Shown here: positions 1-64,000 of the stretch, piece by piece | Layout: every line of letters begins with the position of its first letter | Numbering within the stretch: position 1 is the stretch's first letter | NCBI RefSeq assembly: GCF_005222755.1 | Contig: NZ_STGD01000015.1 | Span: 62,001-126,000 of the forward strand | DNA: 64,000 nucleotides | Origin: Roseomonas sp. HF4 | Lineage (GTDB): Bacteria > Pseudomonadota > Alphaproteobacteria > Acetobacterales > Acetobacteraceae | Reading direction: 5' to 3' | Translations under genes and position numbers: made by a program | The notes under the pieces: generated by a model | Databases searched by the model: none | Seen by the model: the letters and a program-made list of their open reading frames with translations, nothing else | What the model was told of the DNA's origin: nothing

Positions 1-137
1 CCGCGCAGGTCCTGATCGTCCGTGGCGTGGATATGGTCGGCAGCACCGTGCATCGACACCGCGGCGAGGGGCGGCGCGAAGGTAACCACCAGCAGTGCCA
101 CGAGCAGCAGCCTGACGATGTGTCGAAACCCCCTCAT
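1..137 (-). CDS. Secreted small protein, N-terminal part only
   Basis: The gene reads leftward from an ATG at 137 and runs off the window, so only 45 residues are visible. It begins MRGFRHIVRLLLVALLVVTF, a basic n-region and hydrophobic core followed by APPLAA, which is a convincing Sec signal peptide. The mature part visible is rich in His and Asp (MHGAADHIHATDD), compatible with a periplasmic metal-binding protein. It is divergent from the CsoR/RcnR-type repressor at 218, and the candidate operator lies between them, so shared metal control is likely. No family can be assigned from so short a piece. Confidence 0.55.
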   Translation of the reverse strand, partial: MRGFRHIVRLLLVALLVVTFAPPLAAVSMHGAADHIHATDDQDLR

Positions 138-193
138 GCCGCGCTGCTGCTCCAATCCGCCATCCCATGGTGACTAGCAGATTGACGGTATCC

Positions 194-206
194 ATACCAG
201 GGGGAT
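194..206. promoter_or_regulatory. Candidate CsoR/RcnR-type operator
   Basis: ATACCAGGGGGAT has the short G-tract flanked by A/T that is typical of operators for the CsoR/RcnR/FrmR family. It lies 12 bp before the start of the repressor gene at 218 and 57 bp from the divergent secreted-protein gene, so one repressor could control both directions. The assignment rests on motif shape and position only. Confidence 0.45.
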
Positions 207-217
207 AGGACAGGCCC

Positions 218-496
218 ATGAGCGAACAGCATGTCCACGGATCCCACCCCGAGATCGCCAAACGGCTGAAGCGGGCCGAGGGTCATCTGCGCAGCGTGGT
301 TGAGATGATCAACGCGGGGCGACCTTGCCTCGACATCGCTCAGCAACTGCATGCGGTTGAACGCGCGGTCAGCGAGGCCAAGCGCAGCTTGATCCGCGAC
401 CACCTTGACCACTGCCTGGATCACGCCGCGGAGGAGACCGGCGCCGAGCGGCGCGCCGCAATGGAGGCGTTCAAGCAGATCACGAAATACCTGTGA
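218..496 (+). CDS. CsoR/RcnR/FrmR-family metal-sensing repressor
   Basis: A 92-residue all-helical DNA-binding repressor of the DUF156 family. These proteins bind G-tract operators and release them when metal or an electrophile binds. Cys37, His62 and Cys66 match the Cys-His-Cys metal site of copper CsoR proteins. The extra His5, His7 and His10 near the N-terminus recall the additional ligand of nickel/cobalt RcnR. The metal is therefore not settled by sequence. The gene is followed 25 bp later by an MFS exporter with a His-rich tail, which favours a nickel/cobalt efflux pair, although copper is possible given the neighbouring genes. It is probably autoregulated through the site at 194-206. 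Confidence 0.88.
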   Translation: MSEQHVHGSHPEIAKRLKRAEGHLRSVVEMINAGRPCLDIAQQLHAVERAVSEAKRSLIRDHLDHCLDHAAEETGAERRAAMEAFKQITKYL

Positions 497-521
497 TGCT
501 CTTCCTATCAGGAGCGGCGAA

Positions 522-1847
522 ATGCTGAGTCCGCTGGCCGACCGCACCTATCGCCACCTGTTCGGCGCGCAGATCCTGTCGCTGATCGGCACCGGCCTCA
601 TGACCGTGGCACTCGGCCTGCTCGCCTTCGACCTCGCCGGCGCCAATGCCGGCGCGGTCCTGGGCACGGCACTGGCGATCAAGATGGTGGCCTATGTCGG
701 CATCGCGCCAGTCGCCGGCGCCTTCGTGCACCTGGTGCCGCGGCGCGCGCTGCTGGTGGCGCTCGACCTGCTGCGCGCCGCCGTCGCGCTGGCGCTGCCC
801 TTCGTCACCGAGATCTGGCAGGTCTATCTGCTGATCGGCCTGCTGCAGGCCTGCTCGGCCGCCTTCACGCCGACCTTCCAGGCCACCATCCCTGACGTGC
901 TGCCGGATGAGGCGCAATACACCCGCGCTCTGTCGCTCTCTCGCCTCGCCTACGACGTGGAGGCACTGACCAGCCCGATGCTGGCCGCGGCCCTGCTTTC
1001 CGTCATCGGCTTCCACTGGCTGTTCGCGGGCACGACGCTCGGCTTCATCGCCTCGGCGGCGCTGGTGGTCTCGGTGCTGCTCCCCTCGCCCAAGCCGCCT
1101 TCGACGCAGGAGAGCGCCTGGGGGCGCACGACGCGCGGCGCACGGCTCTATCTCGCCGCGCCGCGGCTGCGCGGGCTGCTGGCGCTGAACCTGGCGGTCG
1201 CCGCGGCCGGGGCGATGGTCATCGTCAACACGGTGGTACTGATACAGGCGGGGCTCGGGCTGGGTGCAGGGCAATTGGCATGGACGCTGGCGGCCTATGG
1301 CTTCGGCTCGATGGTCGCCGCACTCGCGTTGCCGCGTGTGCTGGATCGCGTCGGCGACCGCCCGGTGATGCTGGCGGGCGCCGTGATCCTGGTGGCAGGC
1401 CTGCTCGCGGGGCCGCTGACGCTGCAACACTGGGGGCTCGTGCTGGCGCTCTGGGCGCTGCTTGGCCTCGGCAATGGGCTGGTGCTGACGCCCTCGGGGC
1501 GACTGCTACGGCGGTCTTCTGACGCGGGCGACCGTCCCGCGCTGTTCGCGGCGCAATTCGCGCTCAGCCACGCCTGCTGGCTGCTCGCCTATCCGCTGGC
1601 GGGGTGGCTGGGGGCAGCGGCGGGGCTGGCGCCGACCTTCCTGCTATTGGCGGCGCTGGCGGCTACCGGCACATGGCTCGCCATCCGGCTGTGGCCGGCG
1701 GAGGCCGAGCGCGCCGCGCCGCACGACCACCACGGCCTGCCGGCGGACCACCCGCATTTGAACGGCGCGCAGCCCCTGCCGGACGGCGGCTTTCGCCACG
1801 TCCATGCCCCGGTCGCCGATACACTGCACGCGATGCGCGGCGGCTGA
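522..1847 (+). CDS. MFS efflux transporter with His-rich C-terminal tail
   Basis: A major facilitator superfamily permease of 441 residues with about 12 hydrophobic segments. I chose the ATG at 522 because AGGAG lies 9 bp upstream and the protein then begins MLSPLADRTYRHLFGAQ, a usual MFS start. A longer frame back to 405 would overlap the repressor gene and adds Arg/Pro-rich, non-membrane sequence. The last 45 residues are hydrophilic and hold DHH, DHPH and RHVH clusters, like the His-rich tails of NreB/NrsD-type nickel exporters. It likely exports a divalent metal under control of the preceding repressor. The substrate is inferred, not shown. Confidence 0.82.
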   Translation: MLSPLADRTYRHLFGAQILSLIGTGLMTVALGLLAFDLAGANAGAVLGTALAIKMVAYVGIAPVAGAFVHLVPRRALLVALDLLRAAVALALPFVTEIWQVYLLIGLLQACSAAFTPTFQATIPDVLPDEAQYTRALSLSRLAYDVEALTSPMLAAALLSVIGFHWLFAGTTLGFIASAALVVSVLLPSPKPPSTQESAWGRTTRGARLYLAAPRLRGLLALNLAVAAAGAMVIVNTVVLIQAGLGLGAGQLAWTLAAYGFGSMVAALALPRVLDRVGDRPVMLAGAVILVAGLLAGPLTLQHWGLVLALWALLGLGNGLVLTPSGRLLRRSSDAGDRPALFAAQFALSHACWLLAYPLAGWLGAAAGLAPTFLLLAALAATGTWLAIRLWPAEAERAAPHDHHGLPADHPHLNGAQPLPDGGFRHVHAPVADTLHAMRGG

Positions 1848-1863
1848 AGCGCCCATCATCGCC

Positions 1864-2301
1864 GTGCCCGACCTTGCCGCCTATGCGGGCCTGTTCGCCA
1901 TCGCCTTCGCCGCCGCGACACTGATCCCGGCGCAGTCCGAGATCGCGCTGGCCAGCCTGCTTGTCGCCGGGCAGCAGCCCGTGGTCCTGCTGCTGGCGGT
2001 GGCGAGCCTCGGCAACATCGCCGGCTCGGCGCTGAACTGGGGCCTCGGGCGCGGCGTGGCCCGCTTCCGGGACCGGCGCTGGTTTCCCGTATCGGTGCAG
2101 GCGCTGGCCCGTGCCGAGGGATGGTACCGGCGCTGGGGACGGTGGTCGCTGCTGCTCAGCTGGGCGCCGGTCATCGGCGATCCGCTGACGGTCGCCGCCG
2201 GCGTGCTGAAGGAACCCTTCCTGCCGTTCCTGGCGCTCGTCGCGCTGGCCAAGGTCGGGCGCTACCTGGTTGTCGCGGCGGTCGCGCTCGGCCTGGCCTA
2301 G
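1864..2301 (+). CDS. YqaA/DedA-like membrane protein
   Basis: A small integral membrane protein of about 145 residues with hydrophobic segments near residues 5-25, 40-60, 95-115 and 120-142. It resembles the YqaA branch of the SNARE-associated/DedA superfamily: there is an early PAQSEIAL segment, an N-I-x-G-S-x-LNW helix and a GDPLTVAAG re-entrant-like motif. I prefer the GTG at 1864, just after the MFS stop, because the upstream ATG at 1804 overlaps that gene and would add a non-membrane lead-in. Members of this group are linked to membrane homeostasis, and here the gene appears cotranscribed with the metal exporter. It ends 8 bp before the convergent mntH stop. Confidence 0.7.
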   Translation: MPDLAAYAGLFAIAFAAATLIPAQSEIALASLLVAGQQPVVLLLAVASLGNIAGSALNWGLGRGVARFRDRRWFPVSVQALARAEGWYRRWGRWSLLLSWAPVIGDPLTVAAGVLKEPFLPFLALVALAKVGRYLVVAAVALGLA

Positions 2302-2309
2302 CGCCTCCG

Positions 2310-3650
2310 TCAGTCCCCGAAGGCGGCGTCGAACAGCAGCTTCATGTTCAGCCCGACGATCACCGCCGCGGTCGCCCAGCCCAGGGCCAACTGCCAGGCG
2401 GGTGCGGTGAAGACCCCCATCCGCTTGCGGTCCTGCGCGAACAGCATCAGCGGGATCACCGCGAAGGGCAGTTGGATCGACAGGATCACCTGGCTCAGGA
2501 TCAGCAATTGCGCGGTACCCGACGCGCCATACATCCAGGTCACGATCACCGCCGGGATGATGGCGATCAGCCGCGTGACCAGCCGCCGCAGCACCGGCGG
2601 CAGCCGGAACCGCAGGAAGCCCTCCATCACCACCTGGCCCGCCAATGTCGCGGTGACTGTGGCGTTCAGCCCGCACAGCAGCAGCGCCACGCCGAACGCC
2701 GTCGCGGCGATGCCCGCGCCCAGCAGCGGCGTCAGCAGCTGGTAGGCTTCGCCGATCTCGGCCACCTCGGTATTGCCGCTGGCGTGGAACGTGGCGGCCG
2801 CGGTGATCAGGATGGCGGAATTGATCAGCAGCGCGAGCGTCAGCGCCAGCGAGCTGTCGATGGTGGCGAACTTGATCGCTTCGCGTTTGCCCGCTTCGTC
2901 TAGGTTCCACGACCGCGACTGCACCACGGCGGTATGCAGGTACAGGTTGTGCGGCATCACGGTGGCGCCGAGGATGCCCATGGCGATGTAGAGCTGCGTC
3001 TGGTTCGTCACGATCGAGACGGCGGGGATGTAGCCGTTCAGCACTGCCGCCCAATCCGGGTCCGACAGCACGATCTGGATGCCGAAGCAGCCCACGATCA
3101 GTACGATGAAGCCGAAGATCAGCGCCTCCAGCCAGCGCACGCCCTTGTTCTGCAGCCACAGGATCAGGAAGGCGTCGAGCGCGGTCAGGAACACGCCATA
3201 CAGCAGCGGAATGCCGAACAGCAGCTCGAGCGCGATGGCGGTGCCGATCAGCTCGGCCAGGTCGGTGGCGCAGATGGCGATCTCGGCGAACAGCCACAGT
3301 GGATAGGCGACGACCTTGGGGAAACGCTCCCGGCACAACTGGGCCAGGTCGCGTCCGGTGGAGACGCCGATCCGCACGCACAGCGCCTGGAGCAGGATCG
3401 CCATCAGCGAGGAGGTGAGTGCGACCGCGAGCAGCGTGTATCCGAAGGCCGAGCCGCCGGCGAGCGATGTCGCCCAGTTGCCCGGATCCATGTAGCCGAC
3501 AGCGACGAGGTAGCCCGGGCCCATGAAGGCGAACAGCTTGCGCAGGAAGCCGCCGGCGTTAGGCACGGCGACGCTGCGGTGAACTTCCGGCAGGCTGGGC
3601 GGGCCGGATATGGTGGTCGCGGCGGCGGCGTCATCGGGAGGCGGTGTCAT
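2310..3650 (-). CDS. mntH: Nramp-family divalent metal (Mn2+/Fe2+) transporter
   Basis: Proton-coupled importer of manganese and related divalent cations in the inner membrane. The 446-residue protein has 11 hydrophobic segments and the two Nramp signatures: DPGN in TM1 ([12 protein letters not shown]) and MPHNLYLH in TM6, which together form the metal site. Length matches bacterial MntH plus a short cytosolic N-terminal extension. It is divergent from a DtxR/MntR-type regulator at 3734. The palindrome AGCCTAGGCT lies 18 bp upstream of its start, so Mn-dependent repression is the likely mode of control. Confidence 0.95.
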
Positions 3651-3668
3651 GTCGAAGCTCCGAAGTTC

Positions 3669-3678
3669 AGCCTAGGCT
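3669..3678. promoter_or_regulatory. Palindrome between mntH and mntR-like genes, candidate MntR box
   Basis: AGCCTAGGCT is a perfect 10-bp palindrome, partly extended on both sides (TT...AA), in the 83-bp divergent interval. DtxR/MntR-family dimers bind such dyads. Its place close to the mntH start suits repression of mntH by the neighbouring regulator. Confidence 0.6.
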
Positions 3679-3733
3679 AAGTTATGCCAACACGACTATC
3701 AAGTGGGTCCGCTTCCATCGCCATATCCGAGTC

Positions 3734-4189
3734 ATGACACGCAGCCCTGCCAGGCGATCCCTTCCACCGGCCGATGACCACGCCGTGCGGTTCGCGCGCC
3801 AGCGTGAGGCCGACCGCACGGCGACCGCCGAGGACTACGTCGAACTCATCGCCGACCTGCTGCGCGAGGAAGGCGAAGCGCGGGCGGTCGAGCTCGCCCG
3901 GCGGATGGGTGTATCGCAGGCGACGGTGACGGCCACGGTCGGACGCCTGCAGCGCGACGGGCTGGTCGAGACGAAGCCCTATCGGGGCCTGTTCCTCACC
4001 GACGCCGGCCGGGCGATGGCCGAGGTTGCCAAGGCGCGTCACGACCTCGTGGTCCGCTTCCTGATCGCCGTCGGGCTTGACGCGGAAACCGCCGAGCAGG
4101 ACGCAGAGGGGTTGGAGCACCACGCGAGCGAAAAGGCGCTCGCGGCCTTTGCAAGGTTTGTCGCGAAGGCGGAGACGGATCGCGCATGA
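3734..4189 (+). CDS. mntR: DtxR/MntR-family manganese-responsive regulator
   Basis: A 151-residue regulator. A winged-helix domain spans about residues 28-90, with recognition region RMGVSQATVTATVGRLQRDG and wing LVETKPYRGLFLT. A C-terminal dimerisation/metal-binding helical domain follows, with the DtxR-like pattern DAEGLEHHASEKALAAFARF holding Glu and His ligands. There is no SH3-like third domain, as in MntR. The ATG at 3734 gives the usual family length, while the longer frame from 3644 would cross the operator and mntH start. It is divergent from mntH and overlaps the next gene (merR-type) by 4 nt. It probably represses mntH when Mn2+ is plentiful. Confidence 0.85.
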   Translation: MTRSPARRSLPPADDHAVRFARQREADRTATAEDYVELIADLLREEGEARAVELARRMGVSQATVTATVGRLQRDGLVETKPYRGLFLTDAGRAMAEVAKARHDLVVRFLIAVGLDAETAEQDAEGLEHHASEKALAAFARFVAKAETDRA

Positions 4190-4629
4190 CCGACTCCTAC
4201 TCGATCGGCGACCTCGCGCGCGCGACAGGCGTCAAGCCGACGACAATCCGGTGGTATGAGCAGGAAGGCTGGATGCCCCCTCCCGCGCGCACCGAAGGTG
4301 GGCATCGGGTCTATGGTGTGGCACATCTCCGACGCCTCGGCTTCATCCGCCATGCGCGCGAACTGGGATTTGAGAGCGAGGCAATCCGCGCGCTGCTCGA
4401 CCTGGCCGATCATCCAGAAGCCGATTGCGGGGCTGCGCACACGCTTGCCACGGCGCAGATCAGCGAGATCGATGCGCGGCTGCGGCGCCTCGCGGCACTG
4501 CGCGCCGAATTGCAGCGGATGGCGACCAGCTGCGAGGGCGGCGTGGTCGGCGACTGCAGGATCATCGAGACACTCGCCGATTTCGCGCATGGGCACTGCG
4601 CTGATCCGATCCATCGGGAGCGCGGATGA
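4186..4629 (+). CDS. MerR-family metal-responsive regulator, ZntR-like
   Basis: A 147-residue MerR-type activator. The N-terminal HTH begins YSIGDLARATGVKPTTIRWYE and is followed by the GGHRVY wing, a dimerisation coiled coil at about 88-112 and a C-terminal metal loop. Cysteines at 81, 116 and 124 plus the HGHC cluster at 135-138 resemble the Cys79/Cys114-115/Cys124 and His ligand set of Zn-sensing ZntR more than the two-Cys loop of CueR. Its ATG overlaps the mntR-like stop, implying translational coupling. No MerR-type promoter dyad was found beside it, so its target may lie outside the window. Confidence 0.8.
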   Translation: MTDSYSIGDLARATGVKPTTIRWYEQEGWMPPPARTEGGHRVYGVAHLRRLGFIRHARELGFESEAIRALLDLADHPEADCGAAHTLATAQISEIDARLRRLAALRAELQRMATSCEGGVVGDCRIIETLADFAHGHCADPIHRERG

Positions 4630-4808
4630 TCACGCCCGAAGGCACCTGAGCGCCGCGCATTGCCGTCACCCAGGCGCGCGCGCCCTTCGAAGCTGCAACA
4701 GTGCTACAGCGCGGGAATCCTTTGTCACGGGACTGTCGTTAGCCGGAAAACTCCGATCGGCATGTTCGCCTCGTCGGCCAAGCAACGGTCGAAAAGGAGA
4801 ATGCATCC

Positions 4809-5228
4809 ATGCCCACCCAGATCCGCAATCCGCGCGTCGTTCTCTCCGCCGCGACCGCGCTGGTAATCCTCGGCACGATCGCCACCGCGGCCAAGGCGGA
4901 TGGCCAGCCCGTGGTGTCGCTCGAGCCCATGATGCTCGGCCGCACCGGCTTCATGATTTATTCCGATCGCGCGTCGCCGCTGTCGTCCCTGCCGGTCCGC
5001 CGCGTCATCACGAACGGCGAGAATGTCGAGATCGAGTACGACACGTCCGCGCCGCCGCGCATGGTCGTGTCCCGCCCGGTCGCGCGCATCGTGGGCAGCG
5101 GCGAGAACCTCAGCGTCGAGTACGACGACCAGCAGGCCTCGAACATGCCGCATGCGATGCCGAATGTCGGCGGCGGCCACAACGCAGGCCTGTGGAACCT
5201 GCGCTCGCTGCCGCCGTCGCTGCGATAA
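4809..5228 (+). CDS. Secreted protein of unknown function
   Basis: A 139-residue protein with a clear signal peptide (RNPRVVLSAATALVILGTIATAAKADG) and a mature domain of about 110 residues without cysteines. The middle part carries two similar beta-hairpin-like stretches, RRVITNGENVEIEYD and ARIVGSGENLSVEYD, about 43 residues apart, suggesting a duplicated small beta unit. The C-terminus holds His and Met (MPHAMPNVGGGHNAG), which may bind metal. AGGAG stands before the ATG and a strong hairpin follows the stop, so it is a single-gene unit. I do not recognise the family. Confidence 0.7.
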   Translation: MPTQIRNPRVVLSAATALVILGTIATAAKADGQPVVSLEPMMLGRTGFMIYSDRASPLSSLPVRRVITNGENVEIEYDTSAPPRMVVSRPVARIVGSGENLSVEYDDQQASNMPHAMPNVGGGHNAGLWNLRSLPPSLR

Positions 5229-5235
5229 AGCAGAC

Positions 5236-5262
5236 AAGCCCGGGCCGCGATGGCCCGGGCTT
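5236..5262 (+). terminator. Hairpin terminator after the secreted-protein gene
   Basis: An 11-bp perfect stem AAGCCCGGGCC / GGCCCGGGCTT with a 5-nt loop starts 8 bp after the stop codon and ends in a short T run. It fits a factor-independent terminator with a weak U-tract. Confidence 0.75.
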
Positions 5263-5317
5263 TGTGGCAGCCTTGCCGACAACGGATCGAAGCCCCTGGT
5301 CATCGCCGCGAAGCAAC

Positions 5318-5342
5318 ACTCTTCAGCATGCCGCTGAAGAGT
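5318..5342. terminator. Second hairpin between convergent genes, possibly bidirectional
   Basis: ACTCTTCAGC / GCTGAAGAGT form a perfect 10-bp stem with a 5-nt loop, followed by ACTTTTG on the plus strand. It lies between the plus-strand secreted-protein gene and the minus-strand oxidase gene. Confidence 0.5.
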
Positions 5343-5387
5343 ACTTTTGCGTTCCTGACCGCGCTCTTGGCGACGCAGGAGCCACTC

Positions 5388-5532
5388 ATACCAACGGTCG
5401 AATTCTTCGACCGGTTGGTATCCGCCTTTGCCGACCCTCAGACGCCAGGCGGAAACCTTCGGCTTCCTTGGCGTCGCCGGTCTCCCGGCGGCGCCCGTTC
5501 GGGCGCTCGGCACGAGTCAAGCGCTCGTGCCG
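5388..5532. repeat. Cluster of three further hairpins
   Basis: Three stem-loops lie one after another in the convergent gap. Stem 5388-5402 / 5406-5421 is 15 bp with one bulged base (ATACCAACGGTCGAA paired with TTCGACCGGTTGGTAT). Stem 5491-5497 / 5500-5506 is GCGCCCG/CGGGCGC. Stem 5508-5516 / 5524-5532 is CGGCACGAG/CTCGTGCCG. The last lies just beyond the oxidase stop and may terminate that gene. The long palindrome looks like a REP-type dispersed element, but no second copy is present in this window. Confidence 0.5.
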
Positions 5533-5538
5533 TGGGTA

Positions 5539-6975
5539 TCAGCCCGCCACGACGAATTCCGTCATCATGCCCGTCGCGAGATGCGGCATGTGGTGGCAAT
5601 GGAACATCCAGCGACCAGGCGTTGCGAACTCGAAGGCCAGCGTAACCCGCTCCATCGGCGGCACCTGGACGGTGTCGCGCCTCGCGCCGACGAAACGCTG
5701 CGATCCCCATCCCACGACCTGAAACACCGTCCCGTGGATATGCATCGGATGCGCCATCATCGATACGTTCGTCATCGTCAGCTCAACGCGTTCGCCACGG
5801 CGGGCTTCGAGCACCCTGTGCCGACCCCAGGGGCGATCATCGATGGACCAGACATAGGGCGTCATTCCGCCGTTGAGCGTGACCGCCAGATTCCGATCAG
5901 CGCGCCGCGCGGGCACCGGGCTCGTCGAATGCAGCCGTAGCTCCTGCCGTCCGTCGAAGCCATGCGCGGCGCTCTCCGCCTCCGGGGCGATGCGCGCGAC
6001 CGGAGCATTGGGCGTGGCCAGGATGATTCCGGTCCGCTCACGCGCGCCTTCCCGCAGCGCGAGGATCGGAAAGGTGCCGCCTTCACCTGGCAGCTCGAGA
6101 AGGAGATCGGCGCGCTGGCCCATCGCAAGCGCGAAGCGAGTTGTGCGAAGTGGATCGACCGGATGCCCGTCGACCGCGACCACAGACGCCTCGAGGCGCC
6201 CCGTATCGATCCAGAACACCGTCGCCGCCGCGCCGTTGATGACGCGCAGCAGAACGCGGCCGCCGCGCTCGACCCGGACCACCTCCGGATCGCCCAGCGT
6301 CCGGTCGTTGGCGAGGTAGGCGTCGAAGTCGATGTCATTGATGTCCGCCGCGCCCATCGGCATGCCGCCGTGCGGCGCTGCGTAAGGCGACATCCCGCCA
6401 TGCGGATTGCCCGCCGCGGCATGCGGCGCGCCACCGCCCGCCCCGAGCCGGGCGAGGATCTCGCCGAGCGGCGTGAACGAATAGTCGTGCAGCATCATCA
6501 CGACCTCCTGCCGATCCGCCCGGGCATCCTCCGCGCTGCGTACGATGTGCGGCGCCGCGAGAAGGCGCATCTCCTGGTCGGGCACATGGGCATGCATCCA
6601 GTGGGTGCCGGCATTGGGCACGAAGTCGAAGGCACGGTCCGCGCCGGCTGCGATCAACGGCAGCGGCGTATCGGGCACACCGTCCTGCGCGAAGGGCGGG
6701 GTCTGGCCATGCCAGTGGATGATGGTCCGCTCCGGCAGCCGGTTTTCCAGGCGCACGCGGAACCGCTCGCCGGGTTGTTGCACCAGTCCGTGACCGCCAT
6801 CCGGGCGCAGAAGGCCCAGGACCGTCGCCGCACGACCGTCGATGTCGAGCGTGCGTGACGTGGCACGGATCACCGCAAGTTGGGTGGATGCCTGTGCGGG
6901 CCGATGGGCCGCACTCGAGATCGACAGCGGTAGTGCTGCGCCGCCTGCCATCAGGACACGGCGTGAGAGGCTCAT
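5539..6975 (-). CDS. Multicopper oxidase, Tat-exported
   Basis: A periplasmic three-cupredoxin oxidase of 478 residues that probably oxidises Cu(I) to the less harmful Cu(II). The four copper-binding segments are present in order: IIHWHGQTPP, THWMHAHVPDQEM, HPMHIHGTVFQVVG and the C-terminal HCHHMPHLATGMM. I start at the ATG at 6975 because the protein then begins MSLSRRVLMAGG, a twin-arginine signal with the expected SRR motif. The longer frame from 7068 adds a poor lead-in. A His/Met/Gly-rich insertion (about residues 180-205: AGNPHGGMSPYAAPHGGMPM) may bind extra copper, as in CopA/CueO-type enzymes. It is the last gene of the long minus-strand copper run. Confidence 0.92.
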   Translation of the reverse strand: MSLSRRVLMAGGAALPLSISSAAHRPAQASTQLAVIRATSRTLDIDGRAATVLGLLRPDGGHGLVQQPGERFRVRLENRLPERTIIHWHGQTPPFAQDGVPDTPLPLIAAGADRAFDFVPNAGTHWMHAHVPDQEMRLLAAPHIVRSAEDARADRQEVVMMLHDYSFTPLGEILARLGAGGGAPHAAAGNPHGGMSPYAAPHGGMPMGAADINDIDFDAYLANDRTLGDPEVVRVERGGRVLLRVINGAAATVFWIDTGRLEASVVAVDGHPVDPLRTTRFALAMGQRADLLLELPGEGGTFPILALREGARERTGIILATPNAPVARIAPEAESAAHGFDGRQELRLHSTSPVPARRADRNLAVTLNGGMTPYVWSIDDRPWGRHRVLEARRGERVELTMTNVSMMAHPMHIHGTVFQVVGWGSQRFVGARRDTVQVPPMERVTLAFEFATPGRWMFHCHHMPHLATGMMTEFVVAG

Positions 6976-7068
6976 GCTTTTCGCTCCAATCAGCAACCGG
7001 GGAAGTCTGCCCACCGCAAGACGACCCGGAATTGAACGGAGCGCTACAAAGTGTTTCCGCCTGATCAC

Positions 7069-8844
7069 TCATCCGGCGGCTGGTATTCCCGACACATCCC
7101 GCTCCTGGATGGTCGGGCCGGAGCCGCCCGGTGCATTCCGCTGGAACCCGCCGTAGAGCGCCCGAAAAAGGAACTCATGCCATGTGTCGCGCATCTCCCT
7201 CGTCGCGCGCAGGGCCTGTGTGACCGTGGCGAGCGCGTCACGTTCGGCAAGTCGCAGGGTTGGGAACTTGTCGTTCCCGCCCGGGGCCCTTGCAGCGCGC
7301 ACCGCATCGGCCATGAGCGCGACGCCGCCCATCCAAGGTGCGAACCGTTCCGAAAGCAGATAACGGCTGACGCGCATCGGATGCATCCAGCGCGCCATCG
7401 TGGCTGCCGCGGGGTTCGCCGCGGCCCGGATCCATGGTGAGACAAGGGCGCCATAGAGTGCATCGTTCCACTTCGAGACCTCCCCGACGCGCTCGAAGGC
7501 GGCGGACGGCGGCTCGAAGCGAAGGTCCTCGACCCGGCGTTCGACAAACCTGACGCTGTACTGCGGTTTCCGGCACTCCGGATCGCCGGTCGGGTTGTCG
7601 ATCGACATCTCGTAGAGGCCGGGCGCTAGCAGGGAGACATCGTCGAGCGCCTCCAGGATGGCGCGATGCTCGAAGCGGGCGACCGAAGCCGAGACGAAGA
7701 TCCCGAGGTGACCCACCTTCGGGTTGAGCAGATACACGATGCGCTGTCCCGCCTGCTTCAGCGCGTCGGTATCGCGGTACACCCGCGCGATCCAGCCGAG
7801 GGCCTGGTGCGGCGGCGTGATGTTGTCGCCCTGCGATGCGAAAATCACCAGCGGGCTGCGCAGCTCCCGCAGATCGATCCGCGTGCCGTCGCCGAGGTCG
7901 AGCACGCCGCGTTCGAGCTCGTTGCCGACGAAAAGTTGTCGGACGATGGTGGTGATCTCATCGCGGCTCAGGGCGTAGAATGTGTTCCACCAGCGCTCGA
8001 AGGCGAGGAAACGGGCACGCTCTCCTTCCGGGTCGAGGAACAGCGGAAGGTACTTCTCCCACAAGGCGTTCTCGGGCTTCAGGCCCTCGAAGTTCTGCAC
8101 GAGCCAAGCGCCATCGAACTGGCCATCGCCGAGATCGGCGAGCAGCCGCACCGGCCAGACGCCGCCGGACAAGCCCCCCGCCAGCCGCATCGGGTTCACA
8201 CCCGGCTCCCCCGACCAGTACGACAGCGGCGATCCGTTCAGCACGACGGGGCCGAGCGATCCCTCGCAGTGCAACGCCAACAGGATAGCTGCCCATCCAC
8301 CCTGGCAGTTCCCGTAGAGAATCGGTGGCCTGCCCTCGTGCCGCGCGGCGACGGCATCCACGAAGCGCCGCAGCGCGTGCAGCACGTCGATCAGCGTCTG
8401 CCCGGGGCACGGTGCGGGAAAGAACGTCACGAAGTAGACGGGGTATCCTTCGTGCAGCGCGATGCCGAGTTCGGACTCGCGTCGGGTTCCACCGATCCCC
8501 GGTCCGTGCCCGGCGCGAGGGTCGATGACAATCAGGGGCGGCTTCGCCGGGTCGAGACAATGGTCAGCCTCGTCCTCTCCATATGCCGTGATGCGCAGGA
8601 GCGCGTAGTTCGCCGGGCGCGGAAAACGTCGCGCATCGAGCAGCGTCTCGTGCCGGAACGCGAGGATATCCGGCGCGCCTGCGCTGTACTGGCTCAGGAT
8701 GTCGTTGGCGCGTTCGCGCTGCACGTCCCAGAAGAGAATTGCGCGCTGCCACGCGTCGATCATGTATCCGGCAGCATCAGACATGTCGGGCAGGACCGCA
8801 GGCGTTGCGGGATCGGTCGGTGTGGCGCTGCCAAGGTCTGCCAT
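7069..8844 (-). CDS. DUF3141 protein, alpha/beta-hydrolase related to PHA synthase
   Basis: A 591-residue cytoplasmic protein of the DUF3141 family, often annotated as related to polyhydroxyalkanoate synthase. The core has an alpha/beta-hydrolase shape: a nucleophile elbow ILYGNCQGGWAAIL, with Cys in the PhaC-like G-x-C-x-G position, an acid region SQGDNITPP, and a catalytic His region PKVGHLGIFVS. The start at 8844 is preferred because GGAAGG lies 7 bp before it; a second ATG five codons upstream is possible. The substrate is unknown. Its placement between copper genes is unusual, and it is separated from the gene before it by a hairpin at 8869-8895. Confidence 0.85.
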   Translation of the reverse strand: MADLGSATPTDPATPAVLPDMSDAAGYMIDAWQRAILFWDVQRERANDILSQYSAGAPDILAFRHETLLDARRFPRPANYALLRITAYGEDEADHCLDPAKPPLIVIDPRAGHGPGIGGTRRESELGIALHEGYPVYFVTFFPAPCPGQTLIDVLHALRRFVDAVAARHEGRPPILYGNCQGGWAAILLALHCEGSLGPVVLNGSPLSYWSGEPGVNPMRLAGGLSGGVWPVRLLADLGDGQFDGAWLVQNFEGLKPENALWEKYLPLFLDPEGERARFLAFERWWNTFYALSRDEITTIVRQLFVGNELERGVLDLGDGTRIDLRELRSPLVIFASQGDNITPPHQALGWIARVYRDTDALKQAGQRIVYLLNPKVGHLGIFVSASVARFEHRAILEALDDVSLLAPGLYEMSIDNPTGDPECRKPQYSVRFVERRVEDLRFEPPSAAFERVGEVSKWNDALYGALVSPWIRAAANPAAATMARWMHPMRVSRYLLSERFAPWMGGVALMADAVRAARAPGGNDKFPTLRLAERDALATVTQALRATREMRDTWHEFLFRALYGGFQRNAPGGSGPTIQERDVSGIPAAG

Positions 8845-8868
8845 CGTCCTGCCTTCCATGTGGCGAGG

Positions 8869-8895
8869 GCCGGCGGGGTGGGTGTCCCCGCCGGC
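8869..8895. terminator. Strong hairpin between Spy-like and DUF3141 genes
   Basis: GCCGGCGGGG / CCCCGCCGGC is a perfect 10-bp GC stem with a 7-nt loop in the 57-bp gap. It lacks a T-tract, so it may act as a partial terminator or mRNA-processing/stability element that lowers expression of the two downstream genes. Confidence 0.5.
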
Positions 8896-8901
8896 GGTCC
8901 C

Positions 8902-9750
8902 TCACCGGCCGGTGCCACTCGAGGCGCCGGCGATCATGCCGGCGCCGCTGCCAGGAATGACGAGCCACGCCAACGCGTCCACGGTCCGCCGCTGGGCGTC
9001 GTCGAGCGCCGGCAGGAGCGCGGCGGCCGCCTCGCGGCAGGCCCGCGCGCGCTCGAGTTCGGCGGCAAGGCGGGATTCCGCCATGGCAAGACGCGCCTCG
9101 AGCCCGGCGGCCGGGGCCGGCATCCGTTCGACCGCGCCGCGGTAGCGCGCCGCGGCTTCGCGGATTCGCCCCGCGAAGGCGGTCCAGGCCGCTTCCTGGT
9201 CGGGACGGATGCGCAGCTCCGCGCGCAGGAAGGCCAGGCCGCCCTCGACGCGTTCGGCCAGCATCTCATGCAGCGGACCCGCCATGGGCGAGCTGCCAGC
9301 CATGCCGGAACGCCCCGCCATGCCGCCCATGGGCGAAGCGCCCTGCATGCCGCCGGGCATCATGCCCTGCATCATGCCGGGCCGGGGTGGTCCGGGCGAC
9401 CGGTCGGCATCCTCGACTTCGAGACGAATCCCCGGGCCGATGTTGATGATGACGTTCGTCGGCGAGCCGTACGCGCCATGATGACGCATCGCCGGCATGC
9501 CGGACGGACGGCCCTCGCCGCCCATCATGCCCATCATGCCCATGCCGCCGGGGCCGCTCATCATCCCCATGCCCCCGGGCGTCGCAGGTGCCGGCGCTGG
9601 CGTCGCCTGGGCTGGTGCTGTTGTGGTGGCCGGCGGCGCGCTGCCTGCCGGATGGTGCGGATCGGGTGCTGGAGCCTGTTGTGCCGCGGCCGGCAGGCTG
9701 AGCAGCAATGCCGTCATCGCGACGGCGGCGCCTGGTGCGTGGCTGGTCAT
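8902..9750 (-). CDS. Periplasmic Spy/LTXXQ-like protein with Met/Gly/His-rich region
   Basis: A 282-residue exported protein starting MTSHAPGAAVAMTALLLSLP with cleavage near AAAQQ. The first third of the mature chain is Pro/Ala-rich, then MGMMSGPGGMGMMGMM and related Met/Gly repeats with His (residues about 55-145) suggest soft-metal binding. The last 130 residues are helical (AEERVEGG-type helix, IRPDQEAAWTAFAGRIREAA, and two long Glu/Arg helices) and resemble the Spy/CpxP/LTXXQ fold. It likely buffers periplasmic copper or acts as a chaperone under metal stress. The ATG at 9750 is chosen because only it gives a signal peptide. Confidence 0.75.
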   Translation of the reverse strand: MTSHAPGAAVAMTALLLSLPAAAQQAPAPDPHHPAGSAPPATTTAPAQATPAPAPATPGGMGMMSGPGGMGMMGMMGGEGRPSGMPAMRHHGAYGSPTNVIINIGPGIRLEVEDADRSPGPPRPGMMQGMMPGGMQGASPMGGMAGRSGMAGSSPMAGPLHEMLAERVEGGLAFLRAELRIRPDQEAAWTAFAGRIREAAARYRGAVERMPAPAAGLEARLAMAESRLAAELERARACREAAAALLPALDDAQRRTVDALAWLVIPGSGAGMIAGASSGTGR

Positions 9751-9856
9751 GGCACATTTCCTCTCCGTAGGGCCGCGCAGGAATTCCGGCGCGGGATTTG
9801 CGGACCCGATCCAGGTCCGATCGCGGCGCGCGGCGGCGCCGCGATGCAGGTGCAGG

Positions 9857-10336
9857 TCACGGCTTGCCGGCCTGATCGCGCAGCGCACGGCGCGCGCCTG
9901 CCAGTGCCAGCGGCGGCAACAATGCCCATTGCAGCAGCGGGGCGACCCCGGTGCCGAGAATGGGCAGGCGGGGCATTGCGGCGGCATAGGCCCAACTGCC
10001 GCGGATCTCGACGTTCAGCCATTCGCTGTAGGTCGTATAGACGAGACCGATCACGACAGTGGCGGCGAGCACCCGTCCGAAGCCCTGCCCCGGCCATTGC
10101 GGCGCAGCGACGATCACCAGCGCCCAGGACAATGCGGCGAGCGCGATCAGCGCGTCGCCGGCGGTGCAGTGCAGAACGGCGAAGGCCAACTCCCACGCCG
10201 TACCGTCGCGCCAGAGCGTATAGAGCGGCAGTTGCACGATCTCCCATGCGAGCATCGCCGGCACGAGCCGGATCATCGTGCCGCGCATCATGGGCAGCCA
10301 GGTCGCGGAATCGCGCGTCGCGTGGCTGGTCGGCAT
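9857..10336 (-). CDS. Multi-pass membrane protein of unknown function
   Basis: A 159-residue protein with about four hydrophobic helices (residues about 20-40, 50-85, 88-105, 125-145) and a conserved-looking YTTYSEWLNVEIRGSWAY segment between helices three and four. It starts 18 bp after the CopB-type ATPase stop, in the same orientation, so it is probably cotranscribed with it. Similar small membrane proteins occur beside copper ATPases, but I cannot name the family or function. Confidence 0.65.
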   Translation of the reverse strand: MPTSHATRDSATWLPMMRGTMIRLVPAMLAWEIVQLPLYTLWRDGTAWELAFAVLHCTAGDALIALAALSWALVIVAAPQWPGQGFGRVLAATVVIGLVYTTYSEWLNVEIRGSWAYAAAMPRLPILGTGVAPLLQWALLPPLALAGARRALRDQAGKP

Positions 10337-10354
10337 TGCGTGGTGCGCCTTCGT

Positions 10355-12457
10355 TCATGGTGCGGCCGGGTCGCTGCGCGCGACGTCGGCGCGCAGCGCC
10401 GCGAGCCGGCGTTCGCCCTGGCGGCCCAGCAGCCGCGCGTTGACCGCGACGACGACGGTCGAGAGCGACATCAGCGCCGCGCCGACCGCCGGCGTGAGCA
10501 GAATCCCCCACGGCACACCGACGCCGGCGGCCAGCGGGATCGCCACGACGTTGTAGCCGGTCGCCCAGGCCAGGTTCTGGGCCATGCGCGCATAGGTCGC
10601 ACGCGCGAGCGCGAGGATCGCGACGACATCGCGCGGGTCGTTGCGCACCAGCACGATGTCGGCGGCCTCGGCCGCGACGTCCGTCCCCGCGCCGATCGCG
10701 ATGCCGAGGTCGGATTGGGCGAGTGCCGGCGCGTCGTTCACGCCGTCCCCCACCATCGCGACGGTCAGGCCGCGCGCCTGTATGGACTGCACCACCTCGG
10801 ATTTCTGGTGCGGCAGCACCTCGGCGCGCACCTCGTCGAGGCCGAGTTCGCGGCCGACCTGTTCGGCGACCGGCCGTGCATCGCCCGTCAGCATCATGCA
10901 GCGCAGCCCGAGCGCGCGGAGCTGGCGGACGGCTTCCCGGCTCTCGGGCCGCACGACATCCGCCAGCGCGACCGCGCCGGCCAGCGCGCCGTCAGCCGTG
11001 ACGAACACGACCGTCCGGCCGGCTGCCTGCTCCTCGGCAACGCGGGCATCCGTTATCTCGACGCCGCGGCGGCGAAGCGTGCCGGGGCTGACCACCTCGA
11101 CCGCGACCCCCTCGATCGTCGCGCGCGCGCCTTCGCCGGGCAGGTTGCGGAATTCGGTCGCCGCCGGCGGCACGATGCCACGCGCCTCCGCGCCGCGCAG
11201 GATTCCCTTGGCGATCGGATGCTCGGAGGAGGATTCGAGACCGGCGGCCAGACGCAGCACCGCGGCCTCGTCGAAGCCGACGCCGAGCGGGACCACGGCA
11301 GCGACGCCGAAGCGACCTTCGGTCAGCGTCCCGGTCTTGTCGAAGACGACGACCTGGAGCGCGCGCGCCCGTTCGAAGGCTGCGCGATCGCGGATCAGCA
11401 GGCCGTTGCGGGCGGTGAGCTCGGTGCTGACAGCCACCACCAGGGGCACGGCGAGGCCGAGCGCATGGGGGCAGGAAATGACCATGACGGTCACCATCCG
11501 CTCCAGCGCGAAGGCCAGCGGCGCGTCCAGGAGCAGCCAGACGCCGAATGTCCCGCCACCGACCCCGATCGCGACCCAGGTGAGCACGGCGGCGGCGCGA
11601 TTGGCGAGATCCTGCGTGCGCGACCGCGTGGCCTGGGCCTGTTCCACGAGGCGGATCACCTGCGCGAGATAGGTCTCGCCACCGGTGCGCTCGATCCGCA
11701 CGGTCAGCGCGCCTTCCCCATTGACCGCGCCGCCGACGACGCGGGCGCCGACGGCCTTGTCCACCGGGCGGGATTCGCCGGTGAGCATACTCTCGTCCAT
11801 GGACGAGCGGCCCTCGGTGACGATGCCATCCGTCGGCACCTTCGCGCCCGGGCGCACGAGCACGAGGTCGCCGGGCCGCAGCGCGGCGATCGGCACCTCC
11901 TCCTGCGCGCTGCCCTCGCCGAGCCGGGTCGCCGTTGACGGCATCAGGCGCACAAGGGCCTGAAGGGCGCCGGAAGCGCCGAGCACCGACTTCGCCTCGA
12001 GCCAATGGCCGAGCAGCATGACCAGGATAAGGGTCGCGGTTTCCCAGAAGAACACGTCGCCCGGCAGCCCGGCGAGCACGGCAAGCGAATAGACGTAGGC
12101 GGAGACGATGGCGAGGCTGACCAGCGTCATCATCCCGGGCTTGCCGCGCCGCAATTCCCCTGACAGGCCAGCGAGGAACGGCCAGCCGCCGTAGAAGAAG
12201 ATCACGGTCGCGAGCGCGGCCTCGACGAACGCGCTGCCGGGGAAGGCCAGGACGCCGGGCAGGCCCACCAGCATCTGGATGTGCCGCGAGAGCACCACGA
12301 CGGCGATGGTCAGCGGGAGACAGATCCAGAAGCGGCGGCGGAAATCGGCGACCATCGCGCCGTGGTCGTGACCTGCCTCGCCATGGCTGGTGTGCGGTGC
12401 GCCGCCGCTCGCGGGCGGGGCATGTTGGCGGTGGTGATGCGCGGCGTGGTCGGTCAT
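10355..12457 (-). CDS. copB: CopB-type heavy-metal P-type ATPase
   Basis: A 700-residue P1B-type ATPase exporting copper or silver across the inner membrane. The N-terminus lacks a CxxC HMA domain and is His-rich instead ([21 protein letters not shown]). The membrane motif is CPH ([13 protein letters not shown]), which defines the CopB class, rather than the CPC of CopA. Also visible are TGES, the phosphorylation site [13 protein letters not shown] in the N domain and [10 protein letters not shown]. The ATG at 12457 is chosen; another at 12475 lies in frame, inside the 3' end of the upstream gene. It overlaps the upstream gene end (12496) only if the longer start is used. Confidence 0.92.
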
Positions 12458-12495
12458 GTCGGACTTGCCCTGCATTCGTTTCCGTGGCGCGAGGG

Positions 12496-13155
12496 TCACG
12501 GCGAGATCGCCGGCCCGGGAGACGGGCTGCTCAGCCTTGGAATCCATGAGGGAACGCGCCTCGCCCAGGCGGCGTGCTCGGCGCCGAACTGCGCGGCCGC
12601 GGCGGCGTCCTCGCGTGCGGCGAGGCGGAGGTACATGACGAGCAGCACAGGATACATCGCCAGCGTGACAAGGGTCGGCCACTGCAGAAGGAAGCCGGTC
12701 ATGATCAGGATGAACCCCGCGTACTGCGGATGCCGGATCCGCGCATATGGGCCCGTAGTCGCAAGCGTGCCGCGCCGCACGGCCCGGTAGAGCACCGGCC
12801 AGGCCGCCGCGATCAGCCAGAAGCCCAGGAGAATGAGGATCGTGCTGAGCAGGTGGAATAGGCCGAAATGCGGGTTGATGCCCGGGCCTGCAACCATCTC
12901 CAGCAGATGGCCGCTGTCGTGGCTGAGCCAGTTCACTCCGGGCCAACGCGTCTGAAGCCAACCGGCGAGGAGATAGATAGTCAAGGGGAAGCCGTACATC
13001 TCGGCAAAGAGCGCCACGATGAAGGCCGAGAAAGCGCCGAAGCTGCGCCAGTCCCGCCCATCGAGCGGGCGGGCGAAGCTGTAGGCGAAGCCTATGAAGA
13101 GTGCGGCATTGGCCGCGGCCAGGAGCCAGAAGCCGTACTCGGCGGTCGGGCTCAT
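12496..13155 (-). CDS. Isoprenylcysteine carboxyl-methyltransferase-like membrane protein
   Basis: A 219-residue multi-pass membrane protein. The C-terminal half has the phospholipid/isoprenylcysteine methyltransferase signature: [20 protein letters not shown], followed by a hydrophobic span and an acidic segment ([21 protein letters not shown]) that binds the methyl donor in this superfamily. The N-terminal half holds three or four helices. Such proteins are common in bacterial copper/heavy-metal clusters, where their substrate is unknown. Its ATG overlaps the DUF2933 gene stop by 4 nt, so the two are translated together. Confidence 0.82.
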
Positions 13156-13400
13156 GACCGCTTCTCCGCATCCCCGCCGTGTCGGCCGTGACCGCCGTGA
13201 CCGCCGTGCATGAAGATGTGCATGAGCGGGCACAGGAGGATCAGCCCGAAGGGCAGCCACTGGAAGACGTGCGCGGTATGGCTGAAGAGCAGGTAGGCGG
13301 CGACCGCGACCGCGAAGATGATGAAGACGACGCCGGTACGGCTGCGCCAGAAGCTCGCGGTTGTCGCTGCCACGGCCATTTCGTGCGACTGCTGGGACAT
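13152..13400 (-). CDS. DUF2933 small membrane protein
   Basis: An 82-residue protein with one strong pair of hydrophobic segments ([20 protein letters not shown] and [15 protein letters not shown]) and a Gly/His tail [12 protein letters not shown]. The C-P-L-M-H element and the short length match the DUF2933 family, which is found with copper and mercury resistance genes. The His tail suggests metal contact. It precedes and overlaps the methyltransferase-like gene. Confidence 0.8.
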
Positions 13401-13405
13401 GCTTG

Positions 13406-13855
13406 TCACTCCTGGTGTGCGCCGGGCGTCGGATCGCCGGAAGCGCCGGCTGCATCGGCAGCATGTGAGGGACGGCGCGGCGCGTGGCTGTCCGCAGGAT
13501 GCTCGACGCTGTTCTGCACCGTTGATGCTCCGAGTTCGGGCGCGCCGGTGATGATGGCCGCACGTGGATGCGGCAGATCCTCCAACGCGGCCCCGAACCG
13601 CGCGGTCACGACTTCGAGCAGGGAAACGCAGCAATCCATGTGAATAGCCAGGGCCGAGACAGGGTCTCGCGCCTCCGCGAGCCGGCGGCCATGCGCGACC
13701 AAACGATGCATTGCATCCTGGGCGGCGCCTGCCTGCGCGGCGAAAAATGCGCCGCCTATTCCCTGGACTTGAGTAGCGAGGTCCATGGTGAGCATGAGCG
13801 GATCGAGACGTCGGGTATCAGCCGGCTGTCCTTTTGCCTCTGCTTCGCGGTGCAT
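13406..13855 (-). CDS. Phasin-like hypothetical protein
   Basis: A 149-residue soluble protein. Its middle is a long helix pair (LATQVQGIGGAFFAAQAGAAQDAMHRLVAHGRRLAEARDPVSALAIHMDCC is the kind of amphipathic Ala-rich stretch seen in phasins), followed by an Ala/Pro-rich disordered tail. I start at 13855 because GAGAGGGAG lies just upstream. The gene ends 5 bp before the DUF2933 start. A granule-binding phasin role would fit the DUF3141/PHA-synthase-related gene downstream, but this is a weak link. Confidence 0.5.
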   Translation of the reverse strand: MHREAEAKGQPADTRRLDPLMLTMDLATQVQGIGGAFFAAQAGAAQDAMHRLVAHGRRLAEARDPVSALAIHMDCCVSLLEVVTARFGAALEDLPHPRAAIITGAPELGASTVQNSVEHPADSHAPRRPSHAADAAGASGDPTPGAHQE

Positions 13856-13936
13856 CGCATGCACTCCCTCTCCGTGGCGTGGCCGGCTGCGACGTTGCAG
13901 GGCCACATCGGAACAGACGGTGCCGGGGACGTTTCC

Positions 13937-14563
13937 TTACACGCCGCGCGCGGCAGACGATGGGCAGGCCGATGGGTCGAAACGTCCGCCCTCGGAACAG
14001 ACGTCGCAATGCACGAGAAGCGCGGTCCGCAACGCTCCCCGCGCTCGGTGCAGCCGCACGTCGAGCGCGTTTCGCGTCAGGCCGAGACGCTCGGCGTGCG
14101 TTGCGCGATCACTTCCCCGGAGATCGATTGCTTGAAGCAAATCACGCTCTCCCTCCCGCAACTTGGCGACGACATCGGGGAGGCAGTCACAGGACTCGCT
14201 ATGGCGAGACGACATTGGGTGTGGCAGCGTATACTCTTCTCGATGCTCCAGAGAGTGGGGATCGTCGGAGCGGAACCTGCGGCGTTCGGATCGCGCCGAT
14301 CGCCAGTGATCCGCGACGGTGGTGCGCAGCACAATCGCAAGCCAACCGCGCACCGCCGACACGTCACGCAACTCTGGTGCGCGCGTGAGTGCGCGCAGGC
14401 AGAATGCGGCCAAGATCTCGCCGGCAGCCTGCGCATCGCCTTCGCAACGCCGCAATAGCCACCGGCGGATCACCTCGAAGTCGGCAACGAGAATGTCGCG
14501 GACCGCCGTTTCTCCCCGACGCTTGGGGGCTGGATCAGCGGGCCGATCTTCGAGGATCTGCAT
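13937..14563 (-). CDS. ECF-type RNA polymerase sigma factor
   Basis: A 208-residue sigma-70-family protein with region 2 near residues 25-95 (FEVIRRWLLRRCEGDAQAAG, then VRGWLAIVLRTTVADHWRS) and region 4 near 130-185 (LREGERDLLQAIDLRGSDRA, HTH LGLTRNALDVRLHRARGALR). The C-terminal extension has HCDVC, and CDC occurs at about 125-127, so a metal- or thiol-responsive switch is possible. No anti-sigma gene is adjacent, although the DUF2933 and phasin-like genes follow. It probably controls part of the copper run; its target promoter could not be fixed. Confidence 0.82.
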   Translation of the reverse strand: MQILEDRPADPAPKRRGETAVRDILVADFEVIRRWLLRRCEGDAQAAGEILAAFCLRALTRAPELRDVSAVRGWLAIVLRTTVADHWRSARSERRRFRSDDPHSLEHREEYTLPHPMSSRHSESCDCLPDVVAKLREGERDLLQAIDLRGSDRATHAERLGLTRNALDVRLHRARGALRTALLVHCDVCSEGGRFDPSACPSSAARGV

Positions 14564-14578
14564 GGCTGCGTCCGCCGA

Positions 14579-15019
14579 TCAGCGGGCCGGCAGCCGCGCC
14601 AGCATGGCGCGCATCTGGGCGATTTCGCGTTCCTGCGCGGTGACGATCTCCTGCGCCAGTTGCCGGATTTCCGGGTCCTGGCCGTGCTGGAGGACAATCC
14701 GTGCCATGTCGATCGCGCCCTGGTGATGCGGGATCATGCCGGTGACGAAGTCGCGATCGGCATTGCCGCTGTACTGGATCGCCATGTCGCGATGCATCTT
14801 GTCCATCGCCGCGGCGAAGGCTTGCGACGACGGTGCGGAGGCGCCGGGGCCGGCGGGCTGCATGCCCTGCTGCATCGGCATCTGGCCGTGCTGCATGCCG
14901 GGCATCATCTGGCCGCCGGGCATGCGATGGCCTGGCGGCATGCCCTGGGCGAGGACATAGCCCGCGCCACCGCCGACAAGAGCGGCGGCGGCCGCCGCCG
15001 CAAGAATGGAACGACGCAT
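14579..15019 (-). CDS. DUF305 periplasmic copper-binding protein
   Basis: A 146-residue exported protein: signal peptide [20 protein letters not shown], a Met/Gln/His/Gly-rich linker ([17 protein letters not shown]) and a four-helix DUF305 domain with the family signature [22 protein letters not shown]305 proteins bind copper in the periplasm through His and Met. The ATG at 15019 is preferred because AAGGAG lies 7 bp upstream; the ATG five codons earlier includes that Shine-Dalgarno sequence. It follows a cop-box-like dyad and precedes the sigma factor gene by 15 bp. Confidence 0.88.
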
Positions 15020-15102
15020 CTCGAACTCCTTCATGGTCTCGGCACCTGATCGGTGACGAGGTGAAGTTCGGACCAGCGCATGTCCCGCGCATCAACACAG
15101 TG

Positions 15103-15117
15103 TGACAAAATATGTCA
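15103..15117. promoter_or_regulatory. Cop-box-like dyad, candidate response-regulator site
   Basis: TGACA-AAATA-TGTCA is a perfect 5-bp inverted repeat. It closely resembles the TGACA-N4/6-TGTCA boxes bound by CusR/CopR/PcoR regulators. It sits 83 bp upstream of the DUF305 gene in the 173-bp gap after the kinase gene, where a promoter is expected. Confidence 0.55.
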
Positions 15118-15192
15118 GGCGAGGCTGGCAGGGACGAAATGCCCGACGTGGCCACGGAATCGCACCGGACGCAGTCTGCTTAGGGCACGCCA

Positions 15193-16563
15193 TCAGCGCG
15201 TGCGCGGCAACTCCACGAGAGTGGTCAACCCACCCGCCGGCCGGTTCAGGAGCCGGATCGTGCCGCCATGTTGCGAGATCACCTGCCGCGCGATCGTGAG
15301 GCCAAGACCGGTTCCGCCGGTACCGCGGTTGCGCGAAGGATCGAGCCGCCGGAAGGGTTCGAAGACGACCTCCATGTCGGCTTCGGGAATTCCGGGGCCA
15401 TCGTCGTCGATGCGCACCAGGATGCGCTCAGCGAGATCATCGAGTTGAACCCGCGCCACCTTTCCGTATTTCACCGCGTTCTCGATGAGGTTCGCGAAAG
15501 CGCGCTTGATGGCCACCGGACGGCAAGTCAGGCGAGCCTGCCCGGGTCCATCGTAATGCGCTTCTGCGCCGGTGTCGGCTGCGGCGTCGCACAGTGTTTC
15601 GAGCAGGGCCACGATGTCCGTGGGACGCCTAGGTTCGAGCTCGTCCTCTCCACGAAGGTAGGCGAGCGTCGCGCCGATCATCGCGTCCATTTCGTCGAGA
15701 TCGGCATCGATCTGGCGTTGCGCTTCAGGATCGTCGAGGAAGCCTGCGCGCAGCCTCATCCGTGCGATTGGTGTGCGCAGATCGTGGCTGACCGCCGCAA
15801 GCGCCTGCGTACGATCCGCGATCAGCTTGTTGATGCGGGATTGCATGCGGTTGAAGGCGAGCGCCGCATGACGCACCTCATAGGGGCCGGTCTCGGGCAT
15901 GGCGATCGTCACGCCGGGCATGCCGACCCGATCGGCGGCATCCGACAACTGCCGCAGCGGCCGCCCAATGAGGCGCACGACGAGCAATCCCAGGAGCAGG
16001 ATGCCGGCCGCCATGGCGCTGGTGGACAACAGGCTCGCATGCTCGACGGTGGGGGGGCGAAACAGGCCGGCCGAGAAATTGAGCCAGGACCCGTCAGGCA
16101 GCTCGACCGCGCCGATGATCACGTGACGGAATTGCTCGCCACCGGGCATCGGCGATGTGCCGTCCTCCGCATAGCCCAGCCGTAAACCGGTGCTCCGAAG
16201 TTCCGGAACCAGTTCGACGAGCCGGGTCCGTAGCGCTTCGATCCGTGGGCTTGTCTCATCGACCAAGCGGACGGTTGGCGCAGGCGTCCAGTGCATGTCG
16301 AGGCTGGCGGACGAGAGCGCATGCGCTGTCCTGTCGCGATCGGCGACAGGCAGCTCGGCCACGGCGCGCTTGGCCGCGGCGAGGCGCTCCGCGGTCTGGC
16401 GCTCACGCGTGGAACCGAGCAACGCGTCGGTGCCGACCTGGTGCAACCAAAGGCTGCCCACGTGGAATGTCAGCAACCCGATCAGCAAAACGAGCACGAT
16501 GCGCCCGCCAAGGGTATCGGGGATGAGACGGAGCCGGAATCGGCCAGGAGGCGTCCCGCTCAC
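15193..16563 (-). CDS. Sensor histidine kinase, EnvZ/CusS-like
   Basis: A 456-residue membrane kinase with TM1 at about 20-38, a periplasmic sensor of about 135 residues, TM2 at about 178-197, a HAMP domain, an H-box ALAAVSHDLRTPIARMR, an N-box NLIENAVKYG, a G1 box DDDGPGIP and a G2 box GTGGTGLGL. It should autophosphorylate on the H-box His and pass phosphate to the response regulator encoded just upstream; the two genes overlap by 4 nt. Context in a copper run suggests the signal is periplasmic metal. The sensor domain itself gives no direct proof of this. Confidence 0.9.
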   Translation of the reverse strand: MSGTPPGRFRLRLIPDTLGGRIVLVLLIGLLTFHVGSLWLHQVGTDALLGSTRERQTAERLAAAKRAVAELPVADRDRTAHALSSASLDMHWTPAPTVRLVDETSPRIEALRTRLVELVPELRSTGLRLGYAEDGTSPMPGGEQFRHVIIGAVELPDGSWLNFSAGLFRPPTVEHASLLSTSAMAAGILLLGLLVVRLIGRPLRQLSDAADRVGMPGVTIAMPETGPYEVRHAALAFNRMQSRINKLIADRTQALAAVSHDLRTPIARMRLRAGFLDDPEAQRQIDADLDEMDAMIGATLAYLRGEDELEPRRPTDIVALLETLCDAAADTGAEAHYDGPGQARLTCRPVAIKRAFANLIENAVKYGKVARVQLDDLAERILVRIDDDGPGIPEADMEVVFEPFRRLDPSRNRGTGGTGLGLTIARQVISQHGGTIRLLNRPAGGLTTLVELPRTR

Positions 16564-17294
16564 CCGCGGGCGACCGCAGGGACGAACATGTAGCCGGCTC
16601 CGCGGATCGTCTTGATGATGGTCGGGCTTTCCTCCGTCGGCTCCATCTTCCGGCGGAGCCTGCTCACCATCACGTCCACCGTGCGATCAAGCGCGTCCGA
16701 GACCCGGTTGCGGGCGAGGTCGAGCAGCTGATCGCGGCTGAGGACGCGCTGGGCGTGTTCGCAGAACGCCAGCAGAAGATCGTATTCGCCGCCCGAGAGA
16801 TCGACAGCGACGCCATCGGGCGCCGTGAGTTCGCGTCGCCGCGTGTCGAGCGCCCATCCGGCGAAGAGCAGGCGGTCCGCAACCAGTCCCGAGGCACGTT
16901 GGTCATTTCCCTGCGCCCGCCGCAGTACGGCACGGATCCGCGCGAGAAGCTCAGGCCGCGAGAACGGCTTCGGGATGTAGTCATCGGCACCAAGCTCGAG
17001 GCCAAGCACGCGGTCGGCCTCGTCGCCGCGCGCTGTCACCATGATGATCGGGACTTGGGACTTCGCGCGCAGTGCGCGCGTCAGGTCGAGGCCTGACTGC
17101 CCCGGCAGCATCACATCAAGAAGGATGAGGTCCACCGCGGCATTCGCGAGGGTTTCCCACATCTCGCGGCCGTCGCGCGCGCCGGTCGCGCGGTAGCCGT
17201 TCTGACGCAGGAACTTCGCGATCAGATTGCGCATCTCGCCGTCATCCTCGACGACGAGCACATGCGCCTCCGGCTTCAGCAGGTCCGGCGCCAT
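16560..17294 (-). CDS. OmpR-family response regulator
   Basis: A 244-residue regulator. The receiver domain has acidic pocket residues Asp17/Asp18, phospho-acceptor Asp60 (LILLDVMLPG), a conserved Thr in MVTARG and Lys in PKPFS. The C-terminal winged-helix domain has RRELTAPDGVAVDLSGGEYD and the recognition/wing segment VDVMVSRLRRKME. It is the partner of the kinase at 15193. Likely targets are the cop-box-like sites at 15103-15117 and 23814-23829, that is, the DUF305 group and the RND efflux operon. Confidence 0.92.
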   Translation of the reverse strand: MAPDLLKPEAHVLVVEDDGEMRNLIAKFLRQNGYRATGARDGREMWETLANAAVDLILLDVMLPGQSGLDLTRALRAKSQVPIIMVTARGDEADRVLGLELGADDYIPKPFSRPELLARIRAVLRRAQGNDQRASGLVADRLLFAGWALDTRRRELTAPDGVAVDLSGGEYDLLLAFCEHAQRVLSRDQLLDLARNRVSDALDRTVDVMVSRLRRKMEPTEESPTIIKTIRGAGYMFVPAVARG

Positions 17295-17304
17295 TCGGTC
17301 ATCC

Positions 17305-17691
17305 TCAAGCCTGATCCCTCGGCGTGAATCGCCCCTGCGCGGGGCGCTGTCCCGGCATGGTTAGGGTGACGACCACGCGCATTCCGGCAGCCGCGGTAAA
17401 ATCCCCTTGCCCTCGCAGCATATCTGCGCCGGCGGGCGTGAGGGGAACCGTTGTCTGGCGGCCGCCGGCCAGCACGACCGCCTGGCCGCTCGCGCCCTCG
17501 GCAGAGCGAGGACGATACGAGTTGTCGGTCAGATAGAGTCTGAGTTCATTCCCGTCGGCGACAAGCTCGGCGTGTCCACCGGCGAGGTCGATCCGCTGGC
17601 CGCCATTCGGGCCGCGGGTGATGCTTGCGCGCGCACCCGGCGCGAGGACGGGCAGCATCGTTGCAGCGGCAAGGAGGGTGCGTCGGTTCAT
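17305..17691 (-). CDS. Exported protein of unknown function
   Basis: A 128-residue protein beginning MNRRTLLAAATMLPVLAPGA, a possible Tat-type (NRRTLL) signal, followed by a compact beta-rich mature domain (HAELVADGNELRLYLTD, QAVVLAGGRQTTVPLTPAG, GMRVVVTLTMPGQRPAQGRF). This pattern, a small beta sandwich with alternating short strands, is often seen next to RND metal-efflux genes. It starts 21 bp after the RND pump stop and ends 10 bp before the response regulator start, so it belongs to this run. I cannot assign a function. Confidence 0.65.
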   Translation of the reverse strand: MNRRTLLAAATMLPVLAPGARASITRGPNGGQRIDLAGGHAELVADGNELRLYLTDNSYRPRSAEGASGQAVVLAGGRQTTVPLTPAGADMLRGQGDFTAAAGMRVVVTLTMPGQRPAQGRFTPRDQA

Positions 17692-17712
17692 GGGTGTTGT
17701 CCTTTCATCGAA

Positions 17713-20700
17713 TCAGTAGGCCTCGGCAACTTTCATCTCCTGCTGGCGATCCATCAGGCTCGCGAGCGCCGGCCTGCCGAAGCGATGGAACAGGAGGGGC
17801 GTGAGGAAGGTGTCAAGCAACGTCGCGGTTACCAGTCCGCCAAAGATCGTGACGGCGACGGGGTGGAGGATCTCCTTGCCGGGTTCGCTGGCGCCGATCA
17901 TGAGCGGGACGAGCGCAAAGCCCGCTGACAGTGCGGTCATGAGAACTGGCGTGAGACGCTCCAAGCTACCGCGCACCACAAGCCCGAGGCCCCAAGGCTC
18001 GCCCTCGAGCAGGGCCAGGTTCAGATAATGACTGACCTTCAGGATCCCATTGCGTGCGGCGATACCGGCCAGCGTGATGAATCCGATCATGGAGGCGACC
18101 GATAGCGGCTGGCCCGCGATCCAAAGCGCCGCAATGGCGCCCACCAGCGCCAGCGGCACATTACCCATGATGATCAGCGCCAGGACTGCTGAGCGATATC
18201 GGCTGTAGAGCACCATGAAGATCAGCGTCAGCGAAACAAGTGAGAGCATGGCAATCAGGCGGGTTGCTTCCTCCTGCGCCTGAAACGTACCTTCGAGCGC
18301 GAAGAAGTAGCCCGGCGGGAGCGGCGCATTGGCCATCTCCGTGCGGATGCGCTGCACGATCGCCGCCGTGTCGCTCCCATCGGTATTCGCCAGCACCACG
18401 ATGCGCCGCCGCCCGTTCTCCCGCAGGATCTGGTTCGGACCGTCGGTATCGCGTACCTCGGCCAGCAGCGAGAGGGGAACACGCCCACCCGGTGTCTCGA
18501 TCATGATCGACGACAGCCCGCTGCCGGTGCGGTCCTGGTCGGCAAGCCGCATGACAAGGTCGAAGCGGCGGGCACCGTCAACAACCTCGCTGACGACCTG
18601 GCCGCCGGACATGTCCTGCACCGCCTGGCCGATCGTCGCGGCCGAGACGCCGTGAAGCGCCGCGCGTTCGTGATTGACCGTCACTTGCAGCTGCGGGACG
18701 CGCACCTGCCGTTCGATCTGCAGGTCGCGCAATCCTGCCACTCCGGCCAATCGCTGCTGCATCTGCTCGGCGATGGTGCGCAGGGTGTCGAGGTCGTCGC
18801 CGTAGATCTTCAGCGCGATCTCCGCCCGAACGCCCGAGAGCATGTGGTCGAGCCGGTGTCCGATTGGCTGGCCGATATTCAGACTTCCGGGAATGATTCC
18901 GAGGCGCGCGCGGATATCCGCGGCAATCTCCTGCTTGCCACGGCCGGAAGGGTGCAGCGTGACGTCGATCTCCGAGGAATGGACGCCTTCGGCATGTTCA
19001 TCGAGTTCGGCGCGGCCGGTTCTTCGGCCAACCGACCGCACCTCAGGCACCTGCATGATCAGCCGTTCCGCGGCCGTGCCCAGGCGGTTGGCCTCGGCCA
19101 GGCTGATGCCTGGCTGGAACTGCAGGCTGATGGTGAGCGTGCCTTCGTTGAAGGGCGGCAGGAAGGCGCGCGGCAGGAATGGCAACGTTGCCACCGCAAC
19201 CGCGATCGCGCCGCCCGCCATGACATACATCAGCCGCTCGCGCCGGAACGCCCACAGCAGCGCGCGCTCGTTGCCGGCCTTCAGCTTGCGCACCATCCAG
19301 CCGTCGCCGTGGTCCATCCGCTTCATCCGCGGCAGCAGGTAGTAGCAAAGCACCGGCGTGACCGTGATGGACACGATCAACGACGCCATGATCGAGACGA
19401 TGTAGGCGACGCCCAGAGGCGCGAACAGCCGGCCCTCAATGCCGGAGAGCGCAAAGAGCGGCACGAAGACGAGGATCACGATCATCGTCGCGTAGACGAT
19501 GCCGGAACGCACCTCCTGGCTTGCCTTGGCGACGACGGTGAAGACCGGCAACGGGTTGCCCTTTTCCCGGTTCTCTCGCAGGCGCCGAAACACGTTCTCG
19601 ACGTCCACCACGGCATCGTCTACCAGCTCGCCGATCGCGATCGCCAAGCCGCCCAGCGTCATGGTGTTGATCGACAGGCCCAGGAGATGGAAGACGACCA
19701 CCGTAATCAGTACCGAGAGCGGGATCGCCGTGAGCGAGATGACCGTGGTTCGCACGTTCAACAGGAACAGGAACAGCACGACCGCGACCACCGCCACCGC
19801 CTCCAGAAGCACGGTCTGGACATTGCCGATCGACGCCTGGATGAAGTCAGCTTGGCGGAATTGAACATTGTCGGCCGTGACGCCCGCCGGCATCACGCGC
19901 TGCAGTTCGCGCAACGCTTCTTCGACCGCGCGGGTAACGACGACCGTGTCGGCATTGGGCTGCTTCTGGATCGACAGGATCACCGCCGGCCGGCCCATGC
20001 TACCGGCCTCGCCGCGCCGCAAGCGTGCCGCGAAGTCCACGCCGGCGACCTGGCGAAGAAGGATGGGCTGGCCATTCCGCAGCGCGATGGGCGCATTGGC
20101 CAGATCCTCGATCCGCGTCGTGCGCCCGATGTTGCGGATGAGGTATTCGCGGCCGGCCTGATCGACGTAGCCGCCGCCGCTATTGGCTCCGAACTGCCGC
20201 AAGGCGGTGACGATCTGCTCATGCGTGATGTCGAGCGCATGCATGCGGGCCACGTCCGGGGTCACGCGATACTGCTTCACCTCACCGCCGATCGGGATCA
20301 CCTGGCTGACGCCCGGGATGGTCAACAGGCGTGGCCGCACGACCCAGTCGGCCAGCTCGCGCAGCTGCATCGGGCTCGCCCGTCCATCGGTGGACATCGC
20401 CACCAGCATGATCTCGCCCATAATCGAGGAGACCGGTGCCATCTGCGGCACGACGTTCGGCGGCAGCTGCGAGCGCACAAGCGAGAGGCGCTCGCCGACC
20501 TGCTGGCGGTTGATCCAGATATCGGTGCCCCAGTCGAATTCGACGAAGACGATCGACAGGCCGACCCCGGACACCGACCGCACGCGGGTCACGCCAGGCA
20601 TGCCGTTGAGGGCAGTCTCAATCGGGAAGGAGATCAGCAGCTCGACCTCTTCCGGTGCCAGCCCCTCGGCCTCGGTCAGCAGGGTGACCACCGGCTTGTT

Positions 20701-20826
20701 GAGATCCGGGAAGACGTCCACGGGCAATTGGCGGAGCGTGAGCGAACCATAGACAACGAGGATGGCCGCTGCTGCGAGGACGAAGAGCCGGTTGCGCAGG
20801 CTCGTCGAGACAAGGAAGTTGAACAT
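17713..20826 (-). CDS. RND heavy-metal efflux pump, CzcA/CusA family
   Basis: Inner-membrane proton-driven pump of 1037 residues, the usual length for heavy-metal RND proteins. The chain shows TM1 near 12-30, a large periplasmic loop, a TM block with IAIGELVDDAVVDVENVFRR in TM4, a second periplasmic loop and the C-terminal TM block ending in a hydrophilic tail. The TM4 acidic pair (DD) is the proton relay. It is the middle of a TolC-adaptor-pump operon. Which metal is moved (Cu/Ag or Zn/Co/Cd/Ni) cannot be fixed from motifs alone; the copper surroundings favour monovalent copper or silver. Confidence 0.93.
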   Translation of the reverse strand: MFNFLVSTSLRNRLFVLAAAAILVVYGSLTLRQLPVDVFPDLNKPVVTLLTEAEGLAPEEVELLISFPIETALNGMPGVTRVRSVSGVGLSIVFVEFDWGTDIWINRQQVGERLSLVRSQLPPNVVPQMAPVSSIMGEIMLVAMSTDGRASPMQLRELADWVVRPRLLTIPGVSQVIPIGGEVKQYRVTPDVARMHALDITHEQIVTALRQFGANSGGGYVDQAGREYLIRNIGRTTRIEDLANAPIALRNGQPILLRQVAGVDFAARLRRGEAGSMGRPAVILSIQKQPNADTVVVTRAVEEALRELQRVMPAGVTADNVQFRQADFIQASIGNVQTVLLEAVAVVAVVLFLFLLNVRTTVISLTAIPLSVLITVVVFHLLGLSINTMTLGGLAIAIGELVDDAVVDVENVFRRLRENREKGNPLPVFTVVAKASQEVRSGIVYATMIVILVFVPLFALSGIEGRLFAPLGVAYIVSIMASLIVSITVTPVLCYYLLPRMKRMDHGDGWMVRKLKAGNERALLWAFRRERLMYVMAGGAIAVAVATLPFLPRAFLPPFNEGTLTISLQFQPGISLAEANRLGTAAERLIMQVPEVRSVGRRTGRAELDEHAEGVHSSEIDVTLHPSGRGKQEIAADIRARLGIIPGSLNIGQPIGHRLDHMLSGVRAEIALKIYGDDLDTLRTIAEQMQQRLAGVAGLRDLQIERQVRVPQLQVTVNHERAALHGVSAATIGQAVQDMSGGQVVSEVVDGARRFDLVMRLADQDRTGSGLSSIMIETPGGRVPLSLLAEVRDTDGPNQILRENGRRRIVVLANTDGSDTAAIVQRIRTEMANAPLPPGYFFALEGTFQAQEEATRLIAMLSLVSLTLIFMVLYSRYRSAVLALIIMGNVPLALVGAIAALWIAGQPLSVASMIGFITLAGIAARNGILKVSHYLNLALLEGEPWGLGLVVRGSLERLTPVLMTALSAGFALVPLMIGASEPGKEILHPVAVTIFGGLVTATLLDTFLTPLLFHRFGRPALASLMDRQQEMKVAEAY

Positions 20827-20838
20827 CCGAGGCGGCCC

Positions 20839-22554
20839 TCAGCGGATCTGCGCGATAAGGCTGGCCGCTTCAGTGACGACACGCTTTCCCGCGTCGAGAC
20901 CTGCGATGACGAGCACGTTGCGTCCGTCGAGCGGCTGCACGCGCACCGGGCGCGGCACGAAGCGCTCGGCCGTCGTCATCTCGAAGACGATGGGCGGGCC
21001 CTCCGCGCTCCGGATCACGGCTTCACCGGGAAGCACGATCCCGGCCGCACGGCGGTTCGTCTGCACCGTCACGGTAACTGGCGTTCCCACCGACAGTCCG
21101 GGCGAAGCGTTCACGATACGAAACTGCAGGGGAACCGCCTGTTGGCGCAATGCAAGGCCGCGTCCAATGAACGCGAGGTCCAGGGTAAGTCCCGCCGAGG
21201 TCGTGGCCCTGGCGCCGGCGATGTCGGCAACCATCCCGCCATCATAGGCAACGGCTTCAACCCATAGGCGGGTCGGCTCGACGATCTCGAAGAGCAGTTC
21301 GCGCGCATCGACGATCTGTCCGCCGACGGCTGCCGCGACGCTGATGAAGCCCGACGCGGTGGCCTGGACGGCCAGCCTGCCGTTCAGGCCCTCGGCCACC
21401 GCGGCCCGGCGGGCGCGCAGCCCGTCAAGCTCCGCGCGTGCCTCGGCGATCTCGCGTGTCGACACGCTGCCCGCCAGGCCTGCAAGACGCTGCGTACGCT
21501 GCTGGGCGATTCCGATCTGCGAGTCGAGCTCGGCGAGGGTCGCCTGCACCCCGCTGCGCTCCTGTGCGCCGAGCACCGGAACGACATAGGCCAGGGTTTG
21601 CCCGCGGTCGACGCGGCTGCCGAGGGCGGGAAATCCCCCCTCCGGCGACTCCACCCGACCGGCCTGGGGCGCCTGAACGCGCCCGGATGCATTCGGATCG
21701 GCGATCACCTGGCCAACCAACTGCAACGAGACGGGCGCGTCGGCGCGGTCGACGATGGTGGCGCGCACGCCGAGCAGTCGCTGCGTCGGCTTCGGGACGA
21801 AGACGCTGCCGTCCGGCTGCCGGCGCGGCTGGTCCAACGGCTGTGCCAGGACCGGCAGCGCTACGAGCGCCAGAATCAGAGCCATCGGGGCAGCTGCTGC
21901 CCGCACCGGCACGCCACCGGCAGCGGCCTTGTGTGGTGTTTCCAGGGCCGGCTCCGCACGCGGCTTGAGCGAGACGGTGTCCGCCGCCACCAACGGCGGG
22001 AGGTTGCGCGGTGCTGCTACCCTGCCAACCAGAACGCCCAGGAGAAGCAGCGCGAGGCCCGCAGCCCAAATCACAGGCTCCACCGCGGCGCGCATCGCTG
22101 TTTCGCGCCAGCCCGGCGCCGCCGCGGCTGCGGCCGCAACGGCCGGGACCTCGATCTCGAACGGCAGCAGATCCACATCGGACCCTGCGGTGATGGTGAA
22201 GATGAGGTTGCGCGGGCCCGCCTGCCCGAGCAGGGGATGGGAGACGACGTAGGTCGCCTCCGCACTGCGGGTGACCGGGACGGATTGCCCGTCGAGCGTG
22301 GCGGTGATCTCGGCGTTGTCGATCGGCTCGGCGGATGCGTAGCGGTCCAGGTAGAGCCAGAGGCGCGCATCCGGACCGAGGACGCCGACGAGATCGAAAA
22401 TGTCGGAATGCGCGATCGCACGCGGAGCGGCGTTGGCGGGTGGCGGTGGCTCCTCGCCATGGCCTTCGTGAGCCAAGGTTACCGGCGCGGCAGTGAGAAG
22501 CGTCAGGAACGTAGCGGCGAACAAGCAGCGAATTAGAGATGTGGCACGCTTCAT
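20839..22554 (-). CDS. RND periplasmic adaptor with an extra N-terminal exported domain
   Basis: A 571-residue membrane-fusion protein joining the pump to the outer-membrane channel. It is longer than the usual 350-450 residues. Residues 1-30 form a signal peptide followed by HEGHGEE. Residues about 45-145 form a beta domain. A TM helix lies at about 163-182 (VIWAAGLALLLLGVLVGRV), then a second hydrophobic stretch at about 222-242 (APMALILALVALPVLAQP) that looks like the original signal of a standard adaptor. After it come the barrel/lipoyl halves (VQAPQAGRVES, SGFISVAAAVGGQIVDAREL) around a coiled hairpin. The layout suggests fusion of two exported proteins. It overlaps the TolC gene by 4 nt. 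Confidence 0.88.
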   Translation of the reverse strand: MKRATSLIRCLFAATFLTLLTAAPVTLAHEGHGEEPPPPANAAPRAIAHSDIFDLVGVLGPDARLWLYLDRYASAEPIDNAEITATLDGQSVPVTRSAEATYVVSHPLLGQAGPRNLIFTITAGSDVDLLPFEIEVPAVAAAAAAAPGWRETAMRAAVEPVIWAAGLALLLLGVLVGRVAAPRNLPPLVAADTVSLKPRAEPALETPHKAAAGGVPVRAAAAPMALILALVALPVLAQPLDQPRRQPDGSVFVPKPTQRLLGVRATIVDRADAPVSLQLVGQVIADPNASGRVQAPQAGRVESPEGGFPALGSRVDRGQTLAYVVPVLGAQERSGVQATLAELDSQIGIAQQRTQRLAGLAGSVSTREIAEARAELDGLRARRAAVAEGLNGRLAVQATASGFISVAAAVGGQIVDARELLFEIVEPTRLWVEAVAYDGGMVADIAGARATTSAGLTLDLAFIGRGLALRQQAVPLQFRIVNASPGLSVGTPVTVTVQTNRRAAGIVLPGEAVIRSAEGPPIVFEMTTAERFVPRPVRVQPLDGRNVLVIAGLDAGKRVVTEAASLIAQIR

Positions 22555-23741
22555 GGTTCGACCCCGATCGCTTGATTGTAGCGTGATATGGCTTGGCGGA
22601 CCGCGACCTGCATCCGCCGACGATCGGCGTCGGCGCCGGCAAGGCTGGTCCGCAGCCGAAGCGTCTCCGCGAGGGTTGTCTGGCCGTCACGGAACGCGCG
22701 CTCTCCCAGGCCCGCGGCTTCCGCGAGCGCCGCATGCCGCTGATCGGCCAAGCGCGCGGCGGCCCGCGCATCGGCCAGGGCTGCGCGGGCCCGCTCCCGC
22801 TCCGCGGTAATGAGGCGATCGACGGCACTGGCTTCTGCGGTTGCGGTGGTGAGTTCACCCTGCGCGGTCGCGCGTCGTTCCGCATTGCGCGGCGGATGAG
22901 CGAACGGTATCCGCACGCGCACGCCGAACCGGGTGTCCCATCCGGAATCACGGTCGTCGCGCTCTTGCCGCATGAACGCCCCTATCTCCGGGCTTTCGCG
23001 GTCTTCGACCTCGGCAATTCGAATGCCGGCGCGGGCGACGTCGAGCCCGAGCCGTGCGGCGACGATGCGGGGATGCTCGGCAGGCGCGGCAGCGTCGCGC
23101 AACACTTCCTGCGATCCAGGCGCGGGATCACGTCCGGTCAGCGCGCGAAACGCGATCCGTGCCTCGCGGACAGCGGCCTCGGCTTCGCGCAATGCGCCCT
23201 CGCTTTCCCTGGCATCTGCGGTCGCGAGCAGTTCCTCCGCCCGAGAGACCTGGCCGGCCCGAGCCTGGCGCGTGACGTCGCGCGTCAGCGCCGCCGTGCT
23301 CGCCGTTCGCGTTCGTGCCGCGGCCAGGGCGGCCTCCGCGGCCGCCCAGGTCCAGTACGCGTCACGAACCTCAGCGGCGATAGCCAGGCGACGAGCCGCA
23401 ATTTGCGCCGCAAGACGCTGACCTTCAGCATCGGCGAGACCACGCTGTGCGCGAGACTGCCCTGGAAGCCACACCGGGACGCCGACCTCCAGTTCGGCTT
23501 CGCGAAAGCCACGATTTTGGGTGAAGCGATCGGTGGTGTAGCCCAGCCCTACACTGGGAGCCCCGGGTGTCAGCGAATTGGCGCCGCGCAGCCGTGCATC
23601 GATCGCTGCACGCTGCGCCTCGAGTGTCCGCAGTTCGGGGTTCAGTGCGGCCGCAGCTTCGAAAGCGTCGCGCAACGGACTGGCATGCGCCGTGGCGATA
23701 CCGCCCGCTAGCACGGCAGCCAAGATGAACCGAATCAGCAC
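22551..23741 (-). CDS. TolC-family outer-membrane efflux protein
   Basis: A 396-residue outer-membrane channel subunit. It has a signal peptide (FILAAVLAGGIATAHA) and two tandem coiled-coil repeats typical of TolC/CzcC proteins (for example LRTLEAQRAAIDARLRGAN and the long Ala/Glu/Arg helix near 130-200, then a second set near 260-370). It is the first gene of the operon and its stop overlaps the adaptor start. The promoter region upstream holds a cop-box-like half-site pair at 23814-23829. Confidence 0.88.
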   Translation of the reverse strand: MLIRFILAAVLAGGIATAHASPLRDAFEAAAALNPELRTLEAQRAAIDARLRGANSLTPGAPSVGLGYTTDRFTQNRGFREAELEVGVPVWLPGQSRAQRGLADAEGQRLAAQIAARRLAIAAEVRDAYWTWAAAEAALAAARTRTASTAALTRDVTRQARAGQVSRAEELLATADARESEGALREAEAAVREARIAFRALTGRDPAPGSQEVLRDAAAPAEHPRIVAARLGLDVARAGIRIAEVEDRESPEIGAFMRQERDDRDSGWDTRFGVRVRIPFAHPPRNAERRATAQGELTTATAEASAVDRLITAERERARAALADARAAARLADQRHAALAEAAGLGERAFRDGQTTLAETLRLRTSLAGADADRRRMQVAVRQAISRYNQAIGVEP

Positions 23742-24016
23742 TGAATCCCCTTCCGCGTCGCCCCTGTGCGGACGGGTATGGCGACCTCACGCGAACGGGT
23801 CTTTTCCCGATCATGACAAAGTATTGCAAAACGGGAGGCTCGCTGGTGCGCCGGGCTCAGGCGCTGAAGTCGTGCACGCAACGCTGCGGTCAGTCGTCAT
23901 CGCCTTGCACAGCAGACTCCGCGCCGCAGATCGAAGAGAACGAACGCAGTGCGGCGCATCATGACGACGTTCACCGATGCCAGCCGGGCGAGGCGACATC
24001 AGGGTTGAGATTCCGC
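23742..24016. other. Divergent intergenic region, no gene recognised
   Basis: About 275 bp between the minus-strand efflux operon and the plus-strand copZ promoter. Small frames here have no family features and no good ribosome site. It holds the cop-box-like element (23814-23829) near the efflux side and otherwise shows nothing I can name. Confidence 0.5.
23814..23829. promoter_or_regulatory. Degenerate cop-box-like site upstream of efflux operon
   Basis: TGACA-AAGTAT-TGCAA has a perfect left half and a 3/5 right half of the TGACA/TGTCA dyad also seen at 15103-15117. It lies 73 bp upstream of the TolC-family gene. Control by the local response regulator is an inference. Confidence 0.35.
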
Positions 24017-24041
24017 TTGACCCTGCCAACGTGGGAGGGAC
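24017..24041 (+). promoter_or_regulatory. MerR/CueR-type promoter dyad for copZ-copA-cueR
   Basis: A TTGACC -35 element at 24017-24022 runs into an imperfect dyad, GACCCTGCC-AACGT-GGGAGGGAC (7 of 9 positions pair), within the expected long spacer of a MerR-type promoter. It lies about 40 bp before the copZ start. CueR encoded at the end of the operon is the obvious regulator. Confidence 0.7.
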
Positions 24042-24081
24042 GACGAAGGCGTCTCCCGCAGCTTCTGAACAGGAGACACAC

Positions 24082-24282
24082 ATGCAGCACTTCAACGTTC
24101 CGGATATGACCTGCGGCCATTGCGTGAAGACGATCACGCAGGCCGTGCAATCGGTTGACGCGGCGGCGCAGGTCCAGGCGGACCTCGCCACGCACAGCAT
24201 AAGCGTGACCAGCAGCGCGAGCGCGGCCAGCCTCGCGGCCGCCATCGCCGCCGCTGGCTACGCCAACACCCCCCGGGCCTGA
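24082..24282 (+). CDS. copZ: CopZ-type copper chaperone (HMA domain)
   Basis: A 66-residue stand-alone heavy-metal-associated domain with the ferredoxin-like ordering and Cu(I) site MTCGHC at residues 9-14. It passes Cu(I) to the CopA ATPase encoded 16 bp downstream. AGGAG lies 8 bp before the ATG. Longer frames starting at 23977 would run through the regulatory dyad and add non-conserved sequence, so I chose 24082. Note that the usual Lys/Tyr after the metal loop is replaced by AGYANT near the end, a normal variation. Confidence 0.9.
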
Positions 24283-24298
24283 GGCAGGAGCAGCCGGG

Positions 24299-26839
24299 AT
24301 GGCCCCAGACACCAACGTCAAGGAGTGGATGCCCGCGCTCGCGGCCTCCACCTCCACTTCGCTGGACGCAACGCTCTCGGTCCCGATCGAGGGAATGACC
24401 TGCGCGTCCTGCGTGCGCCGCGTCGAGCGGGCCATCGCGGCCGTGCCCGGCGTGGCCGACGCCTCTGTGAACCTCGCGACCGAGCGTGCGGAGGTGCGCT
24501 TCGACGGCGCGCCGGACCTCGCGGCGGTGCTCGGCGCCGTTAGTGGGGCTGGCTACGACATCGGCACCGAGGCGACCGACCTCGCCGTGGAGGGCATGAC
24601 CTGCGCCTCCTGCGTCGGCCGCGTCGAGCGGGCGCTCAAGGCCGTGCCCGGCGTGACGGAGGCCGTGGTGAACCTCGCCACCAACCGCGCCCGCGTCACG
24701 CACCTGCCCTCGGTCACTGCGGCAACGCTGATCGAGGCGGTGCGCAAGGCGGGCTACGGCGCCGAGCGCATCGGTGATGAAATCCCATCCGACCGTGGCG
24801 ACCGCGAGCGCGCCGCGCGCTCGGCCGAGATCCGCGGCCTAGCGCGCAGCCTTGGCCTCGCCGCGGTCCTGACCGCGCCGCTGGTGGTGCTGGAAATGGG
24901 CGCGCATCTCTCGATGCCGCTGCACCACGTGATCCGTGACAGCATCGGTTTCGCGCTGAGCTGGCAGATCCAGTTCGTGCTGGCAGCACTCGTCATGTTC
25001 GTCCCCGGCCTGCGCTTCCAGACCAAAGGCTGGCGTGCGCTGCTGCGCGGCGCGCCCGACATGAACTCGCTGGTCGCGATCGGCACCGGCGCGGCCTTCG
25101 TCTATTCCACCGTCGCAACTTTTGCACCCGCCCTGCTGCCGGAAGGCGCGCGACACGTCTTCTTCGAGGCGGCGGCGGTGATCGTGACGCTGATCCTGCT
25201 CGGCCGCTGGCTCGAGGCGCGGAGCAAGGGCCGCACGTCGGAGGCGATCCGGCGGCTGATGGGCCTGCAGCCGCCCACCGCGCGCGTGCTGCGCGACGGG
25301 CAGGAGCAGGAGATCCCGGCGGCGGAACTGCTGACCGGCGACATCGTCCTGGTGCGGCCGGGCGAGCGCATCCCCGCCGATGGCGAGGTGACCGACGGCG
25401 CCTCCTTCGTGGACGAGGCGATGATCACCGGCGAGCCCGTGCCGATGGAGAAGACCCCTGGCGCGCGCGTGACCGGCGGCACGGTGAACGGCACCGGCGC
25501 CTTCCGCTTCCGCGCCACCGCCGTGGGCGGGGAGACGGTGCTCTCGCAGATCGTCCGCATGGTCGAGCAGGCGCAGGGATCGAAGCTGCCGATCCAGGCG
25601 CTGGTGGACCAGGTGACGATGTGGTTCGTCCCCGCGGTGCTCGCCATCGCGGCGCTGACCTTCGGCGTGTGGCTGTTGTTCGGCCCCGATCCGGCGCTGG
25701 CTTTCGCGTTGGTGAACGCGGTCGCGGTGCTGATCATCGCCTGCCCCTGTGCGATGGGCCTGGCGACGCCGACCTCGATCATGGTCGGCACCGGTCGCGC
25801 GGCGGAGCTCGGCGTGCTGTTCCGCAAGGGCGAGGCGCTTCAGTCCCTGCGGGACGTTGAGGTCGTCGCTCTCGACAAGACCGGCACGCTCACGGAAGGC
25901 CGCCCGACCCTGACCGACCTCGCGGTCGTGCCGGGCGAGGATGAGGCCGCGATCCTGACGCTCGTCGCCGCGGTGGAGGCACAGTCCGAGCACCCGGTCG
26001 CCCAGGCCATCGTCGCCGCGGCGCGGGCGCGCGGGCTGGTCCTGCCGGAGGCGACGGCCTTCGAGGCCGTGCCCGGCTACGGCGCGACCGCGCTGGTGGA
26101 CGGGCGGCGCGTCGCGGTCGGCGCAGACCGCTATATGGCGCGGCTCAGCCTCGACGTCGCGCACTTCGCCGCCACGGCGGCCGCGCTCGCGGACCAGGGC
26201 CGCACGCCGCTCTACGCCGCGGTGGATGGGCGCCTCGTCGCGGCGCTCGCGGTGGCCGATCCGGTCAAGCCGGGCACGCCGGCGGCTCTCGCCGCGCTGC
26301 GGGCACAGGGGCTGCACATCGCTATGGTGACCGGCGACAACCGGCGCACGGCGGAAGCGATCGCCCGCGGCCTCGGCATCGATGAGGTGGTCTCCGAGGT
26401 GCTGCCGGACGGCAAGGTTGCCGCCGTGCAGGGCCTGCGTGAGGGCGGGCGGAAGGTCGCCTTCGTCGGTGACGGCATCAACGACGCGCCGGCGCTTGCC
26501 GCCGCCGATGTCGGCCTCGCGGTCGGCACCGGCACGGACATCGCGATCGAGAGCGCCGACGTGGTGCTGATGTCGGGCGACCTCGGCGCGGTGGCGACCG
26601 CCTTCGGGATCAGCCGGGCCACCATGGCGAACATCCGGCAGAACCTGTTCTGGGCCTTCGCCTACAATGTTGCGCTGATCCCGGTCGCCGCGGGCATACT
26701 CTGGCCTTTCGGCGGCACGCTGCTCTCGCCCATGTTGGCGGCGGGGGCGATGGGGCTCAGCAGCGTCTTCGTGCTGGCGAATGCACTCCGGCTGCGGCGG
26801 TTCCAACCCGCCGCAGCCACCGCGCGGGAGGATGCGTGA
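24299..26839 (+). CDS. copA: Copper-exporting P-type ATPase CopA
   Basis: A Cu(I)-exporting P1B-1 ATPase of 846 residues. Two N-terminal HMA domains carry GMTCASC at residues 32-38 and 99-105. The transmembrane metal motif is CPC ([15 protein letters not shown]), and [20 protein letters not shown] and [10 protein letters not shown] mark the actuator, P and N domains. Length and order match CopA/CueA. AGGAG precedes the ATG. The next gene (cueR) begins on its stop codon. It complements the CopB-type (CPH) pump elsewhere in the island, giving two classes of copper ATPase. Confidence 0.96.
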
Positions 26840-27315
26840 TGAACATCGGCGATGCGGCGAAGGCCTCGGGCGTCTCGGTGAAGATGATCCGCCACTACGA
26901 GGCGATCGGCCTGCTGCCGGCGGCGACGCGGACCGAGAGCGGCTACCGCGTCTACCGACCCGAGGATGTGCACGCGCTGAGGTTCGTCCGAAATGCTCGC
27001 GACCTTGGCTTCGCGCTCGCGGAGATCGAGGAGCTGCTTGGCTTGTGGCGAGACAGGGAGCGAAGCAGTGCGGACGTGAAACGTCTTGCCCTTGGCCATC
27101 TCGCGACGATCGAACAGAAAGTCAGGGCGTTGCAGGCAGTCGGTGAGACTCTGCGACACCTTGCGAAAGCCTGCCACGGAGATGGCCGGCCCGAGTGCCC
27201 GATCCTGCAGGGTCTTTCCGAACGCGAGCCGCCAGCGGCGCCCTCGGCGACGCGCGCCTCACGGTCCGGAGGAGGACTGCGACACAGCGGGATCAGCGCC
27301 GAACCGCGCGGGTGA
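26839..27315 (+). CDS. cueR: Cu(I)-responsive MerR regulator CueR
   Basis: A 158-residue MerR activator: [23 protein letters not shown], wing ESGYRVY, a dimerisation helix at about 78-110, and the metal loop with Cys112 and Cys120 in ACHGDGRPECPIL. The 7-residue spacing and position are those of CueR, which selects Cu(I)/Ag(I)/Au(I). The ATG lies in TGATG at the copA stop, so translation is coupled. It should activate the dyad promoter at 24017. The C-terminal 25 residues after the loop are a Ser/Arg/Gly-rich extension. Confidence 0.93.
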   Translation: MNIGDAAKASGVSVKMIRHYEAIGLLPAATRTESGYRVYRPEDVHALRFVRNARDLGFALAEIEELLGLWRDRERSSADVKRLALGHLATIEQKVRALQAVGETLRHLAKACHGDGRPECPILQGLSEREPPAAPSATRASRSGGGLRHSGISAEPRG

Positions 27316-27574
27316 ATGTGTTGGCGATGCTCTTTACGGATTTGCAATCGAGGCCTGGGTTCCCACGCTGCAGCCGAGGACCGCAAGCAGCGGGCCGAGA
27401 ACCGATGACCTCGGGCACGGTTATTTCATCTCGTTTGTGATTGCACACGGACAACTGAGTTCGGCATGCTCCCGTCATCGTAGAAGATGAAGGCCGGTCC
27501 TGCGCGTCTGGAGCGCGCTCCAAGGCCCGCGCACGACCGGGATCGGGGTCGGCCGGCATTGGAGGCTGGGGCAA

Positions 27575-28522
27575 GTGCCGCAACGGCTACAGCGGCCGAA
27601 ACGAGGCGAACCACTTCGGGGCGAAATTGACCTGCGTGGAATGTCGTTGGCAATCTTGGTCGCACGCACCGGGAGCATCCGTTTGGCGGCACGCGAGGCG
27701 CGCAGAACTGTTTCGGCCGTCAGCCGCAGTATTCGGGCGCTTGAGGACGGGCTCGGGGTATCGCTCTTCGAGCGGCGTCCGTCGGGCGTGAAGCTGACAG
27801 CCGCCGGCGACGAGTTTCTTGTTGAGGCAACGCGCGTGCTCGGCGGCCTGCAATCTGCCGTATTGCGGGCGCGGGGGGCTGGATCGGCAGCGACGGGCCG
27901 ATTGGTGATAGGCACATATTTCTCGGCCTCGATCGGACGGTTCCGAGAGGCGCTGATGCGGTTCGTCGAGCAGAACCAAGGCGTCGAGATCTGGCTTCGT
28001 GAGGGAAGCCGCGATGAGCTCCTGTTGACCCTGCGCCGCGGCGAGGTGGATCTCGCATTGCTGCTGGGGCCGATGGATGAGGCGGCGCTGGACCGCCTGA
28101 CGCTTTGGCAAGAGGCCGGCATGGTGGCCTTGCCCGAACGCCATCCCCTTGCCGACGCCGACTTCATTCGATGGCGGGACTTGGTGGACGAGACATTCAT
28201 AGTCACGTCGCGTGGTTCCGGACCAGAGGCCCGCATCACGGTCCAAGGACTGCTGCCGCCTGGGACGACAGCTCGCTTCGCAGCGCATGATGTCAGTCGG
28301 GAGGGCATGTTCAATTTGGTCGGCGCGGGGTTTGGCGTCGCCGTGCTCGCTGAATCCGCGTCAGGCGCGTCCTATCCGGGCGTCGTGTTCCGGCCCGTTG
28401 GCGACCAGACCGGCCCGACGATGGTAGAGGCCGCGGCGTACTGGGACCCCAAGCGCGACAACCCCGCCTTGCGTCGGTTCCTAGCGCAACTGCGCGCGAC
28501 TCAGGGATCGCGCGCTGGCTGA
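27575..28522 (+). CDS. LysR-family regulator of the conjugative module
   Basis: A LysR-type regulator of up to 315 residues. The HTH lies at about residues 30-75 (RTGSIRLAAREARRTVSAVS followed by RSIRALEDGLGVSLFERRPS) and the substrate-binding domain at about 105-300 with GRLVIGTYFSASIGRFREAL. The N-terminus is uncertain: the frame opens with GTG at 27575 and a later ATG at 27641 would remove part of the first helix (EIDLRGM). Regulators of this type sit at the trbI/DUF2274 end of Tn4371-like conjugation modules, as here. Its 3' end overlaps the convergent DUF2274 gene by 22 bp. Confidence 0.85.
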   Translation: MPQRLQRPKRGEPLRGEIDLRGMSLAILVARTGSIRLAAREARRTVSAVSRSIRALEDGLGVSLFERRPSGVKLTAAGDEFLVEATRVLGGLQSAVLRARGAGSAATGRLVIGTYFSASIGRFREALMRFVEQNQGVEIWLREGSRDELLLTLRRGEVDLALLLGPMDEAALDRLTLWQEAGMVALPERHPLADADFIRWRDLVDETFIVTSRGSGPEARITVQGLLPPGTTARFAAHDVSREGMFNLVGAGFGVAVLAESASGASYPGVVFRPVGDQTGPTMVEAAAYWDPKRDNPALRRFLAQLRATQGSRAG

Positions 28523-28758
28523 GCCTGTGGTCCGCGCGATCGAGGCGCGGGCCGGCGTGCAGAGCGGAAGCCTCGGTCGCTCGCCAGGAACCGCGCCAGC
28601 ATCGGCGCCACCAGCTTCGTGGGCTCGACCTGCTGCCCCGTTTCGCGTGAGAGCGCCTCGGCGTAGGCGACCAGGTCGCGGTGGAGATCCGCCGGCAGCT
28701 CCACGGTGAGCTTCACCGGACGGTCATCAAGGATCGGGCCGAGCTTCAGCTTCGGCAT
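28501..28758 (-). CDS. DUF2274 protein
   Basis: An 85-residue protein, last gene of the trb operon. The pattern KLKLGPILDDRPVKLTVELP, then ADLHRDLVAYAEALSRETGQ and APMLARFLASDRGF, is that of DUF2274, which probably forms a ribbon-helix-helix-like DNA-binding fold. It starts 3 bp after trbI. The role in transfer is unknown; a regulatory function is the best guess from fold and position. Confidence 0.82.
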   Translation of the reverse strand: MPKLKLGPILDDRPVKLTVELPADLHRDLVAYAEALSRETGQQVEPTKLVAPMLARFLASDRGFRSARRPAPRSRGPQAQPARDP

Positions 28759-28761
28759 AGG

Positions 28762-29922
28762 TCAGCCTCCGTAGGGCTCGAGCACAAGGTCGCGGTGGAC
28801 GATGACGCGGACGGGAAAGCCAGGGCGCACGGTCAGCGTCGGCGGGACGGAGAGCTGCCGGCGGACGATCTCCTCGCCGGCGCGGCCAACGGTGTCCTGG
28901 CCGCTTTCGCGAATGGCGTGGGCGATGTCGCTTTCGTCGTCGCGGCCGAGTTCCAGGCCGAGGTTCAACAGCGTCGCCAGCCCTGCGGCCAGGAAGAGCC
29001 GTCCCCAGTGGTAGTCCACGCCGTCCTCGAGCCCGGCATAGCCTGCCTCGTCGGCACCGGGCATGCGCTCCAGCACGATGGAACGGCCGTTGGGCAGGAT
29101 GAGCCGGTTCCAGACCAGCAGTATGCGGCGCTGCCCAAAACTGATGCGGCTGTCGTAGGCGCCGATCAGGCGCGTGCCCTGCGGGATGAGCAGGTGCCGC
29201 CCGGTCGGGCTGTCGAAGACGTTTGCCGTGACCTGGGCGGTGATCTGCCCCGGCAGGTCGGAGCGGAGGCCGGTCAGCAGCGCAGCGGGGATGACGCTGC
29301 CGGCCTGGATGACGAAGGGGCTCGTCGGCGCCTGGAGCCGATCCGGCGAGGTCGTGCGGCGATCGGCAGGCCCGCCCAGGAAGGCGAGCCGCCGGTCGGT
29401 GGCGTCGGGGCCGATCGGCATCGCGCCCTGATCCGCTGCCAGGGGTCCGGCGGGCGTGGCGCCGCGCGGCTCGCCCCGCGCCTCGACCTGCACGAAGAGC
29501 CGGCTGGTGCGCGCCGCCTCGATCTCCTGCAACCGCCGCTGCTCGGCCGGATCGGCGCTTGTGGGCGAGGCCGGCGGCACGACCGGCTGGCCGCGCTCCT
29601 GCGCCCGCACGATCGGTCGGCCGAGATCGCCTGGCAGCGGCGGCCCCAGCTGCGGAATGCCGGCATAGTCACGCGGCAGGGTGGCGAGACCGCCGGCCTG
29701 CGGGTTCCGGTCCGTGCTGTAGAGCTCGCGCGGCCCCTCGCCGCCGCCGCGGCCCTGAAGTGCCACGATCAGCGCCGCGCCGATCCCCAGCCCCGCCGCA
29801 ACGCCGAGCCCGATCAGCACCCGCCGGGAGAGCCGCACCACGCGCGGCGGATCGGGGCGCAGGCGGAGCGCCGCGGCGATGTCGCGCTCGCTCCCGCCCC
29901 GTTCCGGCGCCGCCCCGCTCAT
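28762..29922 (-). CDS. trbI: Conjugal transfer protein TrbI (VirB10-like)
   Basis: A 386-residue inner-membrane-anchored protein linking the inner and outer membrane parts of the type IV secretion channel. It has a cytosolic N-terminus, a TM at about 35-55 (VLIGLGVAAGLGIGAALIVAL), a Pro-rich periplasmic linker, and the VirB10 beta-barrel domain (PFVIQAGSVIPAALLTGLRS, TGRHLLIPQGTRLIGAYDS, LVWNRLILPNGRSI). Its start overlaps the trbG stop by 4 nt. Confidence 0.93.
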   Translation of the reverse strand: MSGAAPERGGSERDIAAALRLRPDPPRVVRLSRRVLIGLGVAAGLGIGAALIVALQGRGGGEGPRELYSTDRNPQAGGLATLPRDYAGIPQLGPPLPGDLGRPIVRAQERGQPVVPPASPTSADPAEQRRLQEIEAARTSRLFVQVEARGEPRGATPAGPLAADQGAMPIGPDATDRRLAFLGGPADRRTTSPDRLQAPTSPFVIQAGSVIPAALLTGLRSDLPGQITAQVTANVFDSPTGRHLLIPQGTRLIGAYDSRISFGQRRILLVWNRLILPNGRSIVLERMPGADEAGYAGLEDGVDYHWGRLFLAAGLATLLNLGLELGRDDESDIAHAIRESGQDTVGRAGEEIVRRQLSVPPTLTVRPGFPVRVIVHRDLVLEPYGG

Positions 29923-30878
29923 CGCGCCCGGCCATCGGTGCGCACGATGCGCACGCGCTGCTGCCGGTCGCCGAGACGCAGCTCGGCCGCGGCGAAGAGC
30001 CGGTCGACAATCATGAAATTCTGCCGGACGCGGTAGTTGACGAGCTGCCCCTCGCCCTCCGGCCCGATGACGAAGAGCGGCGGCATCTCGCCCTGGCCGA
30101 TGCCGCGCGGGAACTCGATGAAGACCTGGCGCCCGTCGTCGAAGGCGCGCAGCGGCCGCCAGGCGGGGCTGTCGCCGTCGATCTCGTAGCGGAAGCGCAG
30201 ACGGGCGAGATCGAGCCCCTGCTCGACGGGTGCGGCGGCGTTCTGCCGGCGCAGCGCGATCAGCGCGTCCTGCGGATACTGCCAGGAGACGGAGGCCATG
30301 TAGGTGCGCTCGGTGGAGCGCAGCTCCAGAAGGTAGGTCCGGCGGTCGGTGTTGATGATGAGGTTGGTGGTGAGGTCGGGCCGCGTCGGCTTGACGATGA
30401 TGTGCACGCGGCGCGTGGGACCGGTGCCGCTCTCGGTGTCGCCGATGATCCAGCGCACCGTGTCGCCGGCGGCGACGGGGCCGTTGCCGACCAGCGTCTC
30501 GCCCTCCTGCAGCATGATGGCGGTGACCTGGCCGGGCGCGGTGTAGACCTGATAGAGCGCGCCGGGCGTGAAGGGGTAGACCTGCACCGCGTTGATGAAG
30601 CCCGCGCGGACCGGCTGCACGCGCGCGGCGGCGTTGGCCTGGTTGACGCGCACGGTCGGATCGGGGGGCTCCGGCGTGCGGCGAGAGGGTGGGATGCGCT
30701 GGAGCTGGCCCGGCAAGGGCAGCGGCGTCGGCACCTCGACGATTTCCACGGGCCGCGGCGGCTCCGGGATCTGCGTCGCCTGGATCGGCTCGTCGTCGTA
30801 GCTGATCTCGGGCGGGCGGAAGGCGCAGGCGCCGAGGCCGAGCAGGAGGAGCGCCAGGGTGGGGGTTGCGTGCCTCAT
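29919..30878 (-). CDS. trbG: Conjugal transfer protein TrbG (VirB9-like)
   Basis: An exported outer-membrane-complex protein of 319 residues. The ATG at 30878 is chosen because the chain then starts MRHATPTLALLLLGLGACAF, a lipoprotein-type signal with lipobox LGAC; it also overlaps the trbF stop. The VirB9 domain is seen as two beta-rich halves: IMLQEGETLVGNGPVAAGDT with RRVHIIVKPTRPDLTTNLII, and later FIEFPRGIGQGEMPPLFVIG. Confidence 0.92.
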   Translation of the reverse strand: MRHATPTLALLLLGLGACAFRPPEISYDDEPIQATQIPEPPRPVEIVEVPTPLPLPGQLQRIPPSRRTPEPPDPTVRVNQANAAARVQPVRAGFINAVQVYPFTPGALYQVYTAPGQVTAIMLQEGETLVGNGPVAAGDTVRWIIGDTESGTGPTRRVHIIVKPTRPDLTTNLIINTDRRTYLLELRSTERTYMASVSWQYPQDALIALRRQNAAAPVEQGLDLARLRFRYEIDGDSPAWRPLRAFDDGRQVFIEFPRGIGQGEMPPLFVIGPEGEGQLVNYRVRQNFMIVDRLFAAAELRLGDRQQRVRIVRTDGRAR

Positions 30879-31570
30879 TGCCCGAGCTCCCGCGACCAAT
30901 TGATGGCGTGGACGAAGATGCCGAGGGGGTTCTTGCGCAGGCGTTCGGCGTCGCGTGCGGGCTGGACGATGATGGTCAGGATCGCCGTCCAGCGCTCGGT
31001 GCGGGCGAGCTGGCCGTTCTCGTAGGTGCGTTCGATCCAGGCGACCCGAAAACTGTCGTCGGAGGCGCGGATGACGCTGGAGACTTCGACGGCCACCTGC
31101 TGACGGCCGACGCGGCCGAAGGGATCGCTGGCGCGCGCGAAGTCGTTCAGCGCCAGCGCGCCGCGATCGGTCGCGAAGTCATAGGCGCGCAGCCAGTTCT
31201 GCCGGACGATGATCGGGTCGGCGGCGATGCCGCGCACCTGCTCGATGAAGCGCGCGAGGTGCCAGGCGATCTGCGGGTCGGTCGGGCGGAAATTGGCGAT
31301 GGCGGGGGCGACGGCCTGCGCCTCGCCGAGCCGGTCCACCTGCACGACCCAGGGCACGATGGTGCCGCGGGCGGACTGCCAGACCAGGGCGCCGGCCAGC
31401 CCCGCGATCAGGAAAAGCTCGCCGAGCGCCATGAGGCGCCAGTTGCGCGCCTGGATGCGGGCGGAGCCGATGCGTTCGTCCCAGGCCTGGGCGGCGCGCT
31501 GGTAGGGTGTCTCGGGCTCCGGCGTGCGGCCGTAGCGGACGGAGGGACGCCGAAAGGGAGAGGATGACAT
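30875..31570 (-). CDS. trbF: Conjugal transfer protein TrbF (VirB8-like)
   Basis: A 231-residue bitopic inner-membrane protein: N-terminal cytosolic segment, one TM at about 45-65 (LMALGELFLIAGLAGALVWQ), and a VirB8-like periplasmic domain (IAWHLARFIEQVRGIAADPI, AWIERTYENGQLARTERW). VirB8 proteins nucleate the secretion channel. The gene overlaps trbG by 4 nt and begins on the trbL stop codon. Confidence 0.92.
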   Translation of the reverse strand: MSSSPFRRPSVRYGRTPEPETPYQRAAQAWDERIGSARIQARNWRLMALGELFLIAGLAGALVWQSARGTIVPWVVQVDRLGEAQAVAPAIANFRPTDPQIAWHLARFIEQVRGIAADPIIVRQNWLRAYDFATDRGALALNDFARASDPFGRVGRQQVAVEVSSVIRASDDSFRVAWIERTYENGQLARTERWTAILTIIVQPARDAERLRKNPLGIFVHAINWSRELGQ

Positions 31571-32829
31571 CAGCGATCCTCCGAGAGGCGAATGGAGGAG
31601 CCGGCGCCACCGCCATCGCCGGAGCGGATGGCGTGGCCGAGGGTGGTGACGCCGTGGCTCAGCGCCTGGCCGCGCCGCATGCGGCGGGCCCAGGCGGGGG
31701 CCCCGGAGGATGGCGGATCCGCGGGCGGCGGTGCGCCGCCGGAGACGGCTGCGCTGCCGGCGGCGTGGCTGGCGCGAAGGCTGCCGGCGGCACTGCGCAG
31801 CGGGCTGGTCGCGCCGGAGCCCGCGGCCATCACCACGCCGGACGCGCCCCCGCGACGGTAGGCCGTGCTGGTGGCGCCGAGCGCGTAGGCTGAGCCGCGC
31901 GCGCCGGCGCCGATGGCGGAGCCCGCCGCGCCGACAGCCGCCGCGCCCGTGCGCACGGCCGCGGCGCCGGCGATCATGGCGCCTCCCGCCGCGAGGCCCG
32001 TGCCGACCGCCGCGCCAGCGCCGAGCTGCGGCCCGCCCGAGATCAGCCCGTTGGCGATGCCGGGCCCGAAGATCCCGAGCGCCAGCAGCGCCAGCGCCGC
32101 GAGCACGATGGACATCGCCTCGTCGATGGTCGGCTGGTTCGCGCCGAACCCGGCGGTGAACTGCGCGAAGAGCGTCGAGCCGATGCCGATGATGACGGCG
32201 AGTACCAGCACCTTCACGCCGGAGGAGACGACGTTGCCGAGCACGCGCTCGGCGAGGAAGGCCGTCTTGCCGAACAGCCCGAAGGGCACCAGCACGAAGC
32301 CCGCGAGCGTCGTCAGCTTGAACTCGATCAGCGTGACGAAGAGCTGGATCGCCAGGATGAAGAAGGACAACAGTACGACCGCCCAGGCGAACATCAGGAT
32401 CGCGATCTGGACGAAGTTCGTGAAGAACGAGATGTAGCCCATCAGGCCGGAGACGGCCTGGAGCAGCGGCCGCCCGGCATCAAGGCCGACCTGCGCGACG
32501 CGGCCCGGCTGGAGCAGTTGCTGTGCCGTGATGGTCGAGCCCGACGCGACCAGGCCGAGACCGGCGAAGCTGTCGAAGATGACCTGGGCGAGGAAGTTCC
32601 AGTTGCCGATGATCCAGGCGAAGACGCCGACGAAGAGGGTCTTCTTGATCAGGCGCGCGATGATGTCGTCGTCGGCACCCCAGGCCCAGAAGAGCGCGGC
32701 CAGGGTGATGTCGATGACGATGAGCGTCGCGGCGAGGAAGGCCACCTCGCCGCCGAGCAGCCCGAAGCCGCTGTCGATGTAGCGGGTGAAGACGTCGAGG
32801 AAGCGGTCGATGACGCCGGTGCCGTTCAT
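31570..32829 (-). CDS. trbL: Conjugal transfer protein TrbL (VirB6-like)
   Basis: A polytopic inner-membrane channel component of 419 residues. It has about seven hydrophobic helices between residues 20 and 260 (for example FLAATLIVIDITLAALFWAW and FILAIQLFVTLIEFKLTTLA) and a long Ala/Gly-rich, low-complexity C-terminal tail with Arg clusters, as in TrbL of IncP-type systems. The ATG at 32829 follows the trbJ stop by 44 bp. Confidence 0.92.
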   Translation of the reverse strand: MNGTGVIDRFLDVFTRYIDSGFGLLGGEVAFLAATLIVIDITLAALFWAWGADDDIIARLIKKTLFVGVFAWIIGNWNFLAQVIFDSFAGLGLVASGSTITAQQLLQPGRVAQVGLDAGRPLLQAVSGLMGYISFFTNFVQIAILMFAWAVVLLSFFILAIQLFVTLIEFKLTTLAGFVLVPFGLFGKTAFLAERVLGNVVSSGVKVLVLAVIIGIGSTLFAQFTAGFGANQPTIDEAMSIVLAALALLALGIFGPGIANGLISGGPQLGAGAAVGTGLAAGGAMIAGAAAVRTGAAAVGAAGSAIGAGARGSAYALGATSTAYRRGGASGVVMAAGSGATSPLRSAAGSLRASHAAGSAAVSGGAPPPADPPSSGAPAWARRMRRGQALSHGVTTLGHAIRSGDGGGAGSSIRLSEDR

Positions 32830-32873
32830 GGCACGTCCCGAGATGTGCGGAGATACGGCGCCACGACCACGGC

Positions 32874-33623
32874 TCAGCGGCCATGGAACATCTGCGCCGA
32901 GCCCGGCTGGTAGCCGGCGCCCGGGGCGAGGAAGCGCTCCAGCTGCTCGCGCGCCTGCTCCTCGCCGCTGGCCACACGCGCCGCCTCGAGCGCCTGGGCG
33001 CGGCCCTGCGCGGCGAGAAGCGCGGTGAGGTCGGCGATCTGCTGGGATTGCAAGGCGAGCAGCTGGTTGCCCGCCTGCGCGGCCTGGAGCGCGCCGGTCG
33101 CACCCTGGCTCTGGCCGATCAGCGCCTCGATCTCGGCGCGCGTGCCGGTCAGGTTGCCGACCACGGTCGCCTGGGTCATCAGCGCGTCCTGGAAGCCGGC
33201 GACGGAGGTCTGCCAGCGTTCGCGCGCATTGGCGAACATCTGCTGGCTGGAGCCGAGCGAGGCGGCGCTGCCGTAGCCCTGCGTGAAGGCGCGCTCGATG
33301 TCGGTGACCTCGTAGGCGAGGCGCTGTGCGCGGGCGATCAGCTGCTGCGTGCGCGCGAAGGACTGCTGCAGCCGCATGAGCGAGGAGTAGGGCAGGCTCG
33401 CGAGGTTGCGTGCCTGGTTGATCAGCATCTGCGCCTCGTTCTGAAGTGAGGCGATCTGGTTGTTGATCTGGTCGAGCGCGCGGGCGGCGGAGAGGATGTT
33501 CTGCGCGTAGTTCCACGGATCGAAGACGGTCCACTGCGCCTGCGCGGGGGTGACCGTGACGGGGAGAGGCGACGCAACAAGAGCTGCGCCGAGCAGCGCG
33601 GCGCGGAGCGGGCGGCGGATCAT
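32874..33623 (-). CDS. trbJ: Conjugal transfer protein TrbJ (VirB5-like)
   Basis: A 249-residue exported protein with signal peptide (AALLGAALVASPLPVTVTPAQA) and a long, almost wholly helical, Gln/Ala-rich mature chain (QINNQIASLQNEAQMLINQA, ARTQQLIARAQRLAYEVTD). This is the pattern of TrbJ, the VirB5-like minor pilus component. It overlaps the trbE stop by 4 nt. Confidence 0.92.
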   Translation of the reverse strand: MIRRPLRAALLGAALVASPLPVTVTPAQAQWTVFDPWNYAQNILSAARALDQINNQIASLQNEAQMLINQARNLASLPYSSLMRLQQSFARTQQLIARAQRLAYEVTDIERAFTQGYGSAASLGSSQQMFANARERWQTSVAGFQDALMTQATVVGNLTGTRAEIEALIGQSQGATGALQAAQAGNQLLALQSQQIADLTALLAAQGRAQALEAARVASGEEQAREQLERFLAPGAGYQPGSAQMFHGR

Positions 33624-36058
33624 GGAACGGTGTCCTCCGGAGGGTCGGGCAGGAGCTCGGCGGCCCAGTCGAGGCCGCGGCGCAGCAGCCAGGCGCGCGC
33701 GAAGCCGGCGCGGCCATGGGTGGCGAGGATCTCCGCGATGGCGGCCTGGTCGGTCTTGGAGGAGGCGGCGCAGAAGGCGAGCGCGACCTCCGAAAGCCCC
33801 AGCTCGAAGAGCCGGTTGCCGCGGCGGGATTGGCAGTAGTAGTCGCGCTTGGGCGTCGCCCGGGCGAGGATCTCTGTCTGTCGGTCGTTCAGCCCGAATC
33901 GCGCGTACATGGTAGCGATCTGCGGCTCAAGCGCGCGCTCGTTCGGCAGGAAGATTCTGGTCGGGCAGCTCTCGATGATCGCCGGCGCGATGGCCGAGCC
34001 ATCCACGTCCGCCAGCGACTGCGTCGCGAAGACCACCGAGGCGTTCTTTTTGCGGAGCGTCTTGAGCCATTCGCGCAGCTGCGCGCCGAAGGTGGCGTCG
34101 TCCAGCGCCAGCCAACCCTCGTCGACGATGATCAGCGTGGGCCGGCCATCCAGGCGCCGGCCGATGGCGTGGAAGAGATAGGCGAGCACGGCGGGCGCGG
34201 CAGCGGCGCCGATCAGCCCCTCGGTCTCGAAGGCCTGCACGTCTGCCTCGCCCAGCCGCTCCGCCTCGGCGTCGAGCAGCCGGCCCCAGGGGCCGGCGAG
34301 GGTGTAGGGCTCGAGCGCCCGCTTGAGCGCTTGGGACTGCAGCAGCACGGCGAGGCCGGTCAGGGTGCGCTCGTGCACGGGCGCTGAGGCAAGGCTGGTC
34401 AGCGCGGACCAAAGATGGTCCTTCACCGCCGGATCGATCGCCACACCCTCGCGGGCGAGCAGGCCCGCGATCCACTCCGCCGCCCAGGCGCGCTCCTCCG
34501 GTGCGTCGATCCGCGCGAGCGGTTGCAACGCGACCGGCTCGGCCATCTCGCCGGCCAGCGCGCCGCCGAGGTCGTGCCAGTCCCCGCCCATGGCGATCGC
34601 GGCGGCGCGGATCGAGCCGCCGAAGTCGAAGGCGAAGACCTGCGCGCCGGCGTACCGGCGGAACTGCAGGGCCATCAGCGCCAGCAGCACCGACTTGCCC
34701 GCGCCGGTCGGGCCGATCACCAGCGTGTGCCCCACATCGCCGACATGCAGCGAGAAGCGGAACGGTGTCGCCCCCTCCGTCCTCGCATGGAACAGCGGCG
34801 GCCCGCCGAGATGCTCGTTGCGTTCCGGCCCGGCCCAGACCGCCGAGATCGGCACGATGTGAGCGAGGTTCAGCGTCGAGATCGGCGGCTGCCGGACATT
34901 GGCATAGAGGTGCCCCGGCAGGCTGCCGAGCCAGGCCTCGACGGCGTTCACCCCCTCGCGGATGACCGTGAAGTCGCGGGACTGGATGACCTTCTCGACC
35001 AGGCGGAGCTTGTCGTCCGCGGCGCGGGCATCCTCGTCCCACACCGTCACGGTCGCCGTGACGTAGGCCCAGCCGGCGATGTCCTGGCCGAGTTCCTGCA
35101 GCGCCTCGTCCGCGTCGGCGGCCTTGTTGGCGGCGTCGCTGTCGAGCAGCACGCTCTGCTCGTTGGTCATCACCTCCTTGAGGATCGCCGCGATGGACTT
35201 GCGCTTGGCGAACCACTGCCGGCGGATGCGGGTGAGCAGCTTCTGCGCGTCGGTGCGGTCGAGGCAGATGGCGCGGGTGCACCAGCGGTATTCGAAGGCG
35301 AGCGTGTTCAGCTCGTCGAGGATCCCGGGGAAGGTCGCGCTCGGGAAGCCGATGATGGTGAGCACGCGCAAGTGCGCGTCGCCCAGCCGGGGTGCGAGGC
35401 CACCCACCAGCGGCTGGTCGGCCAGCAGCGCGTCGAGATGCATCGGCGTCTCGGGCACGCGGACGAGGTGGCGGCGGGTCGAGACCGTCGAGTGCAGGAA
35501 GGTCAGCGTCTCGGCATCGTCGAGCCAGCGCGCCTCCGGCACGAAGGCCTCTATCTGGTCGAGCAGGCGGTCGGTGCGGTCGATGAAGTTTTTGAGCGCC
35601 TCGCGGCCACCCGCCACCTCGGCGCCCGCTGTGCCCTCATAGAGAAAACCCTCGGCACGGGCGGCGTCGTCGGCGGGCGGCAGCCAGGCGAAGGTGAGGA
35701 CATAGCTGCTCTCGAAATGCGCGCCGGCCTCTTCGAACTGGGCGCGGCGCTCGGCGTCGACCAGGGCCGAGACGGGGTCGGGGAAGGTGCTGGCGGGGTA
35801 GCCGCGCGCCGGCACCCGCTGCGCCTCAGCGAAGACCGCCCAGCCTGAGCCGAGGCGCCGCAGCGCGCCATTCAGCCGCGCGGCGGTGGCCGCGAGCTCT
35901 GACGGCGTGGCGCTGTCCAGGTCCGGGCCGCGGAAGCGCGCGCTGCGTTGGAAGGAGCCGTCCTTGTTCAGCACGACGCCCGGCGCGACCAGCGCGGCCC
36001 AAGGGAGGAAGTCCGCGAGGGTGTGGGGCTTCCGGCGGTACTCGGCGAGGTTCAGCAT
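33620..36058 (-). CDS. trbE: Conjugal transfer ATPase TrbE (VirB4-like)
   Basis: An 812-residue cytosolic ATPase powering pilus assembly and transfer. Walker A is GPTGAGKSVLLALMALQFRR and Walker B is TLIIVDEGWLALDDATFG, followed by FATQSLADVDGSAIAPAIIE. The ATG at 36058 is chosen as it gives the conserved opening MLNLAEYRRKPHTLADFLPW; the longer frame from 36166 runs into trbD. It lies 7 bp downstream of trbD. Confidence 0.95.
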   Translation of the reverse strand: MLNLAEYRRKPHTLADFLPWAALVAPGVVLNKDGSFQRSARFRGPDLDSATPSELAATAARLNGALRRLGSGWAVFAEAQRVPARGYPASTFPDPVSALVDAERRAQFEEAGAHFESSYVLTFAWLPPADDAARAEGFLYEGTAGAEVAGGREALKNFIDRTDRLLDQIEAFVPEARWLDDAETLTFLHSTVSTRRHLVRVPETPMHLDALLADQPLVGGLAPRLGDAHLRVLTIIGFPSATFPGILDELNTLAFEYRWCTRAICLDRTDAQKLLTRIRRQWFAKRKSIAAILKEVMTNEQSVLLDSDAANKAADADEALQELGQDIAGWAYVTATVTVWDEDARAADDKLRLVEKVIQSRDFTVIREGVNAVEAWLGSLPGHLYANVRQPPISTLNLAHIVPISAVWAGPERNEHLGGPPLFHARTEGATPFRFSLHVGDVGHTLVIGPTGAGKSVLLALMALQFRRYAGAQVFAFDFGGSIRAAAIAMGGDWHDLGGALAGEMAEPVALQPLARIDAPEERAWAAEWIAGLLAREGVAIDPAVKDHLWSALTSLASAPVHERTLTGLAVLLQSQALKRALEPYTLAGPWGRLLDAEAERLGEADVQAFETEGLIGAAAAPAVLAYLFHAIGRRLDGRPTLIIVDEGWLALDDATFGAQLREWLKTLRKKNASVVFATQSLADVDGSAIAPAIIESCPTRIFLPNERALEPQIATMYARFGLNDRQTEILARATPKRDYYCQSRRGNRLFELGLSEVALAFCAASSKTDQAAIAEILATHGRAGFARAWLLRRGLDWAAELLPDPPEDTVP

Positions 36059-36065
36059 CGCCGCC

Positions 36066-36338
36066 TCACGCGCGCAGCCAGGCGGGGTAGCGCAGGTGCC
36101 GGCGCACCACCTCGACGAACTGCGCATCGCGTCGCGCCGCCCAGACGGCGGCAAGGTGGCCGACAAGCCAGATGAGCACGCCGGCGACCCAGAGCCGCAG
36201 CCCGAGCCCGATCGCCGCGGCGAGTGTGCCGTTGGCGATGGCGACCGCGCGCGGGGCGCCGGCGAGCAGGATCGGCTCGATCAGCGCGCGGTGCACCGGC
36301 GCCGAGAAGCCCGGCACGGAATCGGCCGGCGCGGCCAT
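36066..36338 (-). CDS. trbD: Conjugal transfer protein TrbD (VirB3-like)
   Basis: A 90-residue protein with two close TM segments at about 27-65 (AVAIANGTLAAAIGLGLRLW and VAGVLIWLVGHLAAVWAARR) and the VirB3-like opening FSAPVHRALIEPILLAGAPR. It starts on the last base of trbC. Confidence 0.9.
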   Translation of the reverse strand: MAAPADSVPGFSAPVHRALIEPILLAGAPRAVAIANGTLAAAIGLGLRLWVAGVLIWLVGHLAAVWAARRDAQFVEVVRRHLRYPAWLRA

Positions 36339-36658
36339 CAGACCAGCGCCCCGCCGCCGAACTGGAAGAACGACAGGAAGAAGCTCGACGCCGCGAAGGC
36401 GATCGAGATCCCGAAGACGATCTGCACCAGCCGCCGGAAGCCGCCCGAGGTATCCCCGAAGGCCAGTGTCAGGCCGGTGACGATGATGATGATCACGGCG
36501 ATGATCTTGGCGACCGGTCCCTCGATCGACTCCAGCACCTGCTGCAGCGGCTGCTCCCAGGGCATGTTGGAGCCGGCGGCATGGGCGGGTGCGGTGAGCG
36601 CGAGGCAGAGCGCGAAGGCGGCCGCGCCGGCGAGGCGCGTGCGCAGCGTGGACGTCAT
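36338..36658 (-). CDS. trbC: Conjugal transfer pilin TrbC (VirB2-like)
   Basis: A 106-residue pilin precursor. It has a long signal peptide (AGAAAFALCLALTAPAHAAG), then two hydrophobic helices of the mature pilin (KIIAVIIIIVTGLTLAFGD and IVFGISIAFAASSFFLSFFQ) separated by GGFRRL. Its start overlaps the trbB stop by 4 nt. Confidence 0.9.
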   Translation of the reverse strand: MTSTLRTRLAGAAAFALCLALTAPAHAAGSNMPWEQPLQQVLESIEGPVAKIIAVIIIIVTGLTLAFGDTSGGFRRLVQIVFGISIAFAASSFFLSFFQFGGGALV

Positions 36659-37623
36659 GAGGTGTCTCCTGCTGGGGTGAGGTCGTAGTCGCCGGCCACG
36701 GTCAGGCCGCGGACCTGGGCGAGCTCGGCAAGGCGGCGGTCCCCGCCGCGACCGGCGAGCACGGCGATGACGTCGATCGTCTCCGCAATCAGCGCCCGCG
36801 GGACGGTGACGACGGCTTCCTGGATCAGCTGCTCGAGGCGGCGCAGCGCGCCGAGGGCGGAGCCGGCGTGGATCGTGCCGATACCGCCAGGGTGACCGGT
36901 GCCCCAGGCCTTGAGAAGGTCGAGCGCCTCGGCACCGCGCACCTCGCCGATGGGGATGCGGTCGGGGCGCAGGCGGAGCGCGCGGCGGACGAGCTCGGAA
37001 AGCGAGACGACGCCATCCTTGGTGCGCAGCGCGACCAGGTTCGGCGCGCGGCATTGGAGCTCGCGCGTATCTTCGATCAGCACGACGCGGCCGCCCTCGC
37101 CGGCGACCTCGGCGAGAAGGGCGTTGGTCAGCGTGGTCTTGCCGGTGGAGGTGCCGCCGGCCACGAGGATGTTGCGGCGCTCCGCGACGGCGGTGCGCAG
37201 CGCGGCGGCTTGGGCGGCCGTCATGATGCCGGCGGCGACGTAGTCCTCCAGCGTGAAGACTACGACGGCGGGCTTGCGGATCGCGAAGGCGGGACCAGCG
37301 ACCACGGGCGGCAGCAGGCCCTCGAAGCGTTCACCTGTCTCGGGCAGTTCTGCGGATACGCAGGGGCGGTCCGCATGCACCTCCGCGCCCACATGATGCG
37401 CGACGAGGCGGATGATGCGCTCGCCATCGGCGAAGGCGAGGCGCTGCCCGGTATCCGCGAGGCCTTCCGCAAGACGGTCGATCCACAGCCGGCCGTCGGG
37501 GTTCAGCATCACCTCGACGACGGCGGGGTCCTCGAGCCACGCGGCGATGCCGGGACCGAAAGCCGTGCGCAGCATCCGCGCACCACGCGCAGTCGTCTCG
37601 GCCTTGAGCGGAAGCAGCGACAT
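36655..37623 (-). CDS. trbB: Conjugal transfer ATPase TrbB (VirB11-like)
   Basis: A 322-residue hexameric secretion ATPase. Walker A is [20 protein letters not shown], followed by the Asp box [12 protein letters not shown], the His box [20 protein letters not shown] and Walker B region [15 protein letters not shown]. First gene of the trb operon; the 386-bp gap upstream holds its promoter region. Confidence 0.95.
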
Positions 37624-38009
37624 GCGGTCCCCGTGGTGTTGCTGCGGCGCATGTGCTGCAGCAGGCGGGGACGATTAGAGAGCGGCAGAACCAAGCGAGT
37701 TCAACAAGCGGGAGGGCGTAGTAGCGGTGCGGCGAGAAAGGGCAGGCTCCGGGGCGGATCGGAGCGCATTGCTTGCCGGCTAGACAACACGGCAGCGACA
37801 CGAAGCAGAGCTAACGTTCCGTTATAGCAACTACTGCCGCGCGTCGTTCGCCGATCAGGACGCTGCATCCTCCCGGCTTCGGTTCGGCTTCAGCATTGCC
37901 TAGCTCGCCGATCTTGCGGTTGCGATCGAGACATTCGTCCCGTTGAGAATCGCGACCGCGGCACCTCGCTTGCAGAGCGCGAGGTCCCCTGATCGCGCCA
38001 ATCAGTTTT
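37624..38009. other. trb promoter region and module boundary
   Basis: A 386-bp stretch between trbB and a LysR gene, both reading left. No supported gene. The dyad at 37810-37828 is the only clear site. This is one junction of the cargo block inserted between trbB and the copG-traG block. A long minus-strand frame through 37811-38000 has no recognisable motifs and may be a decayed gene end. Confidence 0.45.
37810..37828. promoter_or_regulatory. Dyad upstream of trbB, possible LysR-type box
   Basis: GCTAACG-TTC-CGTTATAGC contains the palindrome TAACG-TTC-CGTTA, which fits the T-N11-A pattern of LysR sites, with further pairing outside it. It lies 187 bp upstream of trbB. The regulator could be the LysR protein at 27575 or 38010. 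Confidence 0.35.
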
Positions 38010-38843
38010 TCACTCGAGGCTGGTGCGCAGTCCTGCCGCGATCGCCCGCAACACGGCTGTCCGTAGCGGCGTTCCGGCGCGGCCGAACAGCACAATCTCC
38101 GAAGGTGGCAACGCCGGCAGACCGAGCTCAGGCCCGCGATCGGGAAGATCCCCAGCTGCCAGACGCCCCATCGGCGCGACACCGAAGCCGGCGCGGACGC
38201 CTGCCAGCAACGCGGCACAACTGCCGGCCGCGAAGGCTTCGCGCCAGGGCAAGCGTGCGGCCTCCAGCGCCTGCACCGCTGCCGCCCGCACACCACAGGG
38301 CGCGGGCAGCACGGCGAGCGGCACGCTCGTGGTCGGCACGAAACCTGCCACCGCGCGCCAGCCCAGCGGATCGGTCCCCAGGACCTCGCCATCCTTGCCG
38401 CCGCCGTCGCGGCGAAGGATGCAGGCATCACAGGTCCCCTCCTCCCACGCAGCGCGCATGGCATGGGAGAGTCCGACGCGAACCTCAAGCTCGGCTTCCA
38501 CAGGCAGGGCCGACCGCACGCGTCGAAGCAGGCCTTCGAGCGCGAGGCCGGTGGCATGGTCGCTGATGCCGATGGCGAAGCGCTGGCGCGGCATTTCGGG
38601 CGCGACGGCGGCATCGTGCGCGGCCAGCAGGGCCTCCGCCCGCGGCAGGAACGCCTCGCCTTCCGGCGTCAGCCGCACGCGCCGGGGGGTGCGCTCGAGC
38701 AGCCTCCGACCCAGCCGTTCCTCCAGTTGCTTCAGGCGCTGGCTGACGACCGGCTGCACCGTCCCCGCTGCCTCGGCGGCGCGGGTGAGGTTTCCAAAGC
38801 GCGCCGCGAGCACGAACAGGCGGATTGAGGCAAGGTCGAGCAT
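38010..38843 (-). CDS. LysR-family transcriptional regulator
   Basis: A 277-residue regulator. The HTH is at residues 1-60 (LASIRLFVLAARFGNLTRAA, GTVQPVVSQRLKQLEERLGR) and the inducer-binding domain follows (QRFAIGISDHATGLALEGLL). It is divergent from a tautomerase-family gene at 38940, with a TATC-N6-GATA dyad between, the usual layout in which the regulator controls the divergent enzyme gene. Confidence 0.9.
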   Translation of the reverse strand: MLDLASIRLFVLAARFGNLTRAAEAAGTVQPVVSQRLKQLEERLGRRLLERTPRRVRLTPEGEAFLPRAEALLAAHDAAVAPEMPRQRFAIGISDHATGLALEGLLRRVRSALPVEAELEVRVGLSHAMRAAWEEGTCDACILRRDGGGKDGEVLGTDPLGWRAVAGFVPTTSVPLAVLPAPCGVRAAAVQALEAARLPWREAFAAGSCAALLAGVRAGFGVAPMGRLAAGDLPDRGPELGLPALPPSEIVLFGRAGTPLRTAVLRAIAAGLRTSLE

Positions 38844-38865
38844 GATTGCATACTACGATGTCAGG

Positions 38866-38879
38866 TATCGTTATTGATA
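38866..38879. promoter_or_regulatory. Dyad between LysR and tautomerase genes
   Basis: TATCGTTATTGATA is an inverted repeat (TATC/GATA, 6-nt spacer) in the 96-bp divergent gap, placed as expected for a LysR recognition site. Confidence 0.45.
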
Positions 38880-38939
38880 GCGTTCTCTTATGTCACCGAG
38901 ACGTGCGACATGGCGGCCGACACGAACCAGGAGCTCGCC

Positions 38940-39344
38940 ATGCCGATGATCACGCTGCGCTATGTAACGCCGACGCCACGTCCGGAATTGCGGGAGAGCA
39001 TCGCCGCGTTGGCCGCGCGCCTCGCCGCGGAAACGCTCGGCAAGGCACGGACGCTGACCGCCGTCCTCGTCGAACCGGCGGATCCAGCCGCGTGGTTCAT
39101 CGCCGACCAGCGCCCGACCGAGGTGGGTCTCTCGGCGTTCTGGCTCACCATCACCATTACCGCTGGCACCAACACCAAGGCGGAGACCGCGCACTTCGTC
39201 CGTGAGGCGTTCGTGGAGTTGGAGGCGCTCCTGGGGCCGTTGCACGCGGAGAGCTACGTGCTGGTGCAGGCAGCCGACGGCCACGCCTACGGCTATGGCG
39301 GCCGGACGCAGGAGGCGCGATGGGCCGAGGCAAACCCTGGGTGA
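38940..39344 (+). CDS. 4-oxalocrotonate tautomerase-family protein
   Basis: A 134-residue protein starting MPMITLRYVTPTPRPELRES. Proline directly after the initiator Met is the catalytic general base of tautomerase-superfamily enzymes. The ATG at 38940 is also preceded by AGGAG. The longer frame from 38874 would bury this proline, so I reject it. The chain is about twice a classic 62-residue monomer, so it may hold two beta-alpha-beta units. The substrate is unknown, probably an aromatic-degradation intermediate or related enol. Divergent LysR gene is the likely regulator. Confidence 0.82.
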   Translation: MPMITLRYVTPTPRPELRESIAALAARLAAETLGKARTLTAVLVEPADPAAWFIADQRPTEVGLSAFWLTITITAGTNTKAETAHFVREAFVELEALLGPLHAESYVLVQAADGHAYGYGGRTQEARWAEANPG

Positions 39345-39555
39345 CGCCCGGGCGTTGCGTGGCAGAGGTCGGCACTGAAGCCGCGCAGTTTGCGGGCGCT
39401 GGCACGCGTGCGGGAAAGTTCGCGAAGTGAAGGCCGTTGTCGTTAGTATCGTCACCTCGCGCAAAGCGGGCACGACGGACAACGAGGATGTTGCGTCCCT
39501 TAGCGATCGGGCGCGCAGGACGCCGACCATGGGCGAAAGCGGGGCATGGGAGCGT

Positions 39556-39792
39556 TCATGGCTCCCAGAAGCGTCGGTTGAGATAGGTCCGCAGGGTGTC
39601 ACCGGTCACGCCGAAATCGCGCAACACCTCCTCGGGCTCGTTCAGGACCTGGCGGCGCAGCGCAGATCGGTACCAGATGCGGCACGCCCAAAGCAGTGGA
39701 CGTGGCATGCCGAGCCCTTCAAAGCCGGGGCGCAACAGGTCTCTGTCGGGCAAGTCTTGTCTGGAGCGGGTTCGCAGCCACACGACCGTCAT
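39556..39792 (-). CDS. DUF1127-like small protein (second of a pair)
   Basis: A 78-residue protein ending RRQVLNEPEEVLRDFGVTGDTLRTYLNRRFWEP, where the Trp/Arg helix followed by a D-hG-h element is a variant of the DUF1127 (YjiS-like) motif. Its ATG (39792-39790) overlaps the stop of the upstream DUF1127 gene as ATGA, so it is likely translationally coupled. Alphaproteobacterial DUF1127 proteins include small RNA-binding factors in phosphate/carbon control. Confidence 0.6.
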   Translation of the reverse strand: MTVVWLRTRSRQDLPDRDLLRPGFEGLGMPRPLLWACRIWYRSALRRQVLNEPEEVLRDFGVTGDTLRTYLNRRFWEP

Positions 39793-40010
39793 GGCTGCCC
39801 GGACCATCGGCTTGTTCCGCCGCGCGCATCAATGCGCGGCCTGCCAATGTCCTTCAACATGCGCGCGTCTAGTTCGGTAGCGACCTTGCGGGAACGGTGG
39901 TGGCGAGCACCACAGCGAGCGCGCCTACGATTGGGGGTAGACCCAGGTAGCGGCGCTTGGGTCACGCTCCACCCGAATAATCTGTGGAACAGCCCTTTGT
40001 GGCCAGTCAC
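39789..40010 (-). CDS. DUF1127-like small protein (first of a pair, GTG start)
   Basis: A 73-residue basic protein. The C-terminal segment RKVATELDARMLKDIGRPRIDA is a good DUF1127 match (ELD-R-h-L-K-DIG-x-R-x-DA). There is no upstream ATG. The GTG at 40010 overlaps the LysE gene stop as GTGA and its own stop overlaps the next start as ATGA, so the two four-base overlaps together fix both ends. It would be missed by annotation that needs an ATG. Confidence 0.6.
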   Translation of the reverse strand: MTGHKGLFHRLFGWSVTQAPLPGSTPNRRRARCGARHHRSRKVATELDARMLKDIGRPRIDARGGTSRWSGQP

Positions 40011-40636
40011 GAGAGCAGCGCTCGCAAGCCCCGGACGACGAGCCAGGCACCGACGGCAAGTAGGAGCGCCCCGGCGACCCGATGCAAGACGAGTGCGTAT
40101 GTCGCCGAGCGCTGCACCACGGCGCTGGCGAGGGCGGCGTACGCCAACTTGGGTATCGCCACGCCCAACGTCATTGTCGCAATGATCAACGCGAGGTCGA
40201 TCGCAGTGACCTGCTGCAGGTCGATGAATGCGGGGACAAAGGCGAGATAGAAGAGGATCGCCTTCTGGTCCATGAGCGTGATGCCAAGGCCGGCCAACAT
40301 GCTGCGCAGCAGCGGCGTGCGCGGTACCGCCTGCCACCGCACTGCGGGCTTGGCGCGGAGCATGGCGGCCCCGAGCCAGAGCAGATACAGCCCGCCGCAC
40401 AGCGCGAGCAGCCACGCCCAACGCCCGGCCACCGGTTCCAGCCAGGCGAGGCCGAACAGGGCGACCGAGAGATACAGGCCATCGCCAAGAATGATCCCGA
40501 AGGTGCACGCGAGTGCGGCCCGTAGGCCGCCGGCTACCGCCTGGGACACCACCGTCGCAACACTGACACCCGGCAGCGCCGCGAGGGTCAGCATGGCGAG
40601 CAGCATCGTGCCGAGAGACAGCACGGATACCGTCAT
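40007..40636 (-). CDS. LysE-family amino-acid/metabolite exporter
   Basis: A 209-residue inner-membrane protein with six hydrophobic segments and the LysE opening (MTVSVLSLGTMLLAMLTLAA, followed by LPGVSVATVVSQAVAGGLRA) and GITLMDQKAILFYLAFVPAF in the middle. The ATG at 40636 is chosen over one ten codons earlier because it starts the first helix properly. Substrate unknown (amino acids or related metabolites). Its stop codon overlaps the first DUF1127 gene start. Confidence 0.85.
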   Translation of the reverse strand: MTVSVLSLGTMLLAMLTLAALPGVSVATVVSQAVAGGLRAALACTFGIILGDGLYLSVALFGLAWLEPVAGRWAWLLALCGGLYLLWLGAAMLRAKPAVRWQAVPRTPLLRSMLAGLGITLMDQKAILFYLAFVPAFIDLQQVTAIDLALIIATMTLGVAIPKLAYAALASAVVQRSATYALVLHRVAGALLLAVGAWLVVRGLRALLS

Positions 40637-40680
40637 TGTGCAGCGGTTGCTGGCTGAAGCGCGCACGCCGCCATGGCCAG

Positions 40681-40992
40681 TCAGCGCGAGGCCGGCGGAA
40701 TGTGCGACAGACGCTCGGTGAACGCGATGATATCAGAGTGCGCGTAGCTCAGCGCGATCCGCTGCGTCGATGCCGGGCGCTGCGCGAGCGAGAGACCTGG
40801 GCGCCATGCCGTCTTCGGCCGGATGGGTCGCGGTTGGAAGCCGCCGCCGCAGTTCGGGCAGACGTTCCTGAGGTGCTGGTCAACGCACCGCGCGCAGAAG
40901 GTGCATTCATAGGTGCAAATACGCGCGTCCTCGGCGTGCGGCGGAAGGTCACGGTCGCAGTATTCGCAGTTCGGTCTCAGTTCGAGAGCCAC
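40681..40992 (-). CDS. DUF1272 cysteine-rich zinc-ribbon-like protein
   Basis: A 103-residue protein starting at GTG 40992 with ELRPNCEYCDRDLPPHAEDA, then ICTYECTFCARCVDQ and NVCPNCGGGFQPRP. The paired CxxC motifs (CEYC, CTFCARC, CPNC) form the zinc-ribbon-like fold of DUF1272. An ATG-start version would be out of this frame. It is divergent from the GlxA-type regulator at 41038 with 45 bp between. Function unknown. Confidence 0.78.
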   Translation of the reverse strand: MALELRPNCEYCDRDLPPHAEDARICTYECTFCARCVDQHLRNVCPNCGGGFQPRPIRPKTAWRPGLSLAQRPASTQRIALSYAHSDIIAFTERLSHIPPASR

Positions 40993-41037
40993 GGCTTCAT
41001 GCCCCACAGGATTCCGGCTTCCGGACGGTGATGCATC

Positions 41038-42072
41038 ATGGTGAGCTTGGCGGCGATGACACAAAGACGACGATTTCCGCCACACCCGATCCATGCGGTC
41101 GAGCTCCTGGCGTTCCCCGATGTCCAGTTGCTCGATGTGACGGGCCCGATGCAGATCTTCGCCTCGGCAAATGAGGCACTTGCGGCCCGGGACATGCCCT
41201 GTCGCTACGCCCTTTCGCTGGTCGCCGCGGCGCAACTGGTTCCGACCTCTGCCGGGCTGAGCCTTGCGGCGACGCCGTTCCGGGGCGTGCGGCGCGCCGT
41301 GGACACTCTGATCGTGCCCGGTGGCGCAGGCGTGGATGCCGCAATGTCGGATGCGCGCCTGCTGGCATGGATCCGGCGCCGGTCGCGCATGGCACAACGC
41401 ATGGTCTCGGTGTGCACGGGTGCCTTCCTGCTGGCCGAAGCGGGGCTGCTCGACGGCCGCTCGGCCGTCACCCATTGGGCCCGCTGCGGCGAGCTGGCAC
41501 GCCGCTTCCCGTCAATCGACGTGCGGCCGAAGCCCATCTTCGTGCGTGACGGCCGAGTCTGGAGTTCCGCAGGCGTAACCGCGGGGATGGACCTCTGCCT
41601 CGCTCTCGTCGAGGAGGATGTGGGACGCGACATCGCGCTCGCGGTCGCCCGCGACCTCGTGATGTTCCTGAAGCGGCCCGGTGACCAGGCGCAGTTCAGC
41701 GAGGCGCTCGCGCTCCAGCGCGCGGGGCAGTTCGACGATCTCCACCACTGGATTCGCGGGAACCTCGCGGGCGATCTCTCGGTCCAGGTCCTCGCGACGC
41801 GCTGTGGGATGACCGAGCGCACCTTTGGTCGCCGATACCGGGCAGAGGTGGGATTGAGTCCTGCCCGGATGGTGGAGCAAATGAGGATCGAGGCAACGCA
41901 GCGTCTTCTCACCGAAACCGCGGAGCCGCTGAAGACGATCGCCGCGCGCTGCGGCTTCGCGAGCGAGGACGTCCTGCGTCGGTGCTTCCTTCGCCAGACA
42001 TCCGTTACGCCAAGAGAATACCGGCAGCTCTGGCGGCTCGACCGAGGATCGAGGAACCGCAGCCGGCCTTGA
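41038..42072 (+). CDS. GlxA-type AraC regulator with DJ-1/PfpI domain
   Basis: A 344-residue regulator. Residues 15-190 form a DJ-1/PfpI-like domain (HAVELLAFPDVQLLDVTGPM, VDTLIVPGGAGVDAAMSDAR and the nucleophile elbow VSVCTGAFLLAEAGLLDGRS, with Cys in the usual place). Residues about 220-340 form the AraC double HTH (LATRCGMTERTFGRRYRAEV, IAARCGFASEDVLRRCFLRQ). It probably senses a small metabolite and controls neighbouring cargo genes. The first ATG is used; a second, six codons later, is possible. Confidence 0.9.
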   Translation: MVSLAAMTQRRRFPPHPIHAVELLAFPDVQLLDVTGPMQIFASANEALAARDMPCRYALSLVAAAQLVPTSAGLSLAATPFRGVRRAVDTLIVPGGAGVDAAMSDARLLAWIRRRSRMAQRMVSVCTGAFLLAEAGLLDGRSAVTHWARCGELARRFPSIDVRPKPIFVRDGRVWSSAGVTAGMDLCLALVEEDVGRDIALAVARDLVMFLKRPGDQAQFSEALALQRAGQFDDLHHWIRGNLAGDLSVQVLATRCGMTERTFGRRYRAEVGLSPARMVEQMRIEATQRLLTETAEPLKTIAARCGFASEDVLRRCFLRQTSVTPREYRQLWRLDRGSRNRSRP

Positions 42073-42196
42073 TTGCCGCTCAACCGTACACGACGCACCA
42101 CCAGGTCGTGACAACGCCCGCTTCGCCGGTACGTCAGGCGGATACTCCGACGGCGGCCACCGCGTCGCTGACCTGGCGCGGATGCCTCCGCGGGCA

Positions 42197-43126
42197 TCAC
42201 GACCTTCGCTCGGTGACAGCAGGTGGCACTCGCGGGACAGACCGCGGACGGTCGCGCGCGCCGAGCGCCACCGCAGCGAGGACAAAGGCCATCCCTATGC
42301 CCTGCGGGAGAGAGATCGGTTCCCCAAGGACCAGCGCCGCGAGCGTCACGGCTGACAGCGGCAGGATCGCTGTCGCCAACGCAGCCTGCGCCCCCGTAAG
42401 CCGCGCCGCGCCCGCATACCCCAGCAGAAAGCCGCCCACTGTCGGCACCATTGCGTACCACAGCACCGCAAGCAGGGCCGGCGCGGCGAGATCGGCCTCC
42501 CACGGCCGTTCCAACAGCGCGAAGGGCGCGGCGAGCACCAGCCCCAAGCCGGTCATGACGGTGGACAGGGCGAGCGGCGGGACCGGCACGCGCAGCCGCT
42601 TGTTCAGCAGCAGAAAGGCGGCTTCGCACGCGACGGCGGCGAGCACCAGCAGGTTGCCGATCAGCGCTGCAACATCCACGCGGAGAACCTCTGCCGTGCC
42701 GCCCGCGGTCACCAGCGCGAGGCCTGCGCTCGCCAGCCCGATCGCACCGAACTGTGTGTGCGAGGGCCGCTCGCGCAGGAGCAGCCAGGCAAGCAGGGCG
42801 ACCATCGCCGCCAGGCTGCCCGCCACCACGCCGGCATCGGCCGCCGCGGTGAATCGCAGGCCGAGGACGAGCAGCAGCATGTAGCCGACGCTGCCGAGGG
42901 CTGCCTGGGTCATAAGCAGAACGCCGTCACGGCGGTCCGGCAGCGGCAGACCCTGGCGCGCCAAGCGCATCAGCAGGAGGAACACCGGCAGGGCCAGCGC
43001 AAAGCGCATCGCTGCGGCAGTGAAGGGCGGCATCCCCGAACCAATCACCTTGCTGGCCACGACTGTGCTGCCGACGGTCACCATCGCCGCGCCGCACAGC
43101 AAGAATCCCAGAAGCTTCTCCGACAC
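42197..43126 (-). CDS. EamA/DMT-family transporter
   Basis: A 309-residue inner-membrane exporter with ten hydrophobic helices arranged as two EamA repeats (AAMRFALALPVFLLLMRLAR in the first, LATAILPLSAVTLAALVLGE in the second). The substrate of this broad family cannot be read from sequence. It is convergent with the GlxA-type gene and followed upstream by an AraC-type gene in the same orientation, its possible regulator. Confidence 0.88.
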   Translation of the reverse strand: MSEKLLGFLLCGAAMVTVGSTVVASKVIGSGMPPFTAAAMRFALALPVFLLLMRLARQGLPLPDRRDGVLLMTQAALGSVGYMLLLVLGLRFTAAADAGVVAGSLAAMVALLAWLLLRERPSHTQFGAIGLASAGLALVTAGGTAEVLRVDVAALIGNLLVLAAVACEAAFLLLNKRLRVPVPPLALSTVMTGLGLVLAAPFALLERPWEADLAAPALLAVLWYAMVPTVGGFLLGYAGAARLTGAQAALATAILPLSAVTLAALVLGEPISLPQGIGMAFVLAAVALGARDRPRSVPRVPPAVTERRS

Positions 43127-43189
43127 AAGCCACCTCCCTCGCTCGCCAAGAGAGGACGCGCTGGCGGAGATAGGGTCTTGGACGAAATT

Positions 43190-43993
43190 TCAGCCGCGCG
43201 TCGCGGCCCAGGCGCCCGGAGTAGCGCCGGTGACGCGCAGGAAGGCGCGGTTCATGTGGCTCTGGTCGGCAAAGCCGAGCGCCGCCGCCACTTCGGCAAG
43301 CGGAACGCCGGCGCGGATCATCGCCCGCGCGCGCTGCACGCGCCGGACGATCCGGAAGGCGTGCGGTGGGAGGCCGATCTCGCGGCGGAAGCCGTGCAAC
43401 AGCTGAAAGCGGTTTAGGCCGACCTCGGCGGCGAGTTCGGCCAACGTGGCGGGTGCGGCCGGGTCGTCCTCGATGCGCTGACGCGCGCGCGTTATCGCGG
43501 CGGCGCCGGCAGGCGGCGACCGGCGCGACGTGTGATGGCGCAGCACGACATGCAGCATGTCGAGCAACGCCGTCTCTTGCGCCAAGGGATCAGCGGATCC
43601 ATCAGTGACAAGCGCGTGCGCGCGGAGCACCCGCGCGGCGAGCACCGCGTCACGGATCACTGGGCGCCCGAACACGACGCCCGCGGCATCTGGCGTTCCG
43701 GCTTCCGCCGCCGACTGCAGGAAGCGGCTCGGATCGAAGTACAGCATGCGCCAGGCGCGTGGCCCGCCGAGCGGTGCGCCGTCATGCACCTCGCCGGGGT
43801 TGACAGTGATGACCTCGCCGGCGACGGCCTCGACCGGGCCCCGCCCGCTGGCCGAGCGCTGCGCGCCCTGGCGCAGCACGCCGATACCGAACTGGTCATG
43901 CGTGTGGCGTCCGAACGCTAAGCCGCTGGCTGCCTGTGTGGCCTCGATGCCTGGCAGGAAGCAACGCTGGACGATGATCCGTTCCTGACGCAT
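43190..43993 (-). CDS. AraC-family transcriptional regulator
   Basis: A 267-residue regulator. The N-terminal cupin-like sensor (GLAFGRHTHDQFGIGVLRQG, AVAGEVITVNPGEVHDGAPL) is followed by two HTH motifs (LAELAAEVGLNRFQLLHGFR and VAAALGFADQSHMNRAFLRV). GAGGAG lies upstream of the ATG at 43993, which I prefer to a start 59 codons earlier. The pattern H-x-H-x-Q-x-G-h is typical of AraC proteins that regulate exporters, and EamA genes lie on both sides. Confidence 0.88.
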   Translation of the reverse strand: MRQERIIVQRCFLPGIEATQAASGLAFGRHTHDQFGIGVLRQGAQRSASGRGPVEAVAGEVITVNPGEVHDGAPLGGPRAWRMLYFDPSRFLQSAAEAGTPDAAGVVFGRPVIRDAVLAARVLRAHALVTDGSADPLAQETALLDMLHVVLRHHTSRRSPPAGAAAITRARQRIEDDPAAPATLAELAAEVGLNRFQLLHGFRREIGLPPHAFRIVRRVQRARAMIRAGVPLAEVAAALGFADQSHMNRAFLRVTGATPGAWAATRG

Positions 43994-44060
43994 GGGCGCT
44001 CCTCTACCATGCTGCGGCGCAGGCCTTCGAGACCGGGCGTGCAATCCTGTGGTTTCTCCG

Positions 44061-44969
44061 TCACCTGCTTCGGGGCAGGAGCCGCCCGTCCAGAACGACC
44101 AGGCCAAGCCCGATGAGAGCCATGCCCCCAAGCTGCAGTGCCGACAGCCGCTCGCCGAGAAACGCCGCACCGAGAAGGACCGCGCTGATCGGGATCAGCA
44201 GCGTGACGAGCGACGTGTTCGTCGCCCCGGCCGTCGCGATCAGGCGGAAGAAGATGATGTAGGCCAGCGCAGTGGATAGCAGCGCCAAGCCGATCAGCGC
44301 GCCCCATGTGGCGAGGCCGGGCATGCCGTGCTGCCAAGGCCGATCGACAATCAGGACAAGCGGCAGCGCCATGCACGCGGTGGCCGTGATCTGCCCGAAG
44401 GCGCCCACGGCAGGCGCGATGCCCATGCGCTTGAAGCGGCGGCCGAAGGTATTGGCGAAGCCATACGACAAGGCGGCGCCGAGGCAGGCCAGGACACCCC
44501 ACACCGCACCATCAGCCGCCGACGATGTCTGTGCTCCCAGCAGCACGACGACGCCTGCAATCCCGAGTGCGATCCCCGTCAGCTTGTAGAGGGAAAGACG
44601 TTCATCAGCGGCGAGGAAGTGCGCGACAAGGATCGAGAACAGCGGTGTCGTGGCGTTGATGATCGAGGCCAAGCCGCTTTCGATGAATGTCTGGCCCCAG
44701 AATATCAGCGTGAAGGGAAGAAGGTTGTTCAGGAACCCCATGCCGCAGAAGGCCCACCAGGTCGCTGCGGTGGACGGGATCGGGGTGCCGCGCAGTCGTA
44801 GGTAGAGCCAAAGGGCACTGGCGGCGATGGCCACGCGCGCCAGCACGATCGTCAGTGGCGGCACCTCTGATAGCGCGACCTTGGCAAAGAAGAACGAGCC
44901 ACCCCACAGGAGGGAAAGCAGGCAGAGGAGCCCCCAATCCCCCGGAACGATCGGCCTTGTATCGGACAT
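44061..44969 (-). CDS. EamA/DMT-family transporter
   Basis: A 302-residue ten-helix exporter with two EamA repeats (LLSLLWGGSFFFAKVALSEV at the N-terminus, and LVTLLIPISAVLLGAAFLGE in repeat two). The ATG at 44969 gives the standard length. It differs clearly from the EamA protein at 42197 and belongs to another subgroup, so this is not a recent duplication. Substrate unknown. Confidence 0.88.
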   Translation of the reverse strand: MSDTRPIVPGDWGLLCLLSLLWGGSFFFAKVALSEVPPLTIVLARVAIAASALWLYLRLRGTPIPSTAATWWAFCGMGFLNNLLPFTLIFWGQTFIESGLASIINATTPLFSILVAHFLAADERLSLYKLTGIALGIAGVVVLLGAQTSSAADGAVWGVLACLGAALSYGFANTFGRRFKRMGIAPAVGAFGQITATACMALPLVLIVDRPWQHGMPGLATWGALIGLALLSTALAYIIFFRLIATAGATNTSLVTLLIPISAVLLGAAFLGERLSALQLGGMALIGLGLVVLDGRLLPRSR

Positions 44970-45085
44970 GCGAAGAGACCTCAGAGCAGGACATGCGCCC
45001 ATGGATTGCGCATCGTGCAGGACTTGCCTCGCCGTAATCGGACCTCATCCTCCAAGCTGGGATCGCGTGCGGTAGGATCGGCTGC

Positions 45086-45664
45086 ATGATCATTGAAGCT
45101 GAAAAATGGGAGAGGGCCTGGGCGGAGCGCGATCCCGCCTTTGATGGACGCTTCTTTGTCTGCGTCAGGACCACCGGCGTGTATTGTCGTTGCACCTGCC
45201 CCGTGCGCCTGCCGTTCCGCCGCAACGTGCACTTCGTCCCGAGCGCAGCGGCGGCAGAGGCTGCCGGCTTCCGGCCCTGCCTGCGGTGCCGGCCCGAGAC
45301 GATACCCTTCTCGCCCGCCTGGAACGGCACCTTGGCAACCGTGGAGCGGGGCTTGAGGCTTATCATCGAGGACGGCGCGCTGGACGGCGAAGACAGCACG
45401 GTCGAGAGACTGGCTGCCCGCCTGGGCGTGACCGAGCGGCACCTGCGTCGGCTATTCGCGCACCACCTGGGCGCTAGCCCGAGCGCCGTCGCGCGGACTG
45501 CTCGCGTGCAAAGGGCAAAGCGGCTGCTGACCGATACGGATCTGACAATGACCGAGATCGCGATGGCCGCGGGGTTCGGAAGCCTGCGGCGTTTCAACGC
45601 GGCCTTCGCCGACGTGTATGGGCGGCCTCCGAGTGCGATCAGACGCGGCCCGCGGAAGCGGTAG
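45086..45664 (+). CDS. Ada-type metal-binding/AraC regulator
   Basis: A 192-residue protein equal to the N-terminal half of Ada. The zinc/methyl-phosphotriester domain has FFVCVRTTGVYCRCTCPVRL, then FRPCLRCRPE, giving the four-Cys zinc site whose first Cys takes methyl groups from DNA phosphotriesters. An AraC HTH pair follows (LAARLGVTERHLRRLFAHHL, IAMAAGFGSLRRFNAAFADV). No methyltransferase or AlkA domain follows, so it is the AdaA-like, regulator-only form. No repair gene is adjacent in the window. Confidence 0.88.
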   Translation: MIIEAEKWERAWAERDPAFDGRFFVCVRTTGVYCRCTCPVRLPFRRNVHFVPSAAAAEAAGFRPCLRCRPETIPFSPAWNGTLATVERGLRLIIEDGALDGEDSTVERLAARLGVTERHLRRLFAHHLGASPSAVARTARVQRAKRLLTDTDLTMTEIAMAAGFGSLRRFNAAFADVYGRPPSAIRRGPRKR

Positions 45665-45998
45665 AGGCGTGCAAGTGGCCCTCGGGCGTGGCATAGGCGG
45701 CGCGGGATCCAAACCCAAGATAATCTCACTAATGGAACGCTTTGCGCTCGGCAATACCGCGAATGATGCCGGGACCATTTAGCGGCACATGCTGCACCGA
45801 CCCTCTGGGTGCAGGGCGGTGCGTCAGTTGTCTTCGGGGTGGCGAGTGCGATCGAAACGGCACCGCGCGCGATCCAGGACAAGGCTGCCAGCTTGCCGCG
45901 AACCGCCTTCGCGGTGCTGAAATCCCTGGGATGTTGCGGAGTTGGCCAAACCTGATGAATTTCAGCTGGAGTAAAGGATCGGACGGGCTCATCCGCGC
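45665..45998. other. Cargo/backbone junction, no gene seen
   Basis: A 334-bp interval between the Ada-type gene and the CopG-like gene that starts the traG block. A hairpin, CTGCACC / GGGTGCAG (about 45788-45810), lies in the middle. The rest shows no coding pattern or recognisable site. It is the right-hand junction of the cargo block. Confidence 0.4.
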
Positions 45999-46448
45999 TC
46001 AAGCATCGTCGTCACCTTCGCTCTCAGCCATCCTATCCTCCGTTCCCGCAACGTCGACGGAAACCTCGCGCAGCAGCGTCGGCCCCTTCGACAGGCGGCG
46101 ACCAAGCGCTTCGAGGAAACGCTCGTAGCGTTCTCGGCCCTTGGCCTGCGCGGCGGCGTAGTGCGCCTCCGACGGCGCAGGTACGGCGACCAGCCAGTGC
46201 CGCACGAAGAGCGCGAGCGTCTCAAGGCCTATATTGGTGTCGCGGTTCAGGCGCTCGATCTGGCGGCTCATCCTGTCGAGGCGTTTTGCCATGACCGCCT
46301 CCATCCGGTCCGGTGCGTCGGGCGAGAGGAACGAGGCGATCGAGGCTTCAGCGACGACGGAAAGTGACCGGCGCCGCTCCTGCGCATAGGTTTCGAGCTG
46401 TTTTGCGAGGTTCGGGTCGAGATAGACGGAGAGGCGCACCTTCTTCAC
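45999..46448 (-). CDS. CopG-like ribbon-helix-helix regulator of the tra region
   Basis: A 149-residue protein. Residues 1-45 are a ribbon-helix-helix domain (KKVRLSVYLDPNLAKQLETY, RRRSLSVVAEASIASFL); the rest is helical (MEAVMAKRLDRMSRQIERLN, ALFVRHWLVAVPAPSEAHYA) and acidic at the end. In Tn4371-like elements a protein of this kind is encoded directly downstream of traG and may aid relaxosome assembly or regulation. It starts 9 bp after the traG stop. Confidence 0.85.
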   Translation of the reverse strand: MKKVRLSVYLDPNLAKQLETYAQERRRSLSVVAEASIASFLSPDAPDRMEAVMAKRLDRMSRQIERLNRDTNIGLETLALFVRHWLVAVPAPSEAHYAAAQAKGRERYERFLEALGRRLSKGPTLLREVSVDVAGTEDRMAESEGDDDA

Positions 46449-46457
46449 GACGGCGCC

Positions 46458-48434
46458 TCAGAGCGCGATGCCGTCATCGGGGTCGAGCGCCGCTTGGCGC
46501 GCCAGCCGCCCGGAGCGGACGCGCAGCGCACGTGCCCGCGCTGTATCGTCTTCCTGGTCCTCGTCGAGCAGCGGCAGTTCCTTCTCGGGCGGTGCCCCTG
46601 GCTCGGGTGCGACCTGCTCGTGCTCAGGCAGTGTCGGTTCTCGACGGATGCCGCCGTCAGCATCGTCGGCCGCAGCGGCGGCGGACGTCATTGCCTCGCG
46701 CGCGAACGGCTGGAGCGCGCTCCAGTCATCCAGGCGGGGCATGGATGGCTCAGCTGATGTGGGGTCAGGCGGCGAGACCACCCGTGCACGAAGCTGCCGG
46801 TCTTCGTAGTAGCGTGCCTTCCGTGCACGGATCGGAGGGCAGCCTGACACCAGGACAATCTCGTCAGTTGGTGGCAACTGCATCACCTCGCCTGGCGTCA
46901 GCAGCGGCCGCGCGGTCTCCTGGCGGCTGACCATCAGGTGGCCGAGCCACGGCGACAGTCGGTGCCCCGCGTAGTTCCGGCTATCGCGGATCTCCGTCGC
47001 CGTGCCGAGCGCATCGGAGACCCGCTTGGCAGTGCGTTCGTCGTTCGTCGCGAAGGCGACGCGGACGTGGCAGTTGTCCAGGATCGCGTTGTTCGGCCCA
47101 TAGGCACGTTCAATCTGGTTCAGCGACTGCGCGATCAGGAACGACCGGATGCCATAGCCCGCCATGAAGGCGAGCTGGCTCTCGAAGAAGTCGAGCCGAC
47201 CGAGCGCGGGGAACTCATCGAGCATGAGCAGCAGCCGATGCCGACGCCGCTCGTTCTCCAGCGCTTCCGTCAGCCGGCGGCCGATCTGGTTGAGCACGAG
47301 CCGCACCAGCGGCTTGGTCCGTACGATGTCGGAAGGCGGGACGACGAGGTAGAGTGTGACCGGCGCGCGCGCCTCGACCAGGTCGGCGATCCGCCAGTCG
47401 CACCGGCGGGTGACCTGCGCAACGACCGGATCGCGATAGAGGCCGAGGAAGCTCATCGCGGTCGACAGGACGCCCGATCGTTCGTTGTCCGACTTGTTGA
47501 GCAGCTCGCGCGCGGCGGAGGCGACGACAGGGTGAGGCCGATCGCCAAGATGCGGCGTCGTCATCATCGCGGCCAGCGTCCGCTCGATCGGGCGGCGCGG
47601 ATCAGAGAGGAAGCCCGCCACGCCGGCGAGAGTCTTGTCCTGCTCGGCGTAGAGGACGTGCAGGATGGCGCCGACTAGCAGCGAGTGGCTGGTCTTCTCC
47701 CAATGGTTTCGGCGCTCCAGGGCGCCCTCGGGGTCGACCAGGATGTCGGCGATGTTCTGGACGTCGCGCACTTCGCTGTCGCCGCGGCGGACCTCCAGCA
47801 GCGGGTTGTAGGCGGCGCTCGCCGGGTTGGTCGGATCGAAGAGCAGCACGCGCCCGAACCGCGCCCGCCAGCCGGCGGTGATCTGCCAATTCTCGCCCTT
47901 GATGTCGTGGACGATGGCCGAGCCCGGCCAGGTCAGCAGCGTGGGCACGACGAGGCCCACGCCCTTGCCGGAGCGCGTCGGCGCGAAGCAAAGGACGTGC
48001 TCTGGCCCATCGTGCCGGAGGTAGCGCTGCGCGAACCAGCCGAGGACAACGCCATCGGGGGCAAGCAGTCCAGCCTCGCGGACTTCCCGTTCGGTTGCCC
48101 AGCGGGCCGAGCCGTAGGTGGTCACGTCCCGCGCCTCGCGGGCGCGCCAGACGGACATGCCGATGGCGATGCCGATCGCCGCGAAGCCACCGGCCGCAGC
48201 GATGATGGCGCCCTCGTAGAAGACCTGCGGTGCGTAGGCGTCGTACCAGTACCACCACAGGAAGAAGGCGGGCGGCGGATAGACCGGCACGTCCGCCCAG
48301 ACGTCCATCGGCTGACCGAGCTGGGCCTGGTAGCCAAGTCGCCAGGCAACCCACTGCGTCGCGCCCCAGACCGCGGCGAGCACAATCAGGAAGACGATCA
48401 GGACCTGGCCCCAGAGGATCTTGGTGGCGGTCAT
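46458..48434 (-). CDS. traG: Type IV coupling protein TraG (VirD4-like)
   Basis: A 658-residue hexameric ATPase that brings the relaxase-DNA complex to the secretion channel. N-terminal TMs lie at about 10-30 and 75-95. Walker A is CFAPTRSGKGVGLVVPTLLT and Walker B is RLLLMLDEFPALGRLDFFES, followed by LIAQSLNQIERAYG. The ATG at 48434 gives MTATKILWGQVLIVFLIVLA as the first TM; longer frames lead into non-coding sequence. A 154-bp gap separates it from the relaxase gene. Confidence 0.95.
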   Translation of the reverse strand: MTATKILWGQVLIVFLIVLAAVWGATQWVAWRLGYQAQLGQPMDVWADVPVYPPPAFFLWWYWYDAYAPQVFYEGAIIAAAGGFAAIGIAIGMSVWRAREARDVTTYGSARWATEREVREAGLLAPDGVVLGWFAQRYLRHDGPEHVLCFAPTRSGKGVGLVVPTLLTWPGSAIVHDIKGENWQITAGWRARFGRVLLFDPTNPASAAYNPLLEVRRGDSEVRDVQNIADILVDPEGALERRNHWEKTSHSLLVGAILHVLYAEQDKTLAGVAGFLSDPRRPIERTLAAMMTTPHLGDRPHPVVASAARELLNKSDNERSGVLSTAMSFLGLYRDPVVAQVTRRCDWRIADLVEARAPVTLYLVVPPSDIVRTKPLVRLVLNQIGRRLTEALENERRRHRLLLMLDEFPALGRLDFFESQLAFMAGYGIRSFLIAQSLNQIERAYGPNNAILDNCHVRVAFATNDERTAKRVSDALGTATEIRDSRNYAGHRLSPWLGHLMVSRQETARPLLTPGEVMQLPPTDEIVLVSGCPPIRARKARYYEDRQLRARVVSPPDPTSAEPSMPRLDDWSALQPFAREAMTSAAAAADDADGGIRREPTLPEHEQVAPEPGAPPEKELPLLDEDQEDDTARARALRVRSGRLARQAALDPDDGIAL

Positions 48435-48588
48435 GGGTGGGTGGGCTGCGCAACGACCATGGCGCGAGAGGTGCGCAATCGACGCGGTGACCTTCAAGCG
48501 GCCAGAAGTCGGCATCGTGCCGGCGGCGAGCGCGTCGTACGAAACGGCGGCGGGTGGTGCCAGTCCAGTACCGCGGCGCGGCATCCGG

Positions 48589-50316
48589 TCAGAGGCTAAG
48601 GCCTCGCTTGCGCGTGGGCGTGAGCTCCAGACCGCCGCCCGGCGCAATGCTCCCCGCCACGGCCAATCCGCGCTGCTGCTCCATCGACGGCTTCCACGGC
48701 ACCAGCTGGAAGCCGAGCCCGTCGTCGATCATTGCAAAGCGACCCGACGCTAGATCGAGGCGGCGGGTGAACACCCCAGAGACGGAGTCACCCTCCCGTG
48801 CCGGGCGCCACGCCTTCCCCGTCTCGGCCGTCACGCGCGCCGCGACCGACTCCACCTCACGCTGACGCAGCGTGTCGAGCAGGTCGCGCGCGAAAACCAC
48901 GCGCTGACCCTGCCGGCGCGCGAGACCCTCCGAGACCAGATGGTCGGCTCGCGCGGCAAGGGCGGCACGGACCTCGCCACCAAAGCCGTCCCCGCTCAGG
49001 GCGCTGGGCGCCCGATCGAGCAGGCGGCGATCAAGCCAAGTCGCTCCCCTTGCGGTCACCTGCGCCTCGATCGACAGGTCGGAGCGAACCGCCAGCGCGG
49101 AGCGCTCGCTCCCCTTGGCGTCGGTGAAGTGCCGGAGTTCGACGATGGCACCGGGTGCGGCGTCGCTTGTGGCTTCGAGGTCGCGGAATCGGAGATGATG
49201 TGCGCGGCCGTCCACATCATCCACGATGGCGAAGGCCGTGCCCTTGAGCTCGTCGTCCAGGCCCCGTGCGACGAGCCTCCCGACGATGGTGCTACGCTCG
49301 CCGTCGAGCACGTAGCGTTCCGCGCCGCGATGCCAGCCTCTGCCGGTCAGCTCACGGTGCATGCGCTTGATGATGTCACCGCGCTCCCCGAGTGCGCGCA
49401 GGCGGGGCTCCAGATCATCGGCGATGCGCCAACGGGCCGGGCCCATCGGCTCCGCGAGGCCGAGGCGCTCCAGGGTCCGAAGCCGCCCGATCCGAATGGC
49501 CGTGTCGGCGCGATCCGCGATGCCCGCTGCCGATCGCAGGTCCACGATCCCACCATCGGCGCGCTGTACGATATCACGGTCCAGGCCCGTCCAGCGCTCG
49601 GCAGCGGCGTCTCGCTCAATGGCCCGGCGGATGTCCTGTTCGGTCCGCGGACCCAGCTCCAGCGTTGCACGCTCCGCCGCTCGGGCGCGCAGACCGTCGC
49701 TGATGTAGTCGCGCGAGATGACCAGGTTCTCGCCATCGTCGGCCCGGCCACGGACGATGACGTGGATGTGGGGATGCTCGGTGTTCCAGTGATCGACGGC
49801 GACCCAGTCGAGGTGCGTGCCGAGGTCACGCTCGGCGGTCGCCATCAGGTCGCGCGTGTAGGCGCGGAGGTCGGAGAGTTCGGCCGCACCCTCTGGCGAG
49901 ACGATAAAGCGGAAATGGTGGCGGTCGTCCTCGCAGCGTTCGGCGAAGGCCCGGTGATCGGCGTCGCCGGTTGAGTCGAACATGCGTCCCGGCGCGCCGT
50001 CACGGGTCACGCCATCGCGCCGGAGGTAGGAAAGGTGCGTCGACAGAGGTGCAGCGCGGATGCCGTGTCGGACGACACGTGCCTTGATGGCGACGACGCG
50101 GCTTTCGGGCCGGAGCCGCGCGCGGGCCTGCACCGCGGCTGCGCGGCCTCTGCCGAAGGTGCTGCGGCTGGAGGGGTGGCGCTGGCTGCTACGCTGAAAG
50201 CCGCCGGCCTTCTCCGTGGCTGCGAGCGCCTGAGCGACGAAGGTGCGCGCCCGGCGCGGCGCCTTGACGTCGCGAATGCGGCCAGGCCGGACGCGCAGAT
50301 CATCGTCGCGGGTCAT
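48589..50316 (-). CDS. Relaxase, DUF3363/VirD2-like (MOBP-type)
   Basis: A 575-residue DNA nicking enzyme that starts transfer. The catalytic domain holds HFRFIVSPEGAAELSDLRAY and the three-His metal motif HPHIHVIVRG; a Tyr in the first ~150 residues (STHLSYLRRDGV) is the probable nicking residue. The C-terminal DUF3363 half ends in LVPWKPSMEQQRGLAVAG, typical of relaxases of Tn4371-like elements. The N-terminus is Arg-rich. The likely oriT lies just upstream at 50434-50487. Confidence 0.92.
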   Translation of the reverse strand: MTRDDDLRVRPGRIRDVKAPRRARTFVAQALAATEKAGGFQRSSQRHPSSRSTFGRGRAAAVQARARLRPESRVVAIKARVVRHGIRAAPLSTHLSYLRRDGVTRDGAPGRMFDSTGDADHRAFAERCEDDRHHFRFIVSPEGAAELSDLRAYTRDLMATAERDLGTHLDWVAVDHWNTEHPHIHVIVRGRADDGENLVISRDYISDGLRARAAERATLELGPRTEQDIRRAIERDAAAERWTGLDRDIVQRADGGIVDLRSAAGIADRADTAIRIGRLRTLERLGLAEPMGPARWRIADDLEPRLRALGERGDIIKRMHRELTGRGWHRGAERYVLDGERSTIVGRLVARGLDDELKGTAFAIVDDVDGRAHHLRFRDLEATSDAAPGAIVELRHFTDAKGSERSALAVRSDLSIEAQVTARGATWLDRRLLDRAPSALSGDGFGGEVRAALAARADHLVSEGLARRQGQRVVFARDLLDTLRQREVESVAARVTAETGKAWRPAREGDSVSGVFTRRLDLASGRFAMIDDGLGFQLVPWKPSMEQQRGLAVAGSIAPGGGLELTPTRKRGLSL

Positions 50317-50629
50317 GTGCCGCCTGTGCGCACCTCGCGCAAGGTGATGCTGGTGCAGCGGGTTGCCGCGTTGCGCAGGCTGCGAGAGCAGGAGGCACCT
50401 CGCGCGAGTATGTTGATCTGCCTGCCTGCTCCGCCCCGACCGACGCCGCGCACATCGCGGCCTTTATCTTGCAATCTGCGGTCGGGGTTCCTTGGTTCGC
50501 CGCCTCCGCCGCTTTGGTGGTCGGTCCTGGAGTAGCCGGCAGCACGACAGAAGCACTCGAGCCTGCGCGCATGTGCGACATGTGTGAGACTGCAGAGCCG
50601 CGCGATGCCCTGCGTCTGAAGGCTATCGC
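50317..50629. other. Non-coding region upstream of the relaxase gene
   Basis: A 313-bp gap with no supported gene. It contains the nested inverted repeats and TATCTTGC motif described as a candidate oriT. The remainder (50488-50629) shows no clear site. Confidence 0.5.
50434..50487 (+). other. Candidate origin of transfer (oriT) with P-type nic-like motif
   Basis: Two nested inverted repeats are present. The outer one is CCCCGACCG (50434-50442) paired with CGGTCGGGG (50479-50487). The inner one is a perfect hairpin GCCGCG-CACAT-CGCGGC at 50445-50461. Four bases after the hairpin comes TATCTTGC (50465-50472), one change from the P-type nic consensus YATCCTGY, so cleavage would be expected between G50471 and C50472. 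A hairpin a few bases before nic is the arrangement of MOBP origins, and the relaxase is encoded next to it. Confidence 0.55.
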
Positions 50630-51448
50630 TCATGGTGCACCGCCTGAGCTGCGACGGATGGCGAAGATGGGGCCGAGATGGCTCCCCGGACCGTCGGCCT
50701 CATGTGCGTCCGCTGCTCGGGATCGGCCGATGAATGGCTGCGCGGCTGCTGTGTCGGCTGCGGTTGTCGCACCGCCAACCGGCACGAAGATCGACCGCGT
50801 CGGTGCCGTATCGTCACCGCCCAGCCGCACGAAGATGCCGTCAGCGTTGCGCGCAGCACGCACCGCAAGCTGGCCAGGCGCAGAGGTGCCGGCGTCACCG
50901 GTCAGCAGTGGTTTGAGGGCTGCGACATAGGCCCGCGTCTCCGCAGGCAGCGGCTGGCCTGTGGCAAGATGCGCCTCCACCCGACGCGGGCCGGCGTTGT
51001 AGGCCGCCAGCATCAGCGGCACCGATCCGAACCGGTCCAGCATCTCGCGCAGATACGCCGTGCCCGCCAGGATGTTGTCCTGCGGCACGAAGGGATCGGC
51101 GCCGAGACCGTGCTGTGCGCGCAGGCCTGCCCAGGTCGCCGGCATCACCTGCATCAGCCCCATGGCGCCGCGGTGCGACACGGCGTGCCGATCGCCGGCA
51201 CTCTCCGCGCGCATCACCGCCCTGATCCAGGCTTCCGGGATGCCGAAGCGCTGCGATGCGGCAGCGATCTCGGCAGCATGGATCGTCCGCGCCGCCACCC
51301 CGGACAGAGGAAGGCTGACCAGCAGCAGCACGGCTGCGATGACGGGCCACGACCGGGACGAGAGGGAGGAAGCGAGCTGTGCAGCGCGCCCTGCCAGAGC
51401 GCCGCGCGTCGCCAGTGGGCAGGCGTGGAAAGCGGGCGTCGTGCTCAT
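50630..51448 (-). CDS. Lytic transglycosylase (conjugation-associated)
   Basis: A 272-residue exported peptidoglycan-cleaving enzyme. Signal/anchor helix at about 35-53 (WPVIAAVLLLVSLPLSGVAA), then the SLT domain with catalytic Glu in IRAVMRAESAGDRHAVSH, GAMGLMQVMPATW and MLAAYNAGPRRVEAHLATGQ. It locally opens the cell wall for the pilus. A Ser/Gly/Ala-rich tail of about 80 residues follows. It overlaps the traF-like gene by 4 nt. Confidence 0.9.
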   Translation of the reverse strand: MSTTPAFHACPLATRGALAGRAAQLASSLSSRSWPVIAAVLLLVSLPLSGVAARTIHAAEIAAASQRFGIPEAWIRAVMRAESAGDRHAVSHRGAMGLMQVMPATWAGLRAQHGLGADPFVPQDNILAGTAYLREMLDRFGSVPLMLAAYNAGPRRVEAHLATGQPLPAETRAYVAALKPLLTGDAGTSAPGQLAVRAARNADGIFVRLGGDDTAPTRSIFVPVGGATTAADTAAAQPFIGRSRAADAHEADGPGSHLGPIFAIRRSSGGAP

Positions 51449-51975
51449 GGTTCGTGCTCCGCGGTCCAGATCGCACGCAGGCGGGCGACAATGCCTGTGC
51501 GCGGGAGAGGCCCGAAGTAGCGGCCGTCGAGGCTGTCCGGCTCGGCGGGGTTCAGAAGGAACACCTCGCCGGCTTCCAGCCTGTGGCAGCCATGCCAGGT
51601 CGGCAGCGGGCGGCCTAAGCGGTCAGCCGTGCGCCGGTGTGCGACCGTCTCGCTGTCGACCGTGATCGCGGTGCCCTCTGCGCACACCACCTGCGGCGTC
51701 AGGGCGGCGACGTGCTTCAGCAGCGGCACGCCGCGCGCGACATACCCTCGGTCGGTGAGGAACGCCGCCAGCATCGCCGGTGGGCGGACCAGCACGAGGT
51801 CGCCCAGCGCAATGCGGTCGGCAGGTGCCGTGACGTAGAGGCCGAGCGGCACGCTCGCCGACGCGTTCCAGATGATTCGCGGCTGCCACCCCGCGACCGC
51901 TGGAACAGCAATCAGCCCCAGCCCGGCGAGCATGGCCGCGACGGGCGCCGCGCGCAGTCTCCGCCGCGCGGTCAT
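51445..51975 (-). CDS. traF: S26-family peptidase TraF
   Basis: A 176-residue membrane-anchored signal-peptidase-like enzyme, needed for pilin (TrbC) processing and cyclisation in IncP-type systems. TM at about 10-28 (APVAAMLAGLGLIAVPAVAG), catalytic Ser in IIWNASASVPLGLYVTAPAD, Lys in VPLLKHVAALTPQVVC, and a final box FLLNPAEPDSLDGRYFGPLP. Overlaps on both sides (ATGA) show it is part of a tight operon. Confidence 0.9.
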   Translation of the reverse strand: MTARRRLRAAPVAAMLAGLGLIAVPAVAGWQPRIIWNASASVPLGLYVTAPADRIALGDLVLVRPPAMLAAFLTDRGYVARGVPLLKHVAALTPQVVCAEGTAITVDSETVAHRRTADRLGRPLPTWHGCHRLEAGEVFLLNPAEPDSLDGRYFGPLPRTGIVARLRAIWTAEHEP

Positions 51976-52436
51976 GCGTCGATCCTCCGCCGCAGCAGCC
52001 AGGCGCGGTGGCGCTCGCGCGTGTAGGCGCGCGGCGGCTCGCCGGCCGCGAGGCGGTTCATCACGTGCCGCCAGTGGTCGGGGCAGGCATCTTCGGGCGC
52101 GACGCCCGTCTGCTCGACCGCGTCGATCGCGCGCAGCACCTCGTTGACCTTCGGCCAGCCGGAGATGCGCAGCAGGATATCCGCCCCCGGCTCCACGAAG
52201 CCGATCGTGCTGAAGGCCTCGCCGGCCGCGACCGCGCGCAGGATATCGATGCGGCTGACGACGGTGCCGTAGCCGTTCGACGCCCACCGCACGAAAGCGA
52301 AGATCTCGCTTGCGGCGAAGGCGACGACGCGGCGACGGCGGTCGAGGATCGTCTCCTCGGCGATCCGCCCGAAGCGGATCCAGCGCTCGACGCGGCCCTC
52401 GAGCCACAGCAGCTCGACGCGGGTCAGCGCCGTCAT
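51972..52436 (-). CDS. DUF2840 protein
   Basis: A 154-residue protein of the conserved traF-repA interval: RVELLWLEGRVERWIRFGRI at the start, AFVRWASNGYGTVVSRIDIL and an alpha-helical end with HWRHVMNRLAAGEPPRAYTR. This matches DUF2840, a family known almost only from such mobile elements; its function is not established. It overlaps both neighbours by 4 nt. Confidence 0.85.
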   Translation of the reverse strand: MTALTRVELLWLEGRVERWIRFGRIAEETILDRRRRVVAFAASEIFAFVRWASNGYGTVVSRIDILRAVAAGEAFSTIGFVEPGADILLRISGWPKVNEVLRAIDAVEQTGVAPEDACPDHWRHVMNRLAAGEPPRAYTRERHRAWLLRRRIDA

Positions 52437-53503
52437 GGCGCCGCCTCCCGCTCCCCGTCCCGGTCGTGTTTTCCACCGACCGCGCTGGGCCTACCTTCAT
52501 TAGAATTAGACTCAATTAGAGTCTTTACGGGCCAGAATTCCGCTTGTGCCGCAACGGCTTGCGGGTGGTTCGTGCGCCTGATCTGCCGTGTCGGTTGCGC
52601 CTGATCTGCCGAATCCCCTGCGCCTGATCTGCCGTGCGGTTCAACAGGCCTGCACAAGTTATCCACAGAGCGGGCTTGGCGGCTGCACGGCGTGATCCGC
52701 AACAGTTCGGTGCCGCCGGCATCGCGGCAGATGGCGAGGCGATAGCCGGGCAGGCTCTGACGCACGACGAGCCGACGCAGGTCGAGCGCGAAGTCGGCGA
52801 AGCGAGCGAGGCTGCCGGACTTGGCGTGCAGGTGCCGGAACTCGAATGCCCAGCCGGACGGCTGATGCCCGGCGTGCTTGCGCGCAACGCGGTAGAGCCA
52901 GCGTTCAATCCCACCCGACAGGCGGAAGTACGCTGGGTCGATGGTCAGCAGGAGTTGGCGGTCGAGGACGCCGCGGTAGAACCAGTCCGGCAGCACGAAC
53001 TCCATGCCGTCGGCGCGGCCGGAGGCGGTGACGCGCTCCTCCCACTCGTTGATCCAGGAGAATTGCTGGCGCCGCCAGTGCGCGCCGTGGCGGATCGTGG
53101 TGCGGATGACGGTGGACTGGAGCCGGCCGAGGGCGGCCTTCAACAGCAGGTATTGATGCTGGCCGGTGCCGCGCCCGATGGCGGTTAGCAGTTGGTGCGG
53201 CGTGAACCGCATGAAGCGGGAGGCGGCGAGGCCTCGATCAGCGGCCTCGACGATCTGCGAGCCGGCCCAGATCAGCACGTCGGCGTCCCAGATGGTGGCC
53301 ATGCCATGCTCGGGGACGGCATGCACCTGCACCTCGATGTCGCCGGCGCGGTAGAGGATCGGCGCAACGCGGCGGCCCTTCGCCAGCGAGAAGAAGGGCC
53401 GTTCCATGAGGTCGCGCTGGTCACGGCGCGGCGGTCCCTCGTCCGGCAGGGCGTCGAACGGGCTCAGCCTGAGCCGCTCGCTGGGGGTGCGATCGCCGTG
53501 CAT
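52433..53503 (-). CDS. repA: Plasmid-type replication initiator RepA
   Basis: A 356-residue initiator of the RPA family found in plasmids and Tn4371-like ICEs. Two winged-helix-like units are visible: RRVAPILYRAGDIEVQVHAV to AASRFMRFTPHQLLTAIGRG, then FVLPDWFYRGVLDRQLLLTI and IERWLYRVARKHAGHQPSGW. I start at the ATG at 53503; one 17 codons upstream overlaps the next gene. The last ~55 residues are non-conserved and are encoded by DNA that holds three perfect iterons and a DnaA box, so this end is under DNA-level constraint. It would allow autonomous replication of the excised circle. Confidence 0.9.
   Translation of the reverse strand: MHGDRTPSERLRLSPFDALPDEGPPRRDQRDLMERPFFSLAKGRRVAPILYRAGDIEVQVHAVPEHGMATIWDADVLIWAGSQIVEAADRGLAASRFMRFTPHQLLTAIGRGTGQHQYLLLKAALGRLQSTVIRTTIRHGAHWRRQQFSWINEWEERVTASGRADGMEFVLPDWFYRGVLDRQLLLTIDPAYFRLSGGIERWLYRVARKHAGHQPSGWAFEFRHLHAKSGSLARFADFALDLRRLVVRQSLPGYRLAICRDAGGTELLRITPCSRQARSVDNLCRPVEPHGRSGAGDSADQAQPTRQIRRTNHPQAVAAQAEFWPVKTLIESNSNEGRPSAVGGKHDRDGEREAAP
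52499..52667. other. Candidate replication origin (oriV) inside the repA 3' end
   Basis: Within 170 bp lie an AT-rich patch with three ATTAGA copies (52499, 52505, 52515) and GACTC-AATTA-GAGTC, three direct 16-bp repeats, and a perfect DnaA box TTATCCACA at 52659-52667. This is the standard order of an iteron origin: DnaA box, iterons, AT-rich melting zone. All of it lies in the coding sequence of the C-terminal tail of RepA. Confidence 0.65.
52573..52634. repeat. Three perfect 16-bp iterons, exact 23-bp period
   Basis: TGCGCCTGATCTGCCG occurs at 52573-52588, 52596-52611 and 52619-52634. Spacers of 7 bp are unrelated, so only the 16-mers are conserved. A period of 23 is not a multiple of three, so the repeats do not give a protein repeat; conservation must act on DNA. 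Confidence 0.85.
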
Positions 53504-53510
53504 CGTCGGG

Positions 53511-53795
53511 TCAGCGCCGTGCTGCGCCGGCATAGGCCGGCGAGACGGCGGCATGGCGCTTGGCGGGCAGCACGGTCTCGCCCGTGTCGTCGCTGGTCGA
53601 GGCCTTGGTGCCGCGGTTCACCCAGGCCTGGAGGTCGGTCACCGCATATACGACCCGACCGCCGAGCTTTGAGTAGCGCGGGCCGGTGCCGTAGGTGCGG
53701 TGCTTCTCGAGAGTGCGGCCGGACAGGCCGAGAAAGCGGGCAGCCTCGGGCGTGCGGAGATAACGCGGTGGCAGGCCGGCGTTCGGGTCAGGCAT
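53511..53795 (-). CDS. AlpA-like helix-turn-helix DNA-binding protein
   Basis: A 94-residue protein with one small winged HTH at residues about 8-55: PRYLRTPEAARFLGLSGRTL, EKHRTYGTGPRYSKLGGRVV and YAVTDLQAWVNRG. This is the AlpA/excisionase-like fold. The ATG at 53795 is taken. The gene ends 8 bp before repA and in Tn4371-like elements is its constant upstream neighbour, so it may control repA or excision. Confidence 0.85.
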   Translation of the reverse strand: MPDPNAGLPPRYLRTPEAARFLGLSGRTLEKHRTYGTGPRYSKLGGRVVYAVTDLQAWVNRGTKASTSDDTGETVLPAKRHAAVSPAYAGAARR

Positions 53796-53923
53796 CGGGA
53801 GCCTCCGGTGATGCTGTCGGATGCCGCGCATGGGGCGCGGCGGTCAGGTCGGAGGCTGGCGAAGCGTGGTCGCAGTGGGGGAGTCCGAAGACGGCGCCGG
53901 CGAAAGCGGACCCCGTGCGGAGG

Positions 53924-54680
53924 TCAGAGGCGTATGCTGCCTCCGGCGGTCAGCAGGTCGCGGTAGCCGCCATCTCGAAGCGCGCGGGCAGCCGAGAGGA
54001 GGCGCAGGGTGCGGCTGCGCAGATCGTGGCTCTTCCAGGCGGCGCCCCGGGGAACGCGGGCCGGTCCGAACAGGCCGACAGCAAGGTCGCGGATGCTCGC
54101 GCCCTCCGCATCGCCATCGAGTGCGCGCAGGCGGTTGATCAGGACGCGTCGGCGATTGCGCGAAAGAGCGCGCTCGCGCGTGGGTCGACCCCGGAGCGCA
54201 GTCCAGAACTGCAGCGCAGCAGCCAGGCGCTTTGGCGTGAGGGCGTCGAGCGGCACCAAGACGCCGAGCGGCGCATCGGGCGGCGGATCGCCGATCAACC
54301 AGACCGGCAGCGATTGCGTCCCAACGACGGCATGCAGCCCGTCACTCGCCTGGCGCGGCGATCTCACAGGCGGCAGGGCAGCCGGAGAGCGTGGCGAGGA
54401 TGACGGCGGCAAGGCCGAGAGCGCCACGGTGGCGATGCAGAGCGCCGGCATCCAGACGACGCCCGCCGCGCGTGCGTCGAGCGACGGGTCGGCCGGGAAA
54501 TCGCAACCCCCAGCGCTCGGCAACGGCGTCGGCCGCGTCGTCGGGCCGCCGGTCGTCGAGCTGTTCCCAGTCGCGCACATAGCGCGGGTTGCGCCGGAGG
54601 AACTCCCAGGCGAGATCGCGCGCCGAGGCGTTCTCCAGCTCTGCGTAGGCGGCGGCCGACCGCCAGTCTCGCGACGGCAT
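53924..54680 (-). pseudogene. DUF6499-DUF2285 protein gene broken by a +1 frameshift
   Basis: The first part, from ATG 54680, reads MPSRDWRSAAAYAELENASA and then DLAWEFLRRNPRYVRDW to AERWGLRFP in one frame. The rest (ADPSLDARAAGVVWMPALC, then PVWLIGDPPPDAPLGVLVPL to the end) continues in the next frame. Total length, 757 bp, is one more than a multiple of three, and the shift falls at the GGG (CCC on the coding strand) at 54495-54497, where one extra C explains it. Homologues normally are single proteins with an N-terminal DUF6499/transcriptional regulator-like segment and a C-terminal DUF2285 domain. Real decay, a slippery site or a sequencing error are all possible. Confidence 0.75.
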
Positions 54681-54802
54681 GGCAAGGCTCCGGCACAGCG
54701 CGGAGCGCACGCTCCGCGCGCAGCATGCCGAGAGATGCGACGAGTCGATGGGTTGTGGAGGCCTTCGCGAGGCAACATGTGTTGCTACCAGCGCAACGCC
54801 GG

Positions 54803-55069
54803 TCAGTTCGTCGAACCCTGCCGCAGCAGGTCGCGGTAGCCCGCCTCCGTCATCCAGCGGGCGCGGGCGAGGTGACTGTCGTGGATTCGTCGCGCCAGGC
54901 CGGGATCGCCGTCCGGGTCGAGGCCGAGGACGATGCGCGCGACCTCCCGCCAATCGGCGCCCTCGGCGGCGGCATCCAGCAGGCGCAGGTAGAGGATCTT
55001 GTGGGCTAGGTCATAGGCCGTGATGCGCGGTTCGTCGGGTGGGGTCTCGAGGATCGTTGCGGCGGTCAT
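54803..55069 (-). CDS. DUF2285-type small protein
   Basis: An 88-residue helical protein with ITAYDLAHKILYLRLLDAAA, EGADWREVARIVLGLDPDGD and IHDSHLARARWMTEAGYRDL. This is the C-terminal DUF2285 pattern as a stand-alone unit, a usual partner of the longer gene downstream. It probably binds DNA or another regulator of the element. Divergent from the XRE gene at 55228; the repeats at 55144-55215 lie between. Confidence 0.82.
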   Translation of the reverse strand: MTAATILETPPDEPRITAYDLAHKILYLRLLDAAAEGADWREVARIVLGLDPDGDPGLARRIHDSHLARARWMTEAGYRDLLRQGSTN

Positions 55070-55143
55070 GCGGGCGCCCCCTCTGCCGGCGTCTCATGGC
55101 GCTGTCGCCGGAGAGTCACCCATCCGGGTCGCGAGCGCCAGCC

Positions 55144-55215
55144 GGGGCGTTACATGGGAGCGCGGGCACGCGATTTACACACTATGGAAGATAAACTCAA
55201 AGTATGTAACGCCCC
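55144..55215. promoter_or_regulatory. Perfect 12-bp inverted repeat around the XRE promoter region
   Basis: GGGGCGTTACAT (55144-55155) and ATGTAACGCCCC (55204-55215) are exact inverse copies 48 bp apart. Between them lies an AT-rich stretch with TTACACACT (55175-55183), which pairs 8/9 with AGTATGTAA (55201-55209). Three TTACA-type half-sites in the divergent gap suggest a repressor loop or cooperative binding by the XRE protein encoded at 55228. Confidence 0.7.
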
Positions 55216-55227
55216 GACCGTGCCGGC

Positions 55228-55491
55228 ATGGACATGCGCCGGCTGGTGGGGAGGAACGTGCGTCGGATCAGGCTGGAGAAGGGCCTGACGCAGGAGGCGT
55301 TCGCCGAGCGATCCGGGTTCAGCCAGCAGTACCTCAGCAGCCTGGAGCGCGGGACGCGCAATCCGACGGTGGTGACGCTGTTCGAGCTCGCCAGCGCGCT
55401 TGGCGTCAGCCACGTCGCGCTGGTCGAGCCGGATGGTGAGGTGCAGGCGGCAAAGCCGATGCGGCGCGGGGGACGACGCAACCGACGCTGA
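55228..55491 (+). CDS. XRE-family repressor
   Basis: An 87-residue single-domain HTH protein. Residues 5-62 are the XRE fold: VGRNVRRIRLEKGLTQEAFA, ERSGFSQQYLSSLERGTRNP, TVVTLFELASALGVSH. The tail is basic (MRRGGRRNRR). It is read away from the DUF2285 gene and is the likely regulator of the backbone genes around it, through the inverted repeats just upstream of its start. The cargo locus begins after it. Confidence 0.88.
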   Translation: MDMRRLVGRNVRRIRLEKGLTQEAFAERSGFSQQYLSSLERGTRNPTVVTLFELASALGVSHVALVEPDGEVQAAKPMRRGGRRNRR

Positions 55492-55667
55492 GGCGAGCAC
55501 TTAGCCGAGCCCGGCAGTCGTGATGTCCAATCGGATTTGGGTCTACCAGCGTTGGCGGCGCAGGGTGCCAACGATGACCCTATCGGTAGCGTTACCTGCT
55601 GGTCGCGACCATTCCAACCGAACCAGCCCGCTCTCGAGTGGCTCAACCCATGAATGCCGGTGCTGGA

Positions 55668-55713
55668 TTTGCTTGCACAGGGCGAATGGTATGATTATCT
55701 TACCGCACGTAAG
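55668..55713 (+). promoter_or_regulatory. Extended -10 promoter and operator-like dyad before the ACP-like gene
   Basis: TTTGCT (55668-55673), a 16-bp spacer, then TGG-TATGAT (55687-55695) form a good extended -10 sigma-70 promoter. Directly after it, CTTAC-CGCAC-GTAAG (55699-55713) is a perfect 5-bp dyad covering the expected transcription start, where a repressor would block the promoter. The XRE protein at 56042 is the obvious candidate. This supports the downstream ATG (55732) as start of the first gene. Confidence 0.6.
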
Positions 55714-55731
55714 AACCCGGAGCGGAAGGCG

Positions 55732-56034
55732 ATGGACGCCGGCCATGTCAGGAAAGAGCTGATCACCATCCTGGGCCAGATCCAGGCGATGAGCGGTCTG
55801 GCGTGCCCCGCCCTCACCGGCGCCAGCGTTCCGATCACGGATCTCGACAAGTTCGACAGCAAGATCTGGCCCGTGGCAACCGGAATGCTTGCTGCGACCC
55901 TCAACGTGGAAATCCCCAACAACGTGAACATCTTCAGTACGCGCGGCGCCTGCCGCACGCCCCTCAGCATCGATCAGGCGGTCGCCGAAGTTTGCCGTGT
56001 CGCGTCCTCGGCCACCCCGGTTGCGGCGGAGTGA
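55732..56034 (+). CDS. Acyl-carrier-protein-like protein
   Basis: A 100-residue protein with the ACP four-helix layout: helix I (VRKELITILGQIQAMSGL), a loop with VPITDLDKF, the phosphopantetheine site DS at Ser43 (FDSKIW in place of ADSLDT), helix II (ATGMLAATLNVEIP), a variable loop and helix III (LSIDQAVAEVC). The acidic DSL motif is weakened to DSK and the surface is less acidic than FabACP, so it is a specialised carrier. GGAAGG precedes the ATG. It is the first gene of the operon, and a holo-ACP-synthase-like gene lies at the far end of the locus. The assignment is from pattern, not alignment, so I hold it as probable. Confidence 0.65.
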   Translation: MDAGHVRKELITILGQIQAMSGLACPALTGASVPITDLDKFDSKIWPVATGMLAATLNVEIPNNVNIFSTRGACRTPLSIDQAVAEVCRVASSATPVAAE

Positions 56035-56041
56035 GGCGGCC

Positions 56042-56416
56042 ATGACCGAGCAGCAGGATCCCGCGCGGCGCGCGCAGCTGGCCGCCCGCATCAAGGAGGC
56101 GCGGACGATGGCCGGGCTCTCGCAGGGCCAAGTGGCGCGCATGCTCGGCCTCCATAGGCCTTCGGTGTCCGAGATCGAGGCGGGCAACCGCCGCGTCACG
56201 GCCGAGGAGCTGACCCGGATGGCGGAGATTTTCGACGTGGGCGTGTCGTGGCTCGTCGGCGAAGCGCCGGACACGATCGCGCCCGACGATCCCCGGCTGC
56301 AGCTCGCCGCACGCGAGCTCGGCAAGCTCAAGCCGGCCGACCTCGACCGCCTCATGGCCCTGCTCGCCGCGATGCGGCGCTCGGAAGACGACGGGGAGGG
56401 CGAGAGCCAGCCGTGA
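56042..56416 (+). CDS. XRE-family regulator paired with ImmA-like protease
   Basis: A 124-residue protein with an N-terminal XRE HTH (ARIKEARTMAGLSQGQVARM, LGLHRPSVSEIEAGNRRVTA, EELTRMAEIFDVGVSWLVGE) and a helical tail rich in Leu/Arg/Glu. Its stop overlaps the next start as GTGA. XRE-ImmA/IrrE pairs are common switches of mobile and defence genes, in which the protease cleaves the repressor on a stress signal. The dyad at 55699-55713 is its likely operator. Confidence 0.88.
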   Translation: MTEQQDPARRAQLAARIKEARTMAGLSQGQVARMLGLHRPSVSEIEAGNRRVTAEELTRMAEIFDVGVSWLVGEAPDTIAPDDPRLQLAARELGKLKPADLDRLMALLAAMRRSEDDGEGESQP

Positions 56417-57306
56417 TCGTGACTCCGAAGACCAAGATGCTGCCCGATCGCCGTGCCCTCACGCAACAAGCTATGCAGGCCTCCATCCGGGCGCGGCAGG
56501 TGGCCGGCCTCGACCTGCACAGCCCGATCTGTATCTACGGGCTCTCCGAAGCGCACCGGGTGACGGTCCGCTTCAACGACATCGCGAGCATGGAGGGGAT
56601 GTACGAGCGCGGATCTCCGTCGCGCATTCACCTCTCCGCGCTGCGCCCCCTGCCACGGCGGGCGTACAACTGCGGCCACGAGCTAGGGCATCATGTCTTC
56701 GGGCACGGCTCCACCATCGACGAGCTGCGCGAGGACGTGGCAGGCGGCGCGCACAGCAGCCCGAACGAGATCCTCGCCGACGCCTTCGCGGCCTTCGCGC
56801 TGATGCCGACGCTCGGCGTCCGCCGCGGCTTCGCGGCCCGGGGCGGGGCGCCGGCGTCGGCGACGCCGCGGCAGGTCTTCGCGGTCGCCTGCGAGTTCGG
56901 CGTCGGGTACGCCACCCTAGTCACCCACCTCGCCTACGCCCTGGGCGAGATGCCGCGCGCGCACGCGGCGCGGCTCCTCCGCGCGACGCCCCGCTCGCTG
57001 CGCGAGGAAATCCTCGGCGCGGTCACGCCCAGCCCGCTCGTGGTGGCCGACCACCACTGGGCGGCGCCGACCCTCGACGCGGAGGTCGGCACGCTGCTCC
57101 TCCTTCCGCCGGGCACGCAGGTCGCGGGGGCCGTCGCGGCGGCCGAGGGCAGCACGGGGTCGGGCTCCCTCTTCCGCGCGGTCTCCCCGGGCGTGGCGCG
57201 CGCGACTGTCCCCGGAACGCCGTGGGCGACCTTCGTGCGTGTCGCGCGGCCCCACTACGTCGGCCTCGCGCAGTACCGGCACCTGGAGGACCACGATGAC
57301 GACTAG
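56413..57306 (+). CDS. ImmA/IrrE-family zinc metallopeptidase
   Basis: A 297-residue protein. The peptidase domain has zinc motif HELGH at residues 89-93 (NCGHELGHHVFGHGS) and the third-ligand helix PNEILADAFAAFALMP at about 117-132. The C-terminal ~150 residues form a separate part (AHAARLLRATPRSLREEILG, LDAEVGTLLLLPPGTQVAGA) ending in a small beta domain, as in ImmA proteins with a sensory tail. GTG start at 56413 overlaps the XRE stop; longer frames overlap that gene and are rejected. It probably cleaves or releases the XRE repressor upon a trigger. Confidence 0.88.
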   Translation: MIVTPKTKMLPDRRALTQQAMQASIRARQVAGLDLHSPICIYGLSEAHRVTVRFNDIASMEGMYERGSPSRIHLSALRPLPRRAYNCGHELGHHVFGHGSTIDELREDVAGGAHSSPNEILADAFAAFALMPTLGVRRGFAARGGAPASATPRQVFAVACEFGVGYATLVTHLAYALGEMPRAHAARLLRATPRSLREEILGAVTPSPLVVADHHWAAPTLDAEVGTLLLLPPGTQVAGAVAAAEGSTGSGSLFRAVSPGVARATVPGTPWATFVRVARPHYVGLAQYRHLEDHDDD

Positions 57307-58129
57307 CGTTGCGCCCCTCCCCTTCGTCGCCGAGGAGAGCAGCGTGTCCCGCGCGTGGGCGCGCGCCTTCCTGCGCGTGATGGACAACCCCGGCACGGAG
57401 ATTTCCCCGCTCGTCGTCAGCATCGACGGCTTCGGGCCCGGGGGCGAGATCCCCGAGGACGGGGCGATGCGGGCGGCGATGGACGCCGCCCTCGTCGCCG
57501 CAGGCGAGCGCTGGGACGTGGAAACGGTCGCCTTCACGATCTTCCCGGAGCGCTACTGGCGCATGGCGCAGGGCGACCGGGCGAAGTTCTTCGATCTGTG
57601 CCGCCGCGCCCTGCCGCGCCTGATGGCGATGAACCCGGCCTCGAACCGGCGGGGCCTCTACTTCGGGCGCCTGGTCGCCTACGGGTCCGGCCCGTGCGGC
57701 GGCAACCAGTTGGAATGGGTGCTGTCGCAGTATCTCGGTCGGACGGGGGTGCGGCGTTCCATGCTCCAGGCCACCACCTTCGACCCCGCGCGCGACCACG
57801 TTCCGGACGCGCAGCTCGGCTTCCCGTGCCTCCAGCAGGTCAGCTTCGTCCCCACCGACGACGGCGGCCTCGTCGTCAACGCCTTCTATGCGACGCAGCA
57901 GCTCTTCCACCGGGCGTATGGCAACTATCTCGGCATCGCCCAGCTCGGCGCCTTCATGGCGCGCGAGATGAAGCTCCGGCTCGCACGGGTGAACATCACG
58001 GTGGGGATCGAGAAGCTTGACCGTCCCGGGAAGACCAGTCCCCACCTCGTGCCGCTGACCTCGGCCGCCCGCGCCTGCCTGTCGCCCGCGGCGACGCCGG
58101 CGCGGACCGGGGCGCTGGCCGTCGCGTGA
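57296..58129 (+). CDS. Divergent thymidylate-synthase-like protein
   Basis: A 277-residue protein of the thymidylate synthase fold. Visible in order: YFGRLVAYGSGPCGGNQLEW (active-site loop and dimer helix), GVRRSMLQATTFDPARDHVP (the Arg pair that holds the phosphate of the partner subunit), then FPCLQQVSFVP with the catalytic Cys178, and LFHRAYGNYLGIAQLGAFMA with Asn210 matching the pyrimidine-binding Asn. The YQRS motif after the Cys is changed to FYATQQ and the final H-x-Y segment is not evident. The Cys chemistry (C5 addition to a pyrimidine) is therefore probable, but ordinary dUMP methylation is less so. GGAGG precedes the ATG, and an 11-bp overlap with the protease gene supports coupling. 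Confidence 0.75.
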   Translation: MTTSVAPLPFVAEESSVSRAWARAFLRVMDNPGTEISPLVVSIDGFGPGGEIPEDGAMRAAMDAALVAAGERWDVETVAFTIFPERYWRMAQGDRAKFFDLCRRALPRLMAMNPASNRRGLYFGRLVAYGSGPCGGNQLEWVLSQYLGRTGVRRSMLQATTFDPARDHVPDAQLGFPCLQQVSFVPTDDGGLVVNAFYATQQLFHRAYGNYLGIAQLGAFMAREMKLRLARVNITVGIEKLDRPGKTSPHLVPLTSAARACLSPAATPARTGALAVA

Positions 58130-60243
58130 AGCGCCCGAAGCCGCCGGGGGGGGCGACGGGCCGCCCGCGCGGGCGACCGCGGAAGCCAGCATCTGGGGAG
58201 GGCACGCCGCAGGCGGCCTTCGCGCTTCCGGTGCCGGCGGGACCGCGGCCCGCGCCGCCGCTCGCCCTGCCCAAGGCCGTCTATTCCAAACATCTGGCGC
58301 CGGCGCGCGTCACCGAGGTGTACGACAGCTACTGGCACTTCGCGGTGGAGCGGCAGCGCGTGTTTTTCCGCAGGCTCGCGGGCGAGCGCCCCCCGTGGAC
58401 GGGGGACCCCGTCATCGGCGGGTACCGCTTCACCAACGCGTACCGCGCGTCGGACCGGGTGAGCCAGTACCTCATCCGCAACGTGATCTACCGCGAGGAC
58501 CTGCCCTCGTCGGACGAGGAGGTCTTCTTCCGCATCCTGCTCTTCAAGCTTTTCAACCGGGTCGAGACCTGGGAGCTGCTGGAGGCCACGTTCGGCGCGG
58601 TGACGTGGTCGGACTACCGCTTCGACCTTTACGACGCCGCCCTCGCGCGCGCGCTGCGCGGCGGCACGAGGATCTACTCGGCCGCCTACATCATGCCCCC
58701 GGGCGGTTCGACCTTCGGCTATCCCGCGAAGCACCAGAACCACCTCCGGCTGCTGGAGGCGATGATGCGCGCGGGCACCCCCGCGCGGCTGCGCGGCGCG
58801 CGGCGGATGCAGCAGGCGTTCGACCTGCTCCGCTCCTTCCCAACTATTGGCGATTTCCTCGCCTACCAGTTCGTGACGGACATCAACTACAGCCAGCTGA
58901 CCGACTTCTCCGAGATGGAGTTCGTCGTGCCGGGCCCGGGCGCGCGGGACGGGCTGAGCAAGTGCTTCGCCAGCGGCGGCGGCCTCAACGAGGCGGAGCT
59001 GATCCGTCTCGTCGCGGACCGGCAGGAGGAGGAATTCGAGCGCCTCGGCCTGGATTTCCCCTCGCTCTGGGGCCGCCGCCTCCAGCTCATCGACTGCCAG
59101 AACCTGTTCTGCGAGATCAGCAAGTACGCCCGCGTCGCGCATCCCGACATCTCCGGGGTCGCGGGCCGCACCCGGATCAAGCAGCGCTTCGCCGCGAGCG
59201 CGGCTCCTCTCGCGCCCCCCTGGTACCCACCGAAGTGGGGCCTCGACACCTCTGTCGCGCCTAGCCCCGCCGAACAACGCGCGGAAAGTCTGATTATTGC
59301 CTCGAGGAGACCGACTATGGACATGCGCACCTACCAGCGAGAGGCGCGGGCGACCGACCGCGTGCCACTGACCGCATCCGGCACCGTCGATCCCGTGGCC
59401 GGCCTTATCGTGCCCCTGCTCGGCCTCGCGGGCGAGACGGGCCAGCTCCTCAGCGAGTACAAGAAGCACCTTCGCGACCGCGACGCGCACCTCATGTTCA
59501 AGGAGCGGGTCGCCGAGGAGCTGGGTGACCTCCTCTGGTACGTTGCCAACGTCGCCAGCAAGTTCGATCTCGATTTGGCCGAGATCGCGGCGGCGAACCT
59601 GGAGAAGACGCAGGGGCGCTGGGGCGCGAGGCCCGATGCTCCGCATATCTTCGACGAGGGGTACCCCGAGCACGAGCGCTTCCCGCGGCGCTTCGAGGTC
59701 GAGATGTACGAGACCGTGGTCGAAGGGAAGGTCAAGGTGCGAGTGCTGCTCAACGGCTCGCCTCTGGGCGCAGATCTTACTGACAACGCCTATGATCCAG
59801 ACGGCTACCGCTTCCACGATGTGTTCCACATGGCCCTGGTGGCGGTGCTGGGTTGGTCGCCCGTTGTGCGTTCGCTGATGAAGCGCAAGCGCAAGAGCAG
59901 GCCGAAGGTGGATGAGGTCGAGGACGGCGGGCGCGCGCAGGTGATCGAGGAAGGCGTCTCGGCGCTGGTCTTCGACTATGCCCGCGCGCACAGCTTCCTC
60001 GAAGGGGTCCGCGACCTCGACTACGAGCTCCTCAAGACCGTCGCGAGCATGACGCGCCACCTTGAGGTCTCGCGGTGCAGCCTCGGCGACTGGCAGCGGG
60101 CCATCCTGTATGCCTACGGGGTGTGGCGGGAGATAGTGAAACATAGCGGGGGTCGGGTACTTGTAGACCTCGACCAGCGCGCCATTCGCTTCCTGGGCGC
60201 TTCGGACGCTGGGGCGACAGAGGCGATAGTCGCCGACGCGTGA
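58126..60243 (+). CDS. Fusion of HMUDK/thymine-pyrophosphorylase-like helical domain and MazG pyrophosphohydrolase
   Basis: A 705-residue protein from GTG 58126, overlapping the previous stop as GTGA. Residues 1-55 are basic and low-complexity. Residues about 60-370 match the family annotated as 5-hmdU DNA kinase helical domain or alpha-glutamyl/putrescinyl-thymine pyrophosphorylase: YRFTNAYRASDRVSQYLIRN, FFRILLFKLFNRVETWELLE, IYSAAYIMPPGG, KHQNHLRLLEAMM, a helix-hairpin-helix-like VVPGPGARDGLSKCF and DCQNLFCEISKYARVAHP. Residues about 398-530 form a MazG domain with GLAGETGQLLSEYKKHL and the metal motif RVAEELGDLLWYV; the last ~180 residues (LTDNAYDPDGYRFHDVFHMA, GWSPVVRSLMKRKRKSRPKV) are the C-terminal domain of this MazG type. 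The MazG part starts MDMRTYQREA at 59317 with GAGGAG 7 bp upstream, so it may also be made alone. Confidence 0.8.
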   Translation: MKRPKPPGGATGRPRGRPRKPASGEGTPQAAFALPVPAGPRPAPPLALPKAVYSKHLAPARVTEVYDSYWHFAVERQRVFFRRLAGERPPWTGDPVIGGYRFTNAYRASDRVSQYLIRNVIYREDLPSSDEEVFFRILLFKLFNRVETWELLEATFGAVTWSDYRFDLYDAALARALRGGTRIYSAAYIMPPGGSTFGYPAKHQNHLRLLEAMMRAGTPARLRGARRMQQAFDLLRSFPTIGDFLAYQFVTDINYSQLTDFSEMEFVVPGPGARDGLSKCFASGGGLNEAELIRLVADRQEEEFERLGLDFPSLWGRRLQLIDCQNLFCEISKYARVAHPDISGVAGRTRIKQRFAASAAPLAPPWYPPKWGLDTSVAPSPAEQRAESLIIASRRPTMDMRTYQREARATDRVPLTASGTVDPVAGLIVPLLGLAGETGQLLSEYKKHLRDRDAHLMFKERVAEELGDLLWYVANVASKFDLDLAEIAAANLEKTQGRWGARPDAPHIFDEGYPEHERFPRRFEVEMYETVVEGKVKVRVLLNGSPLGADLTDNAYDPDGYRFHDVFHMALVAVLGWSPVVRSLMKRKRKSRPKVDEVEDGGRAQVIEEGVSALVFDYARAHSFLEGVRDLDYELLKTVASMTRHLEVSRCSLGDWQRAILYAYGVWREIVKHSGGRVLVDLDQRAIRFLGASDAGATEAIVADA

Positions 60244-60253
60244 CGGGCCAAGC

Positions 60254-60670
60254 TTAGCTGCGAACTTGGTCGCCGCATCCGGGGCGTTCGCCGACTGCCA
60301 CGGCAACGGCGGTCGCATACCCGCCGGCACAGCTGATACTGACAAACCAGCGAGAAACATCCACTGCCGCGGTAGCTGCCACGTTGTAGAGGATGACTGA
60401 CGGCGCGCCCGAGGGGGATGTCAGAACCTCGATGTCAGTCCAAGCGATGCCGTCTCCCCAACCGATGCCGAGAGCTTTGACCACAGCCTCCTTTGCCGCG
60501 AATCGGCCCGCGAGACGCGGAGCGCGACGGGCGGATTGACCGGCGAACGCGAGCTCCGCCTCCGTGAAATAGCGAGATACAAAGCCACCGCCCGATTCAG
60601 ATATGATGCGCACAATACCGGCGATTTCTACCAAATCAATTCCAACACCAATAATACGACATCTCAGCAT
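60254..60670 (-). CDS. Holo-ACP-synthase-like 4'-phosphopantetheinyl transferase
   Basis: A 138-residue protein of AcpS type. It begins MLRCRIIGVGIDLVEIAGIV, in which Asp in GIDLVEI is a metal ligand, and has ELAFAGQSARRAPRLAGRFA followed by AKEAVVKALGIGWGDGIAWT, where Glu in the AKEA motif completes the metal site, and the strand DIEVLTSPSGAPSVIL. It would transfer phosphopantetheine to a carrier protein, most simply the ACP-like protein of the same locus. Convergent with the operon, 10 bp from it. Start ATG 60670 has only a weak ribosome site; a TTG start at 60709 is possible. Base composition is lower in GC than neighbours, which suggests separate acquisition. Confidence 0.85.
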   Translation of the reverse strand: MLRCRIIGVGIDLVEIAGIVRIISESGGGFVSRYFTEAELAFAGQSARRAPRLAGRFAAKEAVVKALGIGWGDGIAWTDIEVLTSPSGAPSVILYNVAATAAVDVSRWFVSISCAGGYATAVAVAVGERPGCGDQVRS

Positions 60671-61012
60671 ATCTTGCAACTTATTATTCCTTCTTGTTGG
60701 ATCTATCAACTTTATTGTGACAGCATTATATATTTTTGCGGAAATAACGCATGTTTTCTGCGTACAATTTTAGTGTGTATTGTCAATCAATTATTTGCCA
60801 AGAGCGGATGCGCAGATTTTACGCTTTGACGGCCGCGGGCTCAGTGTCTCACGAGATCTTACCGAACACTTTCGTTGTGACCAAGCGCGTAACGCAACAT
60901 CTGACGACGGCCCGATCAAGCTGCGAAATACGGCTGGTGCGTCAGGAAGACTGTTGATGCGGATGGTTCGAGCGCAGCCCGGCAAGCGCAGAATCGCGGG
61001 CTGCGTAGATCT
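60671..61012. other. AT-rich region upstream of the holo-ACP-synthase-like gene
   Basis: About 340 bp without a supported gene. The part 60671-60800 is strikingly A+T-rich against a ~68% GC background. Reading leftward it offers TTGACA (60786-60781) and TATAAT (60730-60725) as promoter hexamers, although not at ideal spacing to each other. The part 60831-61012 returns to ordinary composition with nothing recognisable. The AT-rich patch is a sign of foreign origin or of silencer/nucleoid-protein binding. Confidence 0.55.
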
Positions 61013-61038
61013 GCGCCCCGCCCTCCCGGGCGGGGCGC
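61013..61038 (-). terminator. GC-rich hairpin after the DUF736 gene
   Basis: GCGCCCCGCCC / GGGCGGGGCGC is a perfect 11-bp stem with a 4-nt loop, starting 10 bp beyond the DUF736 stop. No T-tract follows, so termination strength is uncertain. Confidence 0.55.
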
Positions 61039-61048
61039 CGTTGGCCGT

Positions 61049-61366
61049 TCACTCCCGGCTGCGGTTGCCGTTCGGGCGGGACCAGATCAGCTCGAACTCG
61101 CCGCTCTCCATCTCGAAGAGGTTCGCCAGGATCGGCGCCGGCAGGGAGGGGTCGTCGAGCTTGACCGAGAGGTAGTCACGCCCCTCGTTCGAGGTCTTCT
61201 TCCACGCCGCCCCGATCTCGGCGCGGCCGGCGAAGATGCGGAAGTCGGGGGCCTTCTCGCTGCTCTTCTCGGCCGGCCGGACCTGGACCTTTGCGTCGAG
61301 GGTGAGCGTCGAGACCGTGCCGGTGAAGCCGTCGCCGGTGCGGGTGAAGGTGCCGATGGTCGCCAT
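61049..61366 (-). CDS. DUF736 protein
   Basis: A 105-residue protein of an ICE/plasmid-specific family: [60 protein letters not shown] and a short polar tail. DUF736 is a small beta-rich fold found next to replication and partition genes of mobile elements; its role is not established, although single-strand-DNA or stress roles have been proposed. Upstream is the conserved leader at 61388-61538. Confidence 0.92.
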
Positions 61367-61832
61367 GACTGTCTCCTGTCTGTCGATCGGGCCGCGCCCA
61401 TCGCGGCCTCGATGGCGATCGTCCGGCCGGGGGCGGGCGCCGACGCACCCGCTTGCGGGCCGCAGCGCAGCGGAGGACGGGGCTGGGGGACTTTCTTGCC
61501 TCGCGAGGAATGCGCGGTACGCGCAGGGGAAGAAAGTCGCACCGCCGCCGTTGCGGCCGAGGCGCCCGAGGCGTCAGCCATCCCTCGGCCAGATCAGGCC
61601 ATCCGAGGCAGCGTGGCAGCGCGACACCGGACGGACCACGGAGACAGCAGGCGACTGTCGCCACGCCCGGCACAAGGGCGATGATCCAGGCATCGCGGTC
61701 ACGGCGCCCAAGGCGTGCAAAAGGGAGGTTCCGGCCGGAACGGGGAAGGCGAAACGCTGGCCCTGTTGCGCATCATCCCGGCTGTACGGGTCGCGGCGCG
61801 GATGTTCCCGCCGAGGGTCGCCCCGCTTCGGC
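61367..61832. other. Leader region upstream of DUF736
   Basis: A 466-bp interval with no supported gene. Positions 61388-61538 hold the conserved structured leader (listed separately). The remaining 61539-61832 shows only unsupported small frames and no site I can name. Confidence 0.45.
61388..61538 (-). repeat. Structured leader element, copy 1 (upstream of DUF736)
   Basis: Read on the minus strand toward DUF736, this 150-bp block is closely similar to 63427-63590. It shares CGGGCCGCGCCCATCGCGG and GGCCGCAGCGCAGCGGAGGA (plus-strand sense). At its far end lies a composite hairpin: outer arms GACTTTCTT (61489-61497) and AAGAAAGTC (61530-61538), inside them a self-complementary CCTCGCGAGG (61499-61508) and a hairpin TGCGCG-GTA-CGCGCA (61511-61525). 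Confidence 0.7.
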
Positions 61833-62372
61833 TCAGCCGCGTGATCCCGATGACGACGCAGGCAGGCGGGCCACGGAGGAGGATGGCAGGCGAGGCTGAT
61901 CTGGTCCCACGCCTTCGGCGAACTCTGCGTCAGGACGGACAACGATGACCTGCCTCGGCTGGGCGCCGGCGCCCGCGAAAGCCGCCAGCTGTACGGCAGC
62001 GGAAACACCCACCACGAAGCCGCCGATTGCCGCGAACACGTGCCGCCAGGCTTCCGACGGCACGAGCAGCGCCGAGATCCCGAGCACCGCGTGGTAGCCG
62101 GCGACAGTTGCCGGTGCGGCAAACAGCAGCGCGATGACGGCCCGCAGCGCAAGCGAGCGGACGGACGCGAAGAGCAGCTGCGCGGCGAACAGCGCGATCA
62201 AGCCCGCGACGATACCGACCAGCACGGCGCCGATGACGCCCGCGCCTGCCTCGAATGCCCACATGCCGACCGTCAGCCCGACGAAGAACGGCACGGCGTA
62301 GATGGCGAGCGTGAACAGCAGCACGAGCGCCGTGCCGAGGCCGAACAGGCTGAGGATGACACCCAGCGTCAT
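61833..62372 (-). CDS. Multi-pass membrane protein of the DUF736/DUF2493 interval
   Basis: A 179-residue protein with about five hydrophobic helices (residues 4-24, 26-45, 48-68, 72-95, 108-130), for example LSLFGLGTALVLLFTLAIYA and FVVGVSAAVQLAAFAGAGAQ, and a disordered Ser/Pro tail. I know such a protein only as a hypothetical that accompanies DUF736/DUF2493 in mobile elements. No motif gives a function. Confidence 0.65.
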   Translation of the reverse strand: MTLGVILSLFGLGTALVLLFTLAIYAVPFFVGLTVGMWAFEAGAGVIGAVLVGIVAGLIALFAAQLLFASVRSLALRAVIALLFAAPATVAGYHAVLGISALLVPSEAWRHVFAAIGGFVVGVSAAVQLAAFAGAGAQPRQVIVVRPDAEFAEGVGPDQPRLPSSSVARLPASSSGSRG

Positions 62373-62474
62373 GCGAACCTCCCCGGTCGAGGCGCAATGA
62401 TGCGCCCCGATTGTAGCGGATCGCGGGCGCGCAGCAGTTCGCCTTTGCGCGAGCGCATCATCGTGCGGGCGGCG

Positions 62475-63407
62475 CTACCCGCCGCCCCCGCGGAAGTCGA
62501 AGAGCGGGATGCCGAGGCGTCTCGCCTTGTCGGCCAGGTTGTCGGTGACGCCCGAGCCGGGGAAGACGATGACACCGATCGGCAGCGTCTCGAGCAGCGC
62601 GTCGTTGCGCTTGAAGGGCGCGGCCTTCGCGTGGCGGTGCCAGTCCGGCTTGAAGACGATCTGCGGCACCTTGCGCTGGTCGGCCCAGCAGGCGGCGATG
62701 CGCTCGGCGCCTTTCGGCGTGCCACCATGGAGCAGCACCATGTCGGGGTGCTTCGCGTGCACGCGGTCGAGCGCGGCCCAGATGCGCTGGTGATCGTTGC
62801 ACTCGACGCCGCCGGCGAAGGCGATGCGCACGCCCGCGGGCAGCAGCGGCTCGGTCTCGGCGCGGCGCCTCGCGGCGAGGAAGTCGCGGCTGTCGATCAT
62901 CGCCGCGGTCATCGTGCGGCGGCTGACCATCGACCCCGCGCGCGGGCGCCAGGCGGAGCCGGTGTGATGCTCGAAGTGCTCGGCCGCGGCGTCGCGGAGG
63001 AACTCGAAGGCGTTGCGGCGCTCGATCAGCGTCAGGCCCTGTGCGAGGAGTCGCTCCAGCTCGACGGAGCGAACCTCGGAGCCGTCCTGCTCGCGCTGGG
63101 AGCGCTGCTGCGCGGCCTCGTTGGTGTCGAGCTCGCGGCCGATGCGGTCGATGCCGCGATGGAAGAGGTTGACCAGCGACCAGAGCAGGTCGGGCAGGTC
63201 GGGCTCGAGGCGCGTCTCGCCGAGGCTGGCAACGAGTGCATCGAAGATGTCGGCGACGGCGCCGGAGAGGCGGTCGGGATCGGGCAGCGGCCGGGGGTCG
63301 GGCTCGTCGGCGAAGGGGCGGTAGCCGTGGAGCTGAAGCTCGTCGAGCAGGTGCGCGGTGGCAGAGGCGGCATGGGTGGGTTCGGCGTCGTCGAAGCGGT
63401 TGGTCAT
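62475..63407 (-). CDS. DUF2493 protein (SLOG/Rossmann-like)
   Basis: A 310-residue protein. The N-terminal half is helical (LLDELQLHGYRPFADEPDPR, LLWSLVNLFHRGIDRIGREL); the C-terminal ~120 residues form a Rossmann-like SLOG/DprA-type domain: VRIAFAGGVECNDHQRIWAA, MVLLHGGTPKGAERIAACWA, IVFKPDWHRHAKAAPFKRND and IGVIVFPGSGVTDNLADKAR. The glycine-rich GGTPKGAE and GSGVTDN loops suggest binding of a nucleotide. DUF2493 genes are a regular part of ICE backbones; function unknown. The ATG at 63407 follows GGTCCT-type sequence, with no strong ribosome site seen. Confidence 0.88.
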   Translation of the reverse strand: MTNRFDDAEPTHAASATAHLLDELQLHGYRPFADEPDPRPLPDPDRLSGAVADIFDALVASLGETRLEPDLPDLLWSLVNLFHRGIDRIGRELDTNEAAQQRSQREQDGSEVRSVELERLLAQGLTLIERRNAFEFLRDAAAEHFEHHTGSAWRPRAGSMVSRRTMTAAMIDSRDFLAARRRAETEPLLPAGVRIAFAGGVECNDHQRIWAALDRVHAKHPDMVLLHGGTPKGAERIAACWADQRKVPQIVFKPDWHRHAKAAPFKRNDALLETLPIGVIVFPGSGVTDNLADKARRLGIPLFDFRGGGG

Positions 63408-63426
63408 GGCCGGGTCCTCGCTGTCA

Positions 63427-63590
63427 CGGGCCGCGCCCATCGCGGCCTTCGTGGCGATCACCCGGCCGGGGGCGGGACGGCCCGGCACCCGCAGGCGAAG
63501 CCGGAGGGCCGCAGCGCAGCGGAGGACGGCGGCGCGCGGCTTTCTTGCCTCGCGAGGAAGCGGCCCGTCAGGGCCGCGGGGAAGAAAGCT
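63427..63590 (-). repeat. Structured leader element, copy 2 (upstream of DUF2493)
   Basis: Same block as 61388-61538, placed upstream of DUF2493 at nearly the same distance from the start codon. Its composite hairpin has outer arms GGCTTTCTT (63538-63546) and AAGAAAGCT (63582-63590), the same CCTCGCGAGG (63548-63557), and an inner hairpin CGGCCC-GTCA-GGGCCG (63561-63576). The inner stem sequence differs wholly from copy 1, yet pairs fully. Confidence 0.7.
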
Positions 63591-63844
63591 GTGCGACGGC
63601 GTTGCGGGGAGGGCCCGGCTCCGGCCCGATCGCCGGCGAGAAGGTCGTGGGCGCTGTGATGCGCGGTTGCCGGTGGAAGCGGCTGCTGTCGTCGACCCCA
63701 ACGGCTGATTTCGACCTGGAGCGCAGTCCCCCCTTAGCCGCCGCGCTGGCCTGAGGCGCACCGACCCTCAGGGGGCAGATCAGCGTTGATGAGGTCGAGG
63801 CCGAGCCCAACGATCAACCGACCTTGCCAGGGACCTAGGTTCGC

Positions 63845-63891
63845 GTGTTACACTTGATTCTGAGATACACAAGTCGCCGCAGGAGGATCCA
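63845..63891 (+). promoter_or_regulatory. GTGTTACAC palindrome and ribosome site before the last gene
   Basis: GTGTTACAC (63845-63853) is a 9-bp palindrome holding the GTTACA core also seen in the inverted repeats at 55144-55215, so the same XRE repressor might act here. AGGAGG at 63881-63886 is a consensus Shine-Dalgarno sequence. Confidence 0.45.
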
Positions 63892-64000
63892 ATTTCCAAG
63901 CCCCGCGCCGGCCGCGCCGCAGCCGCTAGGCCCCCGCGCCCACGGAGCGGGGAGCGGATGCTTCACATCCGTCTTGGCTCGGAATTGCACCGCGCGCTTC
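63892..64000 (+). CDS. Start of a ribbon-helix-helix-like/partition-type protein, partial
   Basis: The frame reads ISKPRAGRAAAARPPRPRSG followed by ERMLHIRLGSELHRAL to the window end. A perfect AGGAGG stands 5 bp before ATT at 63892, in the place where MSKPRAG would be expected, so ATT may be the start codon; otherwise ATG at 63958 would start it, without a ribosome site. RMLHIRLGSELHRAL resembles a ribbon-helix-helix N-terminus. Only ~36 codons are visible. Confidence 0.45.
   Translation, partial: MSKPRAGRAAAARPPRPRSGERMLHIRLGSELHRAL

Follow-up and report, generated by a model that had tools for sequence, protein, structure and literature searches.

The window, by which we mean the whole 64,000-nucleotide stretch of DNA analysed, carries six genes preceded by a short palindrome, and all six were recovered at the positions that an earlier note on this DNA had given:

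55687..55705, no strand: operator-like palindrome TGGTATGATTATCTTACCG, agreeing with the cross-phylum consensus at 17/19
55732..56034, plus strand: ACP-like carrier protein of 100 aa (phosphopantetheine Ser in a DSK motif); putative start
56042..56416, plus strand: XRE-family repressor, CapH-like (HTH_3, 2.8e-15)
56413..57306, plus strand: ImmA/IrrE metallopeptidase, CapP-like (Peptidase_M78, 6.6e-9; HELGH motif)
57296..58129, plus strand: divergent thymidylate-synthase-like (TS-like) enzyme (TIGR03283, 3.0e-7; conserved Cys178)
58126..60243, plus strand: fusion protein HMUDK_hel-MazG-MazG_C, 705 aa (HMUDK_hel 4.1e-109, MazG 8.1e-5, MazG_C 8.3e-79)
58312-59154, plus strand: HMUDK_hel domain of the fusion protein (PF18723, 4.1e-109)
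59425-59619, plus strand: MazG domain of the fusion protein (PF03819, 23.3 bits against a cut-off of 22)
59641-60195, plus strand: MazG_C domain of the fusion protein (8.3e-79)
60254..60670, minus strand: AcpS-type phosphopantetheinyl transferase, convergent (TIGR00516, 2.5e-22)

The operon genes are coupled: the XRE and ImmA genes overlap by 4 bp, ImmA and TS by 11 bp, and TS and the fusion gene by 4 bp, and a gap of 7 bp separates ACP from XRE. The mobile-element setting that had been proposed is borne out by the flanking proteins; nine of the ten tested have hits to families of conjugation or element proteins (TrbI, CagX, VirB8, CagE/TrbE, T2SSE, T4SS coupling protein, DUF3363, RPA and DUF736), and the tenth has an HTH_17 match only. 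All four plasmids found with an ACP relative are typed conjugative.

We scanned one genome per species across 84,980 species with the TS-like protein as anchor and obtained at least 80 loci; partners were counted only in loci with enough sequence present. Among the matches listed, the cassette and its gene order are conserved, with ACP in 72 of 74 informative loci, HMUDK_hel in 73/73, MazG_C in 62/73 and AcpS in 57/73; the ACP-like and AcpS-like genes are thus conserved with the TS-like gene, as had been supposed, and are partners rather than chance neighbours. The view that unrelated cargo genes lie together here by chance could call on two loci of the 74 (L072 and L079), in which neither ACP nor ImmA lies beside TS, yet it is refuted by the constancy of ACP and by the palindrome found in 63 of 79 loci, and we practically dismiss it. 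Going by record titles, the 80 loci listed come from 11 named phyla, with 47 in Pseudomonadota, 16 in Cyanobacteriota, 6 in Acidobacteriota, 3 in Planctomycetota and 1 in each of seven others, and one locus is unplaced; many of the records are metagenome bins, so that individual cases may be contamination. In a divergent type (L009 and L128), an ACP-like ORF, assigned as the carrier by its position and DSL motif, still adjoins XRE-ImmA-TS, and a papain-like protease is present; HMUDK_hel was not found in the fetched stretches of these two loci.

The ACP reading frame opens at 55654, and the ATG at 55732 was taken as the start on account of the relatives and of the operator at 55687-55705. The window ACP alone has no match in Pfam, NCBIfam or PHROGs. 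Compared with the PDB at E values up to 10, the family profile gave 26 matches, of which 19 are named acyl carrier proteins and two more, NDUAB1-alpha and erythronolide synthase, are presumably carriers as well, the remainder being one unnamed match and four unrelated ones; best E 0.0021. PF00550 is reached by the divergent members L007 (9.1e-8, over the cut-off) and L091 (4.2e-4), and no match to it was obtained for L128. Of 84 aligned rows, in which the window counts twice (also as L001), 82 retain the phosphopantetheine Ser, the other two having Thr (L086) and a gap (L021). As judged from sequence, the family is ACP-like and a predicted phosphopantetheine carrier.

The window AcpS, whose start was placed at the first Met before the conserved region, exceeds the TIGR00516 cut-off (79.5 bits against 59.8) and has the motifs GVGIDL and RFAAKEA; in strict form the two were found in 47 and 49 of 62 loci, respectively. 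The same genome has another PF01648 match outside this locus. Among loci with a non-DSL carrier motif, 62 of 69 have AcpS, versus none of the nine with canonical DSL (Fisher 6e-8, kinship ignored), counts from which 5 of 83 loci ending too soon had been dropped beforehand and in which L021, with a motif that cannot be read, is part of both the 62 and the 69. On the tree, this link rests on two starred independent pairs, three in all, and is therefore not significant, and seven non-DSL loci (L004, L011, L022, L048, L071, L074 and L078) lack AcpS despite having room for it. The pair resembles the AcpS-ACP pairs of fatty-acid and polyketide synthesis in joining an AcpS family enzyme to a Ser-bearing carrier; it differs in that the six window proteins have no ketosynthase, acyltransferase or ligase match and in that Lys (42/84 rows) or Leu (11/84) follows the carrier Ser. 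No ACP-loading gene occurs in the operon core, so that a host enzyme, direct acyl-phosphopantetheine transfer or a bare thiol must be assumed.

The palindrome, of consensus TGGTAAGATTATCTTACCA, stands just upstream of ACP in the above 63 of 79 loci, with at least 15 of its 19 positions matching, against a mean of 0.02 loci in shuffled sequences and none expected in shuffles of the window; in the 5.3-Mb genome of the host itself, the site occurs at one place with up to 3 mismatches (being a palindrome, it is read on both strands and was counted once). It is absent (9-12 of 19) from six divergent loci. It is a conserved candidate operator. The XRE-ImmA pair of the window matches the PADLOC models capH (1.2e-15) and capP (2.4e-13), and the HExxH motif is present in 84 of 85 loci; together with the palindrome, these matches sustain the XRE-ImmA switch envisaged earlier. 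An HTH protein and an HExxH protease near the operon front, as predicted here, correspond to the layout of the CapH/CapP immune operons (CBASS and others), which likewise have an XRE repressor and an ImmA-type protease near the front; here, unlike there, ACP precedes the pair. Passages of one study on CapP describe its activation by ssDNA, after which it cleaves CapH (PMC13373217). With no cyclase, Cap effector, CD-NTase or BREX match among the six window proteins, the locus lacks the CD-NTase and Cap effector that would place it in CBASS.

Since ACP lies directly upstream of XRE wherever both are found at the core, the carrier might be part of the switch, sensing the acyl-CoA or phosphopantetheine state and tuning XRE-ImmA, with TS, HMUDK_hel and MazG doing the work. 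A survey of 385 genomes of the class for ACP relatives speaks against this: matches arose in four genomes, and the two strong ones (the host's own genome and G188) both lie beside a TS-like gene, so that ACP tracks TS too, XRE-ImmA pairs without TS being outside the survey. We consider a purely regulatory carrier very unlikely. The two weak matches (1.5e-4 and 3.5e-4), in whose genomes no TS-like match occurs, resemble ordinary carriers. G188 contig 168 is very likely the L012 record and G649 contig 92 the L011 record, and they are not independent finds.

The TS-like protein has no Pfam match, and its TIGR03283 match of 30.2 bits is far below the equivalog cut-off of 174.55. With hhalign, it aligned to a two-sequence profile of hydroxymethylase-like TS at E 7.8e-5 (probability 61.6%), to three control profiles at E 0.14 or worse, and weakly to two canonical ThyA sequences (E 0.012, probability 3.5%). 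Taken with the best PDB match of the family profile, the CMP 5-hydroxymethylase MilA of mildiomycin biosynthesis at E 0.011 only, these searches uphold the TS assignment at the superfamily level. Cys178 is invariant in 60 rows, and the AlphaFold model has a pLDDT of 93.4. MilA differs in having Asp at what we take to be the base-reading position, where the TS-like family has Asn, a uracil-type residue. The position aligned, at E 0.011, with the TS phosphate-binding Arg, which we take to be Arg166 in E. coli, is Ala (in a Tyr-Ala-Thr pattern) in 82 of 89 loci; the usual dUMP may therefore not be the substrate, and the protein appears to lack the phosphate-binding Arg of a functional ThyA. The host possesses ThyX (PF02511, 1.0e-56), and PF00303 was found in 0/9 genomes of the host genus, the own genome included, in a search that is blind to such divergent members, since it misses the window's own TS-like gene. 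A housekeeping role, and with it that of a replacement ThyA, is therefore unlikely.

In the fusion protein, the MazG assignment stands, with PF03819 over its cut-off; the family profile matches the PDB MazG-like structure 2q73 (8.7e-6), and the AlphaFold model of window positions 58240-59286 (the HMUDK_hel region) has a pLDDT of 92.0. An alignment of fusion fragments (A3) looked misaligned and was left out. The description of this protein as HMUDK-type stands for the HMUDK_hel domain and not for a kinase: in the window protein, the profile search found no P-loop kinase domain and the ORF contains no Walker A pattern, so that "HMUDK" here names the helical domain alone. A Walker A pattern occurs in the ORFs of 13 of 88 loci, the window not among them, and in L045 and L177 the fused P-loop is a thymidylate-kinase domain. 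An HhH-GPD DNA-glycosylase fold for HMUDK_hel, tested with profiles from 12 glycosylase ORFs, was rejected (hhalign probability at most 0.2%, no better than controls).

The six window proteins have no pyrophosphorylase or glycosyltransferase family match, which leaves the phage thymine-hypermodification route, to which the locus had been related, incomplete here. Its likeness to the phage 5-HMUDK route consists of a TS-fold C5 enzyme and an HMUDK_hel domain, with a Walker A pattern in the 13 relatives; it differs in lacking the P-loop domain and a pyrophosphorylase match and in lying on a conjugative element. The aGPT-Pplase3 family (PF18746) gave 0 matches in 6 genomes, and the control likewise gave none anywhere. 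DNA hypermodification might instead shield the mobile element from restriction after ssDNA entry, rather than defend the host. HMUDK_hel takes its name from a DNA kinase domain of phages, ssDNA transfer would trigger a CapP-like protease, and the plasmids with an ACP relative are conjugative; in addition, on viral contig L180, HMUDK_hel adjoins putative DNA-modification genes, which we take to be of the 7-deazaguanine type. The missing kinase, the lack of a transferase or pyrophosphorylase match in the window and the negative glycosylase comparison weigh against anti-restriction, which we regard as improbable.

Some defences are known to work by depleting dNTPs, and MazG, the TS-like enzyme and the dCTP-deaminase-like proteins of relatives could drain dCTP, dUTP and dTTP in the course of an infection, the ACP being minor or regulatory. 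Such a system would fit the DCD-type family (tested member 3.8e-16) near 19 loci and the 62 of 73 listed loci with MazG_C, yet it needs no dedicated ACP with its own AcpS, and ACP is nearly constant; we judge it rather unlikely. Among the validated systems of DefensePredictor, the main text includes thymidylate synthase and 5-hmdU DNA kinase domains and gives MazG and MazG-C as predicted but unvalidated; the likeness to our locus, compared by domain type alone, lies in TS and 5hmdUk, and neither "acyl carrier" nor "phosphopantetheine" occurs in that main text (PMC13092281). We found no phage test of this operon in the literature.

We put at about an even chance that the locus is an undescribed inducible mobile operon of the CapH/CapP type, performing uracil-nucleotide chemistry on a holo-carrier, probably in phage or element conflict. 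Of the earlier interpretation, the conserved ACP and AcpS, the TS superfamily and the switch survive; the kinase and a complete hypermodification route do not. By analogy with CapH/CapP, XRE on the palindrome before the ACP gene would keep the operon off until ImmA, responding to ssDNA or DNA damage brought about by a phage or by the DNA of an entering element, cuts XRE and so switches the operon on. AcpS would load phosphopantetheine onto the dedicated ACP, whose motif is present, and the TS-like Cys would activate the uracil ring at C6 for C5 chemistry, with substrate or product held on ACP. MazG/MazG_C, and in relatives the dCTP-deaminase-like and thymidylate-kinase-like domains, may shape the nucleotide pool that feeds the product or removes it; a C5-modified uracil nucleotide or base hindering phage or rival-element replication would be the likely outcome.

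More tentatively, and with considerable doubt, we speculate that the TS-fold enzyme acts on ACP itself, either by a C5 methylene being trapped by the holo-ACP thiol or by acyl-ACP acylating C5. In a TS-fold precedent, as described in part of PMC6400193, a C5 exocyclic methylene intermediate is attacked by water. The methylene version would involve folate-dependent methylene transfer to uracil C5 and capture by the phosphopantetheine thiol, giving a nucleotide tethered to protein through C5; processing and release of this adduct might yield an antiviral nucleotide or base. Trapping on the carrier would explain why the core has no loading enzyme, why ACP and the TS-like gene are kept together in each locus type seen and why a private AcpS is retained. 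We know of no earlier carrier-protein-based nucleotide chemistry in a conflict system.

The cassette is mobile, spans very different bacteria and is self-contained with its own operator-like site; it may protect against viruses or competing mobile DNA in a way that has not been described. Three fields come together in it, the inducible control of phage defence, the C5 chemistry of pyrimidines and biosynthesis on carrier proteins, which to our knowledge have not met before; if our reading is true, the cassette would open a new way of making modified nucleotides and represent a new principle of defence, and should the reading prove wrong, the private ACP-AcpS pair would still be of interest as a natural and possibly orthogonal carrier system.

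The palindrome may further serve to recognise the system, in its main type, at the DNA level. Its use as a phage-borne signal was considered and rejected: 35 viral stretches with the 17-mer core, in which one position may be A or T, are read as chance, the fetched stretches having no ACP, XRE, ImmA, TS, HMUDK_hel or AcpS profile match; one of them, L173, has a MazG_C match. Among the neighbouring families, one whose single tested member is AbiEii lies near 10 loci and one whose single tested member is patatin near 8 (raw counts), which would suit a role in conflict.

The earlier note had read the locus as a modified-pyrimidine system with a dedicated carrier, and the six genes that it named were all found in the window as open reading frames (ORFs). 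The five plus-strand genes are coupled through small gaps or overlaps.

Features of the cassette in the window
55687-55705: operator-like palindrome, 17/19 to consensus (expected 0)
55732-56034, plus strand: acyl carrier protein (ACP)-like gene, putative start
between the ACP-like and fusion genes, plus strand: XRE, ImmA and thymidylate synthase (TS)-like genes
3' of the TS-like gene, plus strand: fusion protein gene (HMUDK_hel-MazG-MazG_C), 705 aa
60254-60670, convergent to the other five: AcpS gene

A longer ACP ORF start at 55654 is probably not the true one, because an ORF from there covers the operator. The cassette sits inside a conjugative element; ten proteins flanking it were tested, and nine gave matches to families of transfer or element proteins (TrbI, CagX, VirB8, CagE/TrbE, T2SSE, T4SS coupling protein, DUF3363, RPA and DUF736), the tenth to HTH_17 only. 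Elsewhere in the window (17713-27315), an RND efflux pump, a copper-type P-type ATPase and a MerR regulator were read from translations only.

Carrier, switch, TS-like enzyme and HMUDK_hel form a conserved, operator-linked cassette, joined by MazG_C and AcpS in most loci, and we regard it as practically certain that this cassette is real. When the TS-like alignment was scanned as a profile against one genome per species (84,980 species), at least 80 loci were obtained (L-numbers denote homologous loci or viral contigs fetched for comparison). Using partner profiles built from the window proteins, and counting loci with more than 1.9 kb upstream (74) or more than 3.2 kb downstream (73), we found, among the loci listed, ACP in 72/74 (L072 and L079 lack it, and L021 matches in part only), XRE in 73/74 (72 at the core, the L072 match lying more than 6 kb off), ImmA in 72/74, HMUDK_hel in 73/73, MazG_C in 62/73 and AcpS in 57/73; because the loci were found via TS, these counts describe TS partners rather than HMUDK_hel partners in general. 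The proposed association of ACP and AcpS with the TS-like gene is thus kept among homologues. Order and strand are almost constant across the loci listed, with exceptions including plus-strand AcpS (L015, L017, L024, L047, L053), upstream AcpS (L063) and minus-strand HMUDK_hel (L060, L084, L085, L087).

Going by record title, the 80 loci listed belong to Pseudomonadota (47), Cyanobacteriota (16), Acidobacteriota (6) and Planctomycetota (3), with one locus each in Binatota, Bacillota, Chloroflexota, Verrucomicrobiota, Actinomycetota, Armatimonadota and Myxococcota and one unplaced; some of these phyla may reflect contamination, since the TS tree groups the Bacillota locus (L027) with Pseudomonadota sequences and many records are metagenome bins. 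Four plasmid records hold close TS relatives (49-56% identity), and the same four hold an ACP relative by tblastn. In the two rhizobial plasmids the set is complete and acpS is convergent; the two cyanobacterial ones carry the set, with acpS nearby neither annotated nor found by profile. Searching 398 Pseudomonadota genomes for HMUDK_hel gave five, three of them with the cassette: the window's own genome, L124 (without AcpS; very likely the same record as L011, as L129 is of L012) and L125, whose contig ends before the ACP position. The other two, L126 and L127, have other partners.

XRE and ImmA match PADLOC capH and capP. According to the available text of PMC13373217, ssDNA activates CapP, whose cleavage target is CapH, and immune operons are governed by the two. 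The palindrome TGGTAAGATTATCTTACCA, directly upstream of the ACP gene, is new here. Of the 79 loci whose sequence extends 150 bp upstream, 63 have it at 15/19 or better; 100 base shuffles, compared at this level only, gave 0.02 loci on average; at 13/19 or better it lies somewhere in the 150 bp in 78 of the 79, L021 missing it. Six divergent loci lack it (9-12/19), and with up to 3 mismatches allowed the window's own genome has no second site. The palindrome overlaps TATGAT, which by eye resembles a -10 hexamer, where a promoter scan reported no promoter. Control by XRE-ImmA via this operator is very probable, and by analogy we have fair confidence that expression would be induced by ssDNA or damage.

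Searched against the PDB, the ACP family profile gave 26 matches at E up to 10, of which 19 bear the name acyl carrier protein, two others are likewise carriers, four are unrelated and one is unnamed; the best (E 0.0021) aligns the DS motif. PF00550 was reached by two of three divergent members tested (L007, 9.1e-8; L091, 4.2e-4) and not by L128. The phosphopantetheine Ser is present in 82/84 rows; in L086 (5438-5722) Thr replaces it, and AcpS is nonetheless present. Canonical ACPs have Leu next after this Ser, a position occupied by Lys in 42 of the 84 rows and by Leu in 11. AcpS is present in 0/9 loci with Leu versus 62/69 without. This comparison leaves out five of 83 loci whose sequence is too short, and counts among the 62 one locus with an unreadable motif (L021). 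In seven loci without Leu the sequence extends far enough to include AcpS and none was found. The split between the two groups suggests that carriers no longer readable by the host AcpS tend to bring a private one; on the tree, the pattern comprises two starred independent pairs (three in all), too few for significance. Besides the locus AcpS, the window's own genome contains one more PF01648 match; it also contains six PF00550 matches, none of these six at the window. Modification of the ACP by AcpS is highly likely, and we hold with fair confidence that holo-ACP is formed.

Assignment of the TS-like protein to the TS superfamily was upheld in profile searches: it matches TIGR03283 (3.0e-7), its family's best PDB profile match is the hydroxymethylase MilA (E 0.011), and hhalign against a profile built from two TS proteins of hydroxymethylase-like type gave 7.8e-5 (probability 61.6%), with three controls at 0.14 or worse; against two canonical ThyA sequences the alignment was weak (0.012, probability 3.5%). 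Its AlphaFold model is confident (pLDDT 93.4, pTM 0.90), and all 60 rows compared share Cys178 and Asn210. Asn210 faces an Asp in the MilA alignment (E 0.011). Thymidylate synthases have Asn at the position of T4 Asp179. That Asp reads cytosine in T4 dCMP hydroxymethylase, according to the available text of PMC6400193. These residues, taken from sequence, point to a uracil-type base. The residue preceding TS Ser167 is the phosphate-binding Arg of TS; mapped via the same E 0.011 alignment, this position is Ala in 82/89 loci, so that substrate binding would differ from ThyA. MilA Ala176 and TS Ser167 are a named pair in the available text of PMC5175136. Judged from gene content, host dTMP is probably made by ThyX. 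It is likely that the TS-like enzyme performs C5 chemistry; that its substrate or product is held on the ACP is a tentative and rather doubtful proposal, and we have less confidence in uracil C5 chemistry on the carrier than in induced expression or a holo-ACP.

The HMUDK-type reading of the fusion protein stood for the helical domain, but a search of the window protein showed no P-loop. HMUDK_hel is predicted to be almost wholly helical (pLDDT 92.0) and has no credible PDB relative by sequence. A Walker A pattern occurs in ORFs of 13/88 loci, and in the two tested, L045 and L177, it is part of a thymidylate-kinase domain (3.6e-16 and 9.6e-18). MazG is backed by PDB MazG-like proteins (8.7e-6), and in seven plasmid loci with both fusion halves these are annotated as separate genes.

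ACP, XRE, ImmA and TS stay together in each variant of the locus (L009, L128, two Streptomyces plasmids and viral contig L177). Both L009 and L128 combine an ACP-like ORF (called from position and a DSL motif; that of L128 has no Pfam match) with XRE, ImmA, TS and a papain-like protease.

Papain type: protease between the ImmA and TS-like genes (L009 and L179 were tested for the papain match)
L009, 3581-6720
L128, 4567-7717
L179, viral contig, 8014-10907

HMUDK_hel was not found in L009 (12.7 kb), where MazG_C is present, or in the 8-kb stretch of L128; L179 has HMUDK_hel and another TS on the opposite strand. The Streptomyces plasmids carry ACP-XRE-ImmA-TS on one strand; HMUDK_hel and MazG_C lie on the opposite one. 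L177 (2926-8075) reads ACP-XRE-ImmA-TS-thymidylate-kinase/HMUDK_hel, then a radical-SAM gene (3.3e-19); its gene at 313-2433, with no Pfam match, reads like a phage structural protein.

The non-core families most often found nearby, each tested through a single member, are a dCTP-deaminase-like family (near 19 loci), a metallophosphatase-TS fusion (10; L032 505-2817 matches metallophosphatase at 7.5e-14 and, below cut-off, thymidylate synthase at 9.2e-4), AbiEii (10), DUF6088/AbiEi-like (8), DUF1643 (7) and a patatin phospholipase near AcpS on the same strand (8: L062, L064-L069 and L073; L064 tested); as uncontrolled counts, these are suggestive. L006 has HMUDK_hel with MazG_C beside CBASS phospholipase and TIR genes. 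L127 (7085-14066) has HMUDK_hel near Nmad2 (5.1e-66), a ThsB-type TIR protein (1.1e-21) and an ORF reading like a hydroxymethylase-type TS, and may be related to those DefensePredictor systems whose domains are TS, 5hmdUk and NMAD. In the available text of PMC13092281, E. coli systems that protect against phage include a 5-hmdU kinase domain and a thymidylate synthase, MazG and MazG-C are listed as predicted, and the main text, as available, has neither 'acyl carrier' nor 'phosphopantetheine'. Searches of open-licence literature gave no title or abstract opening that describes this gene set. A conflict role, anti-phage or inter-element, is fairly likely; we are less confident of it than of induced expression or a holo-ACP.

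L126, with no ACP or TS match within 15 kb, has a row (5767-8182) of a 196-aa protein without Pfam match, a dCTP-deaminase-like ORF (by reading) and HMUDK_hel. In viral contig L180 (252-3458), HMUDK_hel adjoins genes that, read from translations, resemble queuosine/7-deazaguanine DNA-modification genes and a phosphoribosyltransferase gene.
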